Position numbers and translations under genes: made by a program | From: Streptomyces sp. MNU76 | Lineage (GTDB): Bacteria > Actinomycetota > Actinomycetes > Streptomycetales > Streptomycetaceae | Direction of reading: 5' to 3' | Assembly: GCF_020982545.1 (NCBI RefSeq) | Contig: NZ_JAJKLK010000003.1 | Location: 1,426,001 to 1,490,000 of the forward strand | DNA length: 64,000 nucleotides | Shown here: one piece after another, positions 1-64,000 of the stretch | How the letters are laid out: the number at the start of each line of letters is the position of its first letter | Position numbering within the stretch: the first letter of the stretch is position 1 | The notes under the pieces: generated by a model | What the model was told of the DNA's origin: nothing | Databases searched by the model: none | Seen by the model: only the letters and a program-made list of their open reading frames with translations

Positions 1-793
1 GCGGCCGGACGTTCTCGACGTAGTCGGCGACCGCCTCGACGGCCCAGTCCATCACCGACAGCACGTTCCGTCGTCGCGGCGGCTGGCCCTTCTTTGCCTT
101 GCCGTAGCGGACGTTAAGCGTGCCGAACCGGCCGAACTGCCGAGCCTGCGGATTGCGCCCGAAGTCGACGACATCCAGCTTGGAGGTCTCCGTCCGGCGA
201 AGGCCCCAGCCGTAGATGACCTTGAAGAGGGTGGCGTCGCGGTAGGCGGCAAGGGCGCCCTTGCGCTTGGACTTCACGGCGCGGGTGACCTGGTCGTCGG
301 CGTAGTCGAGGAATCGCTGCAGTTCCTCGCGAGTGAAGGGCCTGGCCTCCGGGTCGCCCTCGTAATCCTGGAGGTGGGGAAGGGTGTTCCACTCGTGAGC
401 GATGGCCACCGGATGGGTGCCGAAGGCTTCTTCGCAAGCCGTCCCCCACCCGTAGCGGCCGTCGATGAGGAACTCGCTGAACAGTCGAACGTCGCCCTGG
501 TAGCTGCGGATCGTGGACGGCGCCAGATGCTTCTCGCTCGCCAAGGAGGCCGACCACTCGTCCATGTGGGGCGTCCATTGCCACGGGTAGTCGTTCGCGA
601 ACTCGAGGAACCGGCGGACCAGGCGTTCCCGCGGGTCGATCGTCTCATCCTTCAGCCCGCGCGACTTCTGCTGAGCCCTCCAGCCCCGCAGCATCGCGTC
701 GAACATCGCGTCCTCGGGACGCAGTTGAACGACCCCGGACACGAGCTCCAGTTGAGCTGCCCCGGCAAGGGCCACCTTCTGCTGATGCACCAC
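1..793 (-). CDS. Tyrosine recombinase/integrase, C-terminus beyond window
   Basis: Site-specific recombinase of the tyrosine (phage integrase) family, about 264 residues visible. The frame is open from a GTG at 793 (or 790), preceded by an AGAAGGGA ribosome-binding site, to the window edge. An N-terminal core-binding (SAM-like) segment contains RERLVRRFLEFAND and STIRSYQGDVRLFSEFLIDG. The catalytic domain begins with the Arg-I box YGWGLRRTETSKLDVVDF. The HxxR box and nucleophilic Tyr would lie beyond base 1. It lies downstream of the recombinase trio on the same strand, with a 65-bp gap. Its size and sequence differ from the trio members, so it may be a separate element or cargo. Whether the whole gene is intact cannot be seen. 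Confidence 0.85.
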   Translation of the reverse strand, partial: MVHQQKVALAGAAQLELVSGVVQLRPEDAMFDAMLRGWRAQQKSRGLKDETIDPRERLVRRFLEFANDYPWQWTPHMDEWSASLASEKHLAPSTIRSYQGDVRLFSEFLIDGRYGWGTACEEAFGTHPVAIAHEWNTLPHLQDYEGDPEARPFTREELQRFLDYADDQVTRAVKSKRKGALAAYRDATLFKVIYGWGLRRTETSKLDVVDFGRNPQARQFGRFGTLNVRYGKAKKGQPPRRRNVLSVMDWAVEAVADYVENVRP

Positions 794-858
794 TCCAGAC
801 CATCCCTTCTGGAGGGCAAATCATGCATTAGACGGGCTCTTCTTGGCAACATGCCTGT

Positions 859-2577
859 TCAGAAGGTCAGTTCGTAGTAGCGTTGGAGTCCTTCAGGCCG
901 TCGCGCTGAACTTGCGACCTGCGACTTCTCGCCCGTCTGATGCAATTCCCGAGGGTCCGCGTAGCCCTCGGTGGTGACCACGGAAATGTGCTTGAGATGG
1001 ATCTTGGCGGCCAGCAGACCACCGGGCCGGTGCGCCATTTCCACTGCGAGGGTTCTCCGTAGCATCCGCAGACTGACCGGCACCTCGGGAATCGGCGCCA
1101 GCCCAAGGCGACGGCCCTCTGGGCCATTGACCCAGGTCAGGAACCATTCGTACGGGGTGTAGAAAGAGAGTGACTTGAACAGATGGCCGCTGTTCTTCAC
1201 AGGGTCGGCGAGCGAGGCTGCGACACCGGCAGTGTCGTACGCCTGCTTGATGGTCACCCACTGATCGTGCTCACCACCCAGCTTCCGGCCCTTGATGACC
1301 TTGCCTTTCAAGCGATAGCGGACGCGGCCCTCGCCGAGCTGTTCGGGAGGCAGGCGGCAGTCGTGGGTCAGCTCAGCCAGTTCGCTCTTCCGCATTCCGG
1401 TCAGTGCGGCGAGCGCGATGAGGCAGGCTGTGCGGGCCCGGGAGAGCTGCAGCCGGGCCTCGGTGGTGTTCATCGGCAGGGTCCAAGGGACACTGCCCCG
1501 TCCGTCCGCACGCTCTACCAGAGCAGCCGCCCGGCCCCAGCGTTTGGACAGGCCGACTTCCCCGACGGCCTCCTCCAGGCGACCGCGCAGGGTGGGCAGC
1601 CACGTGTAGTGGAAGGCGCGCCGTCCGGTCTCGTGGGCCAGGGAGATCAGGTTCACCCGCAGCAGCGGATCGTCCGGATCCCAGCCGTCCGCCAGCCGCT
1701 CGGCTACGACGTGATCGAGGGCGACATCGAACGGATCAGCCTCCTGTACGTGGCGGTCAATGGCCTGCACGACCTCGACCCTCCAGTCCGGACGCTCACG
1801 GTTGTTGCGGCCCGGCCGGTTCGGCGCCATCTCCTGCAACTGTTGCTGCAGCTCCATGACGTGCGGCGCCAGCACCTCCACCACGTACAGGGCCGCCGCG
1901 ACGAGCGGTTGGAAGACATCGTTGCTCAGCGGCGGTGTCGTGTTGCCCGTCCGACGGACCATCCCGGCGACGGAGTACGCGGTGCGTCGCCCCCACGGAC
2001 GGAAGGCCGACACGTAGCCGTCGGCTGAGAACAATTCCTTGTAGTAGCCCAGCTCCTGGATTGCCGCCACTACATCCATGCGGTAGCCGGGGCTGCTGTC
2101 GCGGATCACGACGCCGTGCTTGTCCCGTACCTTCTTGCGAAGTTCCAGGTAGGCATCACAGTGCTGCTGGGTTACCTCTCCGAGATTGTCCACGCCCTGT
2201 TCCGTGAGCCAGTTGAGCCAGCCGGTCAGCACGGTCAGCCGCCCGTGCACCGTGGCAATCAGCACCGGCGTTCGATAGGCGTGGGCAAGTTCCCGCACAG
2301 CGGGGTGGTCCGGTGCGAGCCGGGCGAAGATGAACTCCTTTGCGAGTTCCCTCCACTGAGGATTGAGGATCTCGACGAAGGACAAGATCCGCGCGTAGCG
2401 CGCAAGGTACCGCGGCAGCCCGATGACACCGGTGAAGTCCCAGATTGCGTCGTCGAAGTGAGGATGCGGGCCCGCGCCGTGGACCGGCAGACAGGCCGCA
2501 GCGCACACGTCTTCACCTCGAAAGACGGAACGAGAAAAGGCAGCCGCGAGGCCCGTGGGCCGGTGCAGGGTGGTCAT
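859..2577 (-). CDS. Tyrosine recombinase, third gene of trio
   Basis: Large (572 aa) tyrosine recombinase, last of three overlapping recombinase genes. The C-terminal catalytic domain shows Arg-I in ALTGMRKSELAEL (R about 396), a box II variant SLRMLRRTLA (about 503-511) where the usual HxLR is altered, KHISVVTTEGYADP (about 139-152 of the final 182 residues) and a candidate nucleophile Tyr at about 539. It overlaps the preceding gene by ATGA, which implies translational coupling. Such trios resemble recombinase-in-trio (RIT) and Tn554-type elements, in which several recombinases act together. The large N-terminal region (about 380 residues) is unlike short phage integrases. The role is inferred from motifs and gene order. 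Confidence 0.85.
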   Translation of the reverse strand: MTTLHRPTGLAAAFSRSVFRGEDVCAAACLPVHGAGPHPHFDDAIWDFTGVIGLPRYLARYARILSFVEILNPQWRELAKEFIFARLAPDHPAVRELAHAYRTPVLIATVHGRLTVLTGWLNWLTEQGVDNLGEVTQQHCDAYLELRKKVRDKHGVVIRDSSPGYRMDVVAAIQELGYYKELFSADGYVSAFRPWGRRTAYSVAGMVRRTGNTTPPLSNDVFQPLVAAALYVVEVLAPHVMELQQQLQEMAPNRPGRNNRERPDWRVEVVQAIDRHVQEADPFDVALDHVVAERLADGWDPDDPLLRVNLISLAHETGRRAFHYTWLPTLRGRLEEAVGEVGLSKRWGRAAALVERADGRGSVPWTLPMNTTEARLQLSRARTACLIALAALTGMRKSELAELTHDCRLPPEQLGEGRVRYRLKGKVIKGRKLGGEHDQWVTIKQAYDTAGVAASLADPVKNSGHLFKSLSFYTPYEWFLTWVNGPEGRRLGLAPIPEVPVSLRMLRRTLAVEMAHRPGGLLAAKIHLKHISVVTTEGYADPRELHQTGEKSQVASSARRPEGLQRYYELTF

Positions 2578-4352
2578 ACGGTCTGCTCCTCAGGTCGCAG
2601 GGGAAGCTCGACATCGGAGTCGGTGACCTCGGCAGCGGCTGCCCGTAGCGCGTGCTCGGAGAAGTACCGGCCGGGGGTCAGGATCTCGTCGAGACGGTGG
2701 GCGTACGGGCCGAAGACGGGGATGAACTCGGCGGTGGTCATCTGCTGCCACTGGCGGGAGAAGAACGCCCGTAGTCGCAGCAGGTTCGGCAGATGGCGGG
2801 GCGCGAACAAGGCCAGCGGACACAGCAGGCACACCCACGGGCGTGCCGGACAGGGCTTGCCCTTCGGCCCGTGCAGCCCCGACAACTGGTCTCCACACGC
2901 CGCGGTGAATACGTCGCGTTCCCCGGACAGCAGCTGCGCCAAGGCGTTGTCATCCAGGCCGAGCCGCTTCATGTGCTCGGGATAGTTCTCCACCAGATCG
3001 GCCATCTCAGCGGTGGCCAGCACCAAGGGCGGCAGCGCCCGGCGCACGAGGTCCTCCTGCGCCTGGGCAATGATGTCTTCCACCGCCTCGCGCTGAGCCG
3101 GCGTCGTGTTCGTCAGGTAGTGGTCCCCCTCGACGCCGGGAGACCGGTTCGGATCCAGCGTGGACCGGCGGCTGCCGCGCCAGTGTGACCGGTCCTTCAG
3201 CGCGTCGTGGGTAGTGCGGATGCGGTGCCGGTGAAGGAACAGGGGCAGACCGTCGTCACCAGTCATCTGCGTGGGGCGCCCGTCCTCGTCGACAGCTTGG
3301 CGCCGCTCCACCCAGGCGAGTATGGACAGGCGCGTGGCCGGCTTGGCCAGCCACCGCTCACCCGCCCATGTGCCACTCGGCGTGAAACGCACCCAGAGCT
3401 CGGGGCGCAGTTCCTCGGGCGCGAAGCGGCGGGCCACCGCGGAGTGATCGAGCCACTGTTCCAGCAGGCGAGTGGCCTGACGTGACAGAGCAAGGCTCTC
3501 TGCCGCCGTGCGGCCCTTGACGTAGCTGAGGAGGATCTTCTCGTCACCCGCCCACTCGATGTCGTCGAGTCCCAGGTCCGCGATCCCGTCCGGAACGACC
3601 CCGGTGTAGGCGCCGAACAGCAGCTGATAGGCGATGATCACATCCAGGGTCGGGATCAGCGGATCCAGCACCGCGCGAAGACCGACCCCGTATCTCTGCC
3701 GGAAGGGGAACGAGCCGCGGTCTGCCATCTCGTTGACGAGAGGGTCGGGCCCGTTGTGAAGCACCAGCCAGTGATGGGCAGTGCGCCGACGGAGAGAAGC
3801 CCCTGGACCGTCAGCTGACGAAGCGTGCTCACGGGCCGCGCGGAACGCGCGGAAGGCGCCATCGACCTCGTCCCGGCAGGTTCGGATGAGCCGAGCCCAT
3901 TCGGCCTCGCTGTACGGCTGGTGCGAGCCGTACCTCTCGCCCGTGTTGAACAGCCGGCCATCGACGAACGCGCGCACATCCGGCGCCAGAATCTGATCCT
4001 GGTCATCCGCGCAGCGCAACATCGCCCGCAGCGCGCTCTCCTGGGAGGATCGCACCCCCTGCCGCCAGTACCGGGCAAGGAGCGCGCGCGTCAGGTCGGA
4101 TGCCCCGCCGGAGAACCCGAACTCGACCAGCCAGTCGGTGAAGCCGCGGACGGCCGTGAGGTAGAGCTCGAAGCCTCCCGCGCTGTCGACCTGCCCGTGC
4201 GGATGGACAAGATCCGTAGCGCCTTCCAGCAGCGTGCGTGCCAGCCCCGGGAGCTCCACTGGCCGCCGCACGCGTAGGCGACGGCGGTACTCCGACCCGT
4301 CGCTGAAGATGCAGTGCACACCCAGCGGATCATGGGTGATGGTGGCCGGCAT
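2574..4352 (-). CDS. Middle recombinase of trio, catalytic residues degenerate
   Basis: 592-aa member of the trio, overlapping both neighbours by 4 nt or less. The fold region matching Arg-I reads LFGAYTGVVPDGIADLGLDD, where the catalytic Arg expected after TG is replaced by Val-Val-Pro. A possible box II is RHRIRTTHDALKDR. I see no convincing C-terminal HxxH...Y box. The C-terminus has clustered cysteines (CPARPWVCLLCPLALFAP), suggesting a metal-binding or structural module. It may therefore be a non-catalytic partner needed for complex assembly, comparable in position to the middle gene of Tn554-type systems. The assignment rests mainly on gene order, overlap and partial motif similarity. 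Function is inference. Confidence 0.7.
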   Translation of the reverse strand: MPATITHDPLGVHCIFSDGSEYRRRLRVRRPVELPGLARTLLEGATDLVHPHGQVDSAGGFELYLTAVRGFTDWLVEFGFSGGASDLTRALLARYWRQGVRSSQESALRAMLRCADDQDQILAPDVRAFVDGRLFNTGERYGSHQPYSEAEWARLIRTCRDEVDGAFRAFRAAREHASSADGPGASLRRRTAHHWLVLHNGPDPLVNEMADRGSFPFRQRYGVGLRAVLDPLIPTLDVIIAYQLLFGAYTGVVPDGIADLGLDDIEWAGDEKILLSYVKGRTAAESLALSRQATRLLEQWLDHSAVARRFAPEELRPELWVRFTPSGTWAGERWLAKPATRLSILAWVERRQAVDEDGRPTQMTGDDGLPLFLHRHRIRTTHDALKDRSHWRGSRRSTLDPNRSPGVEGDHYLTNTTPAQREAVEDIIAQAQEDLVRRALPPLVLATAEMADLVENYPEHMKRLGLDDNALAQLLSGERDVFTAACGDQLSGLHGPKGKPCPARPWVCLLCPLALFAPRHLPNLLRLRAFFSRQWQQMTTAEFIPVFGPYAHRLDEILTPGRYFSEHALRAAAAEVTDSDVELPLRPEEQTV

Positions 4353-5812
4353 CAGACCACCGCCGGTACGTCGTCGAACTCAGTCTCGAGCTCCAGCTCG
4401 ACGTCCTCGTCCAGGAGCCCGTACTCCTTGCCGACCCGCCGATACAGGGACGTGAACAGGCGGAGTACGTCCACACGGTGGAGGTACGCTTCCGTGGTCA
4501 GTGAACTGGTATGTCCGAGCAGATCGCGCAGAATCAGCAGCGGTTCTTGGGTCCGCAGGTAGTGCGCCAGGGCGGCATCGTCGTCGGTGTCGCAGACCTG
4601 TCGAGCAGCCTGCTCGTACCAGCCACGCATCAGCCGCGCCATGGTCGCCATGGCCATGGTGTGACGCAGCCGGTGCGGATTTACGTGCGGGAAGCGCGGC
4701 TCGTAACGCTCGCGGATGCGGTCGGAGGTCCTGGCGAAGACCGTGGACCATCCGGTGAACGGGCGTCCCTGACCCCACACTGACAGCAGCATCGAACCCC
4801 CCTCCGGGGCGACCAGACGCCGCCGCTCGTCAGGGACGAGAGAACTCCACTGCACACGAACCCCGTTGACACGACCGCCCCGCTGGTCGGCATCCGTCAC
4901 GAACAGCGGCTCTCCCCACCGGGCCGGCGGACTCCACGACGATCCGAACGTCGCCGCTGCCCGGTCGAGAGCGATGTAGGAGTGCAGCTCAGCCAGAGAG
5001 TCGTAGTCGATCCACGACTCCCGGTACTTGCTTCCCTTGGTGATCCCGGAAGGGACCGGGAACGACACCGGCACTGCGGTCCGTCGCGAGGGAAGCACGG
5101 GCACCTCGCAAACCAGCAGGTACGTGTACTCCTGGCTGCGTAGCCCGCTGGAGACGATCATTCGGCCGACCGCCGAGTTCCGGGCCAACTCCCGCCCTCC
5201 GTAGCGCAGATCTCGCTCCCCGTCGGGGCTCAGGCCCGCCAACCCCTTCAGGAACATGTCCGAGAAGTCGTCGTCGAGATACTTGATCGTCACATGAGGC
5301 TTTGCCTGGCGCCGCCGTGACTGGTTGACCCGCCCGCGACGGACTTGCCCCTTGAAGGCCCAGACCGCCTGCCGGTACGTGAACGGCTCAGAGTCTGCGT
5401 ACTCCTCTTCCTTCGCCCACTTGTAGAACCCCGCCAGAATCCCCATGTTCTGGTTCCACGTGGACGCCTCGAAGCGATGCTTGATGGGCCCCTGGGCTCG
5501 ATAGACGGAGTACGCGCCCAACGCCGCCTTCAGACGACGCCGCGTGTCGAACAGGGCGACCCCGTGCCCGGATATGAACTCCAGCCACTCCCGCACCGTA
5601 CGCACGTAGTAGGGCCACGAATTCGGCGATGGACATCCATTCGCCGGCAGCTCGCAAGCCCAGCAGTTGATCACGGTGGTCGGACGGACGCCGTTGCTGT
5701 CCTCGAAGAGGAGGTCGTCGTCGAACAGCAACGGCATCCCCTCCGGGATTGCCGGCCTGAACGCAAGTCCCCAGGACTCCCAGCCTGCTGATGAGTACGT
5801 CGATTGGTGCAT
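4352..5812 (-). CDS. Tyrosine recombinase, first gene of trio
   Basis: 486-aa tyrosine recombinase, the first translated gene of the trio. All canonical catalytic features are visible: Arg-I in SSGLRSQEYTYLL, HxxR in NPHRLRHTMA (H380, R383), His in LLGHTSSLTTEAYLHR (H about 434) and the nucleophile Tyr at about 443. The N-terminal half holds a core-binding domain (YYVRTVREWLEFISGHG). Its stop codon overlaps the start of the middle gene. This is probably the main strand-exchange enzyme of the element. The right end of the element should lie between this gene and the truncated MFS gene, about 90 bp upstream of the ATG at 5812. Confidence 0.88.
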   Translation of the reverse strand: MHQSTYSSAGWESWGLAFRPAIPEGMPLLFDDDLLFEDSNGVRPTTVINCWACELPANGCPSPNSWPYYVRTVREWLEFISGHGVALFDTRRRLKAALGAYSVYRAQGPIKHRFEASTWNQNMGILAGFYKWAKEEEYADSEPFTYRQAVWAFKGQVRRGRVNQSRRRQAKPHVTIKYLDDDFSDMFLKGLAGLSPDGERDLRYGGRELARNSAVGRMIVSSGLRSQEYTYLLVCEVPVLPSRRTAVPVSFPVPSGITKGSKYRESWIDYDSLAELHSYIALDRAAATFGSSWSPPARWGEPLFVTDADQRGGRVNGVRVQWSSLVPDERRRLVAPEGGSMLLSVWGQGRPFTGWSTVFARTSDRIRERYEPRFPHVNPHRLRHTMAMATMARLMRGWYEQAARQVCDTDDDAALAHYLRTQEPLLILRDLLGHTSSLTTEAYLHRVDVLRLFTSLYRRVGKEYGLLDEDVELELETEFDDVPAVV

Positions 5813-5879
5813 GGCCGATGAGTATCAATGCAACCCGACTGAGTGCAACAAGCAAACGAGCAGGTCAGGCGTGGTATCA

Positions 5880-5898
5880 GACGGTAAGCAACACCGTC
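5880..5898. repeat. Short inverted repeat at right end of recombinase element
   Basis: GACGGT (5880-5885), a 7-nt spacer AAGCAAC, then ACCGTC (5893-5898). Inverted arms around a 6-8 nt spacer are the typical layout of a tyrosine-recombinase core site. It lies exactly between the first recombinase gene and the point where the MFS reading frame stops (5900). I could not find a second copy in the window, so its role as a crossover site is inference. Confidence 0.4.
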
Positions 5899-5899
5899 G

Positions 5900-6679
5900 T
5901 TAAGCGGGAACAAGCAGGTATAGCGACCACAGGGCGCTGCTGGCGGCCAGGACGAAGGAGGTGGCCGTATTCGACAGCACGATCGAGCGCACGACGGGGG
6001 TGTGAAGGGTGTAGGTGAGGCCCTCGCGGATTTCCGCCCAGTGGCTCGTGCCCGCCCGGCGGGCGGGAGGCGGGTCTTCCCGGTGCTTGATACGCCACAG
6101 GAGCAGGGCGCTGGCCAGGTAGGAGGCGGCATCGACGGTGACGGCGGGGGCCGCACCGAGTGCGGTGACGAGGACACCGCCGGAGTTAGTGCCGATCAGG
6201 TCGGCCAGGGAGTTGTTGGCGCCCATCTTGGAGTTGCCGTCCTTGATCCGGCCTGGGCCGAGGAGGGAAGGCAGGTAGCTGATGGACGCGTTACTGCCGA
6301 CCACCTGCAGGGCAGCCACCGTGAAGGCGACCGCGTACAGGTGGATCAGGGTGATGCGGGCGAGGAGTTGCGCGGTGGGGAGGGTGAGCAGGACGGCGGC
6401 ACAGAGCAGATCGCAGGTGATGATCACGGGTCGTTTGCGGCGACGGTCTGCCAGGACGCCAGCGTGGAGGGACAACAGCAAGGGTGGGAGTTTGGAGGCA
6501 AAGGCGATCAGCGCGACGTTGAAGGTGGAAGCGTGCAGTTCGACGACGGCCAGGACGGACAGCGCGATCGTGGTCACGCCGCTTCCGGTAACGCTGATGC
6601 CCTGGGCGAAGGCATAGTTCCGGAATTCTCTGTCTCGCCACAGGCTTCCTTCGGCGTCGGGTTCGGATCGGCGCGGCAC
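5900..6679 (-). pseudogene. Truncated MFS transporter (N-terminal half)
   Basis: N-terminal 259 residues of a major facilitator superfamily exporter, against about 400 or more for the family. The N-terminal bundle is recognisable: a first helix region FRNYAFAQGISVTGSGVTTIALSVLAVVEL, the loop 2-3 motif GVLADRRRKRPVI, and later hydrophobic segments ending in SALWSLYLLVPA, after which the frame stops. The GTG start at 6679 follows GAGGAG. Truncation falls at the boundary with the recombinase trio, so an insertion or deletion probably removed the C-terminal half. It is the last gene of operon I, so it may once have exported the product. It is unlikely to transport now. Confidence 0.8.
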
Positions 6680-6775
6680 GTCGGTGAACTCCTCTCGTAA
6701 GTCAGGCTGTTACGGCCCGTCGCTCGGTGTCGCCTCCCGTGGTGGGCTCCCACTGCCGACCAGGGCCGCACGCGG

Positions 6776-7730
6776 TCAGCGCGGCAGGAGTCGTTCGACT
6801 CCTTCGCCATGCAGCAGCTGGGTGATGTTCTCCACGAGGCCGCCGAGGTCGTCGGCCGGTCCGGTGGCTGCGACGTGGATCGCGTCGCAGCCGGAGGGGT
6901 GGAAGACGGCGGCGTCGACTCTGATCCGGCCGGGTTTGTCGGTGTAGTGCGCGTGGACGGAGCAGGCGGTCTGGCAGTTGCCTTTGAGCTGGGCGAGGAC
7001 GCCACGCTCGACGGCCAGCAGCCGTGCCGTGGCGGGGTCGTTGATGGCGTCGAGGAGGTGGGCGGCGATGGTGTCGCCGCTGCGCTGCTCGACGACGAGC
7101 ATGCCCGCACCGGTGGCCGGGGCCAGCACCAAGGCCGGGATGAGCTGTGTGGCACGGTCCGCCTGGGACACCCGGCGCAGTCCGGCATAGGAGACCACGA
7201 GGGCGTCGAGTGGGTTGTCGCTTTCGCCGGCGTCGAGGCGGGCGAGGCGGGGAACCAGGTTGCCGCGCACCGGTTGGATGGTGAGGTGGGGGTAGCGGGT
7301 GCGGAGTTGGGCGATGCGGCGCGGCGCGCTGGTGCCGAGGACGCTTCCGGCGGGGAGGTCGTCCAGGGTGGCGACGGGCTGCCCGGCAGGGAGGACAAGG
7401 GCGTCCCGGGCATCTTCGCGGGGCAGGACGGCGCCGACGATGGTGTCGGTGCCGCGCTCGTGAGGCCCTGGGAGGTCTTTGGCGCACGAGACGGTGACAT
7501 CCACACGAGCGGCGGCCAGCGCCCGGTCCAGCTCGCGTACCCAGGCGGCCTTGCCGCCGATCTGCGCGAGAGGTCCCTGGTGCAGGTCGCCGGCGGCTTT
7601 CATCGGGGCGACGTGGACGGCGACTTGGGGGGAAGGCGTGTTCGAGTAGTCCGGCGACGTGGGCTGCTTGGACGAGGGCCAGGTCGGAGTCGCGGGTTCC
7701 GAGCACGAGTCGGGGCGGGAGGTGGGTCAC
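6776..7730 (-). pseudogene. Divergent hydroxymethylbilane synthase (porphobilinogen deaminase-like), apparent frameshift
   Basis: Homologue of HemC, which joins four porphobilinogens on a dipyrromethane cofactor. The N-terminus (GTG 7730: VLGTRDSDLALVQAAHVAGLL) matches the HemC start. The rest (IGGKAAWVRELD, SCAKDLPG with the catalytic Asp-Lys context, GTSAPRRIAQL, PVRGNLVPRLARL, and NCQTACS with the cofactor Cys at residue 210 of the 275-aa frame) lies one frame away. The shift maps to a G6 run at 7627-7632. Removing one G restores a continuous protein of about 317 aa, near family length. The N-terminus overlaps the upstream small membrane gene by GTGA. Sitting among pathway genes, it is probably a specialised paralogue rather than the housekeeping enzyme. 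The frameshift could be real or an assembly error. Confidence 0.82.
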
Positions 7731-7936
7731 GGACGGATCCTGGGGTCGGGGAAGTGGGAGATCAGGAGGGTGACGATCGTGGTGATGGCGAGGCCGGCCG
7801 CGATCACGCCGAGGCAGCCCAGCAGGTCGCGCAGCGTGCTCCACAGCGGGTCGGCGGCCCACTTGCTGGGCCGCCGCGCACCGGGCCGGGTGGTGCGCGG
7901 CGGGTGGTGGGTGTCAGTCGAGGGTGCTGGCGGCAT
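7727..7936 (-). CDS. Small single-pass membrane protein
   Basis: 69-residue protein starting at an ATG inside the last codons of the ABC transporter gene (23-nt overlap). Its stop overlaps the hydroxymethylbilane synthase GTG (GTGA). Residues about 1-28 are polar and Pro/Arg-rich. They are followed by a single hydrophobic helix (LLGCLGVIAAGLAITTIVTLLI) and a short charged tail HFPDPRIRP. Both overlaps and the credible membrane helix support expression, although no family is recognised. Position suggests a transporter accessory or a membrane anchor for pathway enzymes. Function is unknown. Confidence 0.6.
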   Translation of the reverse strand: MPPAPSTDTHHPPRTTRPGARRPSKWAADPLWSTLRDLLGCLGVIAAGLAITTIVTLLISHFPDPRIRP

Positions 7937-9908
7937 GTGATTCGCCGTTGGCCGAGGGAGTCGGCAGCACCAACGGTGCGGCGGCGCCGCCGTACTGGTT
8001 GGCCTGCATGAGGTACATGCGCCGGTACTGGGAATCGGGCCGCGCCATGAGCTCCTGGTGGGAACCGCTCTCGACGAGGTGTCCCTCGTCCAGGACGTAG
8101 ATGATGTCGGCGTGCTGGACACCGGCCATGCGGTGGCTGACCAGCACGACGGTCTTGCCTTCGTCGGCCAGGCGGCGGATGCGTTCGAAGGATTCGATCT
8201 CGGCCTCGGGGTCGAGGGCGGAGGTGGGCTCATCGGCGATGACGAGGCTCGCCTGCCGATGGCGCAGCCGGGCTTGCCCGACCGTCTGCCACTGCCCACC
8301 GGACAGTTCCTGGCCTCCGCGGAACTGCCGGGCCAGCAGGGTGCCCAGACCGCGGGGAAGAGTGTCGGCGAGCTTGTCGGCGCCCGAGTAGGCGGCAGCG
8401 CGGGCGATGTCGTCGTCCGCGTTGCGTTCCGGCTGGCCGATCTGGATGTTGGTTCGCAGGGTGAAGGGCCAGCGCTGGAAGCCCTGATCGAGAGCGGCCA
8501 CGTGCCGGAAGATGTCCACCCGGTCGGCCTCGACGAGATCGGTCTGCCCCCACAGGACGCGGCCGGCCGTGGGCCGGTGCAGCCCAGCGAGGAGCTTCAC
8601 CGCGGTGGACTTGCCGCTGCCGTTCGCGCCGACCAAGGCGATGACGGCCCCGCGCGGGAAGGTCAGGGTCACCTCCTGCAGAGCGGGAGTGTCGCGGTCG
8701 GGGTAGGTGAACGACACGTTCTCGAAGGTGACCTGGTCGGGAAAGTCGGTCACGGGCCGGCCACCTGTGGGGATGGCCCGGCGTTCGGCTTCGTCGCGGA
8801 AGTGGTCGAGGTCGCGGACGTAGAGGGACTCCTCGTGCAGCCGCAGGATGTTGTCGACGAGGGCGCCGAGGCTTGCTGAGCCGGTGCGGATCGCGAGCGC
8901 GGCCGTGGCCACCGTGGCGGCGCTCATGTGGCCGGTCAGCCACAGAGCGCCCAGGCCGGCAAACGTGGTCGCCGACGCGAGGCCGGCCATGGCCGCGGCG
9001 ATCAGTTCGGTGACCGCGCGGCCGTCGGCGAGGCGGGTCTGTTCGGCCTCTGCGGTCTGGCCCATCTCGTGGAAGTGATCGAGCAGGAAGGGGCCAACCT
9101 GGTGAACGCGGATCTCAGTGGCAGATTCCCGGGCGGTGATGAGGTTGTTGACCAAGCGCTTGGCCCGCTCGTGCTCGATCCACTGCATCCGGGAGGCGTA
9201 ACGACGCCGGGCCACATGCATGGCGCCCCAGCCACGCGGCAGCGCGATGAGCAGCAGCAGAGGCAGCAGTACGGGGCTGAGGACCGTGACCACGCCAGCC
9301 GCGGCGACGAGGGAGAACAATCCGTTCACCACGGCCACGCAGACACCGATCATGGTGCGGGATGACTGGGCGCCGAAGTACGCCGAGTCCAGGAGCGTGC
9401 GGAACTCGCCGTCTTCGATGGCCTCGAGTTCCGCGCGGGCGGCGCCCTCCAGGAACTGTTCGGTGGCCAGCCTCTCGACTTTCGGTTCCAGCCGCCCAGT
9501 GCCCGCCGTCGAAAGGCAGGCCAGGACGGTGCCGACCACGGCGATGATGCAGCCGGCGATCAGGGCCGGCAGTGCGGCGTGTAGCCGGGAGACGTTGTCC
9601 CCGTCCTTGAGCAGGGCTTGGATCACCTGGTTGGTGACCAGCAGCCCGGCGGCTTGGGTGATGCTCTGGCCCACCTCGGCGATCCCGATGGTCGCCAGGG
9701 CACGGCGGTCCGCCTGCCAGGCCAGGCGCAGGGTGCTGCCCACCAGCGCCGGCACCATCCGGGCGGCCTGCCCGAATTTGGTGTCCAATCGCGCGTACTC
9801 GTGGCGCACCCATCCGAAGTCGTAGCGCAGCGCCCCGCCGAAGAGCACGACCTCAGACTCGGAGACGGTCTGTTCCGTCTTCCAGACCCGTTTCAGGAGC
9901 CGTTTCAT
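7914..9908 (-). CDS. ABC exporter, fused membrane and ATPase domains
   Basis: 664-aa half-size ABC exporter. The ATG at 9908 (MKRLLKRVWKTEQ) follows GGAGG and overlaps the upstream Nudix stop by ATGA. The N-terminal half (about residues 60-330) carries hydrophobic segments such as LLVTNQVIQALLKDG, LIAGCIIAVVGTVLACL, LPLLLLIALPRGWGAMHVA and LIAAAMAGLASATTFAGLGAL. The C-terminal ATPase has Walker A GANGSGKST, signature LSGGQWQTVGQARL, Walker B LVIADEPTSALD and H-loop VLVSHRMAG. It probably dimerises and exports the product made by operons I and II. It may have replaced the broken MFS exporter, but the substrate cannot be read from sequence. Confidence 0.9.
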   Translation of the reverse strand: MKRLLKRVWKTEQTVSESEVVLFGGALRYDFGWVRHEYARLDTKFGQAARMVPALVGSTLRLAWQADRRALATIGIAEVGQSITQAAGLLVTNQVIQALLKDGDNVSRLHAALPALIAGCIIAVVGTVLACLSTAGTGRLEPKVERLATEQFLEGAARAELEAIEDGEFRTLLDSAYFGAQSSRTMIGVCVAVVNGLFSLVAAAGVVTVLSPVLLPLLLLIALPRGWGAMHVARRRYASRMQWIEHERAKRLVNNLITARESATEIRVHQVGPFLLDHFHEMGQTAEAEQTRLADGRAVTELIAAAMAGLASATTFAGLGALWLTGHMSAATVATAALAIRTGSASLGALVDNILRLHEESLYVRDLDHFRDEAERRAIPTGGRPVTDFPDQVTFENVSFTYPDRDTPALQEVTLTFPRGAVIALVGANGSGKSTAVKLLAGLHRPTAGRVLWGQTDLVEADRVDIFRHVAALDQGFQRWPFTLRTNIQIGQPERNADDDIARAAAYSGADKLADTLPRGLGTLLARQFRGGQELSGGQWQTVGQARLRHRQASLVIADEPTSALDPEAEIESFERIRRLADEGKTVVLVSHRMAGVQHADIIYVLDEGHLVESGSHQELMARPDSQYRRMYLMQANQYGGAAAPLVLPTPSANGESHAASTLD

Positions 9909-10474
9909 CGCGCCTCCGATACGGCCGAGCTGGACAGGACGTGGGACTTGCCGTCGATCAGAACGGCCGGCACACCGGCAAGGAGTGCGGCGTGCGCCGC
10001 CTGGATGCGGCGGGCAAGTCGGTGCGGCAGCCGCGCGAGGGCCTCCTCGATGGGGAGGAACTCGGCGGCGCCGATCTCCCCGTCCGCGAAGCACAGGGAC
10101 TGTGTCTGCTGGTCGGTGAGGGGACCCACGTGGAACACGGTCACGACCATGGCCCGCCCATATCGGGCAGCGGGGACCTGGTCCAGGACGAGGAACCGGC
10201 CGATCGGCACTCCGGTGAGGTCGAATTCCTCGGCCAGTTCACGTTCCAGGCCCTCGATCTGCGTTTCGCCAGCCTCCACCATGCCGCCGGGCATGTCGAA
10301 GCCGTCCTTGTAGGTCGGGTCGACCACGAGAATCCGGCCGTCGGCATCGGTGATCAGGGCAGTGCAAGAGGCCATGGGCGCCTCGACCTGGGCCCAGTAC
10401 GCCCGTTGCTCGTCGGTGACCACGCGGTCAGGGCCGCCGACAGCCTGCTCGGTGGTGTCAGGTTCGCCGGACAT
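9905..10474 (-). CDS. Nudix hydrolase
   Basis: 189-aa Nudix-fold protein. The start is taken as the ATG at 10474 (MSGEPDTTEQ) because GGAGGA precedes it; an in-frame start at 10564 lacks such support. The Nudix box GGMVEAGETQIEGLERELAEEF (about residues 66-87) matches GX5EX7REUXEEXGU apart from the terminal Gly region. The preceding strand ALITDADGRILVVDPTYKDGFDMPG is typical. Such enzymes hydrolyse nucleoside-diphosphate-linked metabolites. The gene overlaps the ABC exporter by ATGA and follows the tandem Nudix gene after 86 bp. The substrate is unknown; a role in processing or editing nucleotide-sugar intermediates is possible. Confidence 0.88.
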   Translation of the reverse strand: MSGEPDTTEQAVGGPDRVVTDEQRAYWAQVEAPMASCTALITDADGRILVVDPTYKDGFDMPGGMVEAGETQIEGLERELAEEFDLTGVPIGRFLVLDQVPAARYGRAMVVTVFHVGPLTDQQTQSLCFADGEIGAAEFLPIEEALARLPHRLARRIQAAHAALLAGVPAVLIDGKSHVLSSSAVSEAR

Positions 10475-10560
10475 GAGAGTCCTCCTCCAGGGCCAGAAAG
10501 GCGGTGCAGGGCGTCGCGCCGGCAGGACTCCGGCACGAAGGTGCGCGTCACGTGCGGACG

Positions 10561-11691
10561 TCAAGGCAGGAGGGCCGCCATGCCCGTATGGGGGATCTCG
10601 ATCGCGGCCTGCGGCGGGCTCAGCGGAATTCCCCAGCGGGCTGCCGCCGTTCGGGCCGCGTACTCGGCCTGTTCGGCTCCGGCGCGTCCGAGGCCGAGCA
10701 GCTCGCTCGCCTGCGCCGGGCTGACCAGCAGCCGACTGTAGGTGATGCCGGTCGCGACATCCGGTGCCGTCGGCCCCAGGCAGTCGATGCGTGCGATGTA
10801 CCGTGCCCGGGCGTTCGCCCCGGTGCCTGGGCCGTAGACCGCACCGTCCGGATCGAGGAGGTAGCCGAGGTAGGCGGCATCGTGCAGGCGCAGAGCCGCC
10901 TCTTCGGCGGCTTCACGCAGTGCTGCCGCCTTCGGCCCGTCGTCGTCCGTTTCGACCGTTCCGCCTGGCAAGACGACATGGCCGTCGCGCGGATCCACGA
11001 GGACGATGACCCGGCCGAGCGGGTCGAAAGCCCACACCCACGCTTGCTTCACGGGAAGGCCGGCAGCGGGCTCCATGGCCGGGTGCCAGGCAATGTCCTG
11101 GTAGCCGATCGCAATACGCGGGACGACGTCCAATCGCTGCAGTGCCTGTCCGAGCCCGATGGTCTCACCGTCCTCCAGCACGGCGGGTCCGGCACGGTCG
11201 ATCCGGGCACGCAAGGCAGCGAGCATCCGTCGCCTCTCGATCGGGCGCATCCGGCGTGCGGCCTGCGCCGGCGGAAGGAAGTGGAACGAAGTGATCTCGT
11301 TCTCGGGCAAGCGAATCCGGGCGATGTCGCTCTCCTCCAGGACGTCACCGTCCCAGATGGAGACCGTTTCACCAGGAAAGCCATATACCGTTGCGTACTC
11401 CGGATTGGCCTTGCTGACCCAGTCGACTGCCAACAGTTGGTGTACGCGGACGGACAGCCCAAGCTCCTCGGCCACTTCTCTCACCGCGGCGTCCGAGGGC
11501 CGCTCCGGCTGGTCCACACCTCCGCCGGGCAAAAGGAGCTTGCCCGGCCGGTACGCCGGATCGAGGACCAGGACCTTGCCCTCCGTATCGGTGAACAGCA
11601 CCGCGGCGCCACCCCAGAAGGCCGCGCGTGAGCGCGCATAGTCCCGCGGCGCCATCAGTCCTGCAGGTTCGCGCCCGTCGTCAGCAGGCAT
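10561..11691 (-). CDS. Tandem Nudix hydrolase (two Nudix domains)
   Basis: 376-aa protein with two Nudix domains in one chain. The first box is GGGVDQPERPSDAAVREVAEELGL and the second GGTVETDDDGPKAAALREAAEEAAL. The first domain fits the canonical motif. The second keeps the REAAEE core but has Ala-Leu instead of Gly-hydrophobic at its end. The ATG at 11691 overlaps the upstream Nudix gene by 11 nt; a second possible start at 11655 (MAPRDYARS) cannot be excluded. The C-terminal tail (EIPHTGMAALLP) is short. Two different Nudix domains in one protein within a run of three Nudix genes suggest sequential hydrolysis or one catalytic and one binding domain. No substrate is evident. Confidence 0.85.
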   Translation of the reverse strand: MPADDGREPAGLMAPRDYARSRAAFWGGAAVLFTDTEGKVLVLDPAYRPGKLLLPGGGVDQPERPSDAAVREVAEELGLSVRVHQLLAVDWVSKANPEYATVYGFPGETVSIWDGDVLEESDIARIRLPENEITSFHFLPPAQAARRMRPIERRRMLAALRARIDRAGPAVLEDGETIGLGQALQRLDVVPRIAIGYQDIAWHPAMEPAAGLPVKQAWVWAFDPLGRVIVLVDPRDGHVVLPGGTVETDDDGPKAAALREAAEEAALRLHDAAYLGYLLDPDGAVYGPGTGANARARYIARIDCLGPTAPDVATGITYSRLLVSPAQASELLGLGRAGAEQAEYAARTAAARWGIPLSPPQAAIEIPHTGMAALLP

Positions 11692-12322
11692 CGGGCCACC
11701 CCACCGTGCTCGCGCTCTGACCCCGCTGAATGCAGACCAGGGCCTGGCGGGTGTAACGCACCAGCTTCTCCGGCAGAGCCGAGAGCGACCACCATCGCAG
11801 CTCCGCACATTTGTCCGGTTCCGCGACGTAAGGCCGCCCGGCGTACTGCGTGGCGGTGAAGAAAATTTGGAGACGGCTCTCGCGCGTCTTGGGGTCGTGG
11901 TCATGGACAGTGTGCGCGAGCACCAAGTCTTCCTCGGCGAGGGCGATGCCCAGTTCCTCGCGAGCCTCACGCACCATGCCCGTGAGGAAGGATTCCCCCT
12001 CTTCGAGATGACCCGCGTGGACGTGCCACCAGCCGTCGCACCAGGCGGTGCCGGCACGAAGGCCGAGCAGCACCCGGTCCTCCTGGACCAACACCAAGTG
12101 AAGCCCGATCACGGAGCGATACGGCAACAGATTCTCCGTGCCGGCATGTCGCAACGGGCGGAGGAGGGCTGACAGTGCCGGAAGCGAAGAGACGGCTTCC
12201 CAGAGGCGGGACCGCTGAAGAGCATGCGCCTCCGTCGCGAGCCAGGCGGCCGGTTTGGTGGGCACAGGAACGGAGAGGGTTCCGTCGCGCGGACGAAGCG
12301 CAGAAGCGGACGCAAACGGCAT
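11681..12322 (-). CDS. Nudix hydrolase, first gene of operon I
   Basis: 213-aa Nudix protein. The start ATG at 12322 is chosen because GGGAGG lies 7-8 nt upstream and because this RBS-start unit is part of a leader conserved at three other places in the window. The first 70 residues are of unknown role (MPFASASALRPRDGTLSV...). The Nudix domain follows: VIGLHLVLVQEDRVLLGLR, then GHLEEGESFLTGMVREAREELG, a full canonical box, with WCDGWWHVHAG preceding. It heads a minus-strand operon of Nudix, Nudix-Nudix, Nudix, ABC exporter, small membrane protein, HMBS-like and MFS remnant genes. The substrate is not predictable. Confidence 0.87.
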   Translation of the reverse strand: MPFASASALRPRDGTLSVPVPTKPAAWLATEAHALQRSRLWEAVSSLPALSALLRPLRHAGTENLLPYRSVIGLHLVLVQEDRVLLGLRAGTAWCDGWWHVHAGHLEEGESFLTGMVREAREELGIALAEEDLVLAHTVHDHDPKTRESRLQIFFTATQYAGRPYVAEPDKCAELRWWSLSALPEKLVRYTRQALVCIQRGQSASTVGWPDAC

Positions 12323-12440
12323 TACAGAGCCTCCCGGGGCATGAAGAATCCACTCCACCTGCCGCCTGTGACCGCAGCGACCCGGGTGCCCGTTGCCGGA
12401 CTCCGACGAGTCTATCTAGCCTGCGCAGTAAGGGCGTTGG
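12323..12440 (-). promoter_or_regulatory. Conserved promoter-leader cassette, copy A (operon I)
   Basis: On the minus strand a -10-like TAGACT (12409-12414) is followed by 11 nt and the block GGCAACGGGCACCCGGGTCG (12378-12397). A leader, the RBS GGGAGG and the ATG at 12322 come next. About 90 bp match copy B at 28.2 kb nearly throughout. Copies C and D share the -10, the 11-nt spacing and the block. No convincing -35 is visible, which would fit an activator-dependent promoter. Confidence 0.7.
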
Positions 12441-12815
12441 GCGAGGCCGTCTTGTCGCAGCTTCCACTCGTTGTAGTAGTTCTTCGGAGTCTTCGGCGCG
12501 TCCCATCAATCCAGCAAGAGGTGCCACGACCGCAGTTCTGGCCAGGGCGTGCGTTCCCTGCTGTCCGAAACAAGCTGCTCCTCAACACCGTCCAGCACAC
12601 CAACGTCTTGGTCCCTTCCGGGTCTTGCCTGGCCCTCGCCTCCGGTACCGCAGCTCGCCGCGTTGTAGAGGCCCCTAGGTACGCCCAGTGATCGGGAGTG
12701 CGGGCTCCCGGAGACCCCCCATCCACGAAAGGTTGAGCAACGACGTCCGTGCGCGGTCCCGCTGTTCGGCAGCTGCGCCCAGGTCGTTGTCAGTGCCCGG
12801 GCGGAGAATCAGCGG
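12441..12815. other. Intergenic region between operon I and the 208-aa gene
   Basis: No gene with convincing codon bias or RBS. Apart from promoter copy A at its left edge, the only structure seen is a 6-bp hairpin at 12693-12710 (CGGGAG, loop TGCGGG, CTCCCG), without a T-run. Both neighbouring genes are transcribed away from this region, so it should hold divergent promoters. Confidence 0.5.
12693..12710. repeat. Perfect 6-bp hairpin in divergent intergenic region
   Basis: CGGGAG, TGCGGG loop, CTCCCG. There is no U-tract, so it could equally be an operator half-site pair or a weak terminator. Confidence 0.3.
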
Positions 12816-13442
12816 ATGGCCCTCGAACTGACGGCGGCCGGCGAGTCCGAGATCCTCGCCGCTGCCTTACGCGCGTACCTGTCCGAGAACCGCTTCGCCT
12901 TCACCGGTCTGACGGGAAAGGAGGCAACCCTGTGCATCACCCGCGCAGTGGCAGAGTGGGCGAAGGCGTCAGGCTGGCGGAGCAGATGGGAAGCGCCAAT
13001 GCGCTACATCGACCCGCCTCGCAAGATGAACGGGGGCTGCCGCATCTACTGGTCGCCGCCCTGGTCCGCCTACCTGGATCTCCGCCTGGTTCGCAAGGAG
13101 GGCCCTCCGGTCGCCGTGGAGATCGACCGCGAGGACGACAGCACCGCCGTGGACAAGCTCCGCGACGAGGCCCTCCGGGGACGCCCCGCCCTGTGGATCC
13201 GCTGGCACGGTGCCCTGCGTGCCGAACTCCCGGCCGGTGTCGCCCGCCTGCACCTACCCACGCGGTCCAGCCGCTCTCCCGCCCGGTACTCGCTGACACC
13301 CGTCACCAGCGCGGCGATCGCCCTCGGCGAGGCCGTCACCCCCGAGGCCCGAGCGGACGCCCTGCACCGGGACCAGCAGCGGATAGCGGAGGAGAAGCAT
13401 GCTGCCGCCCTCCCCGGGGATCTCGGTCCCATTCGGTGCTAG
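12816..13442 (+). CDS. Hypothetical protein, nuclease-like core
   Basis: 208-aa protein with no recognised family. The ATG at 12816 has GGAG about 8 nt upstream. The middle reads YWSPPWSAYLDLRLVRKEG, PVAVEIDREDD and ALWIRWHG. A beta-hairpin with acidic residues followed by VEIDRxDD resembles the D/E-x-D/E-x pattern of PD-(D/E)XK or Vsr-like nucleases, but this is only pattern similarity. The N-terminus is helical and Ala-rich; the C-terminus (QQRIAEEKHAAALPG) is charged. It is transcribed away from operon I and upstream of an IS701 insertion, so any downstream operon partner may have been separated from it. Confidence 0.6.
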   Translation: MALELTAAGESEILAAALRAYLSENRFAFTGLTGKEATLCITRAVAEWAKASGWRSRWEAPMRYIDPPRKMNGGCRIYWSPPWSAYLDLRLVRKEGPPVAVEIDREDDSTAVDKLRDEALRGRPALWIRWHGALRAELPAGVARLHLPTRSSRSPARYSLTPVTSAAIALGEAVTPEARADALHRDQQRIAEEKHAAALPGDLGPIRC

Positions 13443-13696
13443 GGGCTTCGGCACAATAGTCCGAAGGAAATGACCACAGTGCGCGTAGAGGAAAGCGCCG
13501 ACGCCGGGGCTCGACACGGCGACTTAATTGCACAGAACGTCGGTCTGGTGGCGCCACAACGTGCTCTGGCCTTCCGCGTACGCGACAGTTCTCCGAGCAA
13601 CGCCTCCGGGCGTGGCCAGCGCGGGAAGTCACAGGATAGGGATCGGTTCTTCCAAAGTGACCAAGGAGATCAAGGGTGCAGCCGTATCCGTCCTAG

Positions 13697-13813
13697 TACT
13701 CCAGCAGTACTTCGTGGCTTGACCTGGGGAAACGTCGAGCGGTGGGAGTGTAGCGGGCAGGATGCCGTCACGGACGGCTTCTGCCCGCACGCCCCTCGAA
13801 GGAGTGCCCCCGA
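13697..13813 (+). repeat. Left inverted repeat of the IS701-family element
   Basis: 117 bp beginning TACTCCAGCAGTACTTCGTG and ending GGAGTGCCCCCGA. It is the exact reverse complement of 15147-15263. Much longer than usual IS terminal repeats, it covers the sub-terminal region near the transposase stop. Confidence 0.93.
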
Positions 13814-13871
13814 CGTCGGTAGTGGCAGCGGCGCGCCACCGCTTGGCGTCGTCGGCGCCAGTGCGACCAGC

Positions 13872-15110
13872 TCAACGCGTGGGTGCGGGCACGGGGATCT
13901 CGGGGTGCGTGAGCTGCCAGGAGTCGCCGCACTTCTGCCACAGTGAGCGCGATGGCCTCGGCATCCTCACTGATGGATCCCCCTTTTCGACTGCTTGCGC
14001 GCTCATCGCGGCGAGGAAGGCGTGGGCGAGCATGGCCAGGGTGATGTGCCGGTACCAGCCGACGTAGCGGCGGACCTCGTACTGGTCCAGGCCGCACTCG
14101 TTCTTCGCCGCCTGGAAACACTCCTCGATCGCCCACCGGGTGCCGGCCACGCGCACCAGCTCGTCCGCGCCGACATCCAGCGGCGCGTAGCCGAGGTAGT
14201 AGGCGATCTCGTGCGGGCGGCTCAGGCTGCGCCGCGCCAGTGCCCACCGTCGCCGGATCAGCACACCGTCCTGGTGGTCGTACTCGGTAACCGGTCGCAA
14301 CTGCACGGCCGCCCAGTCGTACTCGCGCTGTCCCTTCGCGCCCGCGCCGCAGGAACGGCGTTCCCACGCCTGGTCGGGGGCCTGCTCGAAGGCCATGTCA
14401 ATGCGCGGGCCGGCCAGGGAGAACTGGGACTTCGGGACGGCCAGGACGTAGCCGACGCCGGATGTTTCCAGCATCCGGCGGAAGCGGTTGTCCTGTCCGT
14501 AGGCGGCGTCCGCCGTCACCCAGGCGACCGGCAGCGGCGAGGCCAGAGCTCTGCGGACGATCGTTGCCGCGAGGGTGTTCTTGGTGGCGAACTCCCGCTC
14601 GTCGGGGATCTTGGCGGCGCGGCATCGGTCACGGTCGTCCGTCCAGGACTTGGGCAGGTAGAGCTCCCGGTCCACCAGGGCGCGGCCGGCCGCGCTGGCG
14701 TAGGCGGCGAAGACGCCGATCTGGCAGTTCTCGGTGCGGCCAGCGGTGCCGGAGTACTGCCGTTGGACTCCGGCGGAGGTGGTGCCCTTCTTCAGGAAGC
14801 CGCTGTCGTCGACGATCAGCACCCCGTCTGGGCGGCCGAGTTGTTCAGCGATGTATGTCTGCAGGTCGTCGCGGAGGTTGTCGGGGTTCCAGCGGGCGCG
14901 GGAGAGTAGGTGCTGCAGGCCGTCGGGGGTGGCGTGGCCGGCGTGTTCGGCGAGCTGCCAGCTGTTTTTGCGGGCTACCGGGGCGAGCAGTGCGCGCACG
15001 TAGTCCCGCATCCGGCGGCGGGGTTCGACGCGGCCGAAGTGGTGCCCGATGGTGGTGAAGAGGTGGTCCAGGTCGCGGTCCCAGGTCTCGGCTGCCTGTT
15101 CTGTGATCAC
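13872..15110 (-). CDS. IS701-family transposase
   Basis: 412-aa DDE transposase of the IS701 (IS4-related) group. The start is the GTG at 15110 (ITEQAAETWDRDLDHLF). Catalytic candidates are D101/D102 in VLIVDDSGFLKKG, D201 in WVTADAAYGQDNRF and E329/E330 in GTRWAIEECFQAAKNE, a YREK-like context. The N-terminal region (LAPVARKNSWQLAEHAGHATPDG) is typical of the family. The gene fills the element between two perfect inverted repeats and has no disruption, so it is probably active. It catalyses cut-and-paste transposition at CTAG-type targets. Confidence 0.93.
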   Translation of the reverse strand: MITEQAAETWDRDLDHLFTTIGHHFGRVEPRRRMRDYVRALLAPVARKNSWQLAEHAGHATPDGLQHLLSRARWNPDNLRDDLQTYIAEQLGRPDGVLIVDDSGFLKKGTTSAGVQRQYSGTAGRTENCQIGVFAAYASAAGRALVDRELYLPKSWTDDRDRCRAAKIPDEREFATKNTLAATIVRRALASPLPVAWVTADAAYGQDNRFRRMLETSGVGYVLAVPKSQFSLAGPRIDMAFEQAPDQAWERRSCGAGAKGQREYDWAAVQLRPVTEYDHQDGVLIRRRWALARRSLSRPHEIAYYLGYAPLDVGADELVRVAGTRWAIEECFQAAKNECGLDQYEVRRYVGWYRHITLAMLAHAFLAAMSAQAVEKGDPSVRMPRPSRSLWQKCGDSWQLTHPEIPVPAPTR

Positions 15111-15146
15111 GACCGGAGGCTTCCCAGGCCCGGGGCGACCTTGCCA

Positions 15147-15263
15147 TCGGGGGCACTCCTTCGAGGGGCGTGCGGGCAGAAGCCGTCCGTGACGGCATCC
15201 TGCCCGCTACACTCCCACCGCTCGACGTTTCCCCAGGTCAAGCCACGAAGTACTGCTGGAGTA
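15147..15263 (-). repeat. Right inverted repeat of the IS701-family element
   Basis: 117 bp, perfect reverse complement of the left repeat. The promoter of the transposase must lie within or next to it, because the GTG start is only 37 bp inside. Confidence 0.93.
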
Positions 15264-15335
15264 CTAGTAGCGGGCCTGGTTCCAGTGCCGACAAAAGGCC
15301 GTACCTGGGTGGGGTTGCGGCAGTAGGTTGTGCCG

Positions 15336-15974
15336 ATGACCGAATTCCTGCCGCCCGGCGGCGCCGTGCTCGATGTGGACGAAGTGGAGGCCCGGTGGGC
15401 GGATGCCTGGCGTCCGGAACAAGTCGCTGAGCGGTTGGACGGGGTCGGCGCGCCCTGGTGCATCGCGGCAGGGTGGGCGCTGGATCTGTTTCGCGGGGAA
15501 AAGTCTCGGCCGCACGGCGATCTGGAGATCGCGGTGCCCGCGGCCAGGTTCCCGGAGATTCGGCACCGCTTCCCCGAGTACGTGTTTGACCCGGTGGGTT
15601 CCGGGCGGGTCTGGTCAGGCGCGGGAGCCGAGGCGCTGGCGGCCACCCACCAGACCTGGCTGCGGGATCCAGCGAGCGGCCAGTTCCTGTTCGACGTCTT
15701 CCGCGAGCCGCACGAGGGCGAGACGTGGCTCTTCCGGCGGGACGAGAGGCTGCGGCTGCCGTACGACGCGATCATTGAGCGAACGGCGGACGGAGTCCCG
15801 TACCTGATGCCGGAGTTGGTGCTGCTGTTCAAAGCCAAGGCGACACGCCCCAAGGATCAGGCGGACTTCGCCGGAGTGCTGCCGCTGCTGGGACGGGCGC
15901 GGCGGGATGTCCTCAGTGAGTGGCTGACGCTCGTACATCCCGGGCATCCGTGGCTGGAGGAACTGGCGGGGTGA
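15336..15974 (+). CDS. Aminoglycoside 2''-adenylyltransferase-like nucleotidyltransferase
   Basis: 212-aa nucleotidyltransferase of the ANT(2'')/AbiEii-like family. The key motif CIAAGWALDLFRG (G-W-A-L-D) followed by RPHGDLEIAVP gives the acidic pair of the active site; in ANT(2'')-Ia the equivalent is GGWA(V/I)D...HDDLEI. Further family-like segments are LFDVFREPHEGETWLFRRD and PYLMPELVLLFKAKATRPKDQADF. The ATG at 15336 is preferred, though GTG at 15330 is possible; no strong RBS is seen. It sits just downstream of the IS701 element, whose insertion may have altered its promoter. It could modify a sugar-containing antibiotic or confer self-resistance, or be unrelated. No in-cell substrate can be assigned. 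Confidence 0.75.
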   Translation: MTEFLPPGGAVLDVDEVEARWADAWRPEQVAERLDGVGAPWCIAAGWALDLFRGEKSRPHGDLEIAVPAARFPEIRHRFPEYVFDPVGSGRVWSGAGAEALAATHQTWLRDPASGQFLFDVFREPHEGETWLFRRDERLRLPYDAIIERTADGVPYLMPELVLLFKAKATRPKDQADFAGVLPLLGRARRDVLSEWLTLVHPGHPWLEELAG

Positions 15975-16123
15975 GTGGCGCGGGCCGCGCCAGTGGATGG
16001 CCAAGGACCATCCCGCCTGCGAGGACTGGCTGACAGGGCACGTCCTGAAACGAGGTCGCCCGGGCTCACCACTCGCGCACGTTCTCCGAGCTCGGTGCCG
16101 CGGTGGCACGAGGCGCCTTCTCG

Positions 16124-16729
16124 CTAGCGGCCAGCGAGGAAGCAGCGAACCACTTCGTAAAGAGTGTCGGAGGTCGTCGCTCGATGCACGCCCGGCGTCA
16201 CATCGGGCAGCGGCTGGGAGCCGACGAGTGCGGTACAGGTTCCGGCCCTGTGGCCGGCGTTAATGTCGCAGGAGGAGTCGCCAACCATCCACGATGCGGA
16301 AAGGTCGAGATCGAGGTCGTGGGCGGCTTGGTGGAGCATGCCGGGGGCGGGCTTCCGGCATGAGCAGAGCCTGCGGTATCGGGGCACCGTGCCGTCCGGA
16401 TGGTGGGGGCAGGCGTAGATGCCGTCGAGCCGGACTCCGTGTCGGGCGAGGAGAGCGCGGAGTCGGTGGTGCATCGCGTCCAACGCTGCCGTGTCTAACA
16501 GCCCCCTCGCCAGCCCGCTCTGGTTCGTGACGACAACCAGGGCGAAGCCAGCGTGCTGGAGGGCGCGCAATGGCAAGCCGATATCCGGCTGTAGGACCAG
16601 CTCGTCGGGGTGGGAGGGATAGTGGCGGGGCTCGGTGAGGGTGCCGTCGCGGTCGAGGAACACCGCCCGTCGGCGCGGCCGACCAGCGCCTGTTGTCGGG
16701 GCGGACGGCGCCGGTTCATTCTGTCTCAC
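16124..16729 (-). CDS. gmhB: D-glycero-D-manno-heptose-1,7-bisphosphate phosphatase (GmhB-like HAD hydrolase)
   Basis: 201-aa HAD-superfamily phosphatase. HAD motif I is FLDRDGTLT (D26, D28), motif II VVTNQSGLARG and motif IV GDSSCDINAG. The Zn-binding loop typical of GmhB/HisB-type enzymes is present as YACPHHPDG...CSCRKPAPGM. GmhB removes the C7 phosphate from heptose-1,7-bisphosphate before nucleotide activation. It is the last gene of operon II and overlaps the epimerase gene by 14 nt. With the GmhA-HldE fusion and the HldD-like epimerase it completes an ADP-heptose route, and Streptomyces does not make lipopolysaccharide, so a specialised-metabolite sugar is likely. Confidence 0.9.
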   Translation of the reverse strand: MRQNEPAPSAPTTGAGRPRRRAVFLDRDGTLTEPRHYPSHPDELVLQPDIGLPLRALQHAGFALVVVTNQSGLARGLLDTAALDAMHHRLRALLARHGVRLDGIYACPHHPDGTVPRYRRLCSCRKPAPGMLHQAAHDLDLDLSASWMVGDSSCDINAGHRAGTCTALVGSQPLPDVTPGVHRATTSDTLYEVVRCFLAGR

Positions 16730-17693
16730 TGCCGCGGAAGGTCTCGAACAACTCGGCGGCGCGGGCTTCGATGGATTCGGCTGAGATGGTCGGCCGGTTG
16801 GGCAGGGCCTTGTCGAGAGCAGTCATGCCAGCGCAGGTGAAGTACTGGTAAGCGGCCGTGTCCGGGTTCGGTACCAGCTCCACGAGCAGAGGCCGACCGG
16901 TGGCCTCACGGTGCAAACGGGCGCACCACTGCACCACGTCCGCGAAGGACGTCGCGTAACCGCCACCGAAGTTGTAGACCCCAGCCGGCACCGGCGGCTG
17001 CTCGGCGAGCTGAACGATGGAGGCGGTGACTGTCTCGACGGGGATGTAATCGCGGGCGGCGGTCAGGGAGTCGTCGAAGACGCGGATCTGTCCTGTGCGG
17101 GCGGCTTGGCGCAGGAGCTGGGACAGGATCGAGGCCATCAGGCCCTTGTCGGCTTCATCGGGGCCGAAGACGTTGGTATAGCGCAACCCCACCCAATCGA
17201 GGCCGGTGACGTGGCGGGCGCGCATCTGCTGGTCGAGGGCGAGCTTGGAGGCGGCGTACGGGTTGAGCGGCCCGGAGCAGCGGGAGAAGTCAGAGTCCGC
17301 GTCCTCGGCGATCGGCGTGCGGTGGCGGAGGGTGCCGTAGACGGAGTGCGAGGAGGCGTAGATCAGACGGGTGCCGCCGGTGCGGCAAGCGTCGGCCAGC
17401 CGGAGCGGGCCGAGGGTGTTGGTCTCGTCCAGCTCAGGTCCGTGCGGAGCGCGGGTGTCGCTGATGCCGGCCTGGTGCACAACAGTGGCGTAGCGGCCGG
17501 CCGTGATCTCGGCGAGGAGAGCCGGGCTGGCGAAGTCGCCGCGCTGCCAGCGGGCCTTGCGGGCAAGGTGGTCGGGGGCTGGGCGCAGGTCGATGGCGGT
17601 GACGTGGTGTCCAGCGAGGTGGAAGGCGTCCACTGTGTGCCGGCCGATGAACCCGGCCGCCCCGGTGACCAATACGTTGCCTCCGGGGATCAT
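16716..17693 (-). CDS. NAD-dependent sugar-nucleotide epimerase (HldD-like)
   Basis: 325-aa short-chain dehydrogenase/reductase. The Rossmann motif is VLVTGAAGFIGRH, the catalytic region ASSHSVYG and NPYAASK (YxxxK). The segment RYTNVFGPDEADKGLMASIL resembles the HldD (RfaD) signature NVYGPxExxKGxMAS, and RDYIPVETV corresponds to the following region. It should interconvert the C6 configuration of ADP-heptose. Start ATG at 17693 overlaps the trifunctional gene stop by ATGA. Its gene position between the GmhA-HldE fusion and GmhB supports this reading. A 4-epimerase or other sugar-nucleotide modification cannot be excluded on sequence alone. Confidence 0.82.
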   Translation of the reverse strand: MIPGGNVLVTGAAGFIGRHTVDAFHLAGHHVTAIDLRPAPDHLARKARWQRGDFASPALLAEITAGRYATVVHQAGISDTRAPHGPELDETNTLGPLRLADACRTGGTRLIYASSHSVYGTLRHRTPIAEDADSDFSRCSGPLNPYAASKLALDQQMRARHVTGLDWVGLRYTNVFGPDEADKGLMASILSQLLRQAARTGQIRVFDDSLTAARDYIPVETVTASIVQLAEQPPVPAGVYNFGGGYATSFADVVQWCARLHREATGRPLLVELVPNPDTAAYQYFTCAGMTALDKALPNRPTISAESIEARAAELFETFRGSETE

Positions 17694-19651
17694 CGGGCAC
17701 CTGCCTGTTGGGTGAGCTGGTCGATGCGGTTGGTGGTGGAGTGACCGTCCAGGTAGGGCACCACGACGACCTCACCGTCCCAGCTCTCCACGAGGTCGGC
17801 TTCGGTGATCCGCTGGCCCGCATAGTCGCCGCCCTTGACCCAGATGTCGGGGCGGAGCTCGGCCAGCACCTTCTCGGGGGTGTCCTCGCCGAAGATGAGC
17901 ACGCCGTCCACGCAGTCCAGCGCCTCCAGCAGCGCGGTGCGCTCGCGTTCGCCGACGACCGGCCGGTCGTGCCCCTTGAGTCGGCGGACGGAGTCGTCGC
18001 TGTTGATGCACACCACCAGGGCGTCTCCGAGGCGACGAGCCTGGTGCAGGAGGGAGAGGTGTCCGGCGTGCAGCAGGTCGAAGCAGCCGCCTGCTCCCAC
18101 GACTTTCCCGCCGCGCGCTCGTACCCGCGCGGCTAGCTCCAGTGGCGCCGACGGGTCAGCGGGCTGCGGGACGTACAGGCTGGCGGGGCCGCCTGCTTGG
18201 ACGTAGCTGGTCGCAGCATCGACGGCCGCGGCCACGGCGTGTGACGGCAGCCGTCCGGCACCGAGCATCACGGCTGCGGTGACGGCCAGCTGGTCACCGG
18301 CCCCACAGGTGTCTCCAGCGGCCGGGCGGCCCGGGACGACCAGGGGGTGGGAGTAGGGGTCTGCGATCAGGACGGCGCCGTTGCGCCCCTGGGTGACGGC
18401 GATCTGCTTGACCGGCCACTCGGCCAGAAGCCGCACGCCCCGCCCGACATCGTCGCCGAGCTCCTGCGGCCCGCTGTCCCCGGTCAGGGCCTGGGCTTCG
18501 TCCGCGTTCGGGACGGCCAGGGCCGTCCCCGGGACCGGCTCGGCCCCCTTGGGGTGCGGGTCCCACACCAGCGGGCAGCGGCGGGCCGCGTCGGTGAGGG
18601 CCTGGCGGAGTTCGTCGTGTGCGCCGATGCCACGCCCGTAGTCACATACCAGCACGGCCGCGGCCTCGTCCAGCCGGGCGCGGGCGATGTCCGCAAGCGG
18701 GCCGAACCGCAGCGGGGAGGTGGCCGTGTCGAAGCGGAGCAGGGTGCGATCGGCGGCGCGGATACGGGTCTTGACCGGGGTGGTGCCGGCGGTGGCCAGG
18801 TCGACGACCTCGACGCCTGCCTGGTCCAGCAGGGTGCGGACCCGGGCCCCAGGGGTGTCTTGTCCGAGGCCGCACACGAGGGTGACGCGCCAGCCCGGCT
18901 CCCGGGCGGCCAGGACGGCGGCCAGTCCGGCGCCGCCCGGACGGTCGATGGCCTGCGTGTCGGCGATGACCGGTACGGGGGCCTCCGGTGAAAGGCGGTC
19001 GGCCGTGCCTGTGATGTCGCGGTCCAGCAGCACGTCGCCGACCACCACCAGCCGGCGCATGCCGTCCAGCTGTTCATCGTTGGACGCGGCCGGCCCGGTG
19101 AGGTGGGCGTCGATGGCCGCGCAAAGGACGTGCACGGCCACCAGGTGGCACTCCTGGACGGTGGCGGTCTGCTCGGCGTCCACGCACACCGCCTGATCGC
19201 TGGCCTCGGCAAGCGGGTTCGGTGCGGGGCCGGTCAGCGCCCAGACGGTGAGGCCGAGTTCCCGGCCCGCCTGGGCTGCGGCGAGCACGTTGGGGCTAGT
19301 GCCGGAGGTAGAGATCAGGAGTAGGACGTCGCCGGGGCGGCCGTGTGCGCGGACCTGCCGGGCGAAGACCTCCTGGGCGCCGTAGTCGTTGACGATGGCG
19401 GTCACCGAAGAGGAATCTGCGTGCAGCGCGATGGCGGACATGGGCACCCGCTCGGCGCGGAAGCGGCCGACGAGTTCGGAGGTGAGGTGCTGGGCCTCGG
19501 CCGCCGAGCCGCCGTTGCCCGCGACGAGCAGTCGCCCGCCCGCGGGCAGTCGTCCGGCGAGGAGGCTGCCCCATGCCTGGAGGCGGGCGACATCAAGCAG
19601 GGGTAACGCAACGGAGAGCGCCTGTATGTGCGCGCGGCCCAGCTGGGGCAC
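17690..19651 (-). CDS. Trifunctional GmhA isomerase / HldE kinase / HldE adenylyltransferase fusion
   Basis: 653-aa fusion of three heptose-pathway activities. Residues 1-190 are a SIS-domain sedoheptulose-7-phosphate isomerase (GNGGSAAEAQHLTSELVGRF, STSGTSPNVLAAA). Residues 195-495 are a PfkB-type heptose-7-phosphate kinase (GDVLLDRDITG, GGAGLAA, GAGD at 450-453). Residues 515-653 are a nucleotidyltransferase of the RfaE-II type (GGCFDLLHAGHLSLLHQARRLGD, VKGGDYAG). The GTG start at 19651 follows GAGGGAG. In most bacteria GmhA is separate from the HldE kinase-adenylyltransferase. Together with GmhB this one protein could take sedoheptulose-7-phosphate to ADP-heptose. Its stop overlaps the epimerase ATG. 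Confidence 0.93.
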   Translation of the reverse strand: MPQLGRAHIQALSVALPLLDVARLQAWGSLLAGRLPAGGRLLVAGNGGSAAEAQHLTSELVGRFRAERVPMSAIALHADSSSVTAIVNDYGAQEVFARQVRAHGRPGDVLLLISTSGTSPNVLAAAQAGRELGLTVWALTGPAPNPLAEASDQAVCVDAEQTATVQECHLVAVHVLCAAIDAHLTGPAASNDEQLDGMRRLVVVGDVLLDRDITGTADRLSPEAPVPVIADTQAIDRPGGAGLAAVLAAREPGWRVTLVCGLGQDTPGARVRTLLDQAGVEVVDLATAGTTPVKTRIRAADRTLLRFDTATSPLRFGPLADIARARLDEAAAVLVCDYGRGIGAHDELRQALTDAARRCPLVWDPHPKGAEPVPGTALAVPNADEAQALTGDSGPQELGDDVGRGVRLLAEWPVKQIAVTQGRNGAVLIADPYSHPLVVPGRPAAGDTCGAGDQLAVTAAVMLGAGRLPSHAVAAAVDAATSYVQAGGPASLYVPQPADPSAPLELAARVRARGGKVVGAGGCFDLLHAGHLSLLHQARRLGDALVVCINSDDSVRRLKGHDRPVVGERERTALLEALDCVDGVLIFGEDTPEKVLAELRPDIWVKGGDYAGQRITEADLVESWDGEVVVVPYLDGHSTTNRIDQLTQQAGAR

Positions 19652-19740
19652 GGTCAACTCCCTCGAAGGACAAAGTAGACAGCGTCGGGGCGGTTGCCGG
19701 GGTGCTGGCGCTCGCCGACCAGCGCCGGCACCCCGAGGGC

Positions 19741-21123
19741 TTAGGACGCGGCGGGCCGGTAGCGGGCAAACAGCGGGCCGTACGCGGTCAGTGCGCGGTC
19801 GCGCTCCAAGAGCGGATAGTCCAGGAGCTTGTCGACGATGCGATGTTCGGCGAGGAGGCGCTCGGCGTGCTGGAGCAGCACGGTGTCGCCGAGTTCGGTG
19901 AGGTGGACGCCGTCGCTCCACACGCCGCCTGCCTGATCGTCGGCGGGCAGGTGACGGGCGACAGCGGTGAACGGGGTCCACACGTCCAGGAACAGTGCGC
20001 CGTGAGCGGCGGCGGCCTTGCGGGCAGCCTCGTTGTAGCGGGCGAGTTCGATGTTCATGGCGGCAACGGTCCCGGGGTCCTCGATCGGGCCGAAGGGGGT
20101 CTCGCTGATGACCACGATCTGCCGGGAGTAGCCGGTCAGCTGTTCCAGCATGGCGGTGATGTGCCGGGTGTACTCATCGAGGTCGACCGCCTCGGACAGC
20201 CGGTTCTGGAAACGACGCCAGACATCGTTGATGCCGCAGCCGAGGAACACGAGGTCGTAGTCGGTGCCGGTGGTCGCCCTGTCAGCTTCCACGAGGGAGG
20301 CGATGTCCCGGCTCGTGGCACCGCCCTCGCCGTGATTGCGGATGTCGAAGCCGATGTGGGCGTGGGCACCGCGCAGGGAGAGCGTGAGGCGGTGCACCCA
20401 GCCGCGCTGATGCCAGCCCTCGACGGTGACCTTGGAGCCGACCTCGGGCAGGTTGGCCTGGGTGGTCATCTGCGCGTTGAACGCTTCGAGGTGCTCCATG
20501 ATGCTCGTCCCGAAGAACCCCACGGTCAGGGTGCGCCGGTCCTCGCTCGCGACGGGGGCGCCGTCGAAGTGGCGGCGCACTGCGGCCGGGACGCCGGCGG
20601 CGACCGTGTCGGGGGCGATGCTGTGGGCGACGACCGCGTTGGCCCCGACCAGGACGTTCGCCCCGATGCGGACGCCGCCGGTGACTGTGACCTTGTTCGA
20701 CAGGGTTGCGCCCGGCTCGATGATGATCGGCGCGGCCTCGAATCCGGACGCCCACGGCACGAGTTGCCCGGTGGGCACGTTCGCGGCGGTGCGTACGCGG
20801 TGGTTGTGGTCGTGGAGGTCGACCATGTTTGACAGGGCCGCGCCGTCGCCGAGGCTGATGCCGACCATGGCGGAGATGAAGGTGTGCTCCCCGATGGCGA
20901 CGTCGTTGCCGATGGTGACGGTGGCGCCGCGGTGGACCTGGATGGTGGACCCGCGCCGGATGCAGACCCGGTCGCCGATTGTCAGGTGGGCGCCGGTGTC
21001 GAGCTCGATCACGAGGTCGTCGGGCAGGTCGCAGTCCTCGCCGAGGGTGAGCGCCGTGCCGTGCTGGGCGCGCAGCCGGTCGGCTGCCGGCAGTTCGGAA
21101 GGGGCAGGGGTGGTGCTGGTCAT
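19741..21123 (-). CDS. Left-handed beta-helix / SGNH hydrolase two-domain protein
   Basis: 460-aa protein with two domains. Residues about 20-185 have the hexapeptide repeats of a left-handed beta-helix acyltransferase (LTIGDRVCIRRGSTIQVHRGATVTIGNDVAIGEH shortened here by position: 47-80; also GVRIGANVLVGANAVV). Residues about 198-440 form an SGNH/GDSL esterase-like domain: FFGTSIMEH (Ser207), GCGINDVWRRF (Gly/Asn block) and DGVHLTELG (Asp404, His407). The usual GDS is GTS. Such a pair could add and remove, or transfer, an acyl group on a sugar. The gene is followed after 89 bp by the heptose fusion and preceded by the carbamoyltransferase. The acyl donor and acceptor are unknown. Confidence 0.8.
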   Translation of the reverse strand: MTSTTPAPSELPAADRLRAQHGTALTLGEDCDLPDDLVIELDTGAHLTIGDRVCIRRGSTIQVHRGATVTIGNDVAIGEHTFISAMVGISLGDGAALSNMVDLHDHNHRVRTAANVPTGQLVPWASGFEAAPIIIEPGATLSNKVTVTGGVRIGANVLVGANAVVAHSIAPDTVAAGVPAAVRRHFDGAPVASEDRRTLTVGFFGTSIMEHLEAFNAQMTTQANLPEVGSKVTVEGWHQRGWVHRLTLSLRGAHAHIGFDIRNHGEGGATSRDIASLVEADRATTGTDYDLVFLGCGINDVWRRFQNRLSEAVDLDEYTRHITAMLEQLTGYSRQIVVISETPFGPIEDPGTVAAMNIELARYNEAARKAAAAHGALFLDVWTPFTAVARHLPADDQAGGVWSDGVHLTELGDTVLLQHAERLLAEHRIVDKLLDYPLLERDRALTAYGPLFARYRPAAS

Positions 21124-21210
21124 CGCGAATCGGTCCTGTTCGCTTGATGCGGATGATGGCCACGGGGCCGGCCCTCAACCTACCGGCCGTGAACGGGTGG
21201 TGTCGGACAG

Positions 21211-22935
21211 TCAGTTCGGCTGCTCCTTGAGTACGAGGAACGGGCCGATGGCGAGTGCGTCCAGGGGGCTGGCGGCGAAGGTGGCGACTGCGTCGCGGGG
21301 GGTGCACACGATCGGCTCGGCCTCGTGGTTGAACGAGGTGTTCAGCAGCGTGGGCGGCCGGCCGGTCTGCTCGGCGAACGAGGCGAGGAGGCGCGCGTAC
21401 GGGTCGGCGTCGTCGCGGGCGACGGTCTGCGGGCGCAGCGTGCCGTCGGAGTGGACGGCGGCCGGGATCACCTGGTGCGCGGCCTCGGTCGCCTGCCGGG
21501 CGACGATCATGAACGGGTGGGGGACGCTCGTACCGATCAGAGCGGACGCGGCCTCCTCCAGGAGGGCAGGGGCGAGGGGCCGCCACGGTTCCCGGTGCTT
21601 GATGCGGTCGTTGATGTGGTCGCGGGCCCGGGTGTGGTGGGCATCGGCGAGGATACTGCGCCGGCCGAGCGCGCGGGGCCCGGCCTCCATGCGCCCCTGG
21701 AACCAGCCGATGGTGCACCCGAGCGCCAGGTGCCCGGCCACCACGGTCGGCAGGTCGTCGCCGTGGTCGCGGAAGGCCAGGCCGTAGTCGTTGAGGGTCG
21801 CACGGATAGTAGCTGGGTCGAAGGCGGGGCCGAGGGCGGCGGCGGTCATCGCCTCACCGGGCAGCGCCAGGTCGCCGCGCCGCACCGCGACCTCAAGGGC
21901 GGCGCCGAGGGCGCACCCGGCGTCCCCGGCGGCTGGCTGGACGAACAGCTCATCTACGCCGCGCAGGGCGGCAAGGCGGCCGTTGGCGGAGCAGTTCAGG
22001 CCGACCCCGCCCGCGACACACAGACGCCGGGACCCGGTGAGCGTGAGGACTTCGCGGGCCAGCTCGGCCAGGCACTGCTCCAGCAGGTGCTGCGCCGAGG
22101 CGGCAAGGTCGGCGTGCTCGGGCCCAAAGCCCGTGTCGGGCACGACGCGTCCCCCGCTGTAGGTGCGGGCGCGACGGTGGGGCGGGATGCCGAGGCCGGT
22201 GTACGCGGCGGCGTACGCGGCCTTCAGACGCCGGTAGTAGCGCAGGTCGGTGTACTGGTCCTCGACCGGTTCGTCGGGGCGGATCCCGTAGCGGGACAGG
22301 TCCAGGTGGTAGCCCCCGGCCTGGGGCGTGAGGAAGTCCAGCTGGTAGCGGTTCGGGTTGCCGTAGCCGGCCAGGCCCATGAGCTTGCCGGAGCTGGTCC
22401 AGTCCCCGAGCCCGAGGTGTTCGGCGACCGTCTCGTAGAACCAGCCCAGGGACTGGGAGAAGGGGAACTGGCGCAGGACCTTCAGCCCGCTGGTAGTGCC
22501 GTGGGCGAGGGTGGCGGAAATGCCGTCGCCGGAACCGTCGACCACCAGGACGGCGGCCTCGTCGAACCCGGCAGGGTGGAACGCCGAGGCAGCGTGCGCG
22601 AGATGGTGCTCGATCACGGTGACCTGCCGGGGCCGGTGATGGCCGAACAGGCTGGGGTCGAGGAGTTCGGCGATCAGCTCCATGTCCGTACACGTGTCGC
22701 TCGGCTCGGGCCAGGCGGGGTTGAACGCGATGGCGATCTCGTCGACCTGGTCGAGGGTGATGCCGGCCTCGGACAGGCAGTACGCCGCGGCCACCGCGCA
22801 GGAGCGGGAGTCCTTGTGGTGCTTGCGGCGGGAGAACCGCTCTTCCTCGGCGAAGGCCACGATGCGGCCGTCGATGACCAGACAGGCGGAGGCATCGTGG
22901 TAGTACGGGCCGCCCAGTCCCAGCACGGTTCCCAA
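21211..22935 (-). CDS. O-carbamoyltransferase (NodU/CmcH/TobZ family)
   Basis: 574-aa carbamoyltransferase that uses carbamoyl phosphate and ATP to carbamoylate a hydroxyl. The N-terminal Kae1-like domain has GLGGPYYHDASACLVIDG, FAEEERFSRRKHHK, EHHLAHAASAFHPAGF (metal-binding His) and VVDGSGDG. The C-terminal domain has GRMEAGPRALGRRSILAD, INDRIKHREPWRPLAPALLEE and LNTSFNHEAEPIV. I prefer TTG at 22935, which has GAGAAGGAG upstream; the longer GTG at 22965 places that RBS inside the coding region. In operon II the acceptor is probably a sugar or nucleoside hydroxyl of the pathway product. Confidence 0.93.
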   Translation of the reverse strand: MGTVLGLGGPYYHDASACLVIDGRIVAFAEEERFSRRKHHKDSRSCAVAAAYCLSEAGITLDQVDEIAIAFNPAWPEPSDTCTDMELIAELLDPSLFGHHRPRQVTVIEHHLAHAASAFHPAGFDEAAVLVVDGSGDGISATLAHGTTSGLKVLRQFPFSQSLGWFYETVAEHLGLGDWTSSGKLMGLAGYGNPNRYQLDFLTPQAGGYHLDLSRYGIRPDEPVEDQYTDLRYYRRLKAAYAAAYTGLGIPPHRRARTYSGGRVVPDTGFGPEHADLAASAQHLLEQCLAELAREVLTLTGSRRLCVAGGVGLNCSANGRLAALRGVDELFVQPAAGDAGCALGAALEVAVRRGDLALPGEAMTAAALGPAFDPATIRATLNDYGLAFRDHGDDLPTVVAGHLALGCTIGWFQGRMEAGPRALGRRSILADAHHTRARDHINDRIKHREPWRPLAPALLEEAASALIGTSVPHPFMIVARQATEAAHQVIPAAVHSDGTLRPQTVARDDADPYARLLASFAEQTGRPPTLLNTSFNHEAEPIVCTPRDAVATFAASPLDALAIGPFLVLKEQPN

Positions 22936-22995
22936 CGTGTGCTCCTTCTCGCAGTCGCCCAACACCCCGCGGCGCGGGGCGGGTTCAGACAGTGG

Positions 22996-24165
22996 TCAGG
23001 TCAGGTGGTCGAGGGTGGCCTTGAGGACGGCCGGAACGTCGATGGTGTCCATGCAGCCGCCGACCCCGCCGCAGGCAACCTGGTGGGCGCACGGCGAGCA
23101 CGCCAGCATCGAGCGCAGCGCGGTCACGTTCGTCACGTGCTTGGGGATGACCTCGGCACCGTTGCTCGGCCCGAGCAGCAGCACGGCCGGCCTCTTGTGT
23201 GCGAGCGCGAGATGGAAGCCGAAGGAGTCCCCGGTCACCACCGCGTCGACCAGGCCCGGCAGCGCGGCGGCCTCCTCCAGGCTGAGCGGCGCGTACGCCA
23301 CCCGGGACTCGTCGGCACCCCGCAGCCGCAGGTGCCGCACCAGGGCCTCGCACGCGTCGCGGTCGCTCGGGCCGCCGAGGACGGCTAGCTGCGCCCCGTG
23401 GTCGACGAGGGCGTCGCCGAGCTCGGCCCAGTGCCGCGCCGGCCACAGCTTCGTCGGCAGCGACCCGCCCAGATTCAGGCACACCCTGGGACCGGTCCGC
23501 TCCCCGAGAAGCCCGGCCGCGCGCCGCCGGGCGGCCTCCGGCACTTCCAGGACGTACGGCTCGCCCGCATACGTGTAGCCGGAGACGGCGAAGTACAGCT
23601 CCGTCCACGTCTGCTGGTTGCCGATCGTGCGGTAGTCGTTCCAGGTGTTCTGCCGGAAGAACTGCATCGCCGCCGCGCCCATCGGATACAGGACGTGGTC
23701 GGGGCCGCCGAAGGCGAGCCCCGCCTTGTGCCCGGCGTCGATGCGGTCGACCAGCGCCGCCGCGGACGGAGTCCGCTCGAAGGAGTACACCGCGTCGAAA
23801 CGGCGCGACGGCAGCTGGGCGGCGGCCTCCCAGTCGTGGACGAGGACTTCGTCCACGTACGGGTTCATCCGCAGGATCGGCGCGCACGCCTCGTCCACCA
23901 GCCAGGTGATGTGCGCGCCGGGCTTCTCGGCGCGAATCCGCGCGGGAAGGGGGGAGGCGATCAGCATGTCCCCCAGCAGGCCGAGCATCACGATCAGGAC
24001 CCGGTGGTCGACGGGGTCGCGATGCGGGCAGCCGTGGCACGGGCGCCAGTGGCGGCAGGGTCTCCCGCCGGCGAAGTGCCGGCAGTCCGAGTGGATCTCG
24101 AACGTGTCCACGGTGTGCACGGGGCCAAGGAAGGCGCCCCGGACAGGGAGTTGCTCCGGACTCAC
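22996..24165 (-). CDS. Glycosyltransferase family 9 (heptosyltransferase-like) with Cys-rich N-terminus
   Basis: 389-aa GT-B glycosyltransferase resembling ADP-heptose:LPS heptosyltransferases: VLIVMLGLLGDMLIASPLPARIRA, AHITWLVDEACAPIL, CLNLGGSLPTKLWPARHW, and VVTGDSFGFHLALAHKRPAVLLLG. The start GTG at 24165 overlaps the SHMT stop (GTGA). The first 50 residues hold HSDCRHF, RPCRHWRPCHGCPH and later ACSPCAHQVACGG, so several cysteines could bind a metal or a cluster. It is the obvious enzyme to transfer the heptose made by operon II. The acceptor is unknown. Confidence 0.88.
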   Translation of the reverse strand: MSPEQLPVRGAFLGPVHTVDTFEIHSDCRHFAGGRPCRHWRPCHGCPHRDPVDHRVLIVMLGLLGDMLIASPLPARIRAEKPGAHITWLVDEACAPILRMNPYVDEVLVHDWEAAAQLPSRRFDAVYSFERTPSAAALVDRIDAGHKAGLAFGGPDHVLYPMGAAAMQFFRQNTWNDYRTIGNQQTWTELYFAVSGYTYAGEPYVLEVPEAARRRAAGLLGERTGPRVCLNLGGSLPTKLWPARHWAELGDALVDHGAQLAVLGGPSDRDACEALVRHLRLRGADESRVAYAPLSLEEAAALPGLVDAVVTGDSFGFHLALAHKRPAVLLLGPSNGAEVIPKHVTNVTALRSMLACSPCAHQVACGGVGGCMDTIDVPAVLKATLDHLT

Positions 24166-25445
24166 ACAGCACCCCCGGCTCCGACGGCCGCCAGAGCAAC
24201 GCGCAGGACCTGCTCGTCGGCCCCGTCGCCCTGGTGCGCCTCCACCAGGGCGCGCGTGCGCGCCGCCACGGCGGCCGGGTCGCGGCCGTCGCGCAGCACG
24301 GCGGTGAAGATGTCGGTGAGCTCGTCGATCCCCGCCGCGTCCATCCCGGCCCAGGACACCTCCTGCAGGCCCAGGCGCAGCCCCGCCGGGGCGGTGATGT
24401 GCGGCAACGGGATCGCGTTGACGACGATCCCCGCCTCGAACAGCCGACGGGAGGCTTCCTCGGCGGCCAGCAGCGGGGCGATGTCGATCCACAGCTGATG
24501 GCAGTCGGTGAACCCGCCCTTCTCCCCGCACACCGTGAACCCGCGCTCGGCCAACCCCGCTCCCATACGGCGGGCATTGGCGACGGTGGCCGCCGCGTAC
24601 GCGGCGCCGCAGGCGTCCATCTCGGCGGCGGCTACGGCCAGGGCGACGACGTCGGCCGGATGGTGATGGGAGACGAAGTGCGAGGCGTGCTCATCTAGCC
24701 GGGCCGCGAGCTGGGCGTCGTTGGTGGCCAGCAGTCCCTTGTGCGGGCCCGGGTAGGTCTTGTGGGTGGAGCCGCCGAGGCTGTCCGCGCCCTCCGCGAG
24801 CGGGTTCTGCCACGCGCCGCCCGCGATCAAGCCCAGTGTGTGGGAGGCGTCGTAGTGGATCAACGTGTCGGCGCCGACCACCTCGCGCAGCCCGGACAAG
24901 TCCACGGGGAACAGGCACATGAACGCGTCCAGGTACACCAGTTCCGGCCGCGGCTGGCCACCCAGCAGACGGGCGAGGGCGTCCAGGTCGAGGGTGGACG
25001 TGGCCGGGTCGACCGGCAGATCTTCCATCTGCAGGCCCAGCCGGGTACCGATGAAGCGGGTCGAGCCGTGCCCGCCGTCCCGCTCCGCCAGATTGAACGC
25101 CCTCGCCCCGGGGCGGGCCAGCGCGGAGAGCGCCACCGTCAGCGCCGAAACCCCCGACACCGGCTTGAGGTTCACGTGGCGCGCGCCCAGCTGCGCGCCG
25201 ATCCGCACGGCCGCGGCACGCTCGATATCGACCAGATCCTGCCGTCCCGGCCACGCCCAGTTCTCGCCTCCGCCGTCGGGGCCGGGAAAGGCGTACCGCA
25301 CGGCGGCCTCCGTCAGGTGCGGCACCCGGGCGGCCAGCGACAGCCCATTCTCGCTCGGCACCAGATGCAGCCGGTGCCGGGCAGCGTCGTGGTGGGCTGC
25401 CGCCTGCCGCAAGGCGGTAAGCACGTCGGGTGGGGTGCGGGTCAC
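24162..25445 (-). CDS. SHMT-like PLP-dependent enzyme
   Basis: 427-aa fold-type I PLP enzyme of the serine hydroxymethyltransferase family. Typical features are HLVPSENGLS near the N-terminus, HVNLKPVSGVSALTVAL, YDASHTLGLIAGG (Asp199, His202) and STHKTYPGPHKG with Lys229 as the PLP Schiff-base lysine. GTG start at 25445 overlaps the P450 stop (GTGA). Family-length is about 420. In antibiotic clusters such paralogues can transfer a hydroxymethyl group or act as threonine-aldolase-like C-C bond formers. The second His and Tyr contacts look changed from housekeeping GlyA, so a non-folate role is possible. Confidence 0.9.
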   Translation of the reverse strand: MTRTPPDVLTALRQAAAHHDAARHRLHLVPSENGLSLAARVPHLTEAAVRYAFPGPDGGGENWAWPGRQDLVDIERAAAVRIGAQLGARHVNLKPVSGVSALTVALSALARPGARAFNLAERDGGHGSTRFIGTRLGLQMEDLPVDPATSTLDLDALARLLGGQPRPELVYLDAFMCLFPVDLSGLREVVGADTLIHYDASHTLGLIAGGAWQNPLAEGADSLGGSTHKTYPGPHKGLLATNDAQLAARLDEHASHFVSHHHPADVVALAVAAAEMDACGAAYAAATVANARRMGAGLAERGFTVCGEKGGFTDCHQLWIDIAPLLAAEEASRRLFEAGIVVNAIPLPHITAPAGLRLGLQEVSWAGMDAAGIDELTDIFTAVLRDGRDPAAVAARTRALVEAHQGDGADEQVLRVALAAVGAGGAV

Positions 25446-26749
25446 GAAGCGATCTCCTGACGGTCGAGGACGAGCGGCACCGCAGTGAGTGGGGCCTTGG
25501 CCGGCCGGTAGCGGATCCGGCTGGGCGCCCCACCGGGCAGCCGCGGCACGCCCTGGTGAAGGACCGAGGCCATGACGGTGAGAGCCATCAACTCGGCGAG
25601 CGGCCGGCCCAGGCAGGCGTGCGCGCCGCCGCCGAACGCCCACAGCCGCGCCCCGCGGGCCTCGCCGTCCAGGAACCGCAGCGGCCGGAACGTATGCGGC
25701 TGCGGGAAGACCTCGGGGTCGAAGTGCCCGGCCGACGTGGAGTACGCCACCCGGGTACCGGCCGGGATCCTGTAGCCGCCCAGGTCCACCGGGCACACTG
25801 CCTCCCGCAACGAGAGCAGGTTCGGCGAGTGGAGACGCTGAGCCTCGGCGAGAACTGCCCGCAAAACGGGCACGGCATCCCGCCGCGCCAGCACCTCCGG
25901 CGTAACCACGGCCACGTGCGCCTCCGTCTGCGCGAGCACCGCGTGCTCCTGGTTGGCGGCCAACTCGACCAGGCACCAGGTGATCAGGCTCGCCGTCGTC
26001 TCCCTCGCCGCGATCAGCAGCGCCAACAGGTGATCCGGCAGCGGGCCCACCGCCTGTGACGCATCCGCGAACGCGGCCACCAGACCTGCCAACGCCGAGT
26101 CCGTACCAGGCTCGGCGACAGCCGCAGCCGCTCGGCGGGTGAACAGGGCATGCAACCGCCGACGGGCTGCACGCCCCGCCCAGTAGCGGCCAGTCATGAA
26201 CCGGTCCCGCCCCGGCGGAGCGCCGGACCCGGCGACGAACGGCTCGAACACGGCCGCGAACACGGCCGCGTCCGCCGTCTCGGGAGCGATGCCAAGCAGT
26301 ACCCGAGCGCTCAATGAGCCGGTGAGCGCCCGCACCTCCGTGTACAGATCTCCCACGCCGTGCTGCGCCCACCGGGCCGCCACCGGGTCCGTCACCTCCA
26401 GCAGGGCTGGCAAGTATCCAGGCAGAGCCCGGCCCGACAGCGCCGGCCGCAGCCTGCGCCGAGCATCTGCGTGCCCCTCACCAGTGAGGTTGAACAAGGC
26501 GCGGCCGAACAGGTCATGCACCAGCCGAGTGTTGAGCACCTCCAGACAACCGCGCTCGCCGGCGAACAGCTCAACCAGCCCCGCCCAGGTGCCCACCAGC
26601 ACCGTCTCCTGCCCGTCGACCGCCATCCGAAAGACCGGCCCGTGCCGACGATGTCCTTCCTCCAGGGCCCCCAGGGGGTCCAGGTCGAAACTCCGCACCG
26701 TGTGGTGCGGGGGTAACCCGCAGGCCGCCGACGCGGCCTGCTCAGACAC
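25442..26749 (-). CDS. Cytochrome P450
   Basis: 435-aa bacterial class P450 monooxygenase. The heme-binding loop is FGGGAHACLGRPLAE with the Cys ligand at 379. The I-helix is LLIAARETTASLITW (A-R-E-T-T instead of AGxET), the K-helix ExxR is EAQR and the PERF-like region is TFRPLRF. GTG start at 26749 overlaps the radical SAM gene stop by 8 nt. It should hydroxylate or cross-link the pathway intermediate using a ferredoxin encoded elsewhere. No redox partner gene is present in this window. Confidence 0.93.
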   Translation of the reverse strand: MSEQAASAACGLPPHHTVRSFDLDPLGALEEGHRRHGPVFRMAVDGQETVLVGTWAGLVELFAGERGCLEVLNTRLVHDLFGRALFNLTGEGHADARRRLRPALSGRALPGYLPALLEVTDPVAARWAQHGVGDLYTEVRALTGSLSARVLLGIAPETADAAVFAAVFEPFVAGSGAPPGRDRFMTGRYWAGRAARRRLHALFTRRAAAAVAEPGTDSALAGLVAAFADASQAVGPLPDHLLALLIAARETTASLITWCLVELAANQEHAVLAQTEAHVAVVTPEVLARRDAVPVLRAVLAEAQRLHSPNLLSLREAVCPVDLGGYRIPAGTRVAYSTSAGHFDPEVFPQPHTFRPLRFLDGEARGARLWAFGGGAHACLGRPLAELMALTVMASVLHQGVPRLPGGAPSRIRYRPAKAPLTAVPLVLDRQEIAS

Positions 26750-27854
26750 CCGACCGCTCCAGAACGTCCAACTGCCGGGCCGCGCGGGCGGTGACGGCCG
26801 CGTGGTCGATCCCGGCCACCTCCAGTGGCGGCGTGCACGCGCAGTCCTCGGGCAAATCGTCGGCCTCGCCCGTTTCTCCGAATCGCATCAGCGCGTCCAC
26901 CACCCGATCCGCGCAGACAGGGCAGGCATCCGGGAACACCGACTCGAAGTCCGTCCCCCGCAGGTTCACACACGCCACCCGCACCGCGAGCCGCTCATGG
27001 ACCCGCCGGATCGCCTCCACCACGGTCCACAGGTTCGGCGGCACGTACTGCCCGGCCCGCCACAGCTCCCACGCCACCGTGTTCCGCGACACCCGTGTCG
27101 GGCACAGCGTCATCCCCTGGACCCCGAGCCCGGTCAGGTAGTCCACCGACTGCACCACGTCGGTCACCGCCTCGCCGTCGGTCAGGAACGGCGGCTTGAC
27201 CATCAGGTAGATCTTCGGATCCACTCCCAGGCGGACCATCACCATCAGCGCGCGTTCAAAGGAGACCTGGGAGATCCGGGTGTTCACCAGCGTCTCGCGC
27301 ACCAGCGCGTCTGCGGACTGCAAACCGATCCCGATCTCCAGCCGCACCTCGCCCAGGGCCTGGACGAACGGGGTCAGCGCTCGCTCGGTGACGAACTGCG
27401 GCAGCGACTCCACCACCAGCCGCTTCACCCCGGCCGCCGCGACCAGCCGGGCGATCTCCACCTGGACGTTTCGCGGGATCTCCCGTGGCGCGAAGAAGCT
27501 GCCGTCGTTGTAGAGGGAGAGCACCTCGTACGGCGGCTCGCCCTCGGTCCGTTCCAGGGTGTGACGTACCTGATCCAGCAGACTCTCGCGCGAGGTCCCG
27601 CCGTGGATGCCGTAGTTGTTCAGATTGGTGAAAGGGCACATCGTGCAGGTCGGCACCGAGCAGCCGCCCGACATGACGATGACCTTCTTTCGGCCGACAA
27701 CGTCACCGTGCGGCAGCCGGATCATGTCGTAGTCGACGAACCGAGGCTCCGCCGGCTTCTGCGTCCCCGAAGTGCGTAACTGTAAGGACAGATCACCGAT
27801 CCGGCGACGCAGGTCCTTCACCGTCACCGGCGAGTCGAGCGCGTGCTCAGGCAT
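26742..27854 (-). CDS. Radical SAM enzyme (Elp3/RaSEA-like subfamily)
   Basis: 370-aa radical SAM protein. The ATG at 27854 has a GGGGG RBS. The cluster motif is MSGGCSVPTCTMCPF (C65, C70, C73), that is CX4CX2C rather than CX3CX2C. The TIM-barrel region follows with SLYNDGSFF, VESLPQFVT and EIGIGLQSADALVRETLVN. The C-terminus has extra cysteine pairs (DACPVCADR and EDCACTPP) that could bind a second metal centre. The CX4CX2C pattern with this context is reminiscent of Elp3-like and archaeosine RaSEA-type enzymes. It heads operon II as annotated and overlaps the P450 gene. The reaction is unknown. Confidence 0.88.
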   Translation of the reverse strand: MPEHALDSPVTVKDLRRRIGDLSLQLRTSGTQKPAEPRFVDYDMIRLPHGDVVGRKKVIVMSGGCSVPTCTMCPFTNLNNYGIHGGTSRESLLDQVRHTLERTEGEPPYEVLSLYNDGSFFAPREIPRNVQVEIARLVAAAGVKRLVVESLPQFVTERALTPFVQALGEVRLEIGIGLQSADALVRETLVNTRISQVSFERALMVMVRLGVDPKIYLMVKPPFLTDGEAVTDVVQSVDYLTGLGVQGMTLCPTRVSRNTVAWELWRAGQYVPPNLWTVVEAIRRVHERLAVRVACVNLRGTDFESVFPDACPVCADRVVDALMRFGETGEADDLPEDCACTPPLEVAGIDHAAVTARAARQLDVLERSGV

Positions 27855-27948
27855 GAGGAGCCCCCTTGATCCCCGGTCGATCAATCGGGTCTGCCCGCGG
27901 ACCGGAAGCGCGGCGCAGCCGTCACGAATCCTCAGAAGAGCCGAAGAT

Positions 27949-28191
27949 TCAATGCTTGGGAAGACGGCCTCGAACCGCCAGCCCATTGAGTGCGAACCGG
28001 ACAGACGACAACACTGCGATACGCAACGCCCGCGCATCCGAATGTGGAGGACTCCGATGGCCTAGGAGCTGTAGCGATGGAGGAACATACGCTCGCCTTG
28101 AGGGTGAAGAAGGCACCGGCACACTCGAAGAGTGAGCAGAGCGGATTCCACTGGGTAGCCGACGGTCCGCCGTGGGCGGCGTGGACAGCAT
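27949..28191 (-). CDS. Short ORF started by promoter-leader copy B (uncertain)
   Basis: 80 codons beginning at the ATG at 28191, which is in the same place relative to promoter cassette B as the Nudix ATG is relative to cassette A: 55-56 nt after the conserved block, with a conserved GGGAGG RBS. The product (MLSTPPTADRRLPSGIRSAH...) is Ser/Pro/Arg-rich and matches no family I know. It may be a leader peptide, a decayed gene or an artefact of leader conservation. It lies 94 bp upstream of the radical SAM gene. Confidence 0.35.
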   Translation of the reverse strand: MLSTPPTADRRLPSGIRSAHSSSVPVPSSPSRRAYVPPSLQLLGHRSPPHSDARALRIAVLSSVRFALNGLAVRGRLPKH

Positions 28192-28300
28192 GACGGGGCC
28201 TCCCAGGGGACGACGAATCAATCCACTTGCCGCCTATGACCGCGACGACCCGGGTGCCCGTTGCCGGACTCCGGCGAGTCTATCTGGCTTGTGCGGCAAG
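28192..28300 (-). promoter_or_regulatory. Conserved promoter-leader cassette, copy B (upstream of operon II)
   Basis: Minus strand TAGACT (28277-28282), 11 nt, block GGCAACGGGCACCCGGGTCG (28246-28265), leader, GGGAGG and the ATG at 28191. It is nearly identical to copy A over about 90 bp, in the same orientation 15.9 kb away. The radical SAM operon begins about 340 bp downstream of its ATG region, with only the uncertain 80-codon ORF between. Confidence 0.68.
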
Positions 28301-28306
28301 GGCCAT

Positions 28307-28453
28307 GTGACGAAAACCGCCTGGCTCATCGGCGCACCGCTGCTGACCGCCGCCGTGGCCAGCGTCTGGTGGGCAAGCCCTCTCTGGGCCGGGCTCGCCG
28401 CAGCTGGCGTCTGCTCCACGGCCGCATCACCACCGCCCGGTCGCTCGCCCTAG
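28307..28453 (+). CDS. Small hydrophobic ORF (uncertain)
   Basis: 48 codons from a GTG preceded by AAGGG. It encodes MTKTAWLIGAPLLTAAVASV and further hydrophobic residues, ending ASPPPGRSP. One or two membrane helices are possible. It could be the remaining 5' end of a larger membrane protein gene, because a scarred region follows. No family recognised. Confidence 0.4.
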   Translation: MTKTAWLIGAPLLTAAVASVWWASPLWAGLAAAGVCSTAASPPPGRSP

Positions 28454-28680
28454 CACCGGCTCTGCACCACGGCTTTATCCCGCCCGCCACCACTGAGCCA
28501 GCACCACACGCTGTGCCAGCGCGTCCGGTCGCGGTCGTCGCGGCCAGCTCCCTTCCAGTCCCTCGTCCGGCTGCCTGGGCCTTGGCGGCTGATCTGGGGC
28601 CACGGCCACCGGACGCCGCCTCGGCTTCGGTAAGACTGAACGCTGAACACCTCAACCCCCGAGCAAGAGTGGGAGCCCGC
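28454..28680. other. Scarred intergenic stretch
   Basis: No gene is supported here. The forward frame remains open but is Ala/Pro/Arg-rich without an RBS or family match. It lies between a small hydrophobic ORF and remnants of a Nudix and a transposase gene, so it is probably decayed sequence. Confidence 0.4.
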
Positions 28681-28768
28681 GTGGCTGAAACCATTACCAC
28701 GACCGTCCGCAACGCGGCCAAGGCCGTTGTCCTCCATGACGGCCGTGTCCTGCTCCAGCGCGCCCACT
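28681..28768 (+). pseudogene. Nudix hydrolase N-terminal fragment
   Basis: From GTG 28681 the frame reads VAETITTTVRNAAKAVVLHDGRVLLQRAHW, the usual opening strand of a Nudix hydrolase (AxAVVLHDGRVLLQR), then loses similarity before any Nudix box. It joins directly to an antisense transposase remnant, so an insertion/deletion event removed the rest. Confidence 0.6.
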
Positions 28769-28825
28769 GGGTAGTCGCAACGTGCGTTGCGATCTTCGCC
28801 GGCCTATTCGTGGACACCAGCAAAA

Positions 28826-28981
28826 TCACGCAGCCGTGACGGTGACATTGACGTTCGCCGCGATCGTGATGACTTTGAACCGACTGCCGTGGCCGTCGCA
28901 GATCAAGTGGTGCTTGCTTCCCCTCTTCCGCCGGTCGACCGCGACGGACCGCTCACAAGCGAGTTCACGCAGAGCGAGGGG
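28826..28981 (-). pseudogene. IS5-family transposase remnant
   Basis: About 50 codons on the minus strand read AVDRRKRGSKHHLICDGHGS then FKVITIAANVNVT, matching the DRxxxGSKHHLICDGxGxPLKVxxTAANVNDVTQ region of IS5-family transposases, followed at once by TGA. No terminal repeat, start or catalytic remainder is present, so it is a degraded remnant. Confidence 0.75.
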
Positions 28982-29023
28982 TGGGCTGGAACGTCCGACC
29001 GAATTCCTGGAAGACGTCCTCCG

Positions 29024-29905
29024 CTACATGATTCCTTTCCAGCGCCAGGGGCGCGGCTCTGCACGGCCGCGCAGGCAGTCAACGCGATACTGAGCCTCGG
29101 CTTGCCACTGGGGACGCATCGCGGCGTGCTGGGCCGCGTAGGTGGTCATGCGCAACTCGCGGGCACCGGCGAGGAGGTCGTACCCCTCCCATTGCGTGAC
29201 GTCCGTGCCGTACGCCGCACAGAACTCGGCGTACTCGGCCGCAGTGACGGCACCGGTCGTGGTCATTTTGACCGCGGTGGACACCAGGTCCCACTCTGGC
29301 GGCCCGACAGAGGCCCGCTCGAAGTCCAGCATTACCGGCCCGGCCGTCGTGCGTACGACGTTGCCCACCCACGCATCACCGTGCACGACGCACTCGGGCA
29401 GGCCGTGGGGCCGGTGCTCCCAGTGCTCGCGAAGTTCCGCATGCCGATCCCGCAACCATGCGCGATCGTCCTCCGACAGCGACGTGGCCGCCTCGATCCG
29501 CTCGGGCACACGGATGAACGGGTCCAGCCGGTCGAGCGGCAGATCCGGGACCGGCAGTGGGTGAAGTTGCTTCAGCAGCGTGACGACATCCATGACGTTG
29601 CTGGTCTCATGCGCCGGAAGCTCGACCCAAAACGTCACGGGTCGTCCGGCAGCCTCGACGGGCTGCTCGGCCGGCAGCGCGCGGACGGCCGACACCCCGT
29701 TGTCGGCAAGCCACCGAGCCACGAGGACCTCACGCACCGCGGCCTTCCACTGGCCTGCGCGGGCGATACGGACAACCACTTTGCCGGGGAGGCGCCAGAT
29801 CTCGTTCTCGGCGATGCGAACGGGCTCGGCCCCTGCGGGGTTGAGCCCGGCGAGGGCGCAAGCCTCTTCCAGTACGGCACGGGTGGGTCCAGCCGAGATC
29901 GTCAT
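29024..29905 (-). CDS. APH/choline-kinase-family phosphotransferase
   Basis: 293-aa kinase-fold protein of the aminoglycoside phosphotransferase family. The N-lobe has EIWRLPGKVVVRIARAG; the catalytic loop is CVVHGDAWVGNVV and the metal-binding segment VMLDFERASVGPPEWDLV. It lies next to and overlaps the XRE regulator gene by ATGA. It could phosphorylate a small hydroxylated substrate, including a self-made antibiotic, or a nucleoside. No substrate can be read. Confidence 0.87.
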   Translation of the reverse strand: MTISAGPTRAVLEEACALAGLNPAGAEPVRIAENEIWRLPGKVVVRIARAGQWKAAVREVLVARWLADNGVSAVRALPAEQPVEAAGRPVTFWVELPAHETSNVMDVVTLLKQLHPLPVPDLPLDRLDPFIRVPERIEAATSLSEDDRAWLRDRHAELREHWEHRPHGLPECVVHGDAWVGNVVRTTAGPVMLDFERASVGPPEWDLVSTAVKMTTTGAVTAAEYAEFCAAYGTDVTQWEGYDLLAGARELRMTTYAAQHAAMRPQWQAEAQYRVDCLRGRAEPRPWRWKGIM

Positions 29906-31302
29906 GCATGCAAAGTAGTCGTGATTCGCTGACGGAGGTGTGCCGCCTCCTCCAACGTGCGGTGCTCTGCGGCGAATCGGCGGAGTTCCTTGAGGTCGTC
30001 GCCCGCCCTACGCGAGGTGAGGCGGCCGACATCGCTGAGCGCCTTGTGGCCGATAGCGATGGCCTGCATGGGGTCTCCCTTCGCCATAACGAGCGACGCG
30101 AGTTTCGTACGGGAGATCCCACGAGAGCGGGCGTAGTCGTCGCTGTGTCCAGCGACCGCCGTTGTGAACCGTTCCGCGGCCCGGCCCGGGTCCTGGTCGG
30201 CGTGGATGGCTAGATCCCAAAGCGCATGGGCTGTGTCGCCGTGGTGCTGCGCCTCGTCGTAGTACGCCATCCACGGCGGGTCATCGGCCGGGTTCGAGTA
30301 GGCGAATGCGTCGTCGGCCGCGCCGACTGAGGCCAAGGTCCCCTGTACGTCGTGCATCTTCCCGAAAGCGCGGGCGCGGGCGCTGTGCAGCATGGCCTGA
30401 ATGGTCGGGGTGAGCCGGTCGGAGCGCACCAGCCCTTTCTCGGCGTAGGTCAGCCCCTCGTCCGGATCGTCGAGCCAGATCGCCTGACGAGCCAGGAAGG
30501 AGAACGTCTTGGCTCGCAGCCACCAGTCCCCGGCCTCCTCCGCACATTCGGACGCGACCTTGAAGGCAACCCGGGCTTCATCGTGGGCGTAGGCGTCGAA
30601 GTGCGTGGCGCCGACGACGATACCCAGCCGCGCGACGCTGCCGAGGAGGTCCTGGCGAAGCCGTGGTGGGCAGTCGACGGACAGCAGCTGTACTGCCCAC
30701 TCCATCGAGCGGCTGGCGAAGTCGCCGACCAGACCTCCGCCACCTTGGGCGTTGTCCCAGCGGTGAATGCCGTCGGCGATGAGGCGCAACTGCTCAAGCT
30801 CGGTGGGGCGAATCCGCTTAGGGAGCTCCGGCGGTGCGGCCGGGGCTACGAGTCTGGCGAGGTCTATCGGAGTGATGGCGGCAAGGCTGGTGGTGGCCAG
30901 GAAAGCGCGTCGGTCCACTGGCGGAAGGCTCCCAGGTAGCGGGACTGAGGTGTCTCTGCCCAGGATGCGTCCTTCGTGGACCTGAAGGGTCCCCTCCGCC
31001 GGTCCCCGGCGGGCACTATCCGCTTCGCGCCGTTTTTTATCCGCATCGCCAAACACCATGCCCCAAGCGCGGGTGAGCACGCCGCCGGTCTCGAGGACCG
31101 CGTCCAGGCGCTCCGCGAGGTCGTACCGGCACCGGTATTGCCCCTTCTCAATCTTGGAGATCACATCGGGGCTGACCTGCACCATTGGCCCTAGCTGAGC
31201 GGCACGCAAACCGGGATGTCGCTTGCGCCAGTAGCGCAGTTCTGCACCGAACCACTCCTGCGGTGAGGCGTCTGGGTTGAGCGCTTTCTCTGGCTGCGGC
31301 AT
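29902..31302 (-). CDS. XRE-family transcriptional regulator with TPR-like domain
   Basis: 466-aa regulator. Residues about 15-75 form a helix-turn-helix (RAAQLGPMVQVSPDVISKIEKGQYRCR). A linker with VDRRAFLATTSLAAI follows. The C-terminal 280 residues are helical repeats (TPR-like: WLRAKTFSFLARQAIWLDDPDEGLTYAEKGLV, AHALWDLAIHADQDPGRAAERFTTA). Streptomyces has many such regulators near specialised-metabolite genes. Its gene is translationally coupled to the phosphotransferase. Binding site is not evident, but the region 31303-31464 separates it from a divergently transcribed gene and should hold its promoter. Confidence 0.87.
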   Translation of the reverse strand: MPQPEKALNPDASPQEWFGAELRYWRKRHPGLRAAQLGPMVQVSPDVISKIEKGQYRCRYDLAERLDAVLETGGVLTRAWGMVFGDADKKRREADSARRGPAEGTLQVHEGRILGRDTSVPLPGSLPPVDRRAFLATTSLAAITPIDLARLVAPAAPPELPKRIRPTELEQLRLIADGIHRWDNAQGGGGLVGDFASRSMEWAVQLLSVDCPPRLRQDLLGSVARLGIVVGATHFDAYAHDEARVAFKVASECAEEAGDWWLRAKTFSFLARQAIWLDDPDEGLTYAEKGLVRSDRLTPTIQAMLHSARARAFGKMHDVQGTLASVGAADDAFAYSNPADDPPWMAYYDEAQHHGDTAHALWDLAIHADQDPGRAAERFTTAVAGHSDDYARSRGISRTKLASLVMAKGDPMQAIAIGHKALSDVGRLTSRRAGDDLKELRRFAAEHRTLEEAAHLRQRITTTLHA

Positions 31303-31464
31303 CGACGGTCCCTGGGTCGTGATGCGGATATCTCAGGTCTCCGCATCCGGATCTGCACGCGGGTCTCATGGCCTGACTGAATGGTGGCTGACCGGTTCCG
31401 CACCAGTACACACCGCAGTCAAACCTCATTGCTGAGGATTCCACCAGACCGAAGTGGACCTGTG

Positions 31465-31965
31465 ATGGCCGACCTCTTGGAAGTATCCGCTGCGCCAGCC
31501 ACCGGCGTGCGCGCTACGACGCGCAGTACCCCGGGACATCTGGCGATAGACCTCGATGTGACCGAGCTGGCCGTGCCCATCGTCAGGACCATCGTGCGCG
31601 CCCACCTGAAGCTTTGGGGCCTGGCTGATCTGACCGACGGTACGACCTTCGTGGTTACGGAACTGCTGACCAACGTCCTGCGGCACGTACAACCCACCTC
31701 GCGCACCGGGATGAGGAACACGCAGTTGACGCTCACCCGCCTCCCCGGGGCACTGAACGTCTGCGTGCGCGACTTCGATCCCGCGCTGCCCAAGCCGATT
31801 CGCGCAAAACATGAGGCTGAGCACGGCCGGGGGTTGCCCCTTGTCATGGCGTTCGCCGACGACTTCGGCTGCTCCCCGTTCAAGGGCGGGAAGGACGTGT
31901 GGGCGACCTTCCTTATCAGCAACAACGGCACGAACGGGAAGCCGCAGGCAAGGGAGACGTCATGA
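31465..31965 (+). CDS. HATPase-domain protein (anti-sigma factor kinase-like)
   Basis: 166-aa ATP-binding protein of the HATPase_c_2 type (RsbW/SpoIIAB-like). The N-box is VTELLTNVLRHV, and the glycine box is EAEHGRGLPLVMAFADDFG. ATG at 31465 is preferred because the sequence before it does not look coding; an in-frame ATG at 31381 is possible. Such small proteins in Streptomyces control sigma factors or anti-sigma partners. No sigma factor or antagonist gene is adjacent. Confidence 0.82.
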   Translation: MADLLEVSAAPATGVRATTRSTPGHLAIDLDVTELAVPIVRTIVRAHLKLWGLADLTDGTTFVVTELLTNVLRHVQPTSRTGMRNTQLTLTRLPGALNVCVRDFDPALPKPIRAKHEAEHGRGLPLVMAFADDFGCSPFKGGKDVWATFLISNNGTNGKPQARETS

Positions 31966-32453
31966 CGGGCCGGGAGACGACCAGAGAGCTCTCGCGCCGG
32001 TTGAGCAGGCCGACACCGCCCTCGTCCACGTCCCCTCGGCGTCAGAAGTGCTGGTGTACCAGATCACGATGCCGTCGACCGCATTACGGCTGCTGTCTAC
32101 GGCATAGGGGGAGGAGGAAGGACGATCGGCATGACGTCGCAGCCCGCCGGTTCACCCGTCCGTCGAGCCAGCTCTCCTTTGCTCGACGTCTGCTTTGCAG
32201 GGGCAAGTTCGGTCTGAATGTTGATTCGACTCGTGGGACGTCCCAGGACGTCCCGACCGAGTCCTGTGCGGCGGTACCGGCGTCTCCGAGCTCCCTGAAC
32301 GATGTCCGTGTAGCTCGCGGCGCCGTGTCTTCCTTGAACGAACCGCCCTTGTCGGCGAGTGGCGGCTCGAAATGCCTCGGCGGCTCCTCTTTGGGGGCCG
32401 CCGAGGTGGCTCCCTGGTCGCCAACTTCCGATCTCACTAATGGAGTTGCCCTT
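31966..32453. other. Intergenic region, no firm gene
   Basis: A forward frame from about 31964 to 32107 encodes protein-like sequence (LAPVEQADTALVHVPSASEV) but has no start codon with an RBS in its own frame. It may be a gene remnant or a gene joined by a frame change to the upstream HATPase. The remaining 340 bp show nothing recognisable. Confidence 0.4.
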
Positions 32454-33287
32454 ATGCCTCGCACCACGACCTCAGCCCCCACAATCGGCGGTCGGCAGGG
32501 GGACGGCGCGTCCTGGCCTGAGGGCTCATTCAGGGAACTGGGCCGTGAACTGCGGACCGTTGTATCGACCCTCGCACCCGGACCGTCGCCTCTCGCGGTG
32601 CAGGAGACCCTTCATCGCGAAGTGACCAGACTGGTTTTCGGCGAGACCGCCTCCGTCAGCGAAGACCCGGACGAGCGACACGTCCAACTGCTGTTTATGC
32701 GCGGCCACTTGATGCGGCTACTCGGAGCAGTCGTTCCCCTCGATCCCAACGAGCCTCCTCTGGAAGACGATCGACTGGTCGTACGCGTGCGTGCCCTACT
32801 CGACGAAGAGATTCCCGGCGACGCCGTGCGTGCGGCGTCCCTGCACCGGCGGATGTCCGAGGTCGGGCGGGAGCTGCTCGCCGTCCTTCCTGCTGTCGAC
32901 GCCTCTGACGACGTGGTCGACGGCTGGGGCAGGACTGTGTGCGCCGGGTTCGATTCGACGCGTATCCGCGAAGCCATTCGTGCGGCGAAGTCCTGGAAGC
33001 ACGCGGGGGTGTACCCGCATCCGCGCACCCTCGCGGCGGTCACACGAGCGCTCAGCGGCTACGTCACGGCGCTCGTCCCCTACGTCTCGATCCACTTGGA
33101 ATCGCTCTCCGCCGGGAGTCGCGGGTGGACCGCATGCGGTGAGGCGATCGAGCGCTCGCAGGAGGCCCGCGACGTCGCTCCGGGCGAGGGGCTCAAGGCG
33201 GCGAGGGAGCACGCATTCCGTCTCGCAGTCCACACCGAGGTCCTGCTGCGCTACGCCGAACAGGACTGCGAGCGGGACGGTGAGTGA
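32454..33287 (+). CDS. DUF6415-like helical protein
   Basis: 277-aa mostly helical protein starting at ATG 32454. Blocks such as RLVVRVRALLDEEI, RMSEVGRELLAVLPAVDAS and REHAFRLAVHTEVLLRYAEQDCE are like the DUF6415 proteins found in Streptomyces natural-product clusters. No catalytic residues are obvious. It is followed, 1-2 nt later, by a small membrane protein gene. The function is unknown. Confidence 0.6.
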   Translation: MPRTTTSAPTIGGRQGDGASWPEGSFRELGRELRTVVSTLAPGPSPLAVQETLHREVTRLVFGETASVSEDPDERHVQLLFMRGHLMRLLGAVVPLDPNEPPLEDDRLVVRVRALLDEEIPGDAVRAASLHRRMSEVGRELLAVLPAVDASDDVVDGWGRTVCAGFDSTRIREAIRAAKSWKHAGVYPHPRTLAAVTRALSGYVTALVPYVSIHLESLSAGSRGWTACGEAIERSQEARDVAPGEGLKAAREHAFRLAVHTEVLLRYAEQDCERDGE

Positions 33288-33288
33288 C

Positions 33289-33516
33289 ATGGCCAGGTCT
33301 CATCGCGTGGCCCACCCTCAGCGGATTCACCGTGCTCCGGCCTACCCACCGAATTCGGGCTCCCCCCGGAGAGACGAGCCGGCTCCAGGGCGCGTTCGAC
33401 GTGGCTGGCGACAGGCTCGCGCGCACCGGGGCGCCGTCCTCCTCGCTGCCGCTATCAGTCTGCCCACCATCTGCATCCTCGCCGAACTCGCCCTGCAGCT
33501 CTACGACGGGTCGTAG
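33289..33516 (+). CDS. Small membrane protein
   Basis: 75-aa protein. The first 45 residues are very basic and Pro-rich (HRVAHPQRIHRAPAYPPNSG). A hydrophobic helix follows near the C-terminus (AVLLAAAISLPTICILAELA), so it is probably a single-pass membrane protein with an N-terminal cytoplasmic tail. ATG follows the upstream stop immediately (TGAC-ATG). No known family. Confidence 0.5.
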   Translation: MARSHRVAHPQRIHRAPAYPPNSGSPRRDEPAPGRVRRGWRQARAHRGAVLLAAAISLPTICILAELALQLYDGS

Positions 33517-33600
33517 CTCACGCCCCCAACGAGCCGACCAGCGAAGTGGGCCGGCCCCGATATGACGACGACTGTGCCCGAACACCGAAGGAGTAGGACC

Positions 33601-34092
33601 ATGCCGGCCCCGGACGAGACCATCTCGCCGCCGCTTTCCCCTCAAGAGCGGGAGGCTTTGCTGGGCATCTCTCAGGGAAGGACGACCGCAGAGACGGCCT
33701 GCGACATGGGAGTGTCCGACAGCACGGTCAAGACGTACATCCTCCGGATCGGCGGAAAGCTCGGAACTTCCGAACGGGCGGGCATGGTTGACCTCGCCTA
33801 CCGTCACGGGCAATTGGACGTCCCCGGACCCGTGGACTACGTCGTCGAGCTGCCCAAGGAACAGCGCACAGTCCTGGCAGGACTCGCCGGCGGAAAGACC
33901 GTCGAGGAGATCGCGGCCGGCGCGAAGCGTCCGCTGGACGGCGTGCGCAAGGACGCTCGACGCCTGCTGCGGGCGCTGGGAGCTTCCTCGGCTGCGCACG
34001 CGGTCACGCGAGGGTGGCAGTTGCGTCTCCTGGGCCCCGCGACCGGCCGTGAAGACTCCGGAGACGTCGTCGCCGTGGCAGGACAGGCATGA
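33601..34092 (+). CDS. Tandem LuxR-type helix-turn-helix regulator
   Basis: 163-aa protein made of two GerE/LuxR-like HTH units without a receiver domain. The first is LSPQEREALLGISQGRTTAETACDMGVSDSTVKTYI..., shown only in part; the second starts LPKEQRTVLAGLAGGKTVEEIAAGAKRP. The ATG at 33601 follows GAAGGAG at a 7-nt spacing, better than the longer in-frame start at 33562. It overlaps the methyltransferase by ATGA. It is a good candidate to act at nearby promoters, but I see no direct evidence for a binding site. Confidence 0.78.
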   Translation: MPAPDETISPPLSPQEREALLGISQGRTTAETACDMGVSDSTVKTYILRIGGKLGTSERAGMVDLAYRHGQLDVPGPVDYVVELPKEQRTVLAGLAGGKTVEEIAAGAKRPLDGVRKDARRLLRALGASSAAHAVTRGWQLRLLGPATGREDSGDVVAVAGQA

Positions 34093-35258
34093 ACGCCCGC
34101 GCCGAGGTCGGCAGCCTGCGACCGGAAGGCGGCTGCGTTCACGAGCACGCGGGGGACGTGTTCACCTGCGACCGGCGGCAGGACTTCGTGCCCAACGTGA
34201 TCCGTACGCATCGAGGTGGTCGCTGGCGCAGGGTGGACCGGAGTAAGAACGCCGGCGAGTGGGCGAAGTTCGTCCATCGCTCCGAGATGCTCGTGTTCGA
34301 CGTGGACGATGGTGGGGAGGGCGGCCCCGGCATCGTCACGGGAGTGATCCCGTCCAAGGAAGACGTTGCGGCGCGCCTGGCCGCGCTCGCTCCAACGCAG
34401 GGGACGGCCGTTGCCGAGATCGGCACAGACTGCGGCTGGACGGCAGCCTCTCTGGAGCACCTTCTCCAGGGCGGCCAGGTGGTGACGGTCGCGGACACAG
34501 AACGTCTCGCCGAGATCGTCCGGCAGCGCCTGCGCCCCTACCCACGGGTTCGGGTGGTCAGCGGATCTCAGGCCGGGGTCTTGGGACCAGCGGGTTCGTT
34601 CCACGGGCTTCTGTCCCATCGTGCGGTACGCCGTGTGCCGTGGGAGTGGGTCACCCGGGTTCGTCCGGGGGGCCGGCTGTGCTTGCCCGTCCGTACCGCT
34701 CTGGGCGGATCCAGCACGCTGCTCGTCCTGACGGTGGCGCGGGACGGGGCGTCGGCCAGTGGCCGTTTCCACGCCGGACCGGCTCCGCAGACGGTGTGGC
34801 TGCGTGAGCACCGCCCTGGTGAGGGCATCTCCGTCGAGTCGCAGGGCAGCCCGAGGGCGTCGGAAGCCCTGGACGCGAGGGGGGCGCACGTACGGCCGGC
34901 GGCCAGGTTGTTCGCCGGCCTGCTTCGCCCTGACCTTCGGATGCAGGTGGTGCGCGGCGTTGCGCAGCTCGAAGGCGACGTTGCCGACCGCCTGCGTATT
35001 CATGACCACCAGGCGTCTCGGGCACTGGTCTTCCTCCACTCCCCCCGCATCTACGAGTGGGGGCCGCGCGATCTCGGCTCTGACCTCTTTGACGCGCTCG
35101 GTCAGTGGCACACGGCCGGAGAACCAGAGGTTGAGCAGCTGGGCGTGACGATCACGGAGACCGAACACACTCTGTGGCTCGGTGCACCGGACGGTCCGTC
35201 GTGGTGTCTGCCCGAACTCCACACCATCACCAGCGAGGTGGAGCGGCATGCGACCTGA
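34089..35258 (+). CDS. Protein-isoaspartate methyltransferase-like protein
   Basis: 389-aa protein in the PCMT-like methyltransferase family. The SAM-binding region is AVAEIGTDCGWTAASLEHLL, with GTD-CG replacing GTGTG; the following VVTVADTERLAEIVRQRL fits motif post I. The remaining C-terminal part (ITETEHTLWLGAPDGPSW) resembles the FxLD-system methyltransferases farther along. It is 4 nt overlapped with the HTH regulator and 11 nt with the next methyltransferase. It may be a catalytically altered relative of the lanthipeptide methyltransferases. Confidence 0.68.
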   Translation: MNARAEVGSLRPEGGCVHEHAGDVFTCDRRQDFVPNVIRTHRGGRWRRVDRSKNAGEWAKFVHRSEMLVFDVDDGGEGGPGIVTGVIPSKEDVAARLAALAPTQGTAVAEIGTDCGWTAASLEHLLQGGQVVTVADTERLAEIVRQRLRPYPRVRVVSGSQAGVLGPAGSFHGLLSHRAVRRVPWEWVTRVRPGGRLCLPVRTALGGSSTLLVLTVARDGASASGRFHAGPAPQTVWLREHRPGEGISVESQGSPRASEALDARGAHVRPAARLFAGLLRPDLRMQVVRGVAQLEGDVADRLRIHDHQASRALVFLHSPRIYEWGPRDLGSDLFDALGQWHTAGEPEVEQLGVTITETEHTLWLGAPDGPSWCLPELHTITSEVERHAT

Positions 35259-36090
35259 CCATCCGATGCTCCTCCACCCCTCCGCAGCGATCGGCGAGTT
35301 GCAGTCGCGGCCGTCGAGCGCCCGGATGCAGAACTACCTGCTCGGCGGGCGAGACCACTACATCGTCGACCGTGACGGGGCCCTTCGGGCTGCCGACCGC
35401 ATGCCGTTCCTGGAGAGCGCCGTCCGCCACGAGCGCATGTACGTGCTCCTGATGGTGCAGGCCCTGGCCATCGCGGGCATCCGGCAGCTGGTCGACTTCG
35501 GCTGCGGCCTTCCCCACGGCCCAACGCCGGTGGATGTCCTGACCCGCATTCATCCCGACGCCCGCGCCGTGTGCATCGACAACGACGTGCTGGTGCACGC
35601 CCACGCCGAAGGAATGATGACGGCCAAGGCACCCGCTGTCGTGGCGAGCCTGTGCGCCGACGTACGCGCCCCCGAGTCGATCCTCGTTTCCAGAGAAATC
35701 CTGGAGACGATCAACTGGCGAGAACCGGTCATCCTTCTCCTCGGCAGCGTGCTCCACCACATCGAGGACACCGCGGCGCAGCCCCTGACCGTCCTCGTCG
35801 ACCAGTACAAACACGTCGCCGCCACCGGCAGCGCTCTCGTCATCACGCACGCCACCGCCGACGTCTCAGGCAAACCCGTACGCCGATTCGCCAAGACCTT
35901 GACGGCGGCCGGCTGCCCCGTCCACCTGCGGACGAAGGAACAGATCGCCCGGCTGTTCGACGGCTGGCAACTGACCGCCCCGGGCCTGACCGCGCCACAG
36001 ACACTGGCACTCGAATACCCGGTCCTGCCCCAGGCAGCCTCGTACGCCGGCACGGCCCGAAAGGAGGCCGCGCATGGCCGAGCTGTTTGA
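35248..36090 (+). CDS. SAM-dependent methyltransferase, DUF574 (Methyltransf_19) family
   Basis: 280-aa SAM-dependent methyltransferase of the actinobacterial DUF574 family. Landmarks are SSARMQNYLLGGRDHYIVDR (PSxARxYDYLLGGxxxFxxDR consensus), VDFGCGLPHG (motif I), AVCIDNDVLVHAHAEG and ILLLGSVLHHIED. The ATG at 35248 lies within the last codons of the preceding gene. Many paralogues exist in Streptomyces; the substrate is unknown. Confidence 0.85.
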   Translation: MRPDHPMLLHPSAAIGELQSRPSSARMQNYLLGGRDHYIVDRDGALRAADRMPFLESAVRHERMYVLLMVQALAIAGIRQLVDFGCGLPHGPTPVDVLTRIHPDARAVCIDNDVLVHAHAEGMMTAKAPAVVASLCADVRAPESILVSREILETINWREPVILLLGSVLHHIEDTAAQPLTVLVDQYKHVAATGSALVITHATADVSGKPVRRFAKTLTAAGCPVHLRTKEQIARLFDGWQLTAPGLTAPQTLALEYPVLPQAASYAGTARKEAAHGRAV

Positions 36091-36146
36091 TCAGCAGACC
36101 GACGTGATCAAGCCGGTGACCAGCCAACTCCCCATGGTGCCCCGGC

Positions 36147-36229
36147 TAGAATCCGTGGCGTCCGGAAACGGGCACCCGGGCGTCGCGGTCACTGACGCTG
36201 GACGTCACGTCTGCACCCCGGAGATCCGC
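36147..36229 (+). promoter_or_regulatory. Conserved promoter-leader cassette, copy C
   Basis: TAGAAT (36147-36152), 11 nt, block GGAAACGGGCACCCGGGCGT (36164-36183), then CTGACGCTGGACGTCACG, CCCCGGAG and an ATG at 36230. The distance from block start to start codon is 66 nt, the same as in copy D. It lies just downstream of the DUF574 gene and upstream of the Nudix-phosphotransferase fusion. Confidence 0.65.
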
Positions 36230-36358
36230 ATGCCCAATACCCGTCCCTTCTCGCGCGTTCCCATAAACCCCTTTGTGGGACGGTTGGCCGATGCCACGCC
36301 ATGGTGCCCGGACGCGAGTCGGTGTCAGCCGCACCCCCATCTGGCAGGCCAGCGGTGA
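36230..36358 (+). CDS. Short leader-like ORF after promoter copy C (uncertain)
   Basis: 42 codons starting at the ATG at 36230 after a CCCCGGAG RBS that is conserved in copy D. The peptide begins MPNTRPFSRVPINPFVGRLA and ends in a Cys/His/Pro-rich tail. The same frame is open upstream to an ATG at 36074 that has an excellent AAGGAGG, giving 94 aa overlapping the end of the DUF574 gene. Either start could be used. It may be a leader peptide for the following operon. No known family. Confidence 0.4.
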   Translation: MPNTRPFSRVPINPFVGRLADATPWCPDASRCQPHPHLAGQR

Positions 36359-36393
36359 ACAGGCCGACAGCCTCGCATCGAGGCGGGGACGAC

Positions 36394-37761
36394 ATGGCAC
36401 AGCGCCACCGGGAGCCGGTCGACGTCCATCTCATCCTGCGGCGTGGCGGCGACGTGCTGCTGAGCCGGAGGGCGGGCGACACCTATGCCTCGGGCTTGCT
36501 GCACCTGCCGTCCGGGCACCTCGACGGCGACTTCGAGGACGTGGTCACCGGGCTGGTCCGGGAAGCCGAGGAGGAGCTGGGCATCATCATCCGGCCGGTC
36601 GATGTCCGCGTCGCGTTGGTGATGCAGCACCGCAGCCCCGCGGGCCACAACCGCACCGGCTGGTTCTTCGAGGTCACCCGGTGGATAGGGGTCCCGCGTA
36701 TCGCCGAACCGGACCGCTGCTCACAGCTGGACTGGTTTGCCCTCCATGACCTGCCAGACGACATGGTGGCGTACTGCAGGGCCGGCCTAAAGGCGTACCG
36801 GGACGGGCACTCCTTCGCGTTGCACCTCCAGGAATCCGACGACCCGATCGCCTACGACGCGACCGGGCCAAGCCGTCTGCGCTCCTTGCCCGCGCGGGCG
36901 CCGGACCCGTACGCCGTCCTGGGCGAGCAGCTCGGCTCATTCGCTGAACAGACGATCGGCCCACTGAGGGAGGTTACGGACGCCTCCTGGGCGCGGGAAG
37001 CTTCCCGCGTGTGGCGGCTGACCGGACGCGACAGCGGGAGCTGGTTCCTGAAGATTCACCAGGGGCCCAAGTTCCACCAGCGTGAGGTGGGCGCCCTGAG
37101 AGAGTGGGCCCCGGCCCTCGGAGCCGGCCGCGCCCCGCAGCTCGTCGCCGCCGACCCCGAACAACTCGCCGTGATCGTCAGCGCGCTTCCCGGCCGCGTA
37201 CTCCACGGCGCCGACCTGAGCATGGCCGCCTGGCAGTCGGTCTACCGCCAGCTCGGGCAGCTCCTGCGGGCCCTCCACCTCGGCGAGCCCCCGATGATGG
37301 CGCAGGCCCTGGGCGGGCTGGCCAAGCTGGATCGCCATCTGGCGGCAGCCGACGGGCTCCTCAAGCCCGGGGAGGAGACGCTGGTGCGGTCCCTCGCCCT
37401 TCACCTGCCCCGTGTCCCGCCCGTCCCCCATGGCCGTCGCCACGGTGATGTACAGCGGCGCAACCTGCTGCTCGACGACCACGGGACCCTGGCCCTCATC
37501 GACTGGGAACGCGCGGAAATCGGGCCCCTCGTCAGCGACTTCGTACGCATCGCCGACACCTGGATTGACGCGCCCGCGCTCGAAGCCGCCCTGTTCGACG
37601 GCTACGGCCGCACGCTGTCCCCGGAGGAGGCCCAAGCGCTCAAGGGTCTGTCGGCCCTCGACGCGCTCAGCGGCATCCAGTACGGCGCCGCGCACGGCGA
37701 CCCCGAACTCGTCGAGCGTGGGCATCGCACCCTGCACCGGCTCTGGAAGGAGGCAGCATGA
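36394..37761 (+). CDS. Nudix hydrolase-phosphotransferase fusion
   Basis: 455-aa two-domain protein. Residues about 1-150 are a Nudix domain with GHLDGDFEDVVTGLVREAEEELGI as the box (PSGHLDG...REAEEELG). Residues about 190-455 are an APH-like kinase: HGDVQRRNLLLDDHG (catalytic loop) and LALIDWERAEIGPLVSDF (metal ligands). ATG at 36394 follows GGCGGGGAC. The fusion implies that a phosphorylated and a nucleotide-linked form of the same substrate are handled. It overlaps the next gene by ATGA. No substrate assigned. Confidence 0.87.
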   Translation: MAQRHREPVDVHLILRRGGDVLLSRRAGDTYASGLLHLPSGHLDGDFEDVVTGLVREAEEELGIIIRPVDVRVALVMQHRSPAGHNRTGWFFEVTRWIGVPRIAEPDRCSQLDWFALHDLPDDMVAYCRAGLKAYRDGHSFALHLQESDDPIAYDATGPSRLRSLPARAPDPYAVLGEQLGSFAEQTIGPLREVTDASWAREASRVWRLTGRDSGSWFLKIHQGPKFHQREVGALREWAPALGAGRAPQLVAADPEQLAVIVSALPGRVLHGADLSMAAWQSVYRQLGQLLRALHLGEPPMMAQALGGLAKLDRHLAAADGLLKPGEETLVRSLALHLPRVPPVPHGRRHGDVQRRNLLLDDHGTLALIDWERAEIGPLVSDFVRIADTWIDAPALEAALFDGYGRTLSPEEAQALKGLSALDALSGIQYGAAHGDPELVERGHRTLHRLWKEAA

Positions 37762-38843
37762 CGACATCCGACCCGACAACATCGGACCGGGTGAATGAGG
37801 ATGCCTGGCGTGAGTACGGGCGCAGGCAGCTCGACCGCGGCTACCAGCCCCCGGAGGTCACCGAGATCGACTGGGGGTTCTGGGGCACCGGCCCCGGCAC
37901 GAGCATCCTCGGCGACGTCGCCGGCTACCGCGTGCTGGACCTCGGCTCCGGGGCCGGAGTCCACGCCGCGCATCTCGCCCGCGACCACGCGGCCTTCGTC
38001 GACGCCATCGACATCTCCCCCACCCAGCAGCAGCGCGCCCGCGACCGGTTCGGCGCCCTGGCAGGCGGGCGGTTCCTGACCGGTGACGCCGTTGCCCACC
38101 TGCGCGAGAGTGAACCCTACGACCTGGTCTACTCCGTGCACGGTCTGTCCTACATCGACCCGCACCGGCTGCTTCCCGCGCTGCGCGACGGGATCCGGCC
38201 GTGCGGACGACTGGTCTTCTCCACCTTGCACACCAACCTGAACGGGCTGGGCCCTTTCCCCACTGTCGCCGCTCGCCAGGAGGAGGTACGGCTGGCGAAA
38301 ACCGCCCCGATCCCGGTGCAGATGTGGATCCTCGCCCCCGAGGTCTGGAAGGGGCTACTGGCCGAGCACGGCTTCGCCGTCGAGTCCATCGACCTCCTGC
38401 ACGCCCCAGGTGCCGACAACCCGGTCGTCTGCCAGCTCATCCAAGCCCGCCGCCTTCCACACGCCGACGAACCCAGGGTGGTAGCGCAGGAGCGAAGCCT
38501 TCGGGCACCCCTCGCCCAGGCAGTCCTGGGCGTCGGCATCATCGTCACCAACCCGGACGGCCACGCGCTAATCGGGCAACACCGCCTGGGCACCCACGAG
38601 TTACCTGACGGCAAGGTGGATGCAGCGCCATGGCAGTGGTCGTGCGGACACTGGATCGACACCAAGGGGCGCGCCAACGACTTCGGCCGTCGGCGCATCG
38701 ACACCCTGCGCGTCACGGAGAACATCGCCGCCACCGCTCGCGCACACACCACCCACTACGGGCCTGACGCCGAGGCCGCCTCGGACCACCTGCTGGTCAC
38801 CGCGGACTTCGCCCTGCACGAGCTGGAGGTGACAGCGGCATGA
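37758..38843 (+). CDS. SAM methyltransferase with decayed Nudix C-terminal domain
   Basis: 361-aa protein. Residues about 40-225 are a class I methyltransferase (VLDLGSGAGVHAAHLARDH, DAIDISPTQQQRARDRF, VYSVHGLSYIDP). Residues about 255-361 begin like a Nudix domain (GVGIIVTNPDGHALIGQHRLGTHELPDGKVD) but the Nudix box itself is lost: the sequence continues AAPWQWSCGHWIDTKGRAND instead of GEx7REUxEE. The hydrolase part is therefore probably inactive, through an old frameshift or substitution. The gene overlaps neighbours by ATGA on both sides. Confidence 0.82.
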   Translation: MTTSDPTTSDRVNEDAWREYGRRQLDRGYQPPEVTEIDWGFWGTGPGTSILGDVAGYRVLDLGSGAGVHAAHLARDHAAFVDAIDISPTQQQRARDRFGALAGGRFLTGDAVAHLRESEPYDLVYSVHGLSYIDPHRLLPALRDGIRPCGRLVFSTLHTNLNGLGPFPTVAARQEEVRLAKTAPIPVQMWILAPEVWKGLLAEHGFAVESIDLLHAPGADNPVVCQLIQARRLPHADEPRVVAQERSLRAPLAQAVLGVGIIVTNPDGHALIGQHRLGTHELPDGKVDAAPWQWSCGHWIDTKGRANDFGRRRIDTLRVTENIAATARAHTTHYGPDAEAASDHLLVTADFALHELEVTAA

Positions 38844-39505
38844 GGGCGTTCATGAGTGCTGGCCGGCGGTGGCGTGCCGAAGGCGCTCCCGCCGAGGACA
38901 GCGTCCGCCCCCATGTGCTGTGGCTGCCGCCGGCCGAGGTAATCGACTACTTCCGGCAGGTACGAGAAGTCCTCGCTCCGTACGAGGACATCGTGGCCCC
39001 GGTCGTCGACGACGACCTGCACTGGACCATCCAGGGCGCCCGGTCGTACGACTACGCCGACGAGCGCGTCGGTCCCCGGCAGCTCAAGGACACCGCCGAA
39101 GCCCTTCGGATTGATCTGGTGGAACAGGAGCCGTTCACGATCGACATCGGCCCGGTCGCGCTCAGCCGCAGCGCGGTCCTCGCCCGTGTCTGGCCCCATG
39201 ACGCCCCGTTGGACCCGCTGCACCTGAATCTGCGAGTCCGGGCCGGCCTGGCGAACGCCGGCCTGGTCCTGCCCGAGGCCACCGAGACGTTCTTCCCTCA
39301 CATGTCGGCCGCCTACGGGAAGGTCGACACCCATTACCTCAACCAAATGGACCGGGCAGACGCCCTCGCCTCAGCCCTGCTACGCCGCGCTCGTCATCAC
39401 GTGACGGTGCGCGTCAAGTCCGTGTGGCTGGTAATGGAAACCCAGCATCCCGACCGCCACGCCTACACCTTCGAACGGATCCAGGAGCTGCCCCTGGGGC
39501 GCTGA
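38840..39505 (+). CDS. 2H phosphoesterase (2'-5' RNA ligase-like)
   Basis: 221-aa member of the 2H phosphoesterase superfamily. The two HxT/S motifs are DLHWTIQGA and FFPHMSAAYG. 2H enzymes hydrolyse or form 2',5' or cyclic phosphodiesters in RNA or nucleotides. It ends the operon that starts with the Nudix fusion, overlapping the methyltransferase gene by ATGA. A paralogue lies at 61682-62365. Its substrate is not known. Confidence 0.8.
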   Translation: MRAFMSAGRRWRAEGAPAEDSVRPHVLWLPPAEVIDYFRQVREVLAPYEDIVAPVVDDDLHWTIQGARSYDYADERVGPRQLKDTAEALRIDLVEQEPFTIDIGPVALSRSAVLARVWPHDAPLDPLHLNLRVRAGLANAGLVLPEATETFFPHMSAAYGKVDTHYLNQMDRADALASALLRRARHHVTVRVKSVWLVMETQHPDRHAYTFERIQELPLGR

Positions 39506-39608
39506 ACAACAGTCGGCTTCCGCCAGCCGGCATCCATCGCCGAACCACCATGCAGTTGGCGCCAACGCCGGAGGCGAAGGCGCACGAGGCCCCGTAAGGA
39601 ACCCCTCT

Positions 39609-40832
39609 ATGACCGATGTGACCGTGGCCCCCGACGAGGCCACCCGGCTCCGCAACAAGGTCGTCGACCAGCTCAAGGAGGACGGCACGATCGTGTCGCC
39701 CGCGGTCGAGGCCGCCATGCGCAAGGTACCCCGGCACCTTGCCGTACCGGAGGCACCGCTCAGCGACGCATACAGCACGTACAACGCCGTGATCACGCAT
39801 GAGGACGAGCACGGCAATCACACCAGCTCAGTGTCCGCTCCGCAGATCCAGGCGATGCAGCTGGAGCAGGCCGGCATCCGCCCGGGTGACAACGTGTTGG
39901 AGATCGGCACCAACGGGCCTAACGCTGCCTACCTCGCGGAGCTGGTGGGACCCGCCGGTCAGGTCACCACCGTCGATATCGACCCCTCGCCCGCCGACCG
40001 AGCCAAGCGGTTCCTCACCGAGACCGGCTATGCGGACGTCAACGTCGTCGTCGCCGACGCCGAGAACGGCCTTCCCGAGCACGCCCCCTACGACGCGATC
40101 GTGGTGACGGTCGGCTCCTGGGACATCCCGCCCGCCTGGATCGACCAGCTCAAGGACGACGGCCGGCTCGTCGTGCCGCTGCGCATCAACGGCCTGACCC
40201 GCACGTACGGGTTCATCCGGCAGGCTGACCACCTCGTCGCCACCAGCGCCCACGTGTGCGGTTTCGTAGCGGTGCAAGGTGTTGGCTCCCACGCCCAGCA
40301 GGTCATGCAGCTCCCCGGAGCGGAGGGCATCACTCTGCGCTTCGACGAGGGCTTGCCCGCCAACCCCTCTCTGCTGGACGGCGTCCTGAACAGCGCCCGC
40401 GCCGAGACGTGGACCGGGGTGACCGTCGCCAGCCAGGAGCCCATCGGCACCCTCCAGATGTACCTGTCCACGCAGGTCCCGACGTACTGCTTCATGTCCA
40501 CCAAGCCCGAGTTGACCACCGGCAAGATCGGCCCCACGGGCAACAGCTGGTCCATGGTCGCCATCGACGGGCCGCACTTCGCCTACACCGTCGTGCGCCG
40601 CGACACCGAGAAGAAGACCGCAGAGTACGGCGTCCACGCCTTCGGGCCCGACGCGGCCGAGTTCGCTGAGCGAATCGCCGACATCCTCCGCACCTGGAGC
40701 GAAAAGGTCCGCGGCGCTGACGGCCCACGCATCGCCGTCTACCCGGCGGGCACGCCCGATGACCGGATCACCGGCGACCGGATCATCGACAAGAGGCACA
40801 GCCGGATTTCGATCTCCTGGCCGACCGTCTGA
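39609..40832 (+). CDS. Methyltransferase, FxLD system (first copy)
   Basis: 407-aa PCMT-like O-methyltransferase characteristic of FxLD lanthipeptide clusters. The N-terminal half has the family pattern: VAPDEATRLRNKVVDQLKEDG, MRKVPRHLAVPEAP, SVSAPQIQAMQLEQAGIRPGDNVLEIGTNGPNAAYLAELVG, cut here to its parts. The SAM motif I is LEIGTNGPNAA where the usual form is GxGxGY. The C-terminal half (about 220-407) is the extension of this family. Relatives of PIMT in class I lanthipeptide clusters (for example OlvSA) convert an Asp to isoaspartate through methylation. It is the gene directly upstream of the precursor peptide. Confidence 0.88.
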   Translation: MTDVTVAPDEATRLRNKVVDQLKEDGTIVSPAVEAAMRKVPRHLAVPEAPLSDAYSTYNAVITHEDEHGNHTSSVSAPQIQAMQLEQAGIRPGDNVLEIGTNGPNAAYLAELVGPAGQVTTVDIDPSPADRAKRFLTETGYADVNVVVADAENGLPEHAPYDAIVVTVGSWDIPPAWIDQLKDDGRLVVPLRINGLTRTYGFIRQADHLVATSAHVCGFVAVQGVGSHAQQVMQLPGAEGITLRFDEGLPANPSLLDGVLNSARAETWTGVTVASQEPIGTLQMYLSTQVPTYCFMSTKPELTTGKIGPTGNSWSMVAIDGPHFAYTVVRRDTEKKTAEYGVHAFGPDAAEFAERIADILRTWSEKVRGADGPRIAVYPAGTPDDRITGDRIIDKRHSRISISWPTV

Positions 40833-40890
40833 ACCGCGGCGCTGGGCCAGGGCGTTCTGCACCATCCCATCGGACAAAGAGAGTGATCGC

Positions 40891-41097
40891 ATGACCACTG
40901 CCGTACTCGACCACCCCACCGCCCCTGCCGTGCTGCCGGTCGACAGCCTCGCCGACGACGACTTCGAGCTGGACATCAAGGTCGTCATCTCCGAGAGCCC
41001 CCTCACCGTCTTCATGTGCCCCACCAGCGACGGCTGCGGCAACACCTGCGTGAACGGGGCCAGCGCCTGCCAGTCCTCCATCGAGGACGCCGCCTGA
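40891..41097 (+). CDS. FxLD-family lanthipeptide precursor
   Basis: 68-aa precursor peptide. The leader holds the diagnostic FELD (residues 25-28, in DDDFELDIKV). The core has four cysteines (C43, C49, C53, C60) and several dehydratable residues (T39, T45, S46, T52, S58, S62, S63), a typical arrangement for lanthionine rings. Candidate Asp residues for isoaspartate formation are D47 and D66. The cleavage site is not obvious. The ATG at 40891 follows GAGAG. A strong stem-loop follows the stop before the dehydratase gene. Confidence 0.93.
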   Translation: MTTAVLDHPTAPAVLPVDSLADDDFELDIKVVISESPLTVFMCPTSDGCGNTCVNGASACQSSIEDAA

Positions 41098-41110
41098 CAC
41101 GCGGCGTCCG

Positions 41111-41144
41111 CCGGGGCGACAGCCGATCATCGCTGCCGCCCCGG
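41111..41144 (+). terminator. Stem-loop between precursor and dehydratase (attenuator)
   Basis: CCGGGGCG-A-CAGC (41111-41123), 8-nt loop, GCTG-C-CGCCCCGG (41132-41144): 12 paired bases with one mismatch. There is no U-run, so it is likely a partial terminator or mRNA stabiliser. Such a structure commonly keeps precursor transcripts in excess over modification-enzyme transcripts in lanthipeptide operons. Confidence 0.7.
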
Positions 41145-41183
41145 CACCCCCGTCCGCGCACCCCACAACAGGAAGGGACACCG

Positions 41184-43493
41184 GTGGCCCACGGAATACC
41201 CCTCACGTATCAGAGGCAGCCCGGAATGCTGCTGCGCGCCTCCACCGCTTCCCGGCCGATCCCCGTGCCGGACTTTGACCTGCACGGCGACGACGCCACG
41301 ATCCGCGGTCGGCAGTGGCTGGAGGAGGTATGGCGCGCTCCAGTGCCGACGGCGCTGTCCGCAGCCAGCCCCGTCCTGTGTCAGCGCGTCGCCGAGATCC
41401 TGAACGACACCGTCACCGACGACCGCCGTATCAGGCGGGCCGTCCGGTCTGTTGCCGCGTACCTCCTGCGGTGGAACCACCGGCCCACCCCGTTCGGGGT
41501 ATTCGCCGGCGTCGCCCCCGCTGAGCCCGCTCAAGCCGCCCACATTCTGTGGGGTGAGGGGTACCGGACTGTTCTGCGGCCTGATTCCGACTGGCTGACG
41601 GACGTCATTACCCGCCTGGAGAGCCACCCCGCTCTGCTGGCCCGGCTGACGGTCGTGGCCAACAACACCGGCCGCTCCCGCGGCAACCGGCACGTGGTGG
41701 ACGGGATGCCGACTGACGCTCACACCTCCGGCTACGCCCCCATCGAGCTGTCGGTCCGCCTCACCCGGCCCGTGGCCGCCGTGCTGGAGGCTGCCCGCAC
41801 CCCGATCCCGTACGAGCTGCTCGTGCACCGTCTGTCCGGGCAGTTCCCCACCGCACGCCCCGAGCAGCTCGCCGGCCTGATCTTCGACCTATTGAGCAAG
41901 CACATCCTGATCAGCAGCCTGTGGCCCCCGATGACGTCCGTCGACACGCTCGCCCACATATGCGATGAGCTGGAGAAAGCAGACGCCACCGGCATACCCG
42001 ACATCACAGAGCTGGCCTCCCAGCTCGCTTCCATCCGGGGCGGCTTGAATCACCCGGACACCGTCACCCCTTGGACGCTCGGCGACCCGCTGACGCAGAG
42101 CATGCAGCACGTGAGTACCACCGGACGCGTCCCGCTGCTGGTCGACGCCGCACTGGACTGCACCGCCCACATCCCCGAAGCCCTCCTGGCCGAAGCCGCC
42201 GAGGCAGCCGGGGTCATGCACCAGCTGTCGCCTCATCCGTACGGTTATCCGCAATGGCGCGACTACCACCAGCGGTTCCTCGACCGGTACGGCAACGAGG
42301 CCCTCGTGCCCGTACTGGATTTGGTCGCGGACAGCGGCCTCGGCCTGCCCGCGGGCTTCCTGGGCTCCGAGCGCGCCCGCCCGCCATATGAGGTGACCGA
42401 CCGGGACGAGAAGATCCTGCGCCTGCTCCAAGAGGCAATGCTCGGTGGGAGGCGTGAGCTGGTCCTCACCCGGGCGACGATTGCCGACCTGACCACCGGC
42501 CACACCGAACCGCTGCTGCCCGTGCCCCGGGCCGAGATCGCCGTGGAGATCCACGCCCCCACTCTGGAGGCCGTGCAGGGCGGCGACTACCGGCTGCTGG
42601 TCACCGGCGCCCCCCGCCCCGGCAGCAGCATGCTCGGCCGGTTCGCGCACTTGCTCCCGCCGTCCGCTCAGACCGCGCTCACCGACTCGTACGCGACCGC
42701 CGACCCCGGCGCCATCGCGGCGCAGCTGTCGTTCACCCCTCGCCGGCGCCGCAACGAGAACATCGCCCGCACCGTGCAGGTCCTGCCCTTCACCATCCCT
42801 CTCGGCCAGCACCACGAGTCCGGCCCCGGCGTGATCCCGCTCGACGACCTGGCGGTGACTGCGGATACCCGCCGGTTCTATCTGGTGCGCAGGTCAACGG
42901 GGCAGCACGTCGAGCCTCGCGTCACCCATGCGCTGGAAGCGTCCGTCCACACACCGCCGCTCGCCCGGTTCCTGGCGGAGATCACCACCGCCCGCAGCGC
43001 CGCCTACCGGGCGTTCACCTTCGGCGTCGCCGCCACCCTGCCCTACCTGCCACGCGTGCGGTACAAGCGGACGATCCTCGCGCCTGCCCGTTGGTTGCTG
43101 TCCGCCGAGGAACTGCCCGGCCGGTCCGCCCCCATGGCCGACTGGGACAAGGCACTGGCCCGATGGCGTGAACGGCTCTGCGTCCCCGATCGCCTTGCTC
43201 TGGTCGAAGACGGCCAGCAGCTGCCCCTCGACCTCGACCAGCGCATCCACCGGGCGCTGCTGCGCGCCGGCGTAGACCGCAACCGCGTTGTCGAACTGCG
43301 CGAAAGCACCACTGCGCGGGACTGGGCATGGATCGGCCGCCCCCACGAGCTCCTGATCCCTCTGGCGAACTCCACCCCGCCGACCCGCCCCGCCTGCCGG
43401 AGGCCGCTGCCGCCGCCACCGGGACGCCCAGCCAGCCCACCGTCCTGTATGCCCGTCTTTTCGCGCACCCCCAGCGCTACGACGAGATCCTGA
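41184..43493 (+). CDS. Lantibiotic dehydratase LanB, glutamylation (N-terminal) part
   Basis: 769-aa LanB-type dehydratase. GTG at 41184 follows GGAAGGGA. The N-terminal portion carries family features such as AVRSVAAYLLRWNHRPTPFGVFAGV, LSVRLTRPVAAVLEAAR and PHPYGYPQWRDYHQRFLDRYG, and later FLAEITTARSAAYRAFTFGVAA and WIGRPHELLIPLA. This part transfers glutamate from glutamyl-tRNA to Ser/Thr of the precursor. A full LanB continues into an elimination domain, but here the frame ends early in Pro/Ser-rich missense (RPACRRPLPPPPGRPASPPS). The elimination domain continues one frame away, so this gene is either split or frameshifted near 43,380-43,420. Confidence 0.88.
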   Translation: MAHGIPLTYQRQPGMLLRASTASRPIPVPDFDLHGDDATIRGRQWLEEVWRAPVPTALSAASPVLCQRVAEILNDTVTDDRRIRRAVRSVAAYLLRWNHRPTPFGVFAGVAPAEPAQAAHILWGEGYRTVLRPDSDWLTDVITRLESHPALLARLTVVANNTGRSRGNRHVVDGMPTDAHTSGYAPIELSVRLTRPVAAVLEAARTPIPYELLVHRLSGQFPTARPEQLAGLIFDLLSKHILISSLWPPMTSVDTLAHICDELEKADATGIPDITELASQLASIRGGLNHPDTVTPWTLGDPLTQSMQHVSTTGRVPLLVDAALDCTAHIPEALLAEAAEAAGVMHQLSPHPYGYPQWRDYHQRFLDRYGNEALVPVLDLVADSGLGLPAGFLGSERARPPYEVTDRDEKILRLLQEAMLGGRRELVLTRATIADLTTGHTEPLLPVPRAEIAVEIHAPTLEAVQGGDYRLLVTGAPRPGSSMLGRFAHLLPPSAQTALTDSYATADPGAIAAQLSFTPRRRRNENIARTVQVLPFTIPLGQHHESGPGVIPLDDLAVTADTRRFYLVRRSTGQHVEPRVTHALEASVHTPPLARFLAEITTARSAAYRAFTFGVAATLPYLPRVRYKRTILAPARWLLSAEELPGRSAPMADWDKALARWRERLCVPDRLALVEDGQQLPLDLDQRIHRALLRAGVDRNRVVELRESTTARDWAWIGRPHELLIPLANSTPPTRPACRRPLPPPPGRPASPPSCMPVFSRTPSATTRS

Positions 43494-44233
43494 CCGGCCA
43501 CCTGCCCACGCTGCTCGACCAGTTTGACACCATGCCGCTCTGGTGGTTCAGGCGCCATCGCGACACAAACCGCCCGGCCTCCGACCAGCATCTGGATCTG
43601 TACCTTCGCCTCCCCGATCCAGCCGCCTTCGGCGCAGCCGCCCAACAGGTCACCGGCTGGGCAGACGCCCTCGGCAGCCAACGTCTGGCGGGCCGACTGG
43701 AGTTGACCACCTACACGCCAAAGTCAGGCCCGTATGGGCATGGCTCCGCTCTGGACGCCGCGCACCTGGTGTTCGCCGCGGACTCGGCCGCCGGCGTGGC
43801 GCAGATCCTTGCCGCCGCGGATGACGCCGGCACCGAACAGGCCCTGACCGCTGCGAGCATGTTCGACCTGACGGTGCAGTTCACCGGCGACGCAGATCAG
43901 GCGTCGGACTGGCTGACCCGCGCTCTGCCTCAAGAACGCGGCCCTCTCGCCCGGGAGCGCGTCACGCTGGCCCTGGCTCTGGCCGATCCCGAGCACACTG
44001 CCCTCCGAGCCCTGCCGGGCGGCCCCGCGGTCATCGCCGCCTGGGGGCAGCGCACTGTCGCCCTGACCGCCTACCGGCAGCAGCTGTCAACCGAGCGCAA
44101 CGCCGACAGCGTGCTGCGGTCGCTGCTGCACGAGCACTGCGTGCGGGCGCTGCCCGTCGACCCCGATCATGAACGCGCCACCGGCCGGCTCGCCCGAGCC
44201 TGTGCCCTGCGACACCGGGAGCGGCAGCCGTGA
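43328..44233 (+). CDS. LanB elimination-domain protein (SpaB_C-like), frame-shifted partner
   Basis: Up to 301 aa; the meaningful part starts around codon 30 (VLYARLFAHPQRYDEILTGHLP). This is the C-terminal glutamate-elimination domain of LanB enzymes: LWWFRRHRD, HLDLYLRLPDPAAFG, LELTTYTPKSGPYGHGSALDAAHLVFAADS. The first 30 codons are antisense-like low-complexity in a frame overlapping the end of the LanB gene. A single missing base in the C-rich stretch near 43,380-43,420 would join both into a normal dehydratase of about 1,040 aa. If the frameshift is real, the ATG at 43328 may allow separate translation. The gene overlaps the LanC start by GTGA. Confidence 0.85.
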   Translation: MDRPPPRAPDPSGELHPADPPRLPEAAAAATGTPSQPTVLYARLFAHPQRYDEILTGHLPTLLDQFDTMPLWWFRRHRDTNRPASDQHLDLYLRLPDPAAFGAAAQQVTGWADALGSQRLAGRLELTTYTPKSGPYGHGSALDAAHLVFAADSAAGVAQILAAADDAGTEQALTAASMFDLTVQFTGDADQASDWLTRALPQERGPLARERVTLALALADPEHTALRALPGGPAVIAAWGQRTVALTAYRQQLSTERNADSVLRSLLHEHCVRALPVDPDHERATGRLARACALRHRERQP

Positions 44234-45456
44234 CCACCGCAACAACCAGCCCAGCCGTGCTGGCGGACGCCTTCGCCCGCCACCTGGCCACCCCCGTCCC
44301 GCCGCCCGAAGACCAGCCCTGGGCGGCGCAGGACCTGGCCGCCGGCGTCGCAGGATCCGCGCTCCTGCACATCGAGCGCGCCCGTACTGGGGACGGCACC
44401 TGGCACCAGGCGCACCCCTGGATCAAGACCGCCGTCGCCACCCCCGTCAGCGCCGCCGACACCAGCGGCCTGTACCTGGGGGCGCCTGCGGCGGCGTTCA
44501 TGCTCGACTGCGCCGTCACCGACGAGGCACCCAGGTATCAGGACGCGCTGGCAGCCCTGGACCACCACGTGGCTCAACTCGCCCACCGCAGATGCGACGC
44601 AGCGCAAACTCGCATCCACCACGGCCGTCCAGCCGACTTCCACGAGTACGACATCTTCTACGGGCTCACCGGCATCGGCGCCTACCTGCTGCGCCGGTCC
44701 CCGTCCGGCACCGCGATGGCACGCGTCCTTACCTACCTCGTACAACTGACCCGCCCCATCCGGCACGGTGACCAGGAAATGCTGCCCGGCTGGTGGGTCG
44801 ATCACCAGCCCAACCTCACCCCGTCCACCGTCCCCGCCGGCCACGCCAACTTCGGAGCCGCCCACGGCATCACCGGCCCGCTGCTGCTCCTTGCCCGCGC
44901 CCTGCGCCAAGGCGCGAGGGTCGACGGCCAGGAAGACGCCATCGACACCATCCTTCACTGGCTCGATACATGGCGGCAGGACGGCCCCGCCGGATTCTGG
45001 TGGCCCGAGCACCTCCGCCTAGGTGAACTCCACGCCGGCCGACCCGCCCAACGCGGCCCGGCACGGCCCAGCTGGTGCTACGGCACCCCCGGCATCGCCC
45101 GCGCCGGACAGATCGCCGCCCTCGCCCGCCGCGACCCGGCTCGCCAACGACTGTACGAGGACGCCCTAGTCCGCTGCCTGACCGACCCCGATCAACTGTC
45201 CAAGATCACCGACGCCGGCCTGTGCCACGGCTGGGCGGGCATCTACCAGACCGCCTTCCGCGCCGCCCACGACGCCGCTACCCCGGCTCTGCGCGCCACC
45301 CTGCCCGACCTGGCCGCCACCCTGACCCGGCACTCCCATCCAGGCCGCGACCCCGGCCTCCTGCAAGGCGACGCGGGCACCGCCCTCGCCCTGGCCACCG
45401 CAGCCCACGACGCTGCGCCGACCTCGGGATGGGACGCATGCCTACTGATCGACTGA
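44230..45456 (+). CDS. Lanthionine synthetase C family cyclase (LanC)
   Basis: 408-aa LanC-like cyclase that adds Cys thiols to dehydro residues. Zinc-site elements are visible: SWCYGTPGIA and GLCHGWAGI (Cys and Cys-His ligands). Helical-repeat segments GVAGSALLHIERA, YGLTGIGAYLL, NFGAAHGITGPLLLLA and LQGDAGTALAL fit the alpha/alpha barrel. GTG at 44230 overlaps the preceding stop. It would form the (methyl)lanthionines of the FxLD core. The gene ends 18 nt past the start of the next one. Confidence 0.93.
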   Translation: MTTATTSPAVLADAFARHLATPVPPPEDQPWAAQDLAAGVAGSALLHIERARTGDGTWHQAHPWIKTAVATPVSAADTSGLYLGAPAAAFMLDCAVTDEAPRYQDALAALDHHVAQLAHRRCDAAQTRIHHGRPADFHEYDIFYGLTGIGAYLLRRSPSGTAMARVLTYLVQLTRPIRHGDQEMLPGWWVDHQPNLTPSTVPAGHANFGAAHGITGPLLLLARALRQGARVDGQEDAIDTILHWLDTWRQDGPAGFWWPEHLRLGELHAGRPAQRGPARPSWCYGTPGIARAGQIAALARRDPARQRLYEDALVRCLTDPDQLSKITDAGLCHGWAGIYQTAFRAAHDAATPALRATLPDLAATLTRHSHPGRDPGLLQGDAGTALALATAAHDAAPTSGWDACLLID

Positions 45457-46439
45457 TCCAGCCCGCCTGCCTGGAAGCGACCCTGCACGCCGTGCTGGAC
45501 GTCCTGGCCGGCACCGACACGTACACCGCCGCAGCCCGCGCCGGACTCGAGCCTGCCGACCTGGACGCCGCCATCGCCGTCTACCAGCAGGCCGGGCAAC
45601 AGGCCCTCGCCCAGCAGTCAGGACCCCCGGCATGGCGTCAGCTGTACATCCAGTTCACCGACTGGGACAAGGCCGAGCAGACCGCCGCCGACCACCTCGT
45701 CCCCGTCCTGGATCTGGCCCAGCAGGACGCTCTGATCACCGGGTGGTGGTTCATCCGTAAGCACCCGTGCTGGCGGATGCGGCTGCTCCCGGCCGTCGGG
45801 ACACAGCTCCCCCCGGCACTGGCCGACATGCTCGACGAACTCACGGCTGCTGGGCGAGTCCACCGCTGGTGGCCCGGCATCTACGAGCCCGAAACCGCAG
45901 CGTTCGGCGGCGACACCAGCATGACCATCGCCCACACCCTGTTCCACGCCGACAGCCACGCCATCCTCACCACAGCCCATGGCGAGCTGGGCCGCCGGGA
46001 GTTGTCACTGCTGCTGTGCGCCACCCTGATGCGCGCCGCCGGACTGGAGTGGTACGAGCAAGGAGACGTCTGGCATCGCGTCACCCGGGAACGGCCCCTC
46101 CCCTCAGACGTACCGGCCGCCAAAGTCCACGCCATGGCCGACAGCCTCCGACAGCTGCTCATCGCTGACACCAGCCCCTCTGGTCCCATGCTCCAGTCGG
46201 ACCGCACCCTCAAGTCCGCCGCCGACTGGGTGAGCGCGTTTCGGCAGGCCGGAGGAGACCTCGGCACAGCCGCCCGGGACGGAGCCCTCGACCGGGGCCT
46301 GCGCGAGGTTATCTCCTACCACGTGATCTTCCACTGGAACCGGATGGGCCTGCCCGCCCGCATCCAGAGCGTTCTCGCTCATGCGGCACGTACCGCAATC
46401 CTGCATCCCGCTGACCCCACGGAAAGGCCGATGCCGTGA
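45438..46439 (+). CDS. Stand-alone SpaB_C-like/thiopeptide-type biosynthesis protein
   Basis: 333-aa protein with the lantibiotic-dehydratase C-terminal (SpaB_C) fold: RQLYIQFTDWDKAEQTAADHLVPVL, WWFIRKHPCWRMRLLPA, GIYEPETAAFGGDTSMTIAHTLFHADSHAIL. The first 70 residues are a helical extension (LEATLHAVLDVLAGTDTYTAA). The ATG at 45438 follows GGGATGGGA within the LanC gene. As the dehydratase also carries an elimination domain, this second one may act on a different residue or as a docking protein. Confidence 0.85.
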   Translation: MPTDRLIQPACLEATLHAVLDVLAGTDTYTAAARAGLEPADLDAAIAVYQQAGQQALAQQSGPPAWRQLYIQFTDWDKAEQTAADHLVPVLDLAQQDALITGWWFIRKHPCWRMRLLPAVGTQLPPALADMLDELTAAGRVHRWWPGIYEPETAAFGGDTSMTIAHTLFHADSHAILTTAHGELGRRELSLLLCATLMRAAGLEWYEQGDVWHRVTRERPLPSDVPAAKVHAMADSLRQLLIADTSPSGPMLQSDRTLKSAADWVSAFRQAGGDLGTAARDGALDRGLREVISYHVIFHWNRMGLPARIQSVLAHAARTAILHPADPTERPMP

Positions 46440-47611
46440 CCGCGCCACCACAGCACCCACAGGCAAGGCTCCGTCGGCTCTCCAGGCGGTTTCCCCTGGT
46501 CAGCCGGTCCCACCTCGTCTACCCCAGCTTCGCCGCACGGATCGACGAAGTCCGCACCTGCGCGGAGAAGTCGGCGCAGGACGGACCCCTCGTCGACCGG
46601 ATCAACCTCGCGTGCGCCACCTGGAACCTGTCGGCACTGATCGCCTCCGACTGCGGGCTGACCGACCTGGCGACAGACCTCTGCCTGCGTCAGCTCCGCC
46701 TCTTCCAGGCCGCATGGCCCGTCACCGGGGACATTGCCATCGCCAGCCTCCAGCCCATCGTCAACCTCGTACGGCTGACCGCCCGAACGGGCGATCCACA
46801 GGCCGCCTATCAGCAGCTCATGAGCGTGCACCGCGCCGCGCATGACGGCGGCAGCGTGACCGTCCACGGGCAGACCATCGACCTGGCGGGCTTCACCACC
46901 GAAGCCACCTTGGAGCACATCCGGCCCTGGCTCCACGACCTCCTGCTCGACGACGGAACCCGGCTCCTGGTCGCCGCCGGCCACTGGCGTCAAGCGGCAG
47001 AGCACGCGACCGCCTACGACAAGGAACCCGAGCGGCTGTACGGCAGCAGGCAAGCACACGTCGTGGCGAGCCTGCATACGGACGCCCAGGACATGGCCAA
47101 CTCCCTGATCGACAAGGCCACCATCACCGAACCGTGGGAGGAAGCCGTCGCGCAGATCCTCCGCCACTACGCCGACCACCGTGCGGGCCGCGCCACAGCA
47201 AGAGGGTTCGCCGCTACGGCACTCGCCGTGCGGGATGCTCTGGAACCGGCCCCGCCGCACCTACGCATGTTCCGGGTGCGGCTGGCCCTGGCAGCGATCG
47301 ACCTGATACCGGAAGGCTGCGAAGTCCTCGCACGCCCCCTGTACGACGCGATCGTCAGCGACACCACACAGGCACGCGACGCCTACGCAGCACGCGAAAT
47401 CCTCCGCCACCCCGCCCCACCGGCCGAACAGCGGTCACGCCACGAACTGGAGGCGATCGTCCACGACAGCGGCCTCGGCCGGGGCACGCTGCCGGAACCG
47501 GTGCTGTCCACGATGATGCGGGCTGTCAGCACGGCTGGGGCGAACCTCGCCCAGTGCCTCACTCAGGAAGGAGGTATATCGCCGCATGCGAGACGGCCAG
47601 GCGTCAGCTGA
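46436..47611 (+). CDS. Helical-repeat protein of lanthipeptide operon
   Basis: 391-aa protein beginning at GTG 46436 (overlap with the previous gene). The sequence is almost entirely alpha-helical repeats (LVDRINLACATWNLSALIASD, CLRQLRLFQAAWPVTGDIAIASLQPIVN, AEHATAYDKEPERLYGSRQAHVVASLHT), like TPR or XRE-regulator C-terminal domains but with no HTH. It may be a scaffold or regulatory protein. The 3' end overlaps an unsupported 72-codon ORF. No catalytic motif is visible. Confidence 0.65.
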   Translation: MTAPPQHPQARLRRLSRRFPLVSRSHLVYPSFAARIDEVRTCAEKSAQDGPLVDRINLACATWNLSALIASDCGLTDLATDLCLRQLRLFQAAWPVTGDIAIASLQPIVNLVRLTARTGDPQAAYQQLMSVHRAAHDGGSVTVHGQTIDLAGFTTEATLEHIRPWLHDLLLDDGTRLLVAAGHWRQAAEHATAYDKEPERLYGSRQAHVVASLHTDAQDMANSLIDKATITEPWEEAVAQILRHYADHRAGRATARGFAATALAVRDALEPAPPHLRMFRVRLALAAIDLIPEGCEVLARPLYDAIVSDTTQARDAYAAREILRHPAPPAEQRSRHELEAIVHDSGLGRGTLPEPVLSTMMRAVSTAGANLAQCLTQEGGISPHARRPGVS

Positions 47612-47804
47612 TGCAACTACCGCCGATGCTCTGGAGGCGTGGACGACGTTCCGCTCTCATCCGCCACGCAATCGCCGCCTTGGACCACACCTGAGCGCTT
47701 CCGACCAGCAGGAGGCCGGAGCATCGCCTGCGCCGCGAAGTCGCCTCTGTGGAGGCGCAAGCCACCGACGCGCCTCCCCGTCATTCCACCCCGCCAGCCC
47801 CTAA
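47586..47804 (+). CDS. Short ORF with strong ribosome-binding site (uncertain)
   Basis: 72 codons starting at ATG 47586, with AAGGAGG 11 nt before it. The peptide begins MRDGQASADATTADALEAWT; the rest is Ser/Arg/Pro-rich with one Cys. The first 20 residues look protein-like, the later ones less so. It could be a second small peptide, a remnant or chance. No recognised family. Confidence 0.3.
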   Translation: MRDGQASADATTADALEAWTTFRSHPPRNRRLGPHLSASDQQEAGASPAPRSRLCGGASHRRASPSFHPASP

Positions 47805-47826
47805 CCTCCCGCGAATGGAAACCACC

Positions 47827-49053
47827 ATGACGCCCGTCACCGATCCCGCCGTATGGCGCGACGAGCTCGTGAGCCGCCTCGTCGACAGCGGCCACTTGCG
47901 CACCCCGGAAGTCATCGCCGCCTTCCGGGGCACCGAGCGCCACCGGTTCCTCCCCGGCGTCGACCTTCAGAGCGCCTGCGTCGACGACGCTGTGGCGATC
48001 AAGCACGACGCGACGGGCGCGATGATTTCCTGCATCTCCGCCCCCTCCATCGTCGCCACCCAGCTCGAACAACTGGGCGTTCAGCCCGGCCACAAGATCC
48101 TCGAAGCCGGGGCCGGCACCGGTTACAACGCCCGTCTGCTGTCAGAACTCGTGGCTCTCGAAGGCCATGTGTGGACCGTGGATGTCGACCAGGACCTCGT
48201 TGACGGAGCGCGGAAGAACCTCGCTCAGGCCGGGGCCGCAAACGTGACCGTAGCACTGGGCGACGGCGCGACCGGTCTGCCCGAGCATGCGCCCTTTGAC
48301 CGCATCCAGTTCACGGTCGGCGCTGCGGACATCCCCGTGCGGATTCTCGACCAGCTCGCCCCCGGTGGGCGCCTCGTCATCCCGATGCGAATTGGCGGCA
48401 GCATCTCCCGCAGCTTTGCGTTTGAACGCGACGGCCAGACCTGGCGGACGGTCTCAACCGAGATGATGACGTTCGTCCCCTTGCGCAAGGGTGTTTGCGA
48501 CGACATCCGAACCATGGTCGACATGGCGGGTGACGGCGACGTGCGCTTGGAGACCTACAGAGAGCAGAATGTCGACCGCGAGGCGATCCGCACCGTCCTG
48601 GACCAGCCCCCGGCCGAGATCTACACCAACGTGAAGTTCCGCAAGGGCGACTCCTACCAGTGGCTCTATCTGTATCTGGCATACGTACTGCCGAACGGCT
48701 TGTCCCGGATGCCTGGGACCCGATCCGGCCTCATCCCGAACTTCGGCTGGGGCTCGATGACCGCACTCGACAATGACTCCTTGGCCTATCTCACGAAGCA
48801 GGAAGGCGAGGACGAGCACGGTACGTTCTGGCAGATCGGCGTCATGGGCCACGGCCCGCGCGCCGCCGAACTTGCCGACCAGGTCGCCACCGAAATCAGC
48901 GAGTGGAACCAAAGTTGGGGCAACAACTCACCCGAGCCCAGCTTCCGCATGGCCGTCGGTGACGCCCGCAACCAACTGACAGCCTCCGAGCCACGCTTCG
49001 TCATGGACAAGCCCTGCAGCCGCCTCGCAGTCGACTGGCCCCGCAGGAGTTGA
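47827..49053 (+). CDS. Methyltransferase, FxLD system (second copy)
   Basis: 408-aa PCMT-like methyltransferase, second of the FxLD-system type in this cluster. Here motif I is intact: KILEAGAGTGYNARLLSELV. Further family blocks are TPEVIAAFRGTERHRFLPG, ISAPSIVATQLEQLGVQPG, RIQFTVGAADIPVRILDQLAPGGRLVIPMRI and the C-terminal extension ending CSRLAVDWPRR, shared with the first copy. ATG at 47827 is taken. It may methylate a different Asp or be the active copy with the first acting as partner. It closes the lanthipeptide operon. Confidence 0.87.
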   Translation: MTPVTDPAVWRDELVSRLVDSGHLRTPEVIAAFRGTERHRFLPGVDLQSACVDDAVAIKHDATGAMISCISAPSIVATQLEQLGVQPGHKILEAGAGTGYNARLLSELVALEGHVWTVDVDQDLVDGARKNLAQAGAANVTVALGDGATGLPEHAPFDRIQFTVGAADIPVRILDQLAPGGRLVIPMRIGGSISRSFAFERDGQTWRTVSTEMMTFVPLRKGVCDDIRTMVDMAGDGDVRLETYREQNVDREAIRTVLDQPPAEIYTNVKFRKGDSYQWLYLYLAYVLPNGLSRMPGTRSGLIPNFGWGSMTALDNDSLAYLTKQEGEDEHGTFWQIGVMGHGPRAAELADQVATEISEWNQSWGNNSPEPSFRMAVGDARNQLTASEPRFVMDKPCSRLAVDWPRRS

Positions 49054-49221
49054 GCCAGCGATGCCATCACAGCAATGAAGAGGAATTTCAGCCCGGTTGA
49101 CCAGCATCACCAAACAGGCAGAACAGTGCATTTCCCGTTCTAGGTGCCAACCCCCTTGCGCAGCACGTATTTTTCACAGGCTTCTGGCCTGAGAGCATCG
49201 ATCATTTCCCTGGTTTACCTG

Positions 49222-49304
49222 TAAAATCAACGAAGGCTGGAAACGGTCACCCGGGCGTCGCGGACATGACGCGAGACGACAAGTCTGCGCCCCCGGAGGA
49301 CATC
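49222..49304 (+). promoter_or_regulatory. Conserved promoter-leader cassette, copy D
   Basis: TAAAAT (49222-49227), 11 nt, block GGAAACGGTCACCCGGGCGT (49239-49258), then TGACGCGAGACGACAAGTC, CCCCGGAG and a GTG at 49305. Block-to-start distance is 66 nt as in copy C, and C and D share much of the leader. It lies 170 bp after the lanthipeptide operon and ahead of the conservon. Confidence 0.65.
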
Positions 49305-49506
49305 GTGCCCGCCTCGTTTCCCGCCTTAGCCGGCATGGCGGCCTATCTCGGCCGCGCCTGGACCAATGCGGTCACCAGCTGCGCAGGCGCGCTATCCGTC
49401 AGGCGCGCTGACGCCTCACGTCCCGCAGCCACGAAAACCATTGCCGCCGACCCGATTGGGAAAACGGGGTCCCTCGGACGCAATCGCCCGGCAGAAACCG
49501 AATTCC
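49305..49506 (+). other. Leader region with conserved start codon
   Basis: A frame opens at GTG 49305 after CCCCCGGAGG (MPASFPALAGMAAYLGRAWT...) and stays open to 49853, but overlaps a clearly better membrane-protein frame from 49507. It may be a leader peptide that ends functionally earlier, or a frame change may connect it to the membrane ORF. No family recognised. Confidence 0.3.
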
Positions 49507-49701
49507 GTGAGCATCACTGTCTCCCTGGTTGTTGTGCTGGCCGTCATGGTGTGGCTACTGATCCGCAAAGGCGGCCTCAAGGCCGGTCACGCAATAGCGG
49601 CCGTACTCCTCGGCTTCTATCTCCACGACAGCTCACTCGCTCCGTCCATCAGCCGCGGCGTGCAGAGTGTTGTCGAGATGATCAGCGGGCTCCGTATATA
49701 G
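49507..49701 (+). CDS. Small membrane protein
   Basis: 64-aa protein from GTG 49507. It has one hydrophobic N-terminal helix (SITVSLVVVLAVMVWLLI) and a second moderately hydrophobic segment (HAIAAVLLGFYLHDSSLAP). Comparable tiny membrane proteins occur widely in Streptomyces, often close to regulator or mobile-element genes. The RBS is weak. It lies downstream of promoter copy D and 144 bp before the sensor kinase gene. Function unknown. Confidence 0.55.
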   Translation: MSITVSLVVVLAVMVWLLIRKGGLKAGHAIAAVLLGFYLHDSSLAPSISRGVQSVVEMISGLRI

Positions 49702-49845
49702 ACCGGCCGCCGGGGCACCCCCGTGGGCCCGGGCCGTACGCCGCCTCCCCCGTCCGTTGCGGTCTGGCGCGCGTGCCCCGGCGGCCACTCCCACATGCCC
49801 GCCATTCCCTCCTCCCTGTCAGGACCACGTTCCGCGAGGTCACCC

Positions 49846-51483
49846 ATGTCTGATCTGTCATGCCCGCGACCAGTCGGTCACCAACGTGGACAGCGCCGGC
49901 GTGCGCGCGGCGCTGAGCCGCTGCGCACCGAGAAGGGGCTGCGCCTGCGGCTGAGGCTTCTGGCGCTCGTACCCGCCCTCTTGGTCACGGCGATCTTGTG
50001 TATGGCGGCTGCCGTCGGCACGACGGCGCGCGTCCATGTGGATGGCTGGATCATCGGAGCGGTGGTGGCAGCCGCTGGCCTGGCCGTGCTGGTCTGCGCG
50101 GACTGGCTGGCCGTTCGCACGGCGGCTGAGCTGCACCGGCAGCGCAGCGAGTACAGCGATTCCGTGTATGGCTGGCTTCGGCACTTCCAGTCCGGTGTGG
50201 AGGAAGGCCGCAAGAGCATCAGCGCCGCTGTTGAGCAGCTCAACCGGGGTGAGCGGCCCACTCCCCCCGCCTCCCGCACGGCACAGGCGAGCTCTGACAG
50301 CAATCCGTGGAACGAAGCGGAGGCCGCCCTGTTCCAGCTGCACGCGGAGGCATGGCGGGCGGTGGTGAACGGGCGGCAGGCGGAACTGACCCAAGCGCTT
50401 GTCTATATCGCCGGGGGCATGACCCTGCTGCTCGTACGCGCTCTGGGCATCGTGACCGAGCTGACCAATCAGGTCCAGGACCCGGACGTGCTGTACCGCG
50501 TGTACGACGTCAACAATCTGCTCAAGCGCATGCGGCGGTCGGCCGGACGCCTCGCGGTTCTGGGTGGTGTGAAGGCCCGCACCCTGAACCAGCCCATCGG
50601 GCTGGTTCAGCTGCTGCGTGGCGCCTCAGGCGAAATCGAGAAGTATGCCCGGGTACGCATGCACACGTCCACCCTGGATGTGCAGATACCCGGCTTCGCC
50701 GGACCCGATCTGATCCACCTGCTGGCCGAGTTGGAGGAGAACGCTACCCTCTGCTCTCCGCCGGACAGCAAGGTCGTTGTTCGCACGTCGAGGGTCACCG
50801 CGGGTCTGGCTGTGGAGATCGAGGACCGGGGCATCGGCATGGCCCAGGGTGAACTCGACCGCTACAACCGGATGCTGGCCGATCCGCAGGACAGGGACCT
50901 GGCCGAGCAGCTGGCTCAGCGCCAGACTGGCCTGCTCGTGGTGGCCAAACTCGCCCGCCGGTACGGCATCCACGTGCAGCTCCGGAAGAACCTCATGCAC
51001 GGCACGACAGCGCTCGTTGTGGTGCCGGACAAGCTCCTGCTCTGGGCAAGCGAGTCGGCGTCCGTGTCCCAGGCTCAGGCTGCCGCGTACGTTGCCGCGG
51101 TACCGGGTCCATCGGCGCTGTCCGCAGGGCGCCCCGGCCCCGGCTTGCGGCTGTCCGAGGCCCAGCCCCCGGCCCCGGCGGGGACGGCGTCGTTGCCCTC
51201 CCGTGACGCGCGGCGTGCCCCAGTTCAGCAACCCGCCGCTTCGGCTGCGGCCAGGGCAACGCCTTCCCGGGAAGCAGCACCAGACTCTCGCCCCCGGTTG
51301 CCGCAGCGGACACCACAGGCAACGGCCCATGAGCGTGCGGCCCCTGCAGAGCCCGAGGCCGCTCCCGTCTTGCTCGCGCCGCCGGATCCGGCCTTCGTCA
51401 GCAAGTTCGCCCAGGGCGTGCATCGCGCGGAGCAAGCCGCGGCAGGCCGCGAGGCACTACCGCCCGAGGGGAGCGCGAGCTGA
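49846..51483 (+). CDS. Conservon sensor histidine kinase-like protein (CvnA type)
   Basis: 545-aa membrane sensor with kinase-like ATPase domain. Two membrane segments are visible (LLALVPALLVTAILCMAAAV and WIIGAVVAAAGLAVLVCADWLAV). The HATPase domain has ELEENATLCSPP (N-box), EDRGIGMAQGELDRYN (G1) and RQTGLLVVAKLARRYGI (G2). The C-terminal 120 residues are Pro/Ala-rich. ATG at 49846 has GAGGT upstream. The next three genes complete a conservon: these are proposed to form a membrane-associated G-protein-like signalling complex in Streptomyces. Confidence 0.9.
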   Translation: MSDLSCPRPVGHQRGQRRRARGAEPLRTEKGLRLRLRLLALVPALLVTAILCMAAAVGTTARVHVDGWIIGAVVAAAGLAVLVCADWLAVRTAAELHRQRSEYSDSVYGWLRHFQSGVEEGRKSISAAVEQLNRGERPTPPASRTAQASSDSNPWNEAEAALFQLHAEAWRAVVNGRQAELTQALVYIAGGMTLLLVRALGIVTELTNQVQDPDVLYRVYDVNNLLKRMRRSAGRLAVLGGVKARTLNQPIGLVQLLRGASGEIEKYARVRMHTSTLDVQIPGFAGPDLIHLLAELEENATLCSPPDSKVVVRTSRVTAGLAVEIEDRGIGMAQGELDRYNRMLADPQDRDLAEQLAQRQTGLLVVAKLARRYGIHVQLRKNLMHGTTALVVVPDKLLLWASESASVSQAQAAAYVAAVPGPSALSAGRPGPGLRLSEAQPPAPAGTASLPSRDARRAPVQQPAASAAARATPSREAAPDSRPRLPQRTPQATAHERAAPAEPEAAPVLLAPPDPAFVSKFAQGVHRAEQAAAGREALPPEGSAS

Positions 51484-51572
51484 CCCCTCGCAGCGCGCCC
51501 CACCCATCCTTCGTGCCTGGCTTCGCGCCTGAGCACCAGTCCGTACGACGTACGGAGATACGGAGAATTGTG

Positions 51573-52049
51573 ATGACCACCGACTCCACGGCAGCCCAGC
51601 CGGACCTGGTTGTGGACGAGCTCCTCAACGACTTGGCCAAGGTGCCTGACGTGACCGGCGTCCTCCTCGGCTCGCAGGACGGCCTGCGGCTGGCTCATGC
51701 GGGACCGGGCATGGACGGCCAGATGGTGGACCGCCTGGCCGCGGTGATCAACGGCCTGTACTCGATCGCTCACGGAGTCGACGACGGCGCGGGCCGTGTC
51801 GAACAGGTCCTGATCAGGAAGAGTAACTTCCTGCTGTTCATCATGAGCGCCGGGAGCCCGCCGGCCGCGGTGGCCCGGAACGCAGGCCGTGACCCGGACA
51901 AGGTCGAAAGCGTCCTGGGGGTGCTGACCAGCACCCGGGCGGATGAGGGAACCGTCGGTTTCGCGATGGTCAATCTGATCAAGCGGATGGGCGAGCTGCT
52001 GGCCACGCCAGCGCGCGTGGGCGGTGCTCCTTCCGGTGACGGCCAGTGA
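51573..52049 (+). CDS. Roadblock/LC7 domain protein (CvnB type)
   Basis: 158-aa roadblock/LC7 protein: LNDLAKVPDVTGVLLGSQDGLRLAHAG, VINGLYSIAHGVDDGAGRVEQVLIRKSNFLLFIMSAG. ATG at 51573 follows CGGAGA. In conservons this protein modulates the small GTPase encoded by the fourth gene. It is followed directly by the DUF742 gene. Confidence 0.92.
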   Translation: MTTDSTAAQPDLVVDELLNDLAKVPDVTGVLLGSQDGLRLAHAGPGMDGQMVDRLAAVINGLYSIAHGVDDGAGRVEQVLIRKSNFLLFIMSAGSPPAAVARNAGRDPDKVESVLGVLTSTRADEGTVGFAMVNLIKRMGELLATPARVGGAPSGDGQ

Positions 52050-52050
52050 G

Positions 52051-52416
52051 ATGGCGTCCGCAAGCAGCCCGGCCTGGACCGTCGAGGACACCGAGGCCCC
52101 CAGCCTCTACGTCCTGACCGGCGGCCAGACCAGGCCCACACACGACCTGCAGATCGAGACGCTGCTGTGGGCGGAGGGAGAACCGCCCTGCGGACAGCCG
52201 CCGGAAGCCGACCAGGCCATGGCGTTGTGCCGGGAGCAGCCCCTGGCCGTCGCTGAGATCAGCGCCCTGATCGGGTTGCCCTTCCAGATCACCAGGATCC
52301 TCATGTCCCGGCTGATCGACATCGGTGCACTCAGCGCCGTGACCGCCCCGCACTCCGCCGACCTTCCCGACGTTGCTCTCCTGAAGGCCCTTCGCAATGG
52401 ACTCCTCAAGCTCTGA
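52051..52416 (+). CDS. DUF742 protein (CvnC type)
   Basis: 121-aa DUF742 protein with the family pattern SLYVLTGGQTRPTHDLQIETLL, QPLAVAEISALIGLPFQITRILMSRLIDIGAL (winged-helix-like) and a C-terminal ALLKALRNGLLKL. ATG at 52051 overlaps nothing and lies 1 nt after the roadblock stop. It is overlapped by the GTPase gene by 20 nt. Third gene of the conservon. Confidence 0.92.
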   Translation: MASASSPAWTVEDTEAPSLYVLTGGQTRPTHDLQIETLLWAEGEPPCGQPPEADQAMALCREQPLAVAEISALIGLPFQITRILMSRLIDIGALSAVTAPHSADLPDVALLKALRNGLLKL

Positions 52417-53026
52417 CCCCGGGCCGCCGCGCCGGTTCGGCCGCGCGAAGCCCACCCCCGTCAAGATCGTCGTCGCCGGCGGGTTCGGTGTCGGCAAAAC
52501 CACGTTTGTGAGCGCCGTCTCCGAAATCACCCCGCTGCGCACCGAGGCCGTGATCACCAGGGTCTCCGAGGGCGTGGACGACCTCAGCCTGCTGGTCGAC
52601 AAGACGGCGACCACCGTCGGCATGGACTTCGGCCGGATCACCTTCCCGCAGCTGAACGCGGTCGTGATGCTGTTCGGCACCCCGGGGCAGACCCGGTTCT
52701 GGTTCATGTGGGACGAGCTCACGCGAGGAGCCCTCGCCGCGGTGGTCCTCGTCGACACCCGCCGCCTCGACGAAAGCTTTCCCGCAGTCGACTATTTCGA
52801 GCGGCTCGGTCTGCCCTTCCTGGTCGCCGTGAACGTGTTCGACGACGCCAGCCACTACGACCCCGACGAAGTCGCGTCAGCCCTGGCGCTGCCGTCCACG
52901 GTTCCGGTCGTGCTGTGCGACGCCCGCATGAGCACGGACGCGACCGGCGTACTCGCCCGTCTCATCGACCACGTGCTCACCCACTCCTATACCCCTGCCA
53001 CCGTTCTCCAGGGAGCACAGCTGTGA
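52397..53026 (+). CDS. Conservon GTP-binding protein (CvnD type)
   Basis: 209-aa small GTPase-like protein. P-loop VAGGFGVGKTTFVSAVSEI, switch-type segment TVGMDFGRITF, G3-like LFGTPGQTRFWFMWDEL, and AVVLVDTRRLDESFPAVDYF. The N-terminus is a short basic Pro-rich tail. It is the fourth gene of the conservon and overlaps the GAF gene by GTGA. Confidence 0.93.
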   Translation: MDSSSSDPGPPRRFGRAKPTPVKIVVAGGFGVGKTTFVSAVSEITPLRTEAVITRVSEGVDDLSLLVDKTATTVGMDFGRITFPQLNAVVMLFGTPGQTRFWFMWDELTRGALAAVVLVDTRRLDESFPAVDYFERLGLPFLVAVNVFDDASHYDPDEVASALALPSTVPVVLCDARMSTDATGVLARLIDHVLTHSYTPATVLQGAQL

Positions 53027-53556
53027 ACCCCCACGCTCCGTCCGATCTCCTGTCCACCAGTCACGGCACCGACTGGCAGAGCCACCTGCCCGAGCTCTTC
53101 GACCCCATGGCTCCGCCCGTGGACGCGTTCGACGCCTTCGCCCGGCAGGTCGCCGACACGGCCGGCACTCCCTACGCCATGCTCAACTGGGTCGGCCGCG
53201 AACAGTACTTCCTCGGTCTCGCCAATCCCGCCGACGGCGAACTGCCCGTGCTGGGCCGCACCCTGCCGATGACCCACGGCTTCTGCCCGCACGTCGTCCA
53301 GCGCCGGGGCTCTCTGGTACTGACCGACGTCCTCGATTTCGATGCCTTCGCCGGCAACCCGGTCGTCGACGAACTCGGGGTCCGCATGTACGCAGGAGCC
53401 CCCCTCATCGACGAACGTACGAACCACGTCTGGGGCACCGTCTGCGTGATCGACACCGAGCCACGCGACCGCTCGGAAGGCCGCCCGCTGTGGACGCTCA
53501 TCGACCACTTTCGCGACCTCTTCATGACCGAGCTCTACCGCCGTACCAGTTCGTAG
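53023..53556 (+). CDS. GAF-domain protein
   Basis: 177-aa single GAF-domain protein: VADTAGTPYAMLNWVGREQYFLG, LPMTHGFCPHVVQRRGSLVLTDVLDFDAFAGN, GVRMYAGAPLIDERTNHVWGTVCVID. GTG start at 53023 overlaps the GTPase stop. GAF proteins bind small ligands or chromophores, so it may be the sensor input of the conservon. The C-terminal helix RPLWTLIDHFRDLFMTELYRR may dimerise. Confidence 0.87.
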   Translation: MNPHAPSDLLSTSHGTDWQSHLPELFDPMAPPVDAFDAFARQVADTAGTPYAMLNWVGREQYFLGLANPADGELPVLGRTLPMTHGFCPHVVQRRGSLVLTDVLDFDAFAGNPVVDELGVRMYAGAPLIDERTNHVWGTVCVIDTEPRDRSEGRPLWTLIDHFRDLFMTELYRRTSS

Positions 53557-53613
53557 CAGTACCCGCGCGCCCAGCAGCACCATTCGCGACCACCACCCCA
53601 AGGGGAGACCACG

Positions 53614-54852
53614 ATGCCCACAATGTCGTCCACGACTGCGGATCTCACGCCCGACTACGAAGCCCTGGTCCAGCACTTCGACGAGTTCGCCACCGCGGAA
53701 GTCGCCCCCCGAGTCCAGCGCATAGAGTCCTCCCCTCACGCCGTGGAACGCGACCTGGCCCTGCTCATGGCCGAACAGGGATGGTTCGGCGCCACAATTT
53801 CCCGCCATTACGGCGGTATGCATGCGGGGCATCTCGCCAAAACCCTCATGATCCAGAGGATGGCGCGGGCCTCGGGCGCGGCCGGCGCCATCCTGCAGGC
53901 GAGCCAGCTGCCCGTATCGATGCTCATCCACTTCGGCAGCGACGAGCAGAAGGCCCTGTTGCTGCCCCAGGTCTCCTCCGGGGACACGCTGCTGTCGATC
54001 GCAGTGACCGAAGAGGAGACCGGAAGCCATGTGCTCGGCATGGAGACCACCGCCCGCCGCGACGGCGGCGACTGGATCATCGACGGCAGCAAGGTCCACA
54101 TCGGCAACAGCCACATCGCGCACGTCCACTGCGTCGTGGCCCGAACCGACTCCGCCGACACGGCAGGCTCCCGCGCCCTGACCGCGTTCCTCGTCGAACA
54201 CGACCGCGACGGACTGACCGTCGAACCGCACCGGCCCGCCCTCGGACTGCACGGCTTCAGCTTCGGCAAGCTCACGTTCGACGGCGTACGCATACCCGAG
54301 GCCAACGTGATCGGCGAAGTAGGCGACGGCAAAGACATAGCCTACAGCAGCAGCATCCTCTACGGCCGGCCCAACCTCGCCGCGGTATCCCTCGGCATCC
54401 ACGAAGCGATCATGGAATGCTCCGCCAGCTTCCTTGAGGGCCGCCGCCGCTACACCGGCACCCTCTCCGACCTTCCGGTCCTGCGCGACCGGGTCGGCGA
54501 CATGAAATCCCGGTTGATGGCGAGCCGCGAACTCGCCCACCGCGCCGTACGCATGCTCGACTCCGGCCACCCCTGCGACGACCTGCTCATCAACTCCAAG
54601 TACCTCAACCACAAATGGGCCGTTCAATCGGGCCAGGACGCCATGGAACTGCACGGCGCCCACGCCCTGCGCACGGACTACCCCATCCAACGGCTGTGGC
54701 GGGACGTCCAGCACACCTACTCGCCCGCCGGAACCGGTGAGGTACAGCGCCAGCGCCTGGCCGAAACCGAACTCGGCGCCCCTCCCGTCCAGTGGTCCGA
54801 ACGGCTCGCCGCCAAGACCTCGCTCTTCCTCCCCACCAGCACAGCCGCCTAA
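53614..54852 (+). CDS. Acyl-CoA dehydrogenase family protein
   Basis: 412-aa FAD-dependent acyl-CoA dehydrogenase-like protein. Landmarks are LLMAEQGWFGATISRHYGG, LLSIAVTEEETGSHVLGME, WIIDGSKVHIGNSHIAH, and the C-terminal AVQSGQDAMELHGAHALRTDYPIQRLWRD and AGTGEVQRQRLAE. ATG at 53614 follows AAGGGGAG. A Glu base is not clearly identified, so dehydrogenase versus oxygenase-like activity is open. Next to a conservon it may belong to a redox-regulated module. Confidence 0.88.
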   Translation: MPTMSSTTADLTPDYEALVQHFDEFATAEVAPRVQRIESSPHAVERDLALLMAEQGWFGATISRHYGGMHAGHLAKTLMIQRMARASGAAGAILQASQLPVSMLIHFGSDEQKALLLPQVSSGDTLLSIAVTEEETGSHVLGMETTARRDGGDWIIDGSKVHIGNSHIAHVHCVVARTDSADTAGSRALTAFLVEHDRDGLTVEPHRPALGLHGFSFGKLTFDGVRIPEANVIGEVGDGKDIAYSSSILYGRPNLAAVSLGIHEAIMECSASFLEGRRRYTGTLSDLPVLRDRVGDMKSRLMASRELAHRAVRMLDSGHPCDDLLINSKYLNHKWAVQSGQDAMELHGAHALRTDYPIQRLWRDVQHTYSPAGTGEVQRQRLAETELGAPPVQWSERLAAKTSLFLPTSTAA

Positions 54853-54890
54853 CTCCCAGGCGCCCGCGCCCTCCAGCACGACAACCAGCT

Positions 54891-54905
54891 GCGGGGAACC
54901 CCCGC
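54891..54905 (+). terminator. Short GC hairpin after acyl-CoA dehydrogenase gene
   Basis: GCGGGG, loop AAC, CCCCGC, extended by partial pairing GCT/AGC. Position about 40 bp after the stop fits a terminator, but no U-run follows. Confidence 0.4.
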
Positions 54906-55055
54906 CAGCAATGTCTGTCTCCGGGACCGGCCGTCCGCCTCCGGGCTCCACCCTCCGCGTGGGGCCTGCCGACAGCGCGGCTGGCCGTGGAAGAGATCAC
55001 GCGCCGCGGCCTTCCGTTCCCCACCCCTGTACTCAACCGGCAACGGAGCACCTCC

Positions 55056-55490
55056 ATGGCGAGCACAACTCCCGCCGTACGTACGGCCGACACGGATGTG
55101 TCCGCGCTGTTGGTCGAGGCGCGGCGGGAGCTTGACAGCATCGCGAACCGAGGCAGCGTCTCCGCTCCACGGGCCGTCGCTGACACGCTCACCGCCCTGG
55201 AGGAGCTCGCCCCCGCCCTTGTCCCGCACGCCCGTGCCCTCACCACCCGGCTCGGCAAGAAGGATGCTTGCGAACTCCACGAGCTCATCGAACGGATCGA
55301 GGGCCGCGTCCGCTCCCGGCCGCGGGCTGACTTGGCCTACGAACATCTGCTGGTACTGGTCAGTCAATTGCAGGAGCTGCTGCGCAGGCTGGAGCGAGCG
55401 CACGGCATCTCGTGCAGACCCACGCGGGCAGCCGCCAAGCGCCACGAAACCCAAGACACACCCGTCGCCCCGGGGACTACGGCCCTGTAA
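55056..55490 (+). CDS. Hypothetical helical protein
   Basis: 144-aa protein, nearly all helical: ALLVEARRELDSIANRG, AVADTLTALEELAPALVPHARALTTRLG, HELIERIEGRV, LAYEHLLVLVSQLQELLRRLERAHG. It resembles the small DUF6415-like four-helix proteins of Streptomyces. ATG at 55056 follows CGGAG. It may act as an adaptor; function is unknown. Its gene is separated by 61 bp from a phosphatase-fold gene. Confidence 0.6.
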   Translation: MASTTPAVRTADTDVSALLVEARRELDSIANRGSVSAPRAVADTLTALEELAPALVPHARALTTRLGKKDACELHELIERIEGRVRSRPRADLAYEHLLVLVSQLQELLRRLERAHGISCRPTRAAAKRHETQDTPVAPGTTAL

Positions 55491-55551
55491 GCGACGCCAA
55501 TCGGCCCTTGTCCTTGGGCCGCACAACATCAACCACAATTCCTGGAAGCTC

Positions 55552-56487
55552 ATGACCCTGCCTCGGCACATCAAGATCGTCAGCTGTAACTTCGAACTCA
55601 ACGGCGACGGCGACCACGCGAAGTGGCTGGCCATGCACGAGCGACTGGCCGCACTTCGCCCGACGCTTTTGTGCCGGCAGGAAAACGTTGGCCATGCCCG
55701 CACCGGTCGCGGCTCCACCCTCTTCGGCGAGTCGAAGCGCATCCTGAAGCTCGCCGGCGAACTCGGCCCAGGTCTGGGTTCCACCGCGCTGTACTACGAC
55801 CCCCAGGTGTTCGAGCAGATCACTCTCTGGGACACCGAGTGGCCAGGCTGGCTCCTGCACCCCACCGCCATGACCCTGCGCCTGCGCGGCACCGAGGACG
55901 TCGACCTGGTGGCCGCCTGCACCCACCTGTCCTACAACTCTCCACCGCTTCGGGCAGTCCAGGCGGATGACGTAACCCGGTTCGCCGACCGTGTCGAGAC
56001 GTACGAGACCAGCACCGGCACCATCAAACGGAAGCTGCCCGTCCTCGCGGTCGGCCAGGACTGCAACAGCTACGTCGACCCCGACCGCCTCGTCCCCGGC
56101 GAAGCCCCCATCCCCGAACTGGCAGACATCAAGGACCCGCAGCACCGGGCGCACCGCAGTTACGAGATCGCCCCCGGACGGCGGGTGATGGACTCCCTGC
56201 CCAACCGGACCCTGCTGGAGGCCGAGCTGGAGGATGTCGCCCGCCACGCCGCACTCATGCCCGGAGGGAGCCTGGCAGCGGTCGCCCCGACCGTCGACGC
56301 GTCGCCGACTCACGGCCCGGCCCACCGAGTCGACCTCATCTTCACCAGCCGAATCCTCCTGCCCGCCGTAGTCAGCGTCGAGGTCATCGATATGAAGGGC
56401 CTGTCCGACCACCACACGGTGCTCGCGACGTACGACCGCGACCAGCTCGTCGAGATCTACCGCCAGCACTTCCCGGCTGCCGCCTGA
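55552..56487 (+). CDS. Endonuclease/exonuclease/phosphatase-fold protein (first)
   Basis: 311-aa EEP-superfamily protein. Recognisable active-site elements: IVSCNFELNG, LLCRQEN (Glu), ALYYDP, LVAACTHLSYN, VLAVGQDCNSYVDP (GDxN variant) and MKGLSDHHTVLATY (SDH). EEP enzymes cleave phosphodiester or phosphomonoester bonds of nucleic acids, lipids or nucleotides. ATG at 55552 is used; no strong RBS. A second related protein lies at 57831-58838. The substrate is unknown. Confidence 0.82.
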   Translation: MTLPRHIKIVSCNFELNGDGDHAKWLAMHERLAALRPTLLCRQENVGHARTGRGSTLFGESKRILKLAGELGPGLGSTALYYDPQVFEQITLWDTEWPGWLLHPTAMTLRLRGTEDVDLVAACTHLSYNSPPLRAVQADDVTRFADRVETYETSTGTIKRKLPVLAVGQDCNSYVDPDRLVPGEAPIPELADIKDPQHRAHRSYEIAPGRRVMDSLPNRTLLEAELEDVARHAALMPGGSLAAVAPTVDASPTHGPAHRVDLIFTSRILLPAVVSVEVIDMKGLSDHHTVLATYDRDQLVEIYRQHFPAAA

Positions 56488-56561
56488 CTCCACTCGTCCG
56501 GTCCCGGTGCCCGCCACCGGCCGCTTCCCGTTTCCCTGTCCGTACCGCCGAAAGCCAGTTG

Positions 56562-56750
56562 ATGAAGAGCCGAGTGCCCCTCTCTCCCCCGCCGCAGTGG
56601 CAGCCCAAAGCCCGCCCCGGACATGGATTCCTAGGACACATCCACCTCGGCGCCACGCCGAGCAGCACCCTCGTGGTCGCCCTCGCCGCCGTCCCCATCG
56701 ATCCACAGCCCGGACGGATACCGATCACGGCCAGGGGCACAGGGGCGTGA
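56562..56750 (+). CDS. Short ORF coupled to zincin-like gene
   Basis: 62 codons from ATG 56562 with a weak GAAAG upstream. Its stop overlaps the next GTG start (GTGA), supporting coupled translation. It begins MKSRVPLSPPPQWQPKARPG and has GHIHLGATPSSTLVVALAAVP in the middle. No family recognised. Confidence 0.45.
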   Translation: MKSRVPLSPPPQWQPKARPGHGFLGHIHLGATPSSTLVVALAAVPIDPQPGRIPITARGTGA

Positions 56751-57760
56751 CGGCCATCGACGTCCTCAATGAGACCCGGGGCCATGCCGGGCTCGCCGAG
56801 GAGATCGAGCAGATCCTGCGGGACACCGCGTCTTTGATCCAGGAGGTCACGGACCTGTCCTGTCCGAGCCTGGTGTTCCGGCTGCTCACTCCCCGAGCCT
56901 GGCGGGCTGAGATCCGGGCATGGGCCGAGCGGTCGCTGGAGGAAGACCTTGCACAGGCCCGCCTCACCGGGCCGCAGGCCGACCAGGTCCGCGGTCGTCT
57001 CGCGGCATGGGCCTCCACCGCCCTGCGCCTGGGCTGGCCGATGAACCCCGGCCTGACGATCACCGACCACTACGGCGAACCCCGCACGCTGATCACTCCG
57101 CAGGCCCTGCACCACACGGGGGTCCGCTACGACCGCACCGCGCTGATCCGCTTCGTCGTCCACGCCGGTGTCCACCACGCGCAGATCGCAGCAAGCGCAG
57201 GCGCGCTCCCCCCACCCCCGATCCGTGCTGGTGCCCGGGTCCACGATGACTCGGCCACGAGGACGCTGATGGAGGGGCATGCCGCCTGGGCCGAGCAGAA
57301 GGTGGCAGGCGCCTTCTTCGGATTCTGCCGTGAGCACCGGTCCCGAGAAGTGCCGCGCTCATGGCGATACCGGCAGCACGCCCGCCTGCTCCCCTGGTTG
57401 CAACACCCTGCGGATCTCCCCTCGTTGATGTGCGCGCGAGCAGCGGATCCGACTGCGTCGGCCCGCGGCGACGGCGTGAGCTTTATCCAGGCAGCCCTCG
57501 AAGTCGCTGGCAGCGTCGTCCCGTTCAACCGGATCTGGACCAACCCCTCGCTCGCCCCCACGTGCCGGGAAATCACCAATCCCGAGGCGTGGTTCAGCCG
57601 CGTCAGCATCGAAGGACCGACGCTTCTGCAACCGCCGCCCCACGGAGGAGTCTCCGCTCCTGCGCCCCTGGCCGGCACCGGTTGTCCCACGCCTTCGCCT
57701 CACGAGAGCACCACCGACTCACCGCGCCTCCTTCTCCGCCCGCCCGGCGGGGGTCCGTGA
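56747..57760 (+). CDS. Zincin-like protein of unknown function
   Basis: 337-aa protein from GTG 56747. The middle part has FVVHAGVHHAQIAAS and TLMEGHAAWAEQKVAG, reminiscent of HExxH-less zincin-like families (DUF2342 type, with an HxxxHH...EG arrangement), though the exact ligands are uncertain. The N-terminus is helical (LAEEIEQILRDTASLIQEVT); the C-terminal 60 residues are Pro-rich and probably disordered. It lies between two EEP-fold genes. Function inferred from motif shape only. Confidence 0.5.
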   Translation: MTAIDVLNETRGHAGLAEEIEQILRDTASLIQEVTDLSCPSLVFRLLTPRAWRAEIRAWAERSLEEDLAQARLTGPQADQVRGRLAAWASTALRLGWPMNPGLTITDHYGEPRTLITPQALHHTGVRYDRTALIRFVVHAGVHHAQIAASAGALPPPPIRAGARVHDDSATRTLMEGHAAWAEQKVAGAFFGFCREHRSREVPRSWRYRQHARLLPWLQHPADLPSLMCARAADPTASARGDGVSFIQAALEVAGSVVPFNRIWTNPSLAPTCREITNPEAWFSRVSIEGPTLLQPPPHGGVSAPAPLAGTGCPTPSPHESTTDSPRLLLRPPGGGP

Positions 57761-57830
57761 GTCCGGCCCGCAGGTAAGCCGTGCCGGCCATTGCCAACCC
57801 ACTATTCGACAACGCAGCAAGGGAGAACGG

Positions 57831-58838
57831 GTGAAGACAAAGGACAGCGGCGTAGTCCGTCTCGTGCTCATGAACTTGGAGCACGACGGCGGCCCCGAGG
57901 AAAGGCGGGGCGTCCTTCCCGCGCGGTGGCGCCAGGCGTACGAGGACGTTCTGGCCCCGCTGGAGCCCGACTGGCTGGGGATGACGGAACTCACCTACTC
58001 CCAGACCAGGCCCACCGCCACCGCCGCAGAGAAAGCCGCCGCCGACCGGCGATGGCAGGCCGCCCAGGACACACTCGGCATGCGGGGCTTCCGGGCGGAG
58101 CTGGGCCAGGGCCGCAACCCCACCGGCCTATTCGTACGCGAGTCCGCCTTCACCATCGGCCCCCAGCACCACCACCCAAAGGTGTTCCGGACTCCGCCCG
58201 CCAACGTCGTGTTGCGGCTTCCCGAGGTGCCCGAGGTGCCGATCATCACAGCTGCCTTCCACAGTTCGTACTGCAACCCGCGCGTTCGGGAAGCCGAGGC
58301 GTACGAGCTGTCGTCACTGGTGGACAAGGTCAAAGCCCACCACGTCACCGACCCCGACCGTCCCCGGGCCGCCTGCTGGCTGTTCGGTGACTGCAACGAA
58401 TACCCCGTGCCGATCGGCGAGCAAGTGCCCGAGATCGACTGGACCTCACCCGAGATCACTGACGTGGTACACCGCCGGCACCGCGCCATCAAACAGCCCG
58501 ACGGGACATGGAAGAGCTGCACCTCCCTGGACGAGCTGATGCTGGATATCGGCATGCACGACCCCGCCCGGTTCGCCGCGCGTCACCTCGGCCAGCCCGG
58601 CGCCCTGGCCGCGACCGCCGGGCACACCCGCCCTGAACAGGGCGGTGAAAGCCGTATCGATCGGGGCGCCATGGACGCCTGGACGGTGCAGTCCGTAGTG
58701 AGGGTCGAGGTGCTGGACATGCAGCGCCGCGGACTCAGCGACCACAACGCCCTCGTCGTGGACTTGTCCCGCCGCAGGCTCATCCAGGCTCTGCACCGCC
58801 GCCACGCACCGCTGGCCGCCTGGTCGCTGGCGGCCTAA
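57831..58838 (+). CDS. Endonuclease/exonuclease/phosphatase-fold protein (second)
   Basis: 335-aa EEP-superfamily protein. Elements: VLMNLEHDGG, WLGMTELTYS (Glu), NPTGLFVRE, AAFHSSYCNP, CWLFGDCNEYPV and RRGLSDHNALVVDL. GTG at 57831 follows AGGGAG. The pair of EEP proteins differ considerably, so they are more likely paralogues with different substrates than a recent duplication. The next gene is a helicase. Confidence 0.83.
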   Translation: MKTKDSGVVRLVLMNLEHDGGPEERRGVLPARWRQAYEDVLAPLEPDWLGMTELTYSQTRPTATAAEKAAADRRWQAAQDTLGMRGFRAELGQGRNPTGLFVRESAFTIGPQHHHPKVFRTPPANVVLRLPEVPEVPIITAAFHSSYCNPRVREAEAYELSSLVDKVKAHHVTDPDRPRAACWLFGDCNEYPVPIGEQVPEIDWTSPEITDVVHRRHRAIKQPDGTWKSCTSLDELMLDIGMHDPARFAARHLGQPGALAATAGHTRPEQGGESRIDRGAMDAWTVQSVVRVEVLDMQRRGLSDHNALVVDLSRRRLIQALHRRHAPLAAWSLAA

Positions 58839-58923
58839 CTACCTGCCGCCCAAACCGACAGCCCGCCACCAGCCTGGACAAGGGCCACGGCTGCTCCCTG
58901 GTGTCGTACGGAAAGGAATACCC

Positions 58924-59179
58924 GATGGGTGCCTATTCCACCGAAAGCCCTTCAGAGCAAGAGCCGTTCACCCTCGCCGCGAGGCCGACACGGTCGCATC
59001 ACCCACGAGAACGGGCCCTTGCGGATCGAGTCACTCCACGGGCGCGGCAGCAGGGCCGTGTGCCAATGGCGGCGGCTGGTCGCCCTCCTGACGCAGCCGG
59101 ACGGCGCGACCGACATGCCCCACCCGCTGAACGAGAGCCTTCCGATTCCTCTCCAACGACACCGAGGAACTGTCCGACC
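58924..59179 (+). other. 5' region of helicase gene, start ambiguous
   Basis: An ATG at 58924 with GGAAAGGA opens a frame in phase with the helicase. However, another frame from 58929 ends by GTGA overlap with the GTG at 59180 and encodes more protein-like sequence (RHGRITHENGPLRIESLHGR). Either the helicase has an 85-residue extension, or a small coupled ORF precedes it, possibly with a frame change after the first 20 codons. Confidence 0.45.
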
Positions 59180-61522
59180 GTGAGTCAGCCCCAGACCCCT
59201 CCACCACTGTTTCCGCACCAGCAGGAGGCAGTGGACGTCCTGACCAAGAACCTGATCGACTCCGGCCGGGTCACCGCGGTGATGGCGTGCGGGACGGGCA
59301 AGACACGGGTGGGCGCAGAAGTCGCGGGCCACATCGCCGAGACCGGTTCCCGGCACCGCCTGGTGGTCGTCCCCACCCTGGAACTGGTCCGGCAGACGAT
59401 GACGGAATGGGCACACCAGCTCGGCCGGCACCGGCTGGGCCGCATCGTCGCGGTTTGCTCGGACCGCGAGATCCTCTCCGCGCAGCGCACCGGACTGCAG
59501 GACGAACTCGGCGGCACCGACGCCCGGGTCGCCAACGACGCCGCCCAGCTGGCCGACCTCGCCAAAGGCCCCGGGCCACTCACGATCGCCTGCACCTACG
59601 CCAGCCTTCACATCCTGGCCCAGGCCCAGGCCCATCACGGCATGACTCCACCGGACATCGCCGTGATCGACGAGGCCCACCGCACCGCGGGCGCCGCAAC
59701 CAAAGCCTGGGCGGCCATCCACCACGACGACATCATCACGGCGCGACGCCGCCTGTATCTCACCGCCACTCCCCGGATCCTCGAAAGCGAGGGCGACGAC
59801 GTCATCAGCATGACGGACGAACGCCTGTACGGCCCGGTCGCCTACCGGCTGCCCTTCGCGACCGCCATCGACCTCGGCCTGCTGGCCCGCTACCGCCTCG
59901 TGGTCCCCGTCGTTACCAGCCGTGAGGCCCACCAGCTCCTCGGCCGGGACGACGCCTTTCTGCGCGTCGGCAGAACCGCCGTGGCAGCCCCTATGCTCGC
60001 CAAGCAGCTCGCGGTGTTGCGCGCCGCTCACGAGCACGGCATCCGGCGCATGATCACCTATCACGGGAGCGTCGCCGAGGCGAAATGGTTCGCCACCCTC
60101 CTGCCCCACGCACACGCCCTCCTGCACCCCGACCAGCGTCCTTCCGCACTGGCGGCCGAGCACGTCCACGGCAACCAGACCGTCGCCCAGCGGCGAAAGG
60201 CACTGGACCGGCTCGCCGGGCAGGAAGACGGCCTGGTCGTGGTCTCCAACGCCCGCGTCCTGTCGGAAGGAGTCGATGTCCCCGCCGTGGACGCGGTCTG
60301 CTTCCTCAGCCCGCGCAGCACGATCGACACCATCCAGGGCACCGGCCGGGCCATGCGGCTCAGTGACCGCAGCCAGCCCAAGACAGCGACCATCATGGTG
60401 CCGGTCTTCCTCCAAGAGGATCAGGATCCCGAAACCGCCCTGAGCTCCACCCCCTTCGGCCCGGTCTGGCAGACGGTCCGGGCCCTCGCCTCACACGACG
60501 AGACGCTGCACCGGCAACTCGAAACCGCCCGCCGTTCTCTCGCCACCCCCACCACTACCGGAAGGATCTACCTCGGCGCCGGTACCGAGGGCGAACTGCC
60601 CGACTGGCTCTCCTTCACCGGCATTCCCATCCCTCCCGACTTCGCCGACGCCATCACCGTACGGACAGTTCGCGCGGCCACTTCCGTCTGGCCCGAATAC
60701 CTCCAGGCCGCCGAAATCTACCGAGCCGAGCGTGGGGACCTGCTTGTCCACGAGCACTACCGCACCCCCTCCGGACTGGGCCTGGGCCGCTGGATCGCGT
60801 ACCTGCGCAAACTGCGCCAGCTGGGCAAGCTCTCGCCTTCCCAGATCGAGGAATGGGATGCCCTCGGGATGACATGGTCAGTTCCCGATCAGAAACTCCA
60901 GGAACTGATCCACGAGCTAAGGGAATTCAAGAAGGAATACGGCCACCTGGACGTCCCGAAGACTTACATTGCCAAAAGAGGCGACCGCGAGTACACGCTC
61001 GGCCAGAGATACGCCAGCCTGCGTACCTCTTACAGATGCGGTCAAGTGCCGGATGCCAAAGTCGCGGCCCTCAACGCGGAGGGATTCATCTGGGACCGAG
61101 CCGAGTACCTGTGGAATCAATTCGTCTCGGACTGCCGCGAGTTCATGGTCTGGAACGGCCACCTCGACATACCCCAGCGGTACATCCTGCGCGGCAGGGC
61201 AATCGGACAGCAGGTCGCCGGATTCCGAACCCACCCTGACCGCCTGACTCCCGAGCAGCGCAGAACACTCGACCGCATCGGTTTCGTCTGGGACTCGCTG
61301 CAACACCGTTGGGACCTGCACATCAAGGCCGTCGCCGAGTTCAAAGCCGAGCATGGGCATCTGAACATCCCGAGCAGCTACGTCATCGAGAAACCGGTCC
61401 TCCTTCGCCCACGCAGCTGGATGAACACGTGCGTCCAGAAGTATCGGAAGGGAAAGCTCAAGCCGGAACGGCACCAGCAACTCGTCGCCCTCGGAATGCA
61501 GTTCCCCGACACAGAATCATGA
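59180..61522 (+). CDS. DEAD/DEAH-box helicase with helicase-associated (HA) repeats
   Basis: 780-aa superfamily 2 helicase. Q-like start LFPHQQEAVDVL, Walker A VMACGTGKTR, Walker B/DEAH as VIDEAHRT, motif III LTATPRIL, and C-terminal motifs VVVSNARVLSEGVDVPAVDAV and IQGTGRAMRLSD. The last 270 residues contain about four helicase-associated repeats (FKKEYGHLDVPKTYI, WNGHLDIPQRYI, FKAEHGHLNIPSSYV, YFRKGKLxx-type ends). Such repeats are common in actinobacterial helicases of unknown role. GTG at 59180 is chosen; an in-phase ATG at 58924 has a better RBS. It probably unwinds or remodels nucleic acid. Confidence 0.92.
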   Translation: MSQPQTPPPLFPHQQEAVDVLTKNLIDSGRVTAVMACGTGKTRVGAEVAGHIAETGSRHRLVVVPTLELVRQTMTEWAHQLGRHRLGRIVAVCSDREILSAQRTGLQDELGGTDARVANDAAQLADLAKGPGPLTIACTYASLHILAQAQAHHGMTPPDIAVIDEAHRTAGAATKAWAAIHHDDIITARRRLYLTATPRILESEGDDVISMTDERLYGPVAYRLPFATAIDLGLLARYRLVVPVVTSREAHQLLGRDDAFLRVGRTAVAAPMLAKQLAVLRAAHEHGIRRMITYHGSVAEAKWFATLLPHAHALLHPDQRPSALAAEHVHGNQTVAQRRKALDRLAGQEDGLVVVSNARVLSEGVDVPAVDAVCFLSPRSTIDTIQGTGRAMRLSDRSQPKTATIMVPVFLQEDQDPETALSSTPFGPVWQTVRALASHDETLHRQLETARRSLATPTTTGRIYLGAGTEGELPDWLSFTGIPIPPDFADAITVRTVRAATSVWPEYLQAAEIYRAERGDLLVHEHYRTPSGLGLGRWIAYLRKLRQLGKLSPSQIEEWDALGMTWSVPDQKLQELIHELREFKKEYGHLDVPKTYIAKRGDREYTLGQRYASLRTSYRCGQVPDAKVAALNAEGFIWDRAEYLWNQFVSDCREFMVWNGHLDIPQRYILRGRAIGQQVAGFRTHPDRLTPEQRRTLDRIGFVWDSLQHRWDLHIKAVAEFKAEHGHLNIPSSYVIEKPVLLRPRSWMNTCVQKYRKGKLKPERHQQLVALGMQFPDTES

Positions 61523-61681
61523 GGGGCCGAGTCCGGTGCCAGAACCCCGGCGGCCACTACAGCGCACCAGCCCCCTGAACGGCTTGACGACAGCCCCTCA
61601 GCCTCGCCCGAAGAGCCAAACAACCGCCGAACGTCACCCCGGCGTAATCCGCCCCGGCCGTACCCATCAAGGAGCCTGATC

Positions 61682-62365
61682 ATGAAGCCGTTCATCCCGA
61701 CCTTCCGGAACCAACCCTGGGAGTCCGGCGTCTCCGTCCTGCACCTGTACGTCGTGCCCGACCCGGCCGTGGACACTGAACTGTTCGACCTCATCGCCGC
61801 ATGCCGCACCACCATGCAGCACTATCCGATCTGGTGCCTGCCCGACGACCTCGTCCACATCACCATCGAGATGGACGCCGCGGCCCCCAGCCAGGAAATC
61901 TCCGCAGCTCGGCGAGCGCTCCTCATCTCTGAGCTGAAGGCCGGGCTGCGCAGCTTCGAACCGTTCACCGTGCTGTGCGGCTCCCCCATCGCAGGCCGCT
62001 CGGGAGCCGTTCTCGACACCCACCCCGACCAGGGCCTGACCGCCCTGCAGAACCTGGCACGGGCCGCCCTGTGGCAGGTCCACGACTCCCCGGCAATCGC
62101 ACACGACGGCGGTCGCGGACACGCGTCGCTCGGCTACGCCCACGGCACCGCCGACTCCGATCCGCTCCAGAGCGCACTCCGCCAGATCCACCCCAGCCAC
62201 GCCCCACTGACCGTGTCCCAACTCCACCTGCTCGACGTGCGCTGGACCGCCCACCCGACACCAGACGGCGGCGCCCGGTGGGAGATGACCTGGGAGCCCG
62301 TCGCCGTGCTGCCCTTGGGACCAGAACCGCATGACGTGGACCAGAAACAGGCACTGCCCGTCTGA
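61682..62365 (+). CDS. 2H phosphoesterase (2'-5' RNA ligase-like), second copy
   Basis: 227-aa 2H-superfamily protein. The two His motifs are DLVHITIEMD and RGHASLGYAHG. ATG at 61682 follows AAGGAG. It is not closely similar to the copy at 38840-39505 outside the motifs. It follows the helicase gene after 159 bp. Possible roles are hydrolysis of cyclic phosphates or 2',5'-linked nucleotides. Confidence 0.78.
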   Translation: MKPFIPTFRNQPWESGVSVLHLYVVPDPAVDTELFDLIAACRTTMQHYPIWCLPDDLVHITIEMDAAAPSQEISAARRALLISELKAGLRSFEPFTVLCGSPIAGRSGAVLDTHPDQGLTALQNLARAALWQVHDSPAIAHDGGRGHASLGYAHGTADSDPLQSALRQIHPSHAPLTVSQLHLLDVRWTAHPTPDGGARWEMTWEPVAVLPLGPEPHDVDQKQALPV

Positions 62366-62699
62366 GCATTCGCTTCACGTGCCGCCATTCCACCCGCCTC
62401 ATCTGCCACGCCCGTATCAGCGTCGGCGTTTCGGCCACCGCCCCAATCTGGTGAGCCGCCTGTACCAACGACCACTGGCTTACAACCACGCGATCAGGCG
62501 GCTGGGGATACGACTCAAACACGTGCGTTCGAAACCGGACATCACGTCGTTGTTCCGGTCAACATCAGCCATCCGCCCAAGTCAGCGCTGGAGGTGCCCA
62601 GTTGCCTGTCGTCCAGGCTGCCCCGACCGATCCCCCAACGGCCCTATGGCCCTTGATGTCTGTCGCCCCATTTGCCAACAGTCCGAGGAGAGGTGTCCG
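62366..62699 (+). other. Intergenic region upstream of ABC exporter
   Basis: No gene seen. It contains one clear inverted repeat (62454-62503) and otherwise nothing recognisable. The last 20 bases provide the GAGGAGAGG RBS of the ABC transporter gene. Confidence 0.5.
62454..62503. repeat. 9-bp inverted repeat
   Basis: AGCCGCCTG (62454-62462) and CAGGCGGCT (62495-62503), perfect, separated by 32 nt. It could be a large-loop hairpin or two operator half-sites controlling the ABC exporter. Confidence 0.4.
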
Positions 62700-64000
62700 G
62701 TGAGCGCAGAGCCGGCATCCCAGACTGCCGCGGTAACGCCACGACGGTTGCTTCCTCCCCCGCCCGCCGAGCTGCGCTACGGCGGCCAGTACAGCAAGAA
62801 CCCGCTGGCAGCAGTGTCGTTCTGGGCGATGTGCCGGCGGCTTCCGTCGGTGCTGAAGCAGACGGCACGGATGGCGTGGGCCATCGACCGGCGCGCGGTG
62901 CTGCTGCTGGCCGGCTGCCAGCTGACCATCGGAGTCAGCGCCGGGTACCAGCTGGCGTCGACCGCTGATGCGATGCAGTCCGTACTGGCCGAGGGACAGG
63001 TCGCCGACCGGCTGCGCGAGGCGTTCCCCGCGCTGGTGGTCATCGCGCTCGCGGCAGCATCAGGGCGGGTGGCGACCGCGCTCTCCTCGTACGCGGACGG
63101 GCGGATCACACCCCCGCTGACCACGGAGGCGGACAGCTCTCTCGTGGAGGCGGTGTGCCGGATGGAGGCCGCCGCCCGTGCCGAGGACGGCTGTTCGGAC
63201 CGGGAGGAGGCCGCCGAGATGGGGGTGGTCCGCAGCCGGCTCGTGGTACAGGACGCCACCCGGCTCACGGCCGCCGCCATCCGGATGGTCGCCGCAAGCG
63301 GGGTGCTGACGGTGCTGCACCCGGTGATGCTGCCGCTGCTGCTCCTCGCGGTCGTTCCCGCCGGGGTCGGCGCGGTGCTGCACGCGAAGGTCACCTACGA
63401 GACCCACTACGCCAACGTGGCCGACCGCAACGTCCGGCAGAACATGCGCGGCTGGGCGACATCCCTGAAGTACACCGACGAGATCCGCGCCAACGGCATG
63501 ACCGGCTACCTGGTGTTCTGGTACCGGACCATCTCCGAACGGATCGACGCCCGCACCCTGGCCGCCGCCCCCAGAATGCTGCGGATCACCCTGGTCAGCT
63601 CGGCGACCGGCGGCCTCTTCCTGCTGCTCACCTGGGCCGCGCTGGCCTGGCTGGCGGCCACCGGACGGGTCGAGGCGGCGATCGCCGCGACCGCGGTCGT
63701 CGGTGTCCAGACCGCCCTGGCCGCCCTGAGCCAGCTCGTGATCTACGGCGCCGCGATGTTCCACAGCTCCCTCTACCTCGCCGACATGGACACCTTCCTC
63801 ACCTACGCCGCCCAGCGCGCCCCCGACCGCGGAACGACGGGGCTCACCAGCGCGCTGGAGACCGTCACCGTCGAGGAGGCGGTCTACCGCTACCCGGGCA
63901 AGGAGAAACCGGCGGTCGCCGGGGTGTCGCTGACCGTGCGACGGGGCGAGATCCTCGCCGTGGTCGGCGAGAACGGCTCCGGGAAATCGACCCTCACCCG
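62700..64000 (+). CDS. ABC exporter, C-terminus beyond window
   Basis: At least 433 aa of an ABC exporter with membrane domain followed by ATPase. GTG at 62700 follows GAGGAGAGG. Membrane segments include RRAVLLLAGCQLTIGVSAGYQL, LTVLHPVMLPLLLLAVVPAG, and GGLFLLLTWAALAWLAA. The ATPase begins VTVEEAVYRYPG with Walker A VVGENGSGKSTLT at the very edge. It could export the lanthipeptide or another product. No peptidase domain is visible at the N-terminus. Confidence 0.88.
   Translation, partial: MSAEPASQTAAVTPRRLLPPPPAELRYGGQYSKNPLAAVSFWAMCRRLPSVLKQTARMAWAIDRRAVLLLAGCQLTIGVSAGYQLASTADAMQSVLAEGQVADRLREAFPALVVIALAAASGRVATALSSYADGRITPPLTTEADSSLVEAVCRMEAAARAEDGCSDREEAAEMGVVRSRLVVQDATRLTAAAIRMVAASGVLTVLHPVMLPLLLLAVVPAGVGAVLHAKVTYETHYANVADRNVRQNMRGWATSLKYTDEIRANGMTGYLVFWYRTISERIDARTLAAAPRMLRITLVSSATGGLFLLLTWAALAWLAATGRVEAAIAATAVVGVQTALAALSQLVIYGAAMFHSSLYLADMDTFLTYAAQRAPDRGTTGLTSALETVTVEEAVYRYPGKEKPAVAGVSLTVRRGEILAVVGENGSGKSTLT

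What the first reader, a model, noticed from the sequence alone, without database searches (positions are those of the whole stretch)
16124..27854. Unassigned biosynthetic operon: heptose, carbamoyl, radical SAM, P450, SHMT
Nine coupled genes encode an ADP-heptose route, a heptosyltransferase-like GT9, an O-carbamoyltransferase, an acyl-transfer/esterase fusion, an SHMT-like enzyme, a P450 and a CX4CX2C radical SAM enzyme. I know no described antibiotic pathway with this set. Streptomyces lacks LPS, so the heptose should decorate a specialised metabolite.
Basis: partly seen in the sequence, partly recalled or inferred. Interest (0 to 1): 0.85.

Follow-up and report, generated by a model that had tools for sequence, protein, structure and literature searches.

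The report
Mobile heptose natural-product operon in actinomycetes
A nine-gene operon in a Streptomyces genome, shared with Kitasatospora, Sphaerimonospora, Catenulispora and Nocardia and also carried on plasmids and a mobile element, probably makes an undescribed small molecule with a carbamoylated seven-carbon sugar, and it often sits near genes for a peptide antibiotic-like product.

Summary
The nine genes are real, at the stated coordinates, with intact catalytic motifs. Eight of them lie together in 16 of 20 loci that encode the radical SAM protein (three more are cut by contig ends, one lacks them) in Streptomyces, Kitasatospora, Sphaerimonospora, Catenulispora and Nocardia, and on two linear plasmids; six Nocardia species share the region at 99.96-100% identity. 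Only 3 of 392 same-genus genomes have it. The carbamoyltransferase is TobZ-like. The radical SAM protein is a distant RaSEA (archaeosine enzyme) relative in a genome without TGT. The SHMT-like enzyme lacks the SHMT YAEG glutamate. New here: in 5 of 14 genomes or records an FxLD lanthipeptide cluster lies within 25 kb (a sixth has only its methyltransferase), and in the window both share an upstream DNA element. Best reading: a self-contained pathway to a carbamoylated heptoside of a small amino-acid-derived aglycone, since 8 of 14 show no such cluster nearby; decoration of the lanthipeptide is the main rival. No paper on this cluster was found in the open-access library.

The parts
26742..27854 (-). 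Radical SAM protein, 370 aa, CX4CX2C cluster motif and C-terminal CX2C...CXC; distant RaSEA (TIGR01210) relative
   Evidence: NCBIfam TIGR01210 165 bits, cut-off 212; 16-row alignment, motif cysteines invariant; AlphaFold model pLDDT 80.8, loop after the cluster motif under 50, radical SAM fold
25442..26749 (-). Cytochrome P450
   Evidence: PF00067; motifs; haem cysteine invariant in the 11 aligned (the stub of L012 was left out)
24162..25445 (-). SHMT-like PLP enzyme (aldolase/transaldolase type)
   Evidence: PF00464; closest solved relatives archaeal SHMT 4uqv and 7k34, deposited as threonine aldolase; PLP lysine invariant in the 14 aligned
22996..24165 (-). GT9 heptosyltransferase-like glycosyltransferase with an N-terminal four-cysteine motif
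   Evidence: PF01075 76 bits, cut-off 22; 11-row alignment
21211..22935 (-). O-carbamoyltransferase, TobZ type; start codon uncertain (22926-22965)
   Evidence: PF02543 and PF16861; TobZ 3ver E 2e-125
19741..21123 (-). Left-handed beta-helix acyltransferase fused to an SGNH esterase
   Evidence: PF13472, PF00132; model (pLDDT 63, C-terminal half better) matches acetyl-xylan esterases; catalytic residues invariant in the 13 aligned
17690..19654 (-). GmhA-HldE fusion (isomerase, kinase, adenylyltransferase)
   Evidence: SIS_2, PfkB, CTP_transf_like; NCBIfam
16716..17693 (-). HldD-like ADP-heptose 6-epimerase
   Evidence: TIGR02197 175 bits, cut-off 274.6; YxxxK
16124..16729 (-). GmhB-like heptose bisphosphate phosphatase
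   Evidence: PRK08942 155.5 bits, cut-off 178; DRDGT
28188..28303 (-). Upstream element shared with the nudix/ABC operon and the nudix-APH operon
39609..45456 (+). Frequent neighbour, not part of the operon: FxLD lanthipeptide genes (methyltransferase 39609-40832, precursor 40891-41097, dehydratase from about 41106 to 44233 in two parts, LanC 44230-45456)
   Evidence: TIGR04364 502 bits, cut-off 320; TIGR04363 53.3, cut-off 30; TIGR03891; Lant_dehydr_N, Lant_dehydr_C, LANC_like

Best explanation
A self-contained, horizontally mobile pathway for a small heptosylated metabolite. GmhA-HldE, GmhB and HldD make ADP-L-glycero-D-manno-heptose from sedoheptulose 7-phosphate (inferred from families and motifs). 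The SHMT-like enzyme adds the glycine carbons of glycine or threonine to an aldehyde, giving a beta-hydroxy-alpha-amino acid; the radical SAM enzyme and the P450 make that aldehyde or remodel the aldol product (inferred; order and substrates unknown). GT9 puts the heptose on the aglycone, possibly on the new beta-hydroxyl. The TobZ-type enzyme carbamoylates a sugar hydroxyl, and the LbH/SGNH fusion adds and removes an acetyl group, perhaps as temporary protection. In several lineages it is kept near, and in the window strain perhaps co-regulated with, an FxLD lanthipeptide cluster, which I read as co-production. Shown: gene content, motifs, conservation, co-location, mobility, rarity. Not shown: any activity, or the product.
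For: Families and motifs. Eight genes together in 16 of 20 loci and on both plasmid hits. The search was seeded with the radical SAM protein; an independent check with GT9 found close relatives (86% or more) only in the same 3 of 392 genomes. TobZ, which carbamoylates an aminoglycoside sugar (recalled), is the best solved relative of the carbamoyltransferase, E 2e-125. The SHMT-like protein aligns with archaeal SHMT and 7k34 and has RYAF where SHMT has YAEG; own-genome SHMT paralogues are 29-35% identical, so it is not the housekeeping copy. One glycosyltransferase only. 8 of 14 genomes or records with the cassette show no lanthipeptide genes near it, and 7 of 14 have no LanC match at all at E 1e-10, so the cassette does not need the lanthipeptide.
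Against: An FxLD lanthipeptide cluster lies within 25 kb in 5 of 14, so a joint product is possible. No exporter or scaffold gene was seen with the cassette in all loci (not every flanking gene was annotated). The P450 is cut to 22% of its length in the Streptomycetaceae MAG. GmhB was found in 7 of 19 loci (in some others the DNA held ends at HldD); in three Nocardia loci a different HAD-like protein (by eye; no Pfam match) follows the LbH-SGNH gene. In N. brevicatena the radical SAM gene stands without the others.
Confidence: 0.5

Rival explanations
1. Where an FxLD lanthipeptide cluster is near, the cassette decorates that peptide (a heptosylated, carbamoylated lanthipeptide), or both make one joint product.
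For: LanC matches at 47-100% identity lie on the cassette's contig, 7-25 kb away, in 5 of 14 genomes or records (window, G110, a Catenulispora MAG, K. phosalacinea, Kitasatospora MBT63), with dehydratase, FxLD methyltransferase (over the TIGR04364 cut-off in all five) and an FxLD precursor (TIGR04363 over cut-off in three; G110 and Catenulispora by similarity). Sphaerimonospora has an FxLD methyltransferase 0.7 kb after HldD. In the window and G110 the same DNA element precedes the cassette and the nudix-APH gene that opens the lanthipeptide region.
Against: 8 of 14 with the cassette show no lanthipeptide genes near it: S. filamentosus, Streptomyces sp. A 4/2, pFRL3, pFRL5 and four Nocardia genomes. 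SHMT-like, P450 and radical SAM would be odd for mere decoration.
Confidence: 0.2
2. A decorating module for a scaffold made elsewhere in the genome, as the bleomycin sugar genes serve bleomycin.
For: Carbamoyltransferase, glycosyltransferase, sugar synthase and epimerase parallel BlmD, BlmE, BlmC and BlmG (passages of PMC7017467; the GT9 nature of BlmE is recalled). The heptose part occurs with other genes in G188, G166, G038 and G173.
Against: P450, SHMT-like and radical SAM genes are present in 16 of 20 loci and on both plasmids. Largest called ORF in the window 873 aa, so no megasynthase there.
Confidence: 0.12
3. The heptose goes to a surface glycan or glycolipid.
For: 111 of 295 same-genus genomes match the fusion query; the G217 locus has GmhA, HldE, two GT9, GT2, GT4 and a carbamoyltransferase.
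Against: One glycosyltransferase; no flippase or polymerase family among the nine; P450, radical SAM and PLP enzymes are not usual glycan machinery; patchy and mobile distribution. Hydropathy does not decide: GT9 reaches 1.97 and P450 1.65 over 19 residues, above the usual 1.6 (recalled), the other seven stay below it.
Confidence: 0.12
4. Nucleic-acid modification related to archaeosine.
For: The only NCBIfam match of the radical SAM protein is RaSEA.
Against: Below the RaSEA cut-off; no TGT match in the genome while 14 of 14 control genomes have one; CX4CX2C here against CX8CX2C in the one other bacterial TIGR01210 match read.
Confidence: 0.02

Closest known systems
Septacidin/spicamycin and hygromycin B heptose pathways (sedoheptulose 7-phosphate route)
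   Same: Heptose for Streptomyces metabolites made by ADP-heptose-type enzymes (passages of PMC10948575 and PMC11461863; the PNAS paper is not held)
   Different: Those are a nucleoside antibiotic and (recalled) an aminoglycoside; no radical SAM (RaSEA-like), SHMT-like, P450, GT9 and TobZ set is known to me there. Their clusters were not compared here.
Bleomycin sugar genes BlmC, BlmD, BlmE, BlmG
   Same: Sugar synthase, carbamoyltransferase, glycosyltransferase and epimerase act together (PMC7017467 passages)
   Different: Sugars come from GDP-mannose and GDP-gulose; scaffold is NRPS/PKS (recalled); no GmhA-HldE fusion, SHMT-like or RaSEA-like gene in the passages read.
Tridomain NDP-heptose synthetases of actinobacteria (Tang et al. 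2022)
   Same: Isomerase/kinase/nucleotidyltransferase fusion (PMC11573728 passage)
   Different: Known to me by title and citing text only (not held); whether it covers this cluster is unknown.
RaSEA, archaeosine radical SAM enzyme
   Same: Only profile match; similar C-terminal CX2C...CXC in the bacterial match L062 (by eye)
   Different: Below cut-off, CX4CX2C motif, no TGT, small-molecule gene context
TobZ, O-carbamoyltransferase
   Same: Nearly whole-length match E 2e-125
   Different: Acceptor sugar here should be a heptose, untested
FxLD lanthipeptide clusters
   Same: A neighbour in 5 of 14 genomes or records
   Different: The heptose cassette is not among the FxLD genes that I know (recalled)

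Membership tests
RaSEA (TIGR01210) | Score over the curated cut-off (212.15 bits) | tested here: not met
   165.1 bits
RaSEA (TIGR01210) | Organism has tRNA-guanine transglycosylase to supply the substrate | tested here: not met
   No PF01702 match in the genome; 14 of 14 controls positive
RaSEA (TIGR01210) | ArcS partner protein | not tested
   No ArcS search was run; none among the nine genes
ADP-L-glycero-D-manno-heptose pathway | GmhA, HldE kinase, HldE adenylyltransferase, GmhB and HldD homologues with catalytic motifs | tested here: met
ADP-L-glycero-D-manno-heptose pathway | Equivalog cut-offs of the NCBIfam models | tested here: not met
   HldD 175/274.6; HldE 276/521; rfaE domain II 180.6/181.5; GmhA 176.7/276; GmhB 155.5/178
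GT9 heptosyltransferase | PF01075 over cut-off, conserved Lys and Asp/His motifs | tested here: met
   76.1 of 22 bits; TKLWP, DSFGFH; invariant K240, D314, H319 (query numbering)
GT9 heptosyltransferase | LPS heptosyltransferase I, II or III equivalog | tested here: not met
   83.1/185.3, 75.2/134.6, 35.5/170.2
TobZ-type O-carbamoyltransferase | Both Pfam domains, nearly whole-length match | tested here: met
4-Fluorothreonine transaldolase (TIGR04506) | Curated cut-off 650 bits | tested here: not met
   218.3 bits, model positions 63-402 of 609
L-threonine transaldolase | Transaldolase activity with L-threonine | not testable with these tools
   Similarity to 7k34 only
Serine hydroxymethyltransferase | YAEG glutamate of the SHMT active site (role recalled) | tested here: not met
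   RYAF here; RYAF, RYCF, RYSF or RYAC in the 14 aligned
Bleomycin-type cluster | NRPS/PKS megasynthase beside the sugar genes | tested here: not met
   Largest called ORF in the window 873 aa
Septacidin/hygromycin B heptose cluster | Same gene set in the characterised cluster | not tested
   Cluster sequences not compared; papers not held
FxLD lanthipeptide cluster (the neighbour) | FxLD precursor and FxLD methyltransferase over curated cut-offs | tested here: met
   Window precursor 53.3 of 30 bits; methyltransferases 502 and 414 of 320 bits

The most novel reading that the evidence does not exclude
A radical SAM enzyme of the RaSEA (archaeosine) lineage has left RNA modification and works in small-molecule biosynthesis, where with a transaldolase-like SHMT and a P450 it builds a new amino-acid-derived aglycone that is heptosylated and carbamoylated; the whole pathway spreads between actinomycete genera on plasmids and an integrative element and is repeatedly kept beside an FxLD lanthipeptide cluster, with which it may act or even be joined.
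Probability: 0.4. Interest if true: 0.8.

Novelty: new variant of a known kind. Interest (0 to 1): 0.65.

Why it matters
Few bacterial metabolites are known to carry heptose, and no RaSEA-family enzyme outside RNA modification is known to me (both recalled). A nine-gene pathway without any megasynthase can be moved whole into a laboratory Streptomyces, so product, sugar and radical SAM chemistry are directly testable, and so is the link to the lanthipeptide. It also shows a heptose pathway passed between species on mobile DNA; NDP-heptoses are described as agonists sensed by vertebrates (title of PMC11573728).

Tried and rejected
Archaeosine or queuosine role: rejected, no TGT match in the genome. 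Precursor peptide inside the operon: gaps are too short for a gene. The DNA just upstream of the radical SAM start is conserved in Streptomyces and Kitasatospora (8 of 9 aligned; L010 diverges) but I saw no shared peptide there. Leader RNA: 18 pairs, only 1 with a change on both sides, so no support; Rfam gave one chance-level match. Conserved neighbours: two HTH/TPR-like regulators upstream only in S. filamentosus, Streptomyces sp. A 4/2, pFRL3 and pFRL5 among the loci compared; nucleoside hydrolase genes only in Nocardia. The APH and HTH genes at 29024-31302 are not a conserved part. Structure matches of the radical SAM model (biotin synthase, HydE, Elp3, viperin, queuine lyase among the 50 rows shown, Z 13.4-15.7) show only the common fold. 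Distance-matrix correlations of the eight proteins are high, but no housekeeping gene was run as control and shared ancestry alone could give them; they show that the genes have similar histories, no more.

Ten paper searches: 8, 14, 15, 27, 28, 55, 56, 57, 86, 87. I saw listings, and passages of PMC10948575, PMC11461863, PMC11573728, PMC7017467, PMC7162832 and PMC11298593. One search listed 15 of 31 papers; of those I read passages of one. The library lacks most subscription journals.

Own slips: my radical SAM queries start at the third codon; searches list mechanical starts that are too long for several genes. output was cut, so the G166 neighbourhood was seen only in part. The alignments left out near-identical loci (16, 14, 11, 13 and 11 rows).
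Full report
OBSERVATION. On the minus strand of 16124-27854 lie radical SAM (26742-27854), P450 (25442-26749), SHMT-like (24162-25445), GT9 (22996-24165), O-carbamoyltransferase (21211 to about 22935), an LbH acyltransferase fused to an SGNH esterase (19741-21123), GmhA-HldE (17690-19654), HldD (16716-17693) and GmhB (16124-16729). Catalytic motifs are present in all nine (the residue roles are recalled from the families). The window is G000:C3:1426001-1490000 of a 10.5-Mb genome in 37 contigs. The same-genus sample contains the genome of S. filamentosus (G371 and G392 have the same places), hence Streptomyces.

DISTRIBUTION. A scan of genome contigs with the radical SAM protein gave 20 loci. 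In 16 of 20 the same eight genes (radical SAM, P450, SHMT-like, GT9, carbamoyltransferase, LbH-SGNH, GmhA-HldE, HldD) lie together; L012, L019 and L022 are cut by contig ends (L012 also has only a P450 stub), and L020 (Nocardia brevicatena) has the radical SAM gene without the rest. Hosts: Streptomyces filamentosus, Streptomyces sp. A 4/2, a Streptomycetaceae MAG, Kitasatospora phosalacinea, Kitasatospora sp. MBT63, Sphaerimonospora thailandensis, two Catenulispora MAGs (the same DNA where compared) and Nocardia. In the Nocardia cassettes GmhA-HldE and HldD lie upstream of the radical SAM gene. Two linear Streptomyces plasmids, pFRL5 and pFRL3, carry the cassette in the window's order (pFRL3 without GmhB). 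Among 392 same-genus genomes the radical SAM protein is in 3, the window's own included. GT9, searched on its own, is found at 86% identity or more in the same 3; 15 others match weakly over about 110 residues. Distances of the eight proteins over 14 of the 19 loci held correlate (r 0.96-0.99, within clades 0.89-0.97); there was no housekeeping control.

MOBILITY. Six Nocardia species (N. arizonensis, puris, carnea, asiatica, speluncae, wallacei) share the region at 99.96-100% DNA identity over 13-21 kb. In five of them the shared DNA runs on for 49-94 kb at 99.85-99.96% identity to N. puris, with a common right end. What follows that end differs in each genome; in four of five a strong hairpin (60-base fold -28 to -32 kcal/mol) begins within about 10 bases, and in the fifth (N. 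speluncae) one is visible by eye about 60 bases away. No control for such hairpins was run. This points to recent transfer of an integrative element; its left end was not reached.

WHAT THE PARTS DO. Heptose route: homologues of every enzyme are present, but no NCBIfam equivalog cut-off is met. The fusion is a known type: PMC11573728 (passages) names tridomain isomerase/kinase/nucleotidyltransferase enzymes, citing a paper on their distribution in actinobacteria that is not held. Carbamoyltransferase: TobZ, E 2e-125, hence a sugar hydroxyl is the likely acceptor. LbH-SGNH: both catalytic sets invariant in the 13 aligned; the esterase half resembles acetyl-xylan esterases; the model is weak overall (pLDDT 63). 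SHMT-like: nearest solved relatives are archaeal SHMT and 7k34; it is not fluorothreonine transaldolase (218 of 650 bits); the YAEG of SHMT is replaced. Radical SAM: only RaSEA matches, below cut-off; CX4CX2C in all 16 aligned against CX8CX2C in one other bacterial match; TIGR01210 matches are rare in the phylum (2 of 396 genomes, the own one included); no TGT in the genome. RaSEA converts preQ0-lysine in tRNA to archaeosine (abstract and passages of PMC11298593); without preQ0-tRNA this enzyme must act on something else. GT9: motifs intact, with an extra N-terminal Cys4 motif invariant in the 11 aligned.

THE LANTHIPEPTIDE NEXT DOOR. At 39609-45456 of the window lies an FxLD lanthipeptide cluster: precursor (TIGR04363, 53.3 of 30 bits), methyltransferase (TIGR04364, 502 of 320 bits; a second one at 47749-49053, 414 bits), dehydratase in two parts and LanC. 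With its LanC as query, 14 genomes or records that hold the cassette were searched. In 5 (window, G110, a Catenulispora MAG, K. phosalacinea, Kitasatospora MBT63) the best match lies on the cassette's contig, about 16, 24, 7, 24 and 24 kb from the radical SAM gene. Dehydratase, FxLD methyltransferase and a small FxLD-type precursor accompany it in each (the Catenulispora precursor gave no profile match with the coordinates I sent, but is 54% identical to the window's over 52 residues). Sphaerimonospora has an FxLD methyltransferase (460.5 of 320 bits) 0.7 kb after HldD and only a weak LanC match elsewhere. In the other 8 (S. filamentosus, Streptomyces sp. A 4/2, pFRL5, pFRL3 and four Nocardia genomes) no LanC lies near: 7 have no match at E 1e-10, one Nocardia has a weak one on another contig. 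S. filamentosus does keep a nudix-APH gene (49% over 457 aa), a nudix gene and an ABC transporter (50%) like the window's, about 20-30 kb from the cassette. The association is repeated across three genera and is no accident of one genome, but it is not obligatory. No count of FxLD clusters without the cassette was made.

LOCAL REGULATION. A 20-base core (TCCGGNAACGGGCACCCGGG) occurs three times without mismatch in the genome, all in this window and each upstream of a gene start: before the heptose operon (28249-28268), before a nudix/nudix-nudix/nudix/ABC operon (12381-12400) and before the nudix-APH gene that opens the lanthipeptide region (36161-36180). Three more copies with two mismatches lie elsewhere in the genome; the reversed control gave 0 (alignment). 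A weaker fourth copy lies at about 49236. G110 has the same three and the fourth. No copy with two mismatches or fewer was seen in the other 17 loci, nor in the further stretches of other genomes. This suggests co-regulation in these two strains only.

AGAINST AN EASY READING. Heptose genes in Streptomyces do not by themselves mean a metabolite: 111 of 295 genomes match the fusion query at E 1e-40, and the G217 and G092 loci pair HldE with a GT9 and a carbamoyltransferase; G217 adds GmhA, a second GT9, a GT4 and two GT2-like genes, one of them tested. Full-length fusions were listed in 6 of the 295 (own genome, G110, G188, G166, G038, G173) plus a broken one in G009. Within the 30-38 kb fetched around G188, G166, G038 and G173, none of the six other cassette proteins matches at E 1e-8; HldD and GmhB accompany the fusion in G188, GmhB in G166. 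So the heptose part is a module used by several clusters.

MECHANISM AND VERDICT. I infer: ADP-L-glycero-D-manno-heptose is made; the PLP enzyme makes a beta-hydroxy amino acid from an aldehyde; radical SAM and P450 prepare or remodel it; GT9 glycosylates; the product is carbamoylated and transiently acetylated. Only gene content, conservation, co-location and mobility are shown. Confidence 0.5 for the outline; much less for the order of steps. A real, conserved and mobile biosynthetic operon, undescribed within the searches named; a new variant of the known kind 'heptose-containing actinomycete metabolite'. Product unknown.

Noticed in passing
window 12319-12435, 28188-28303, 36157-36191 and about 49236: A shared upstream element stands before the heptose operon, a nudix/ABC operon and a nudix-APH gene; three perfect copies of the 20-base core in 10.5 Mb, three more with two mismatches, reversed control 0.
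   Followed up: partly
L016, L017, L018, L019, L025, L026 (Nocardia); N. puris G398:C16 to position 93841: Near-identical integrative element in several Nocardia species; its right end abuts strong terminator-like hairpins in 4 of 5 genomes, without a control.
   Followed up: partly
window 13693-15267: DDE_5 transposase gene inside 121-nt perfectly complementary inverted repeats, unusually long; this 1.57-kb stretch is missing from G110, which is 95-97% identical on both sides.
   Followed up: no
window 39609-49053; L178, L173, L175, L177, L048: FxLD lanthipeptide clusters near the heptose cassette in three genera; the window has two FxLD-type methyltransferases.
   Followed up: partly
window 859-5812: Three consecutive genes that look like tyrosine recombinases, as in recombinase trios or Tn554-type elements (label recalled; no family search run).
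   Followed up: no
L159 and L160 (G217:C81), L161 and L162 (G092:C1): Another heptose locus in Streptomyces with HldE, GT9 and carbamoyltransferase, in G217 also GmhA and further glycosyltransferases; possibly a surface glycan.
   Followed up: partly
L155-L158 (G038, G173), L151-L152 (G188): GmhA-HldE fusion among other genes: luciferase-like oxidoreductases and ABC exporters (G038; G173 similar), or a phenylacetate-CoA-ligase-like gene and ABC genes (G188); labels read by eye.
   Followed up: no
L015 39-3697 and L020 5030-9533: P450-like genes (by eye; no Pfam match for the one tested) and an acyl-CoA oxidase-like gene (below its cut-off) stand before the cassette in Nocardia sp. alder85J and before the lone radical SAM gene in N. 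brevicatena.
   Followed up: no
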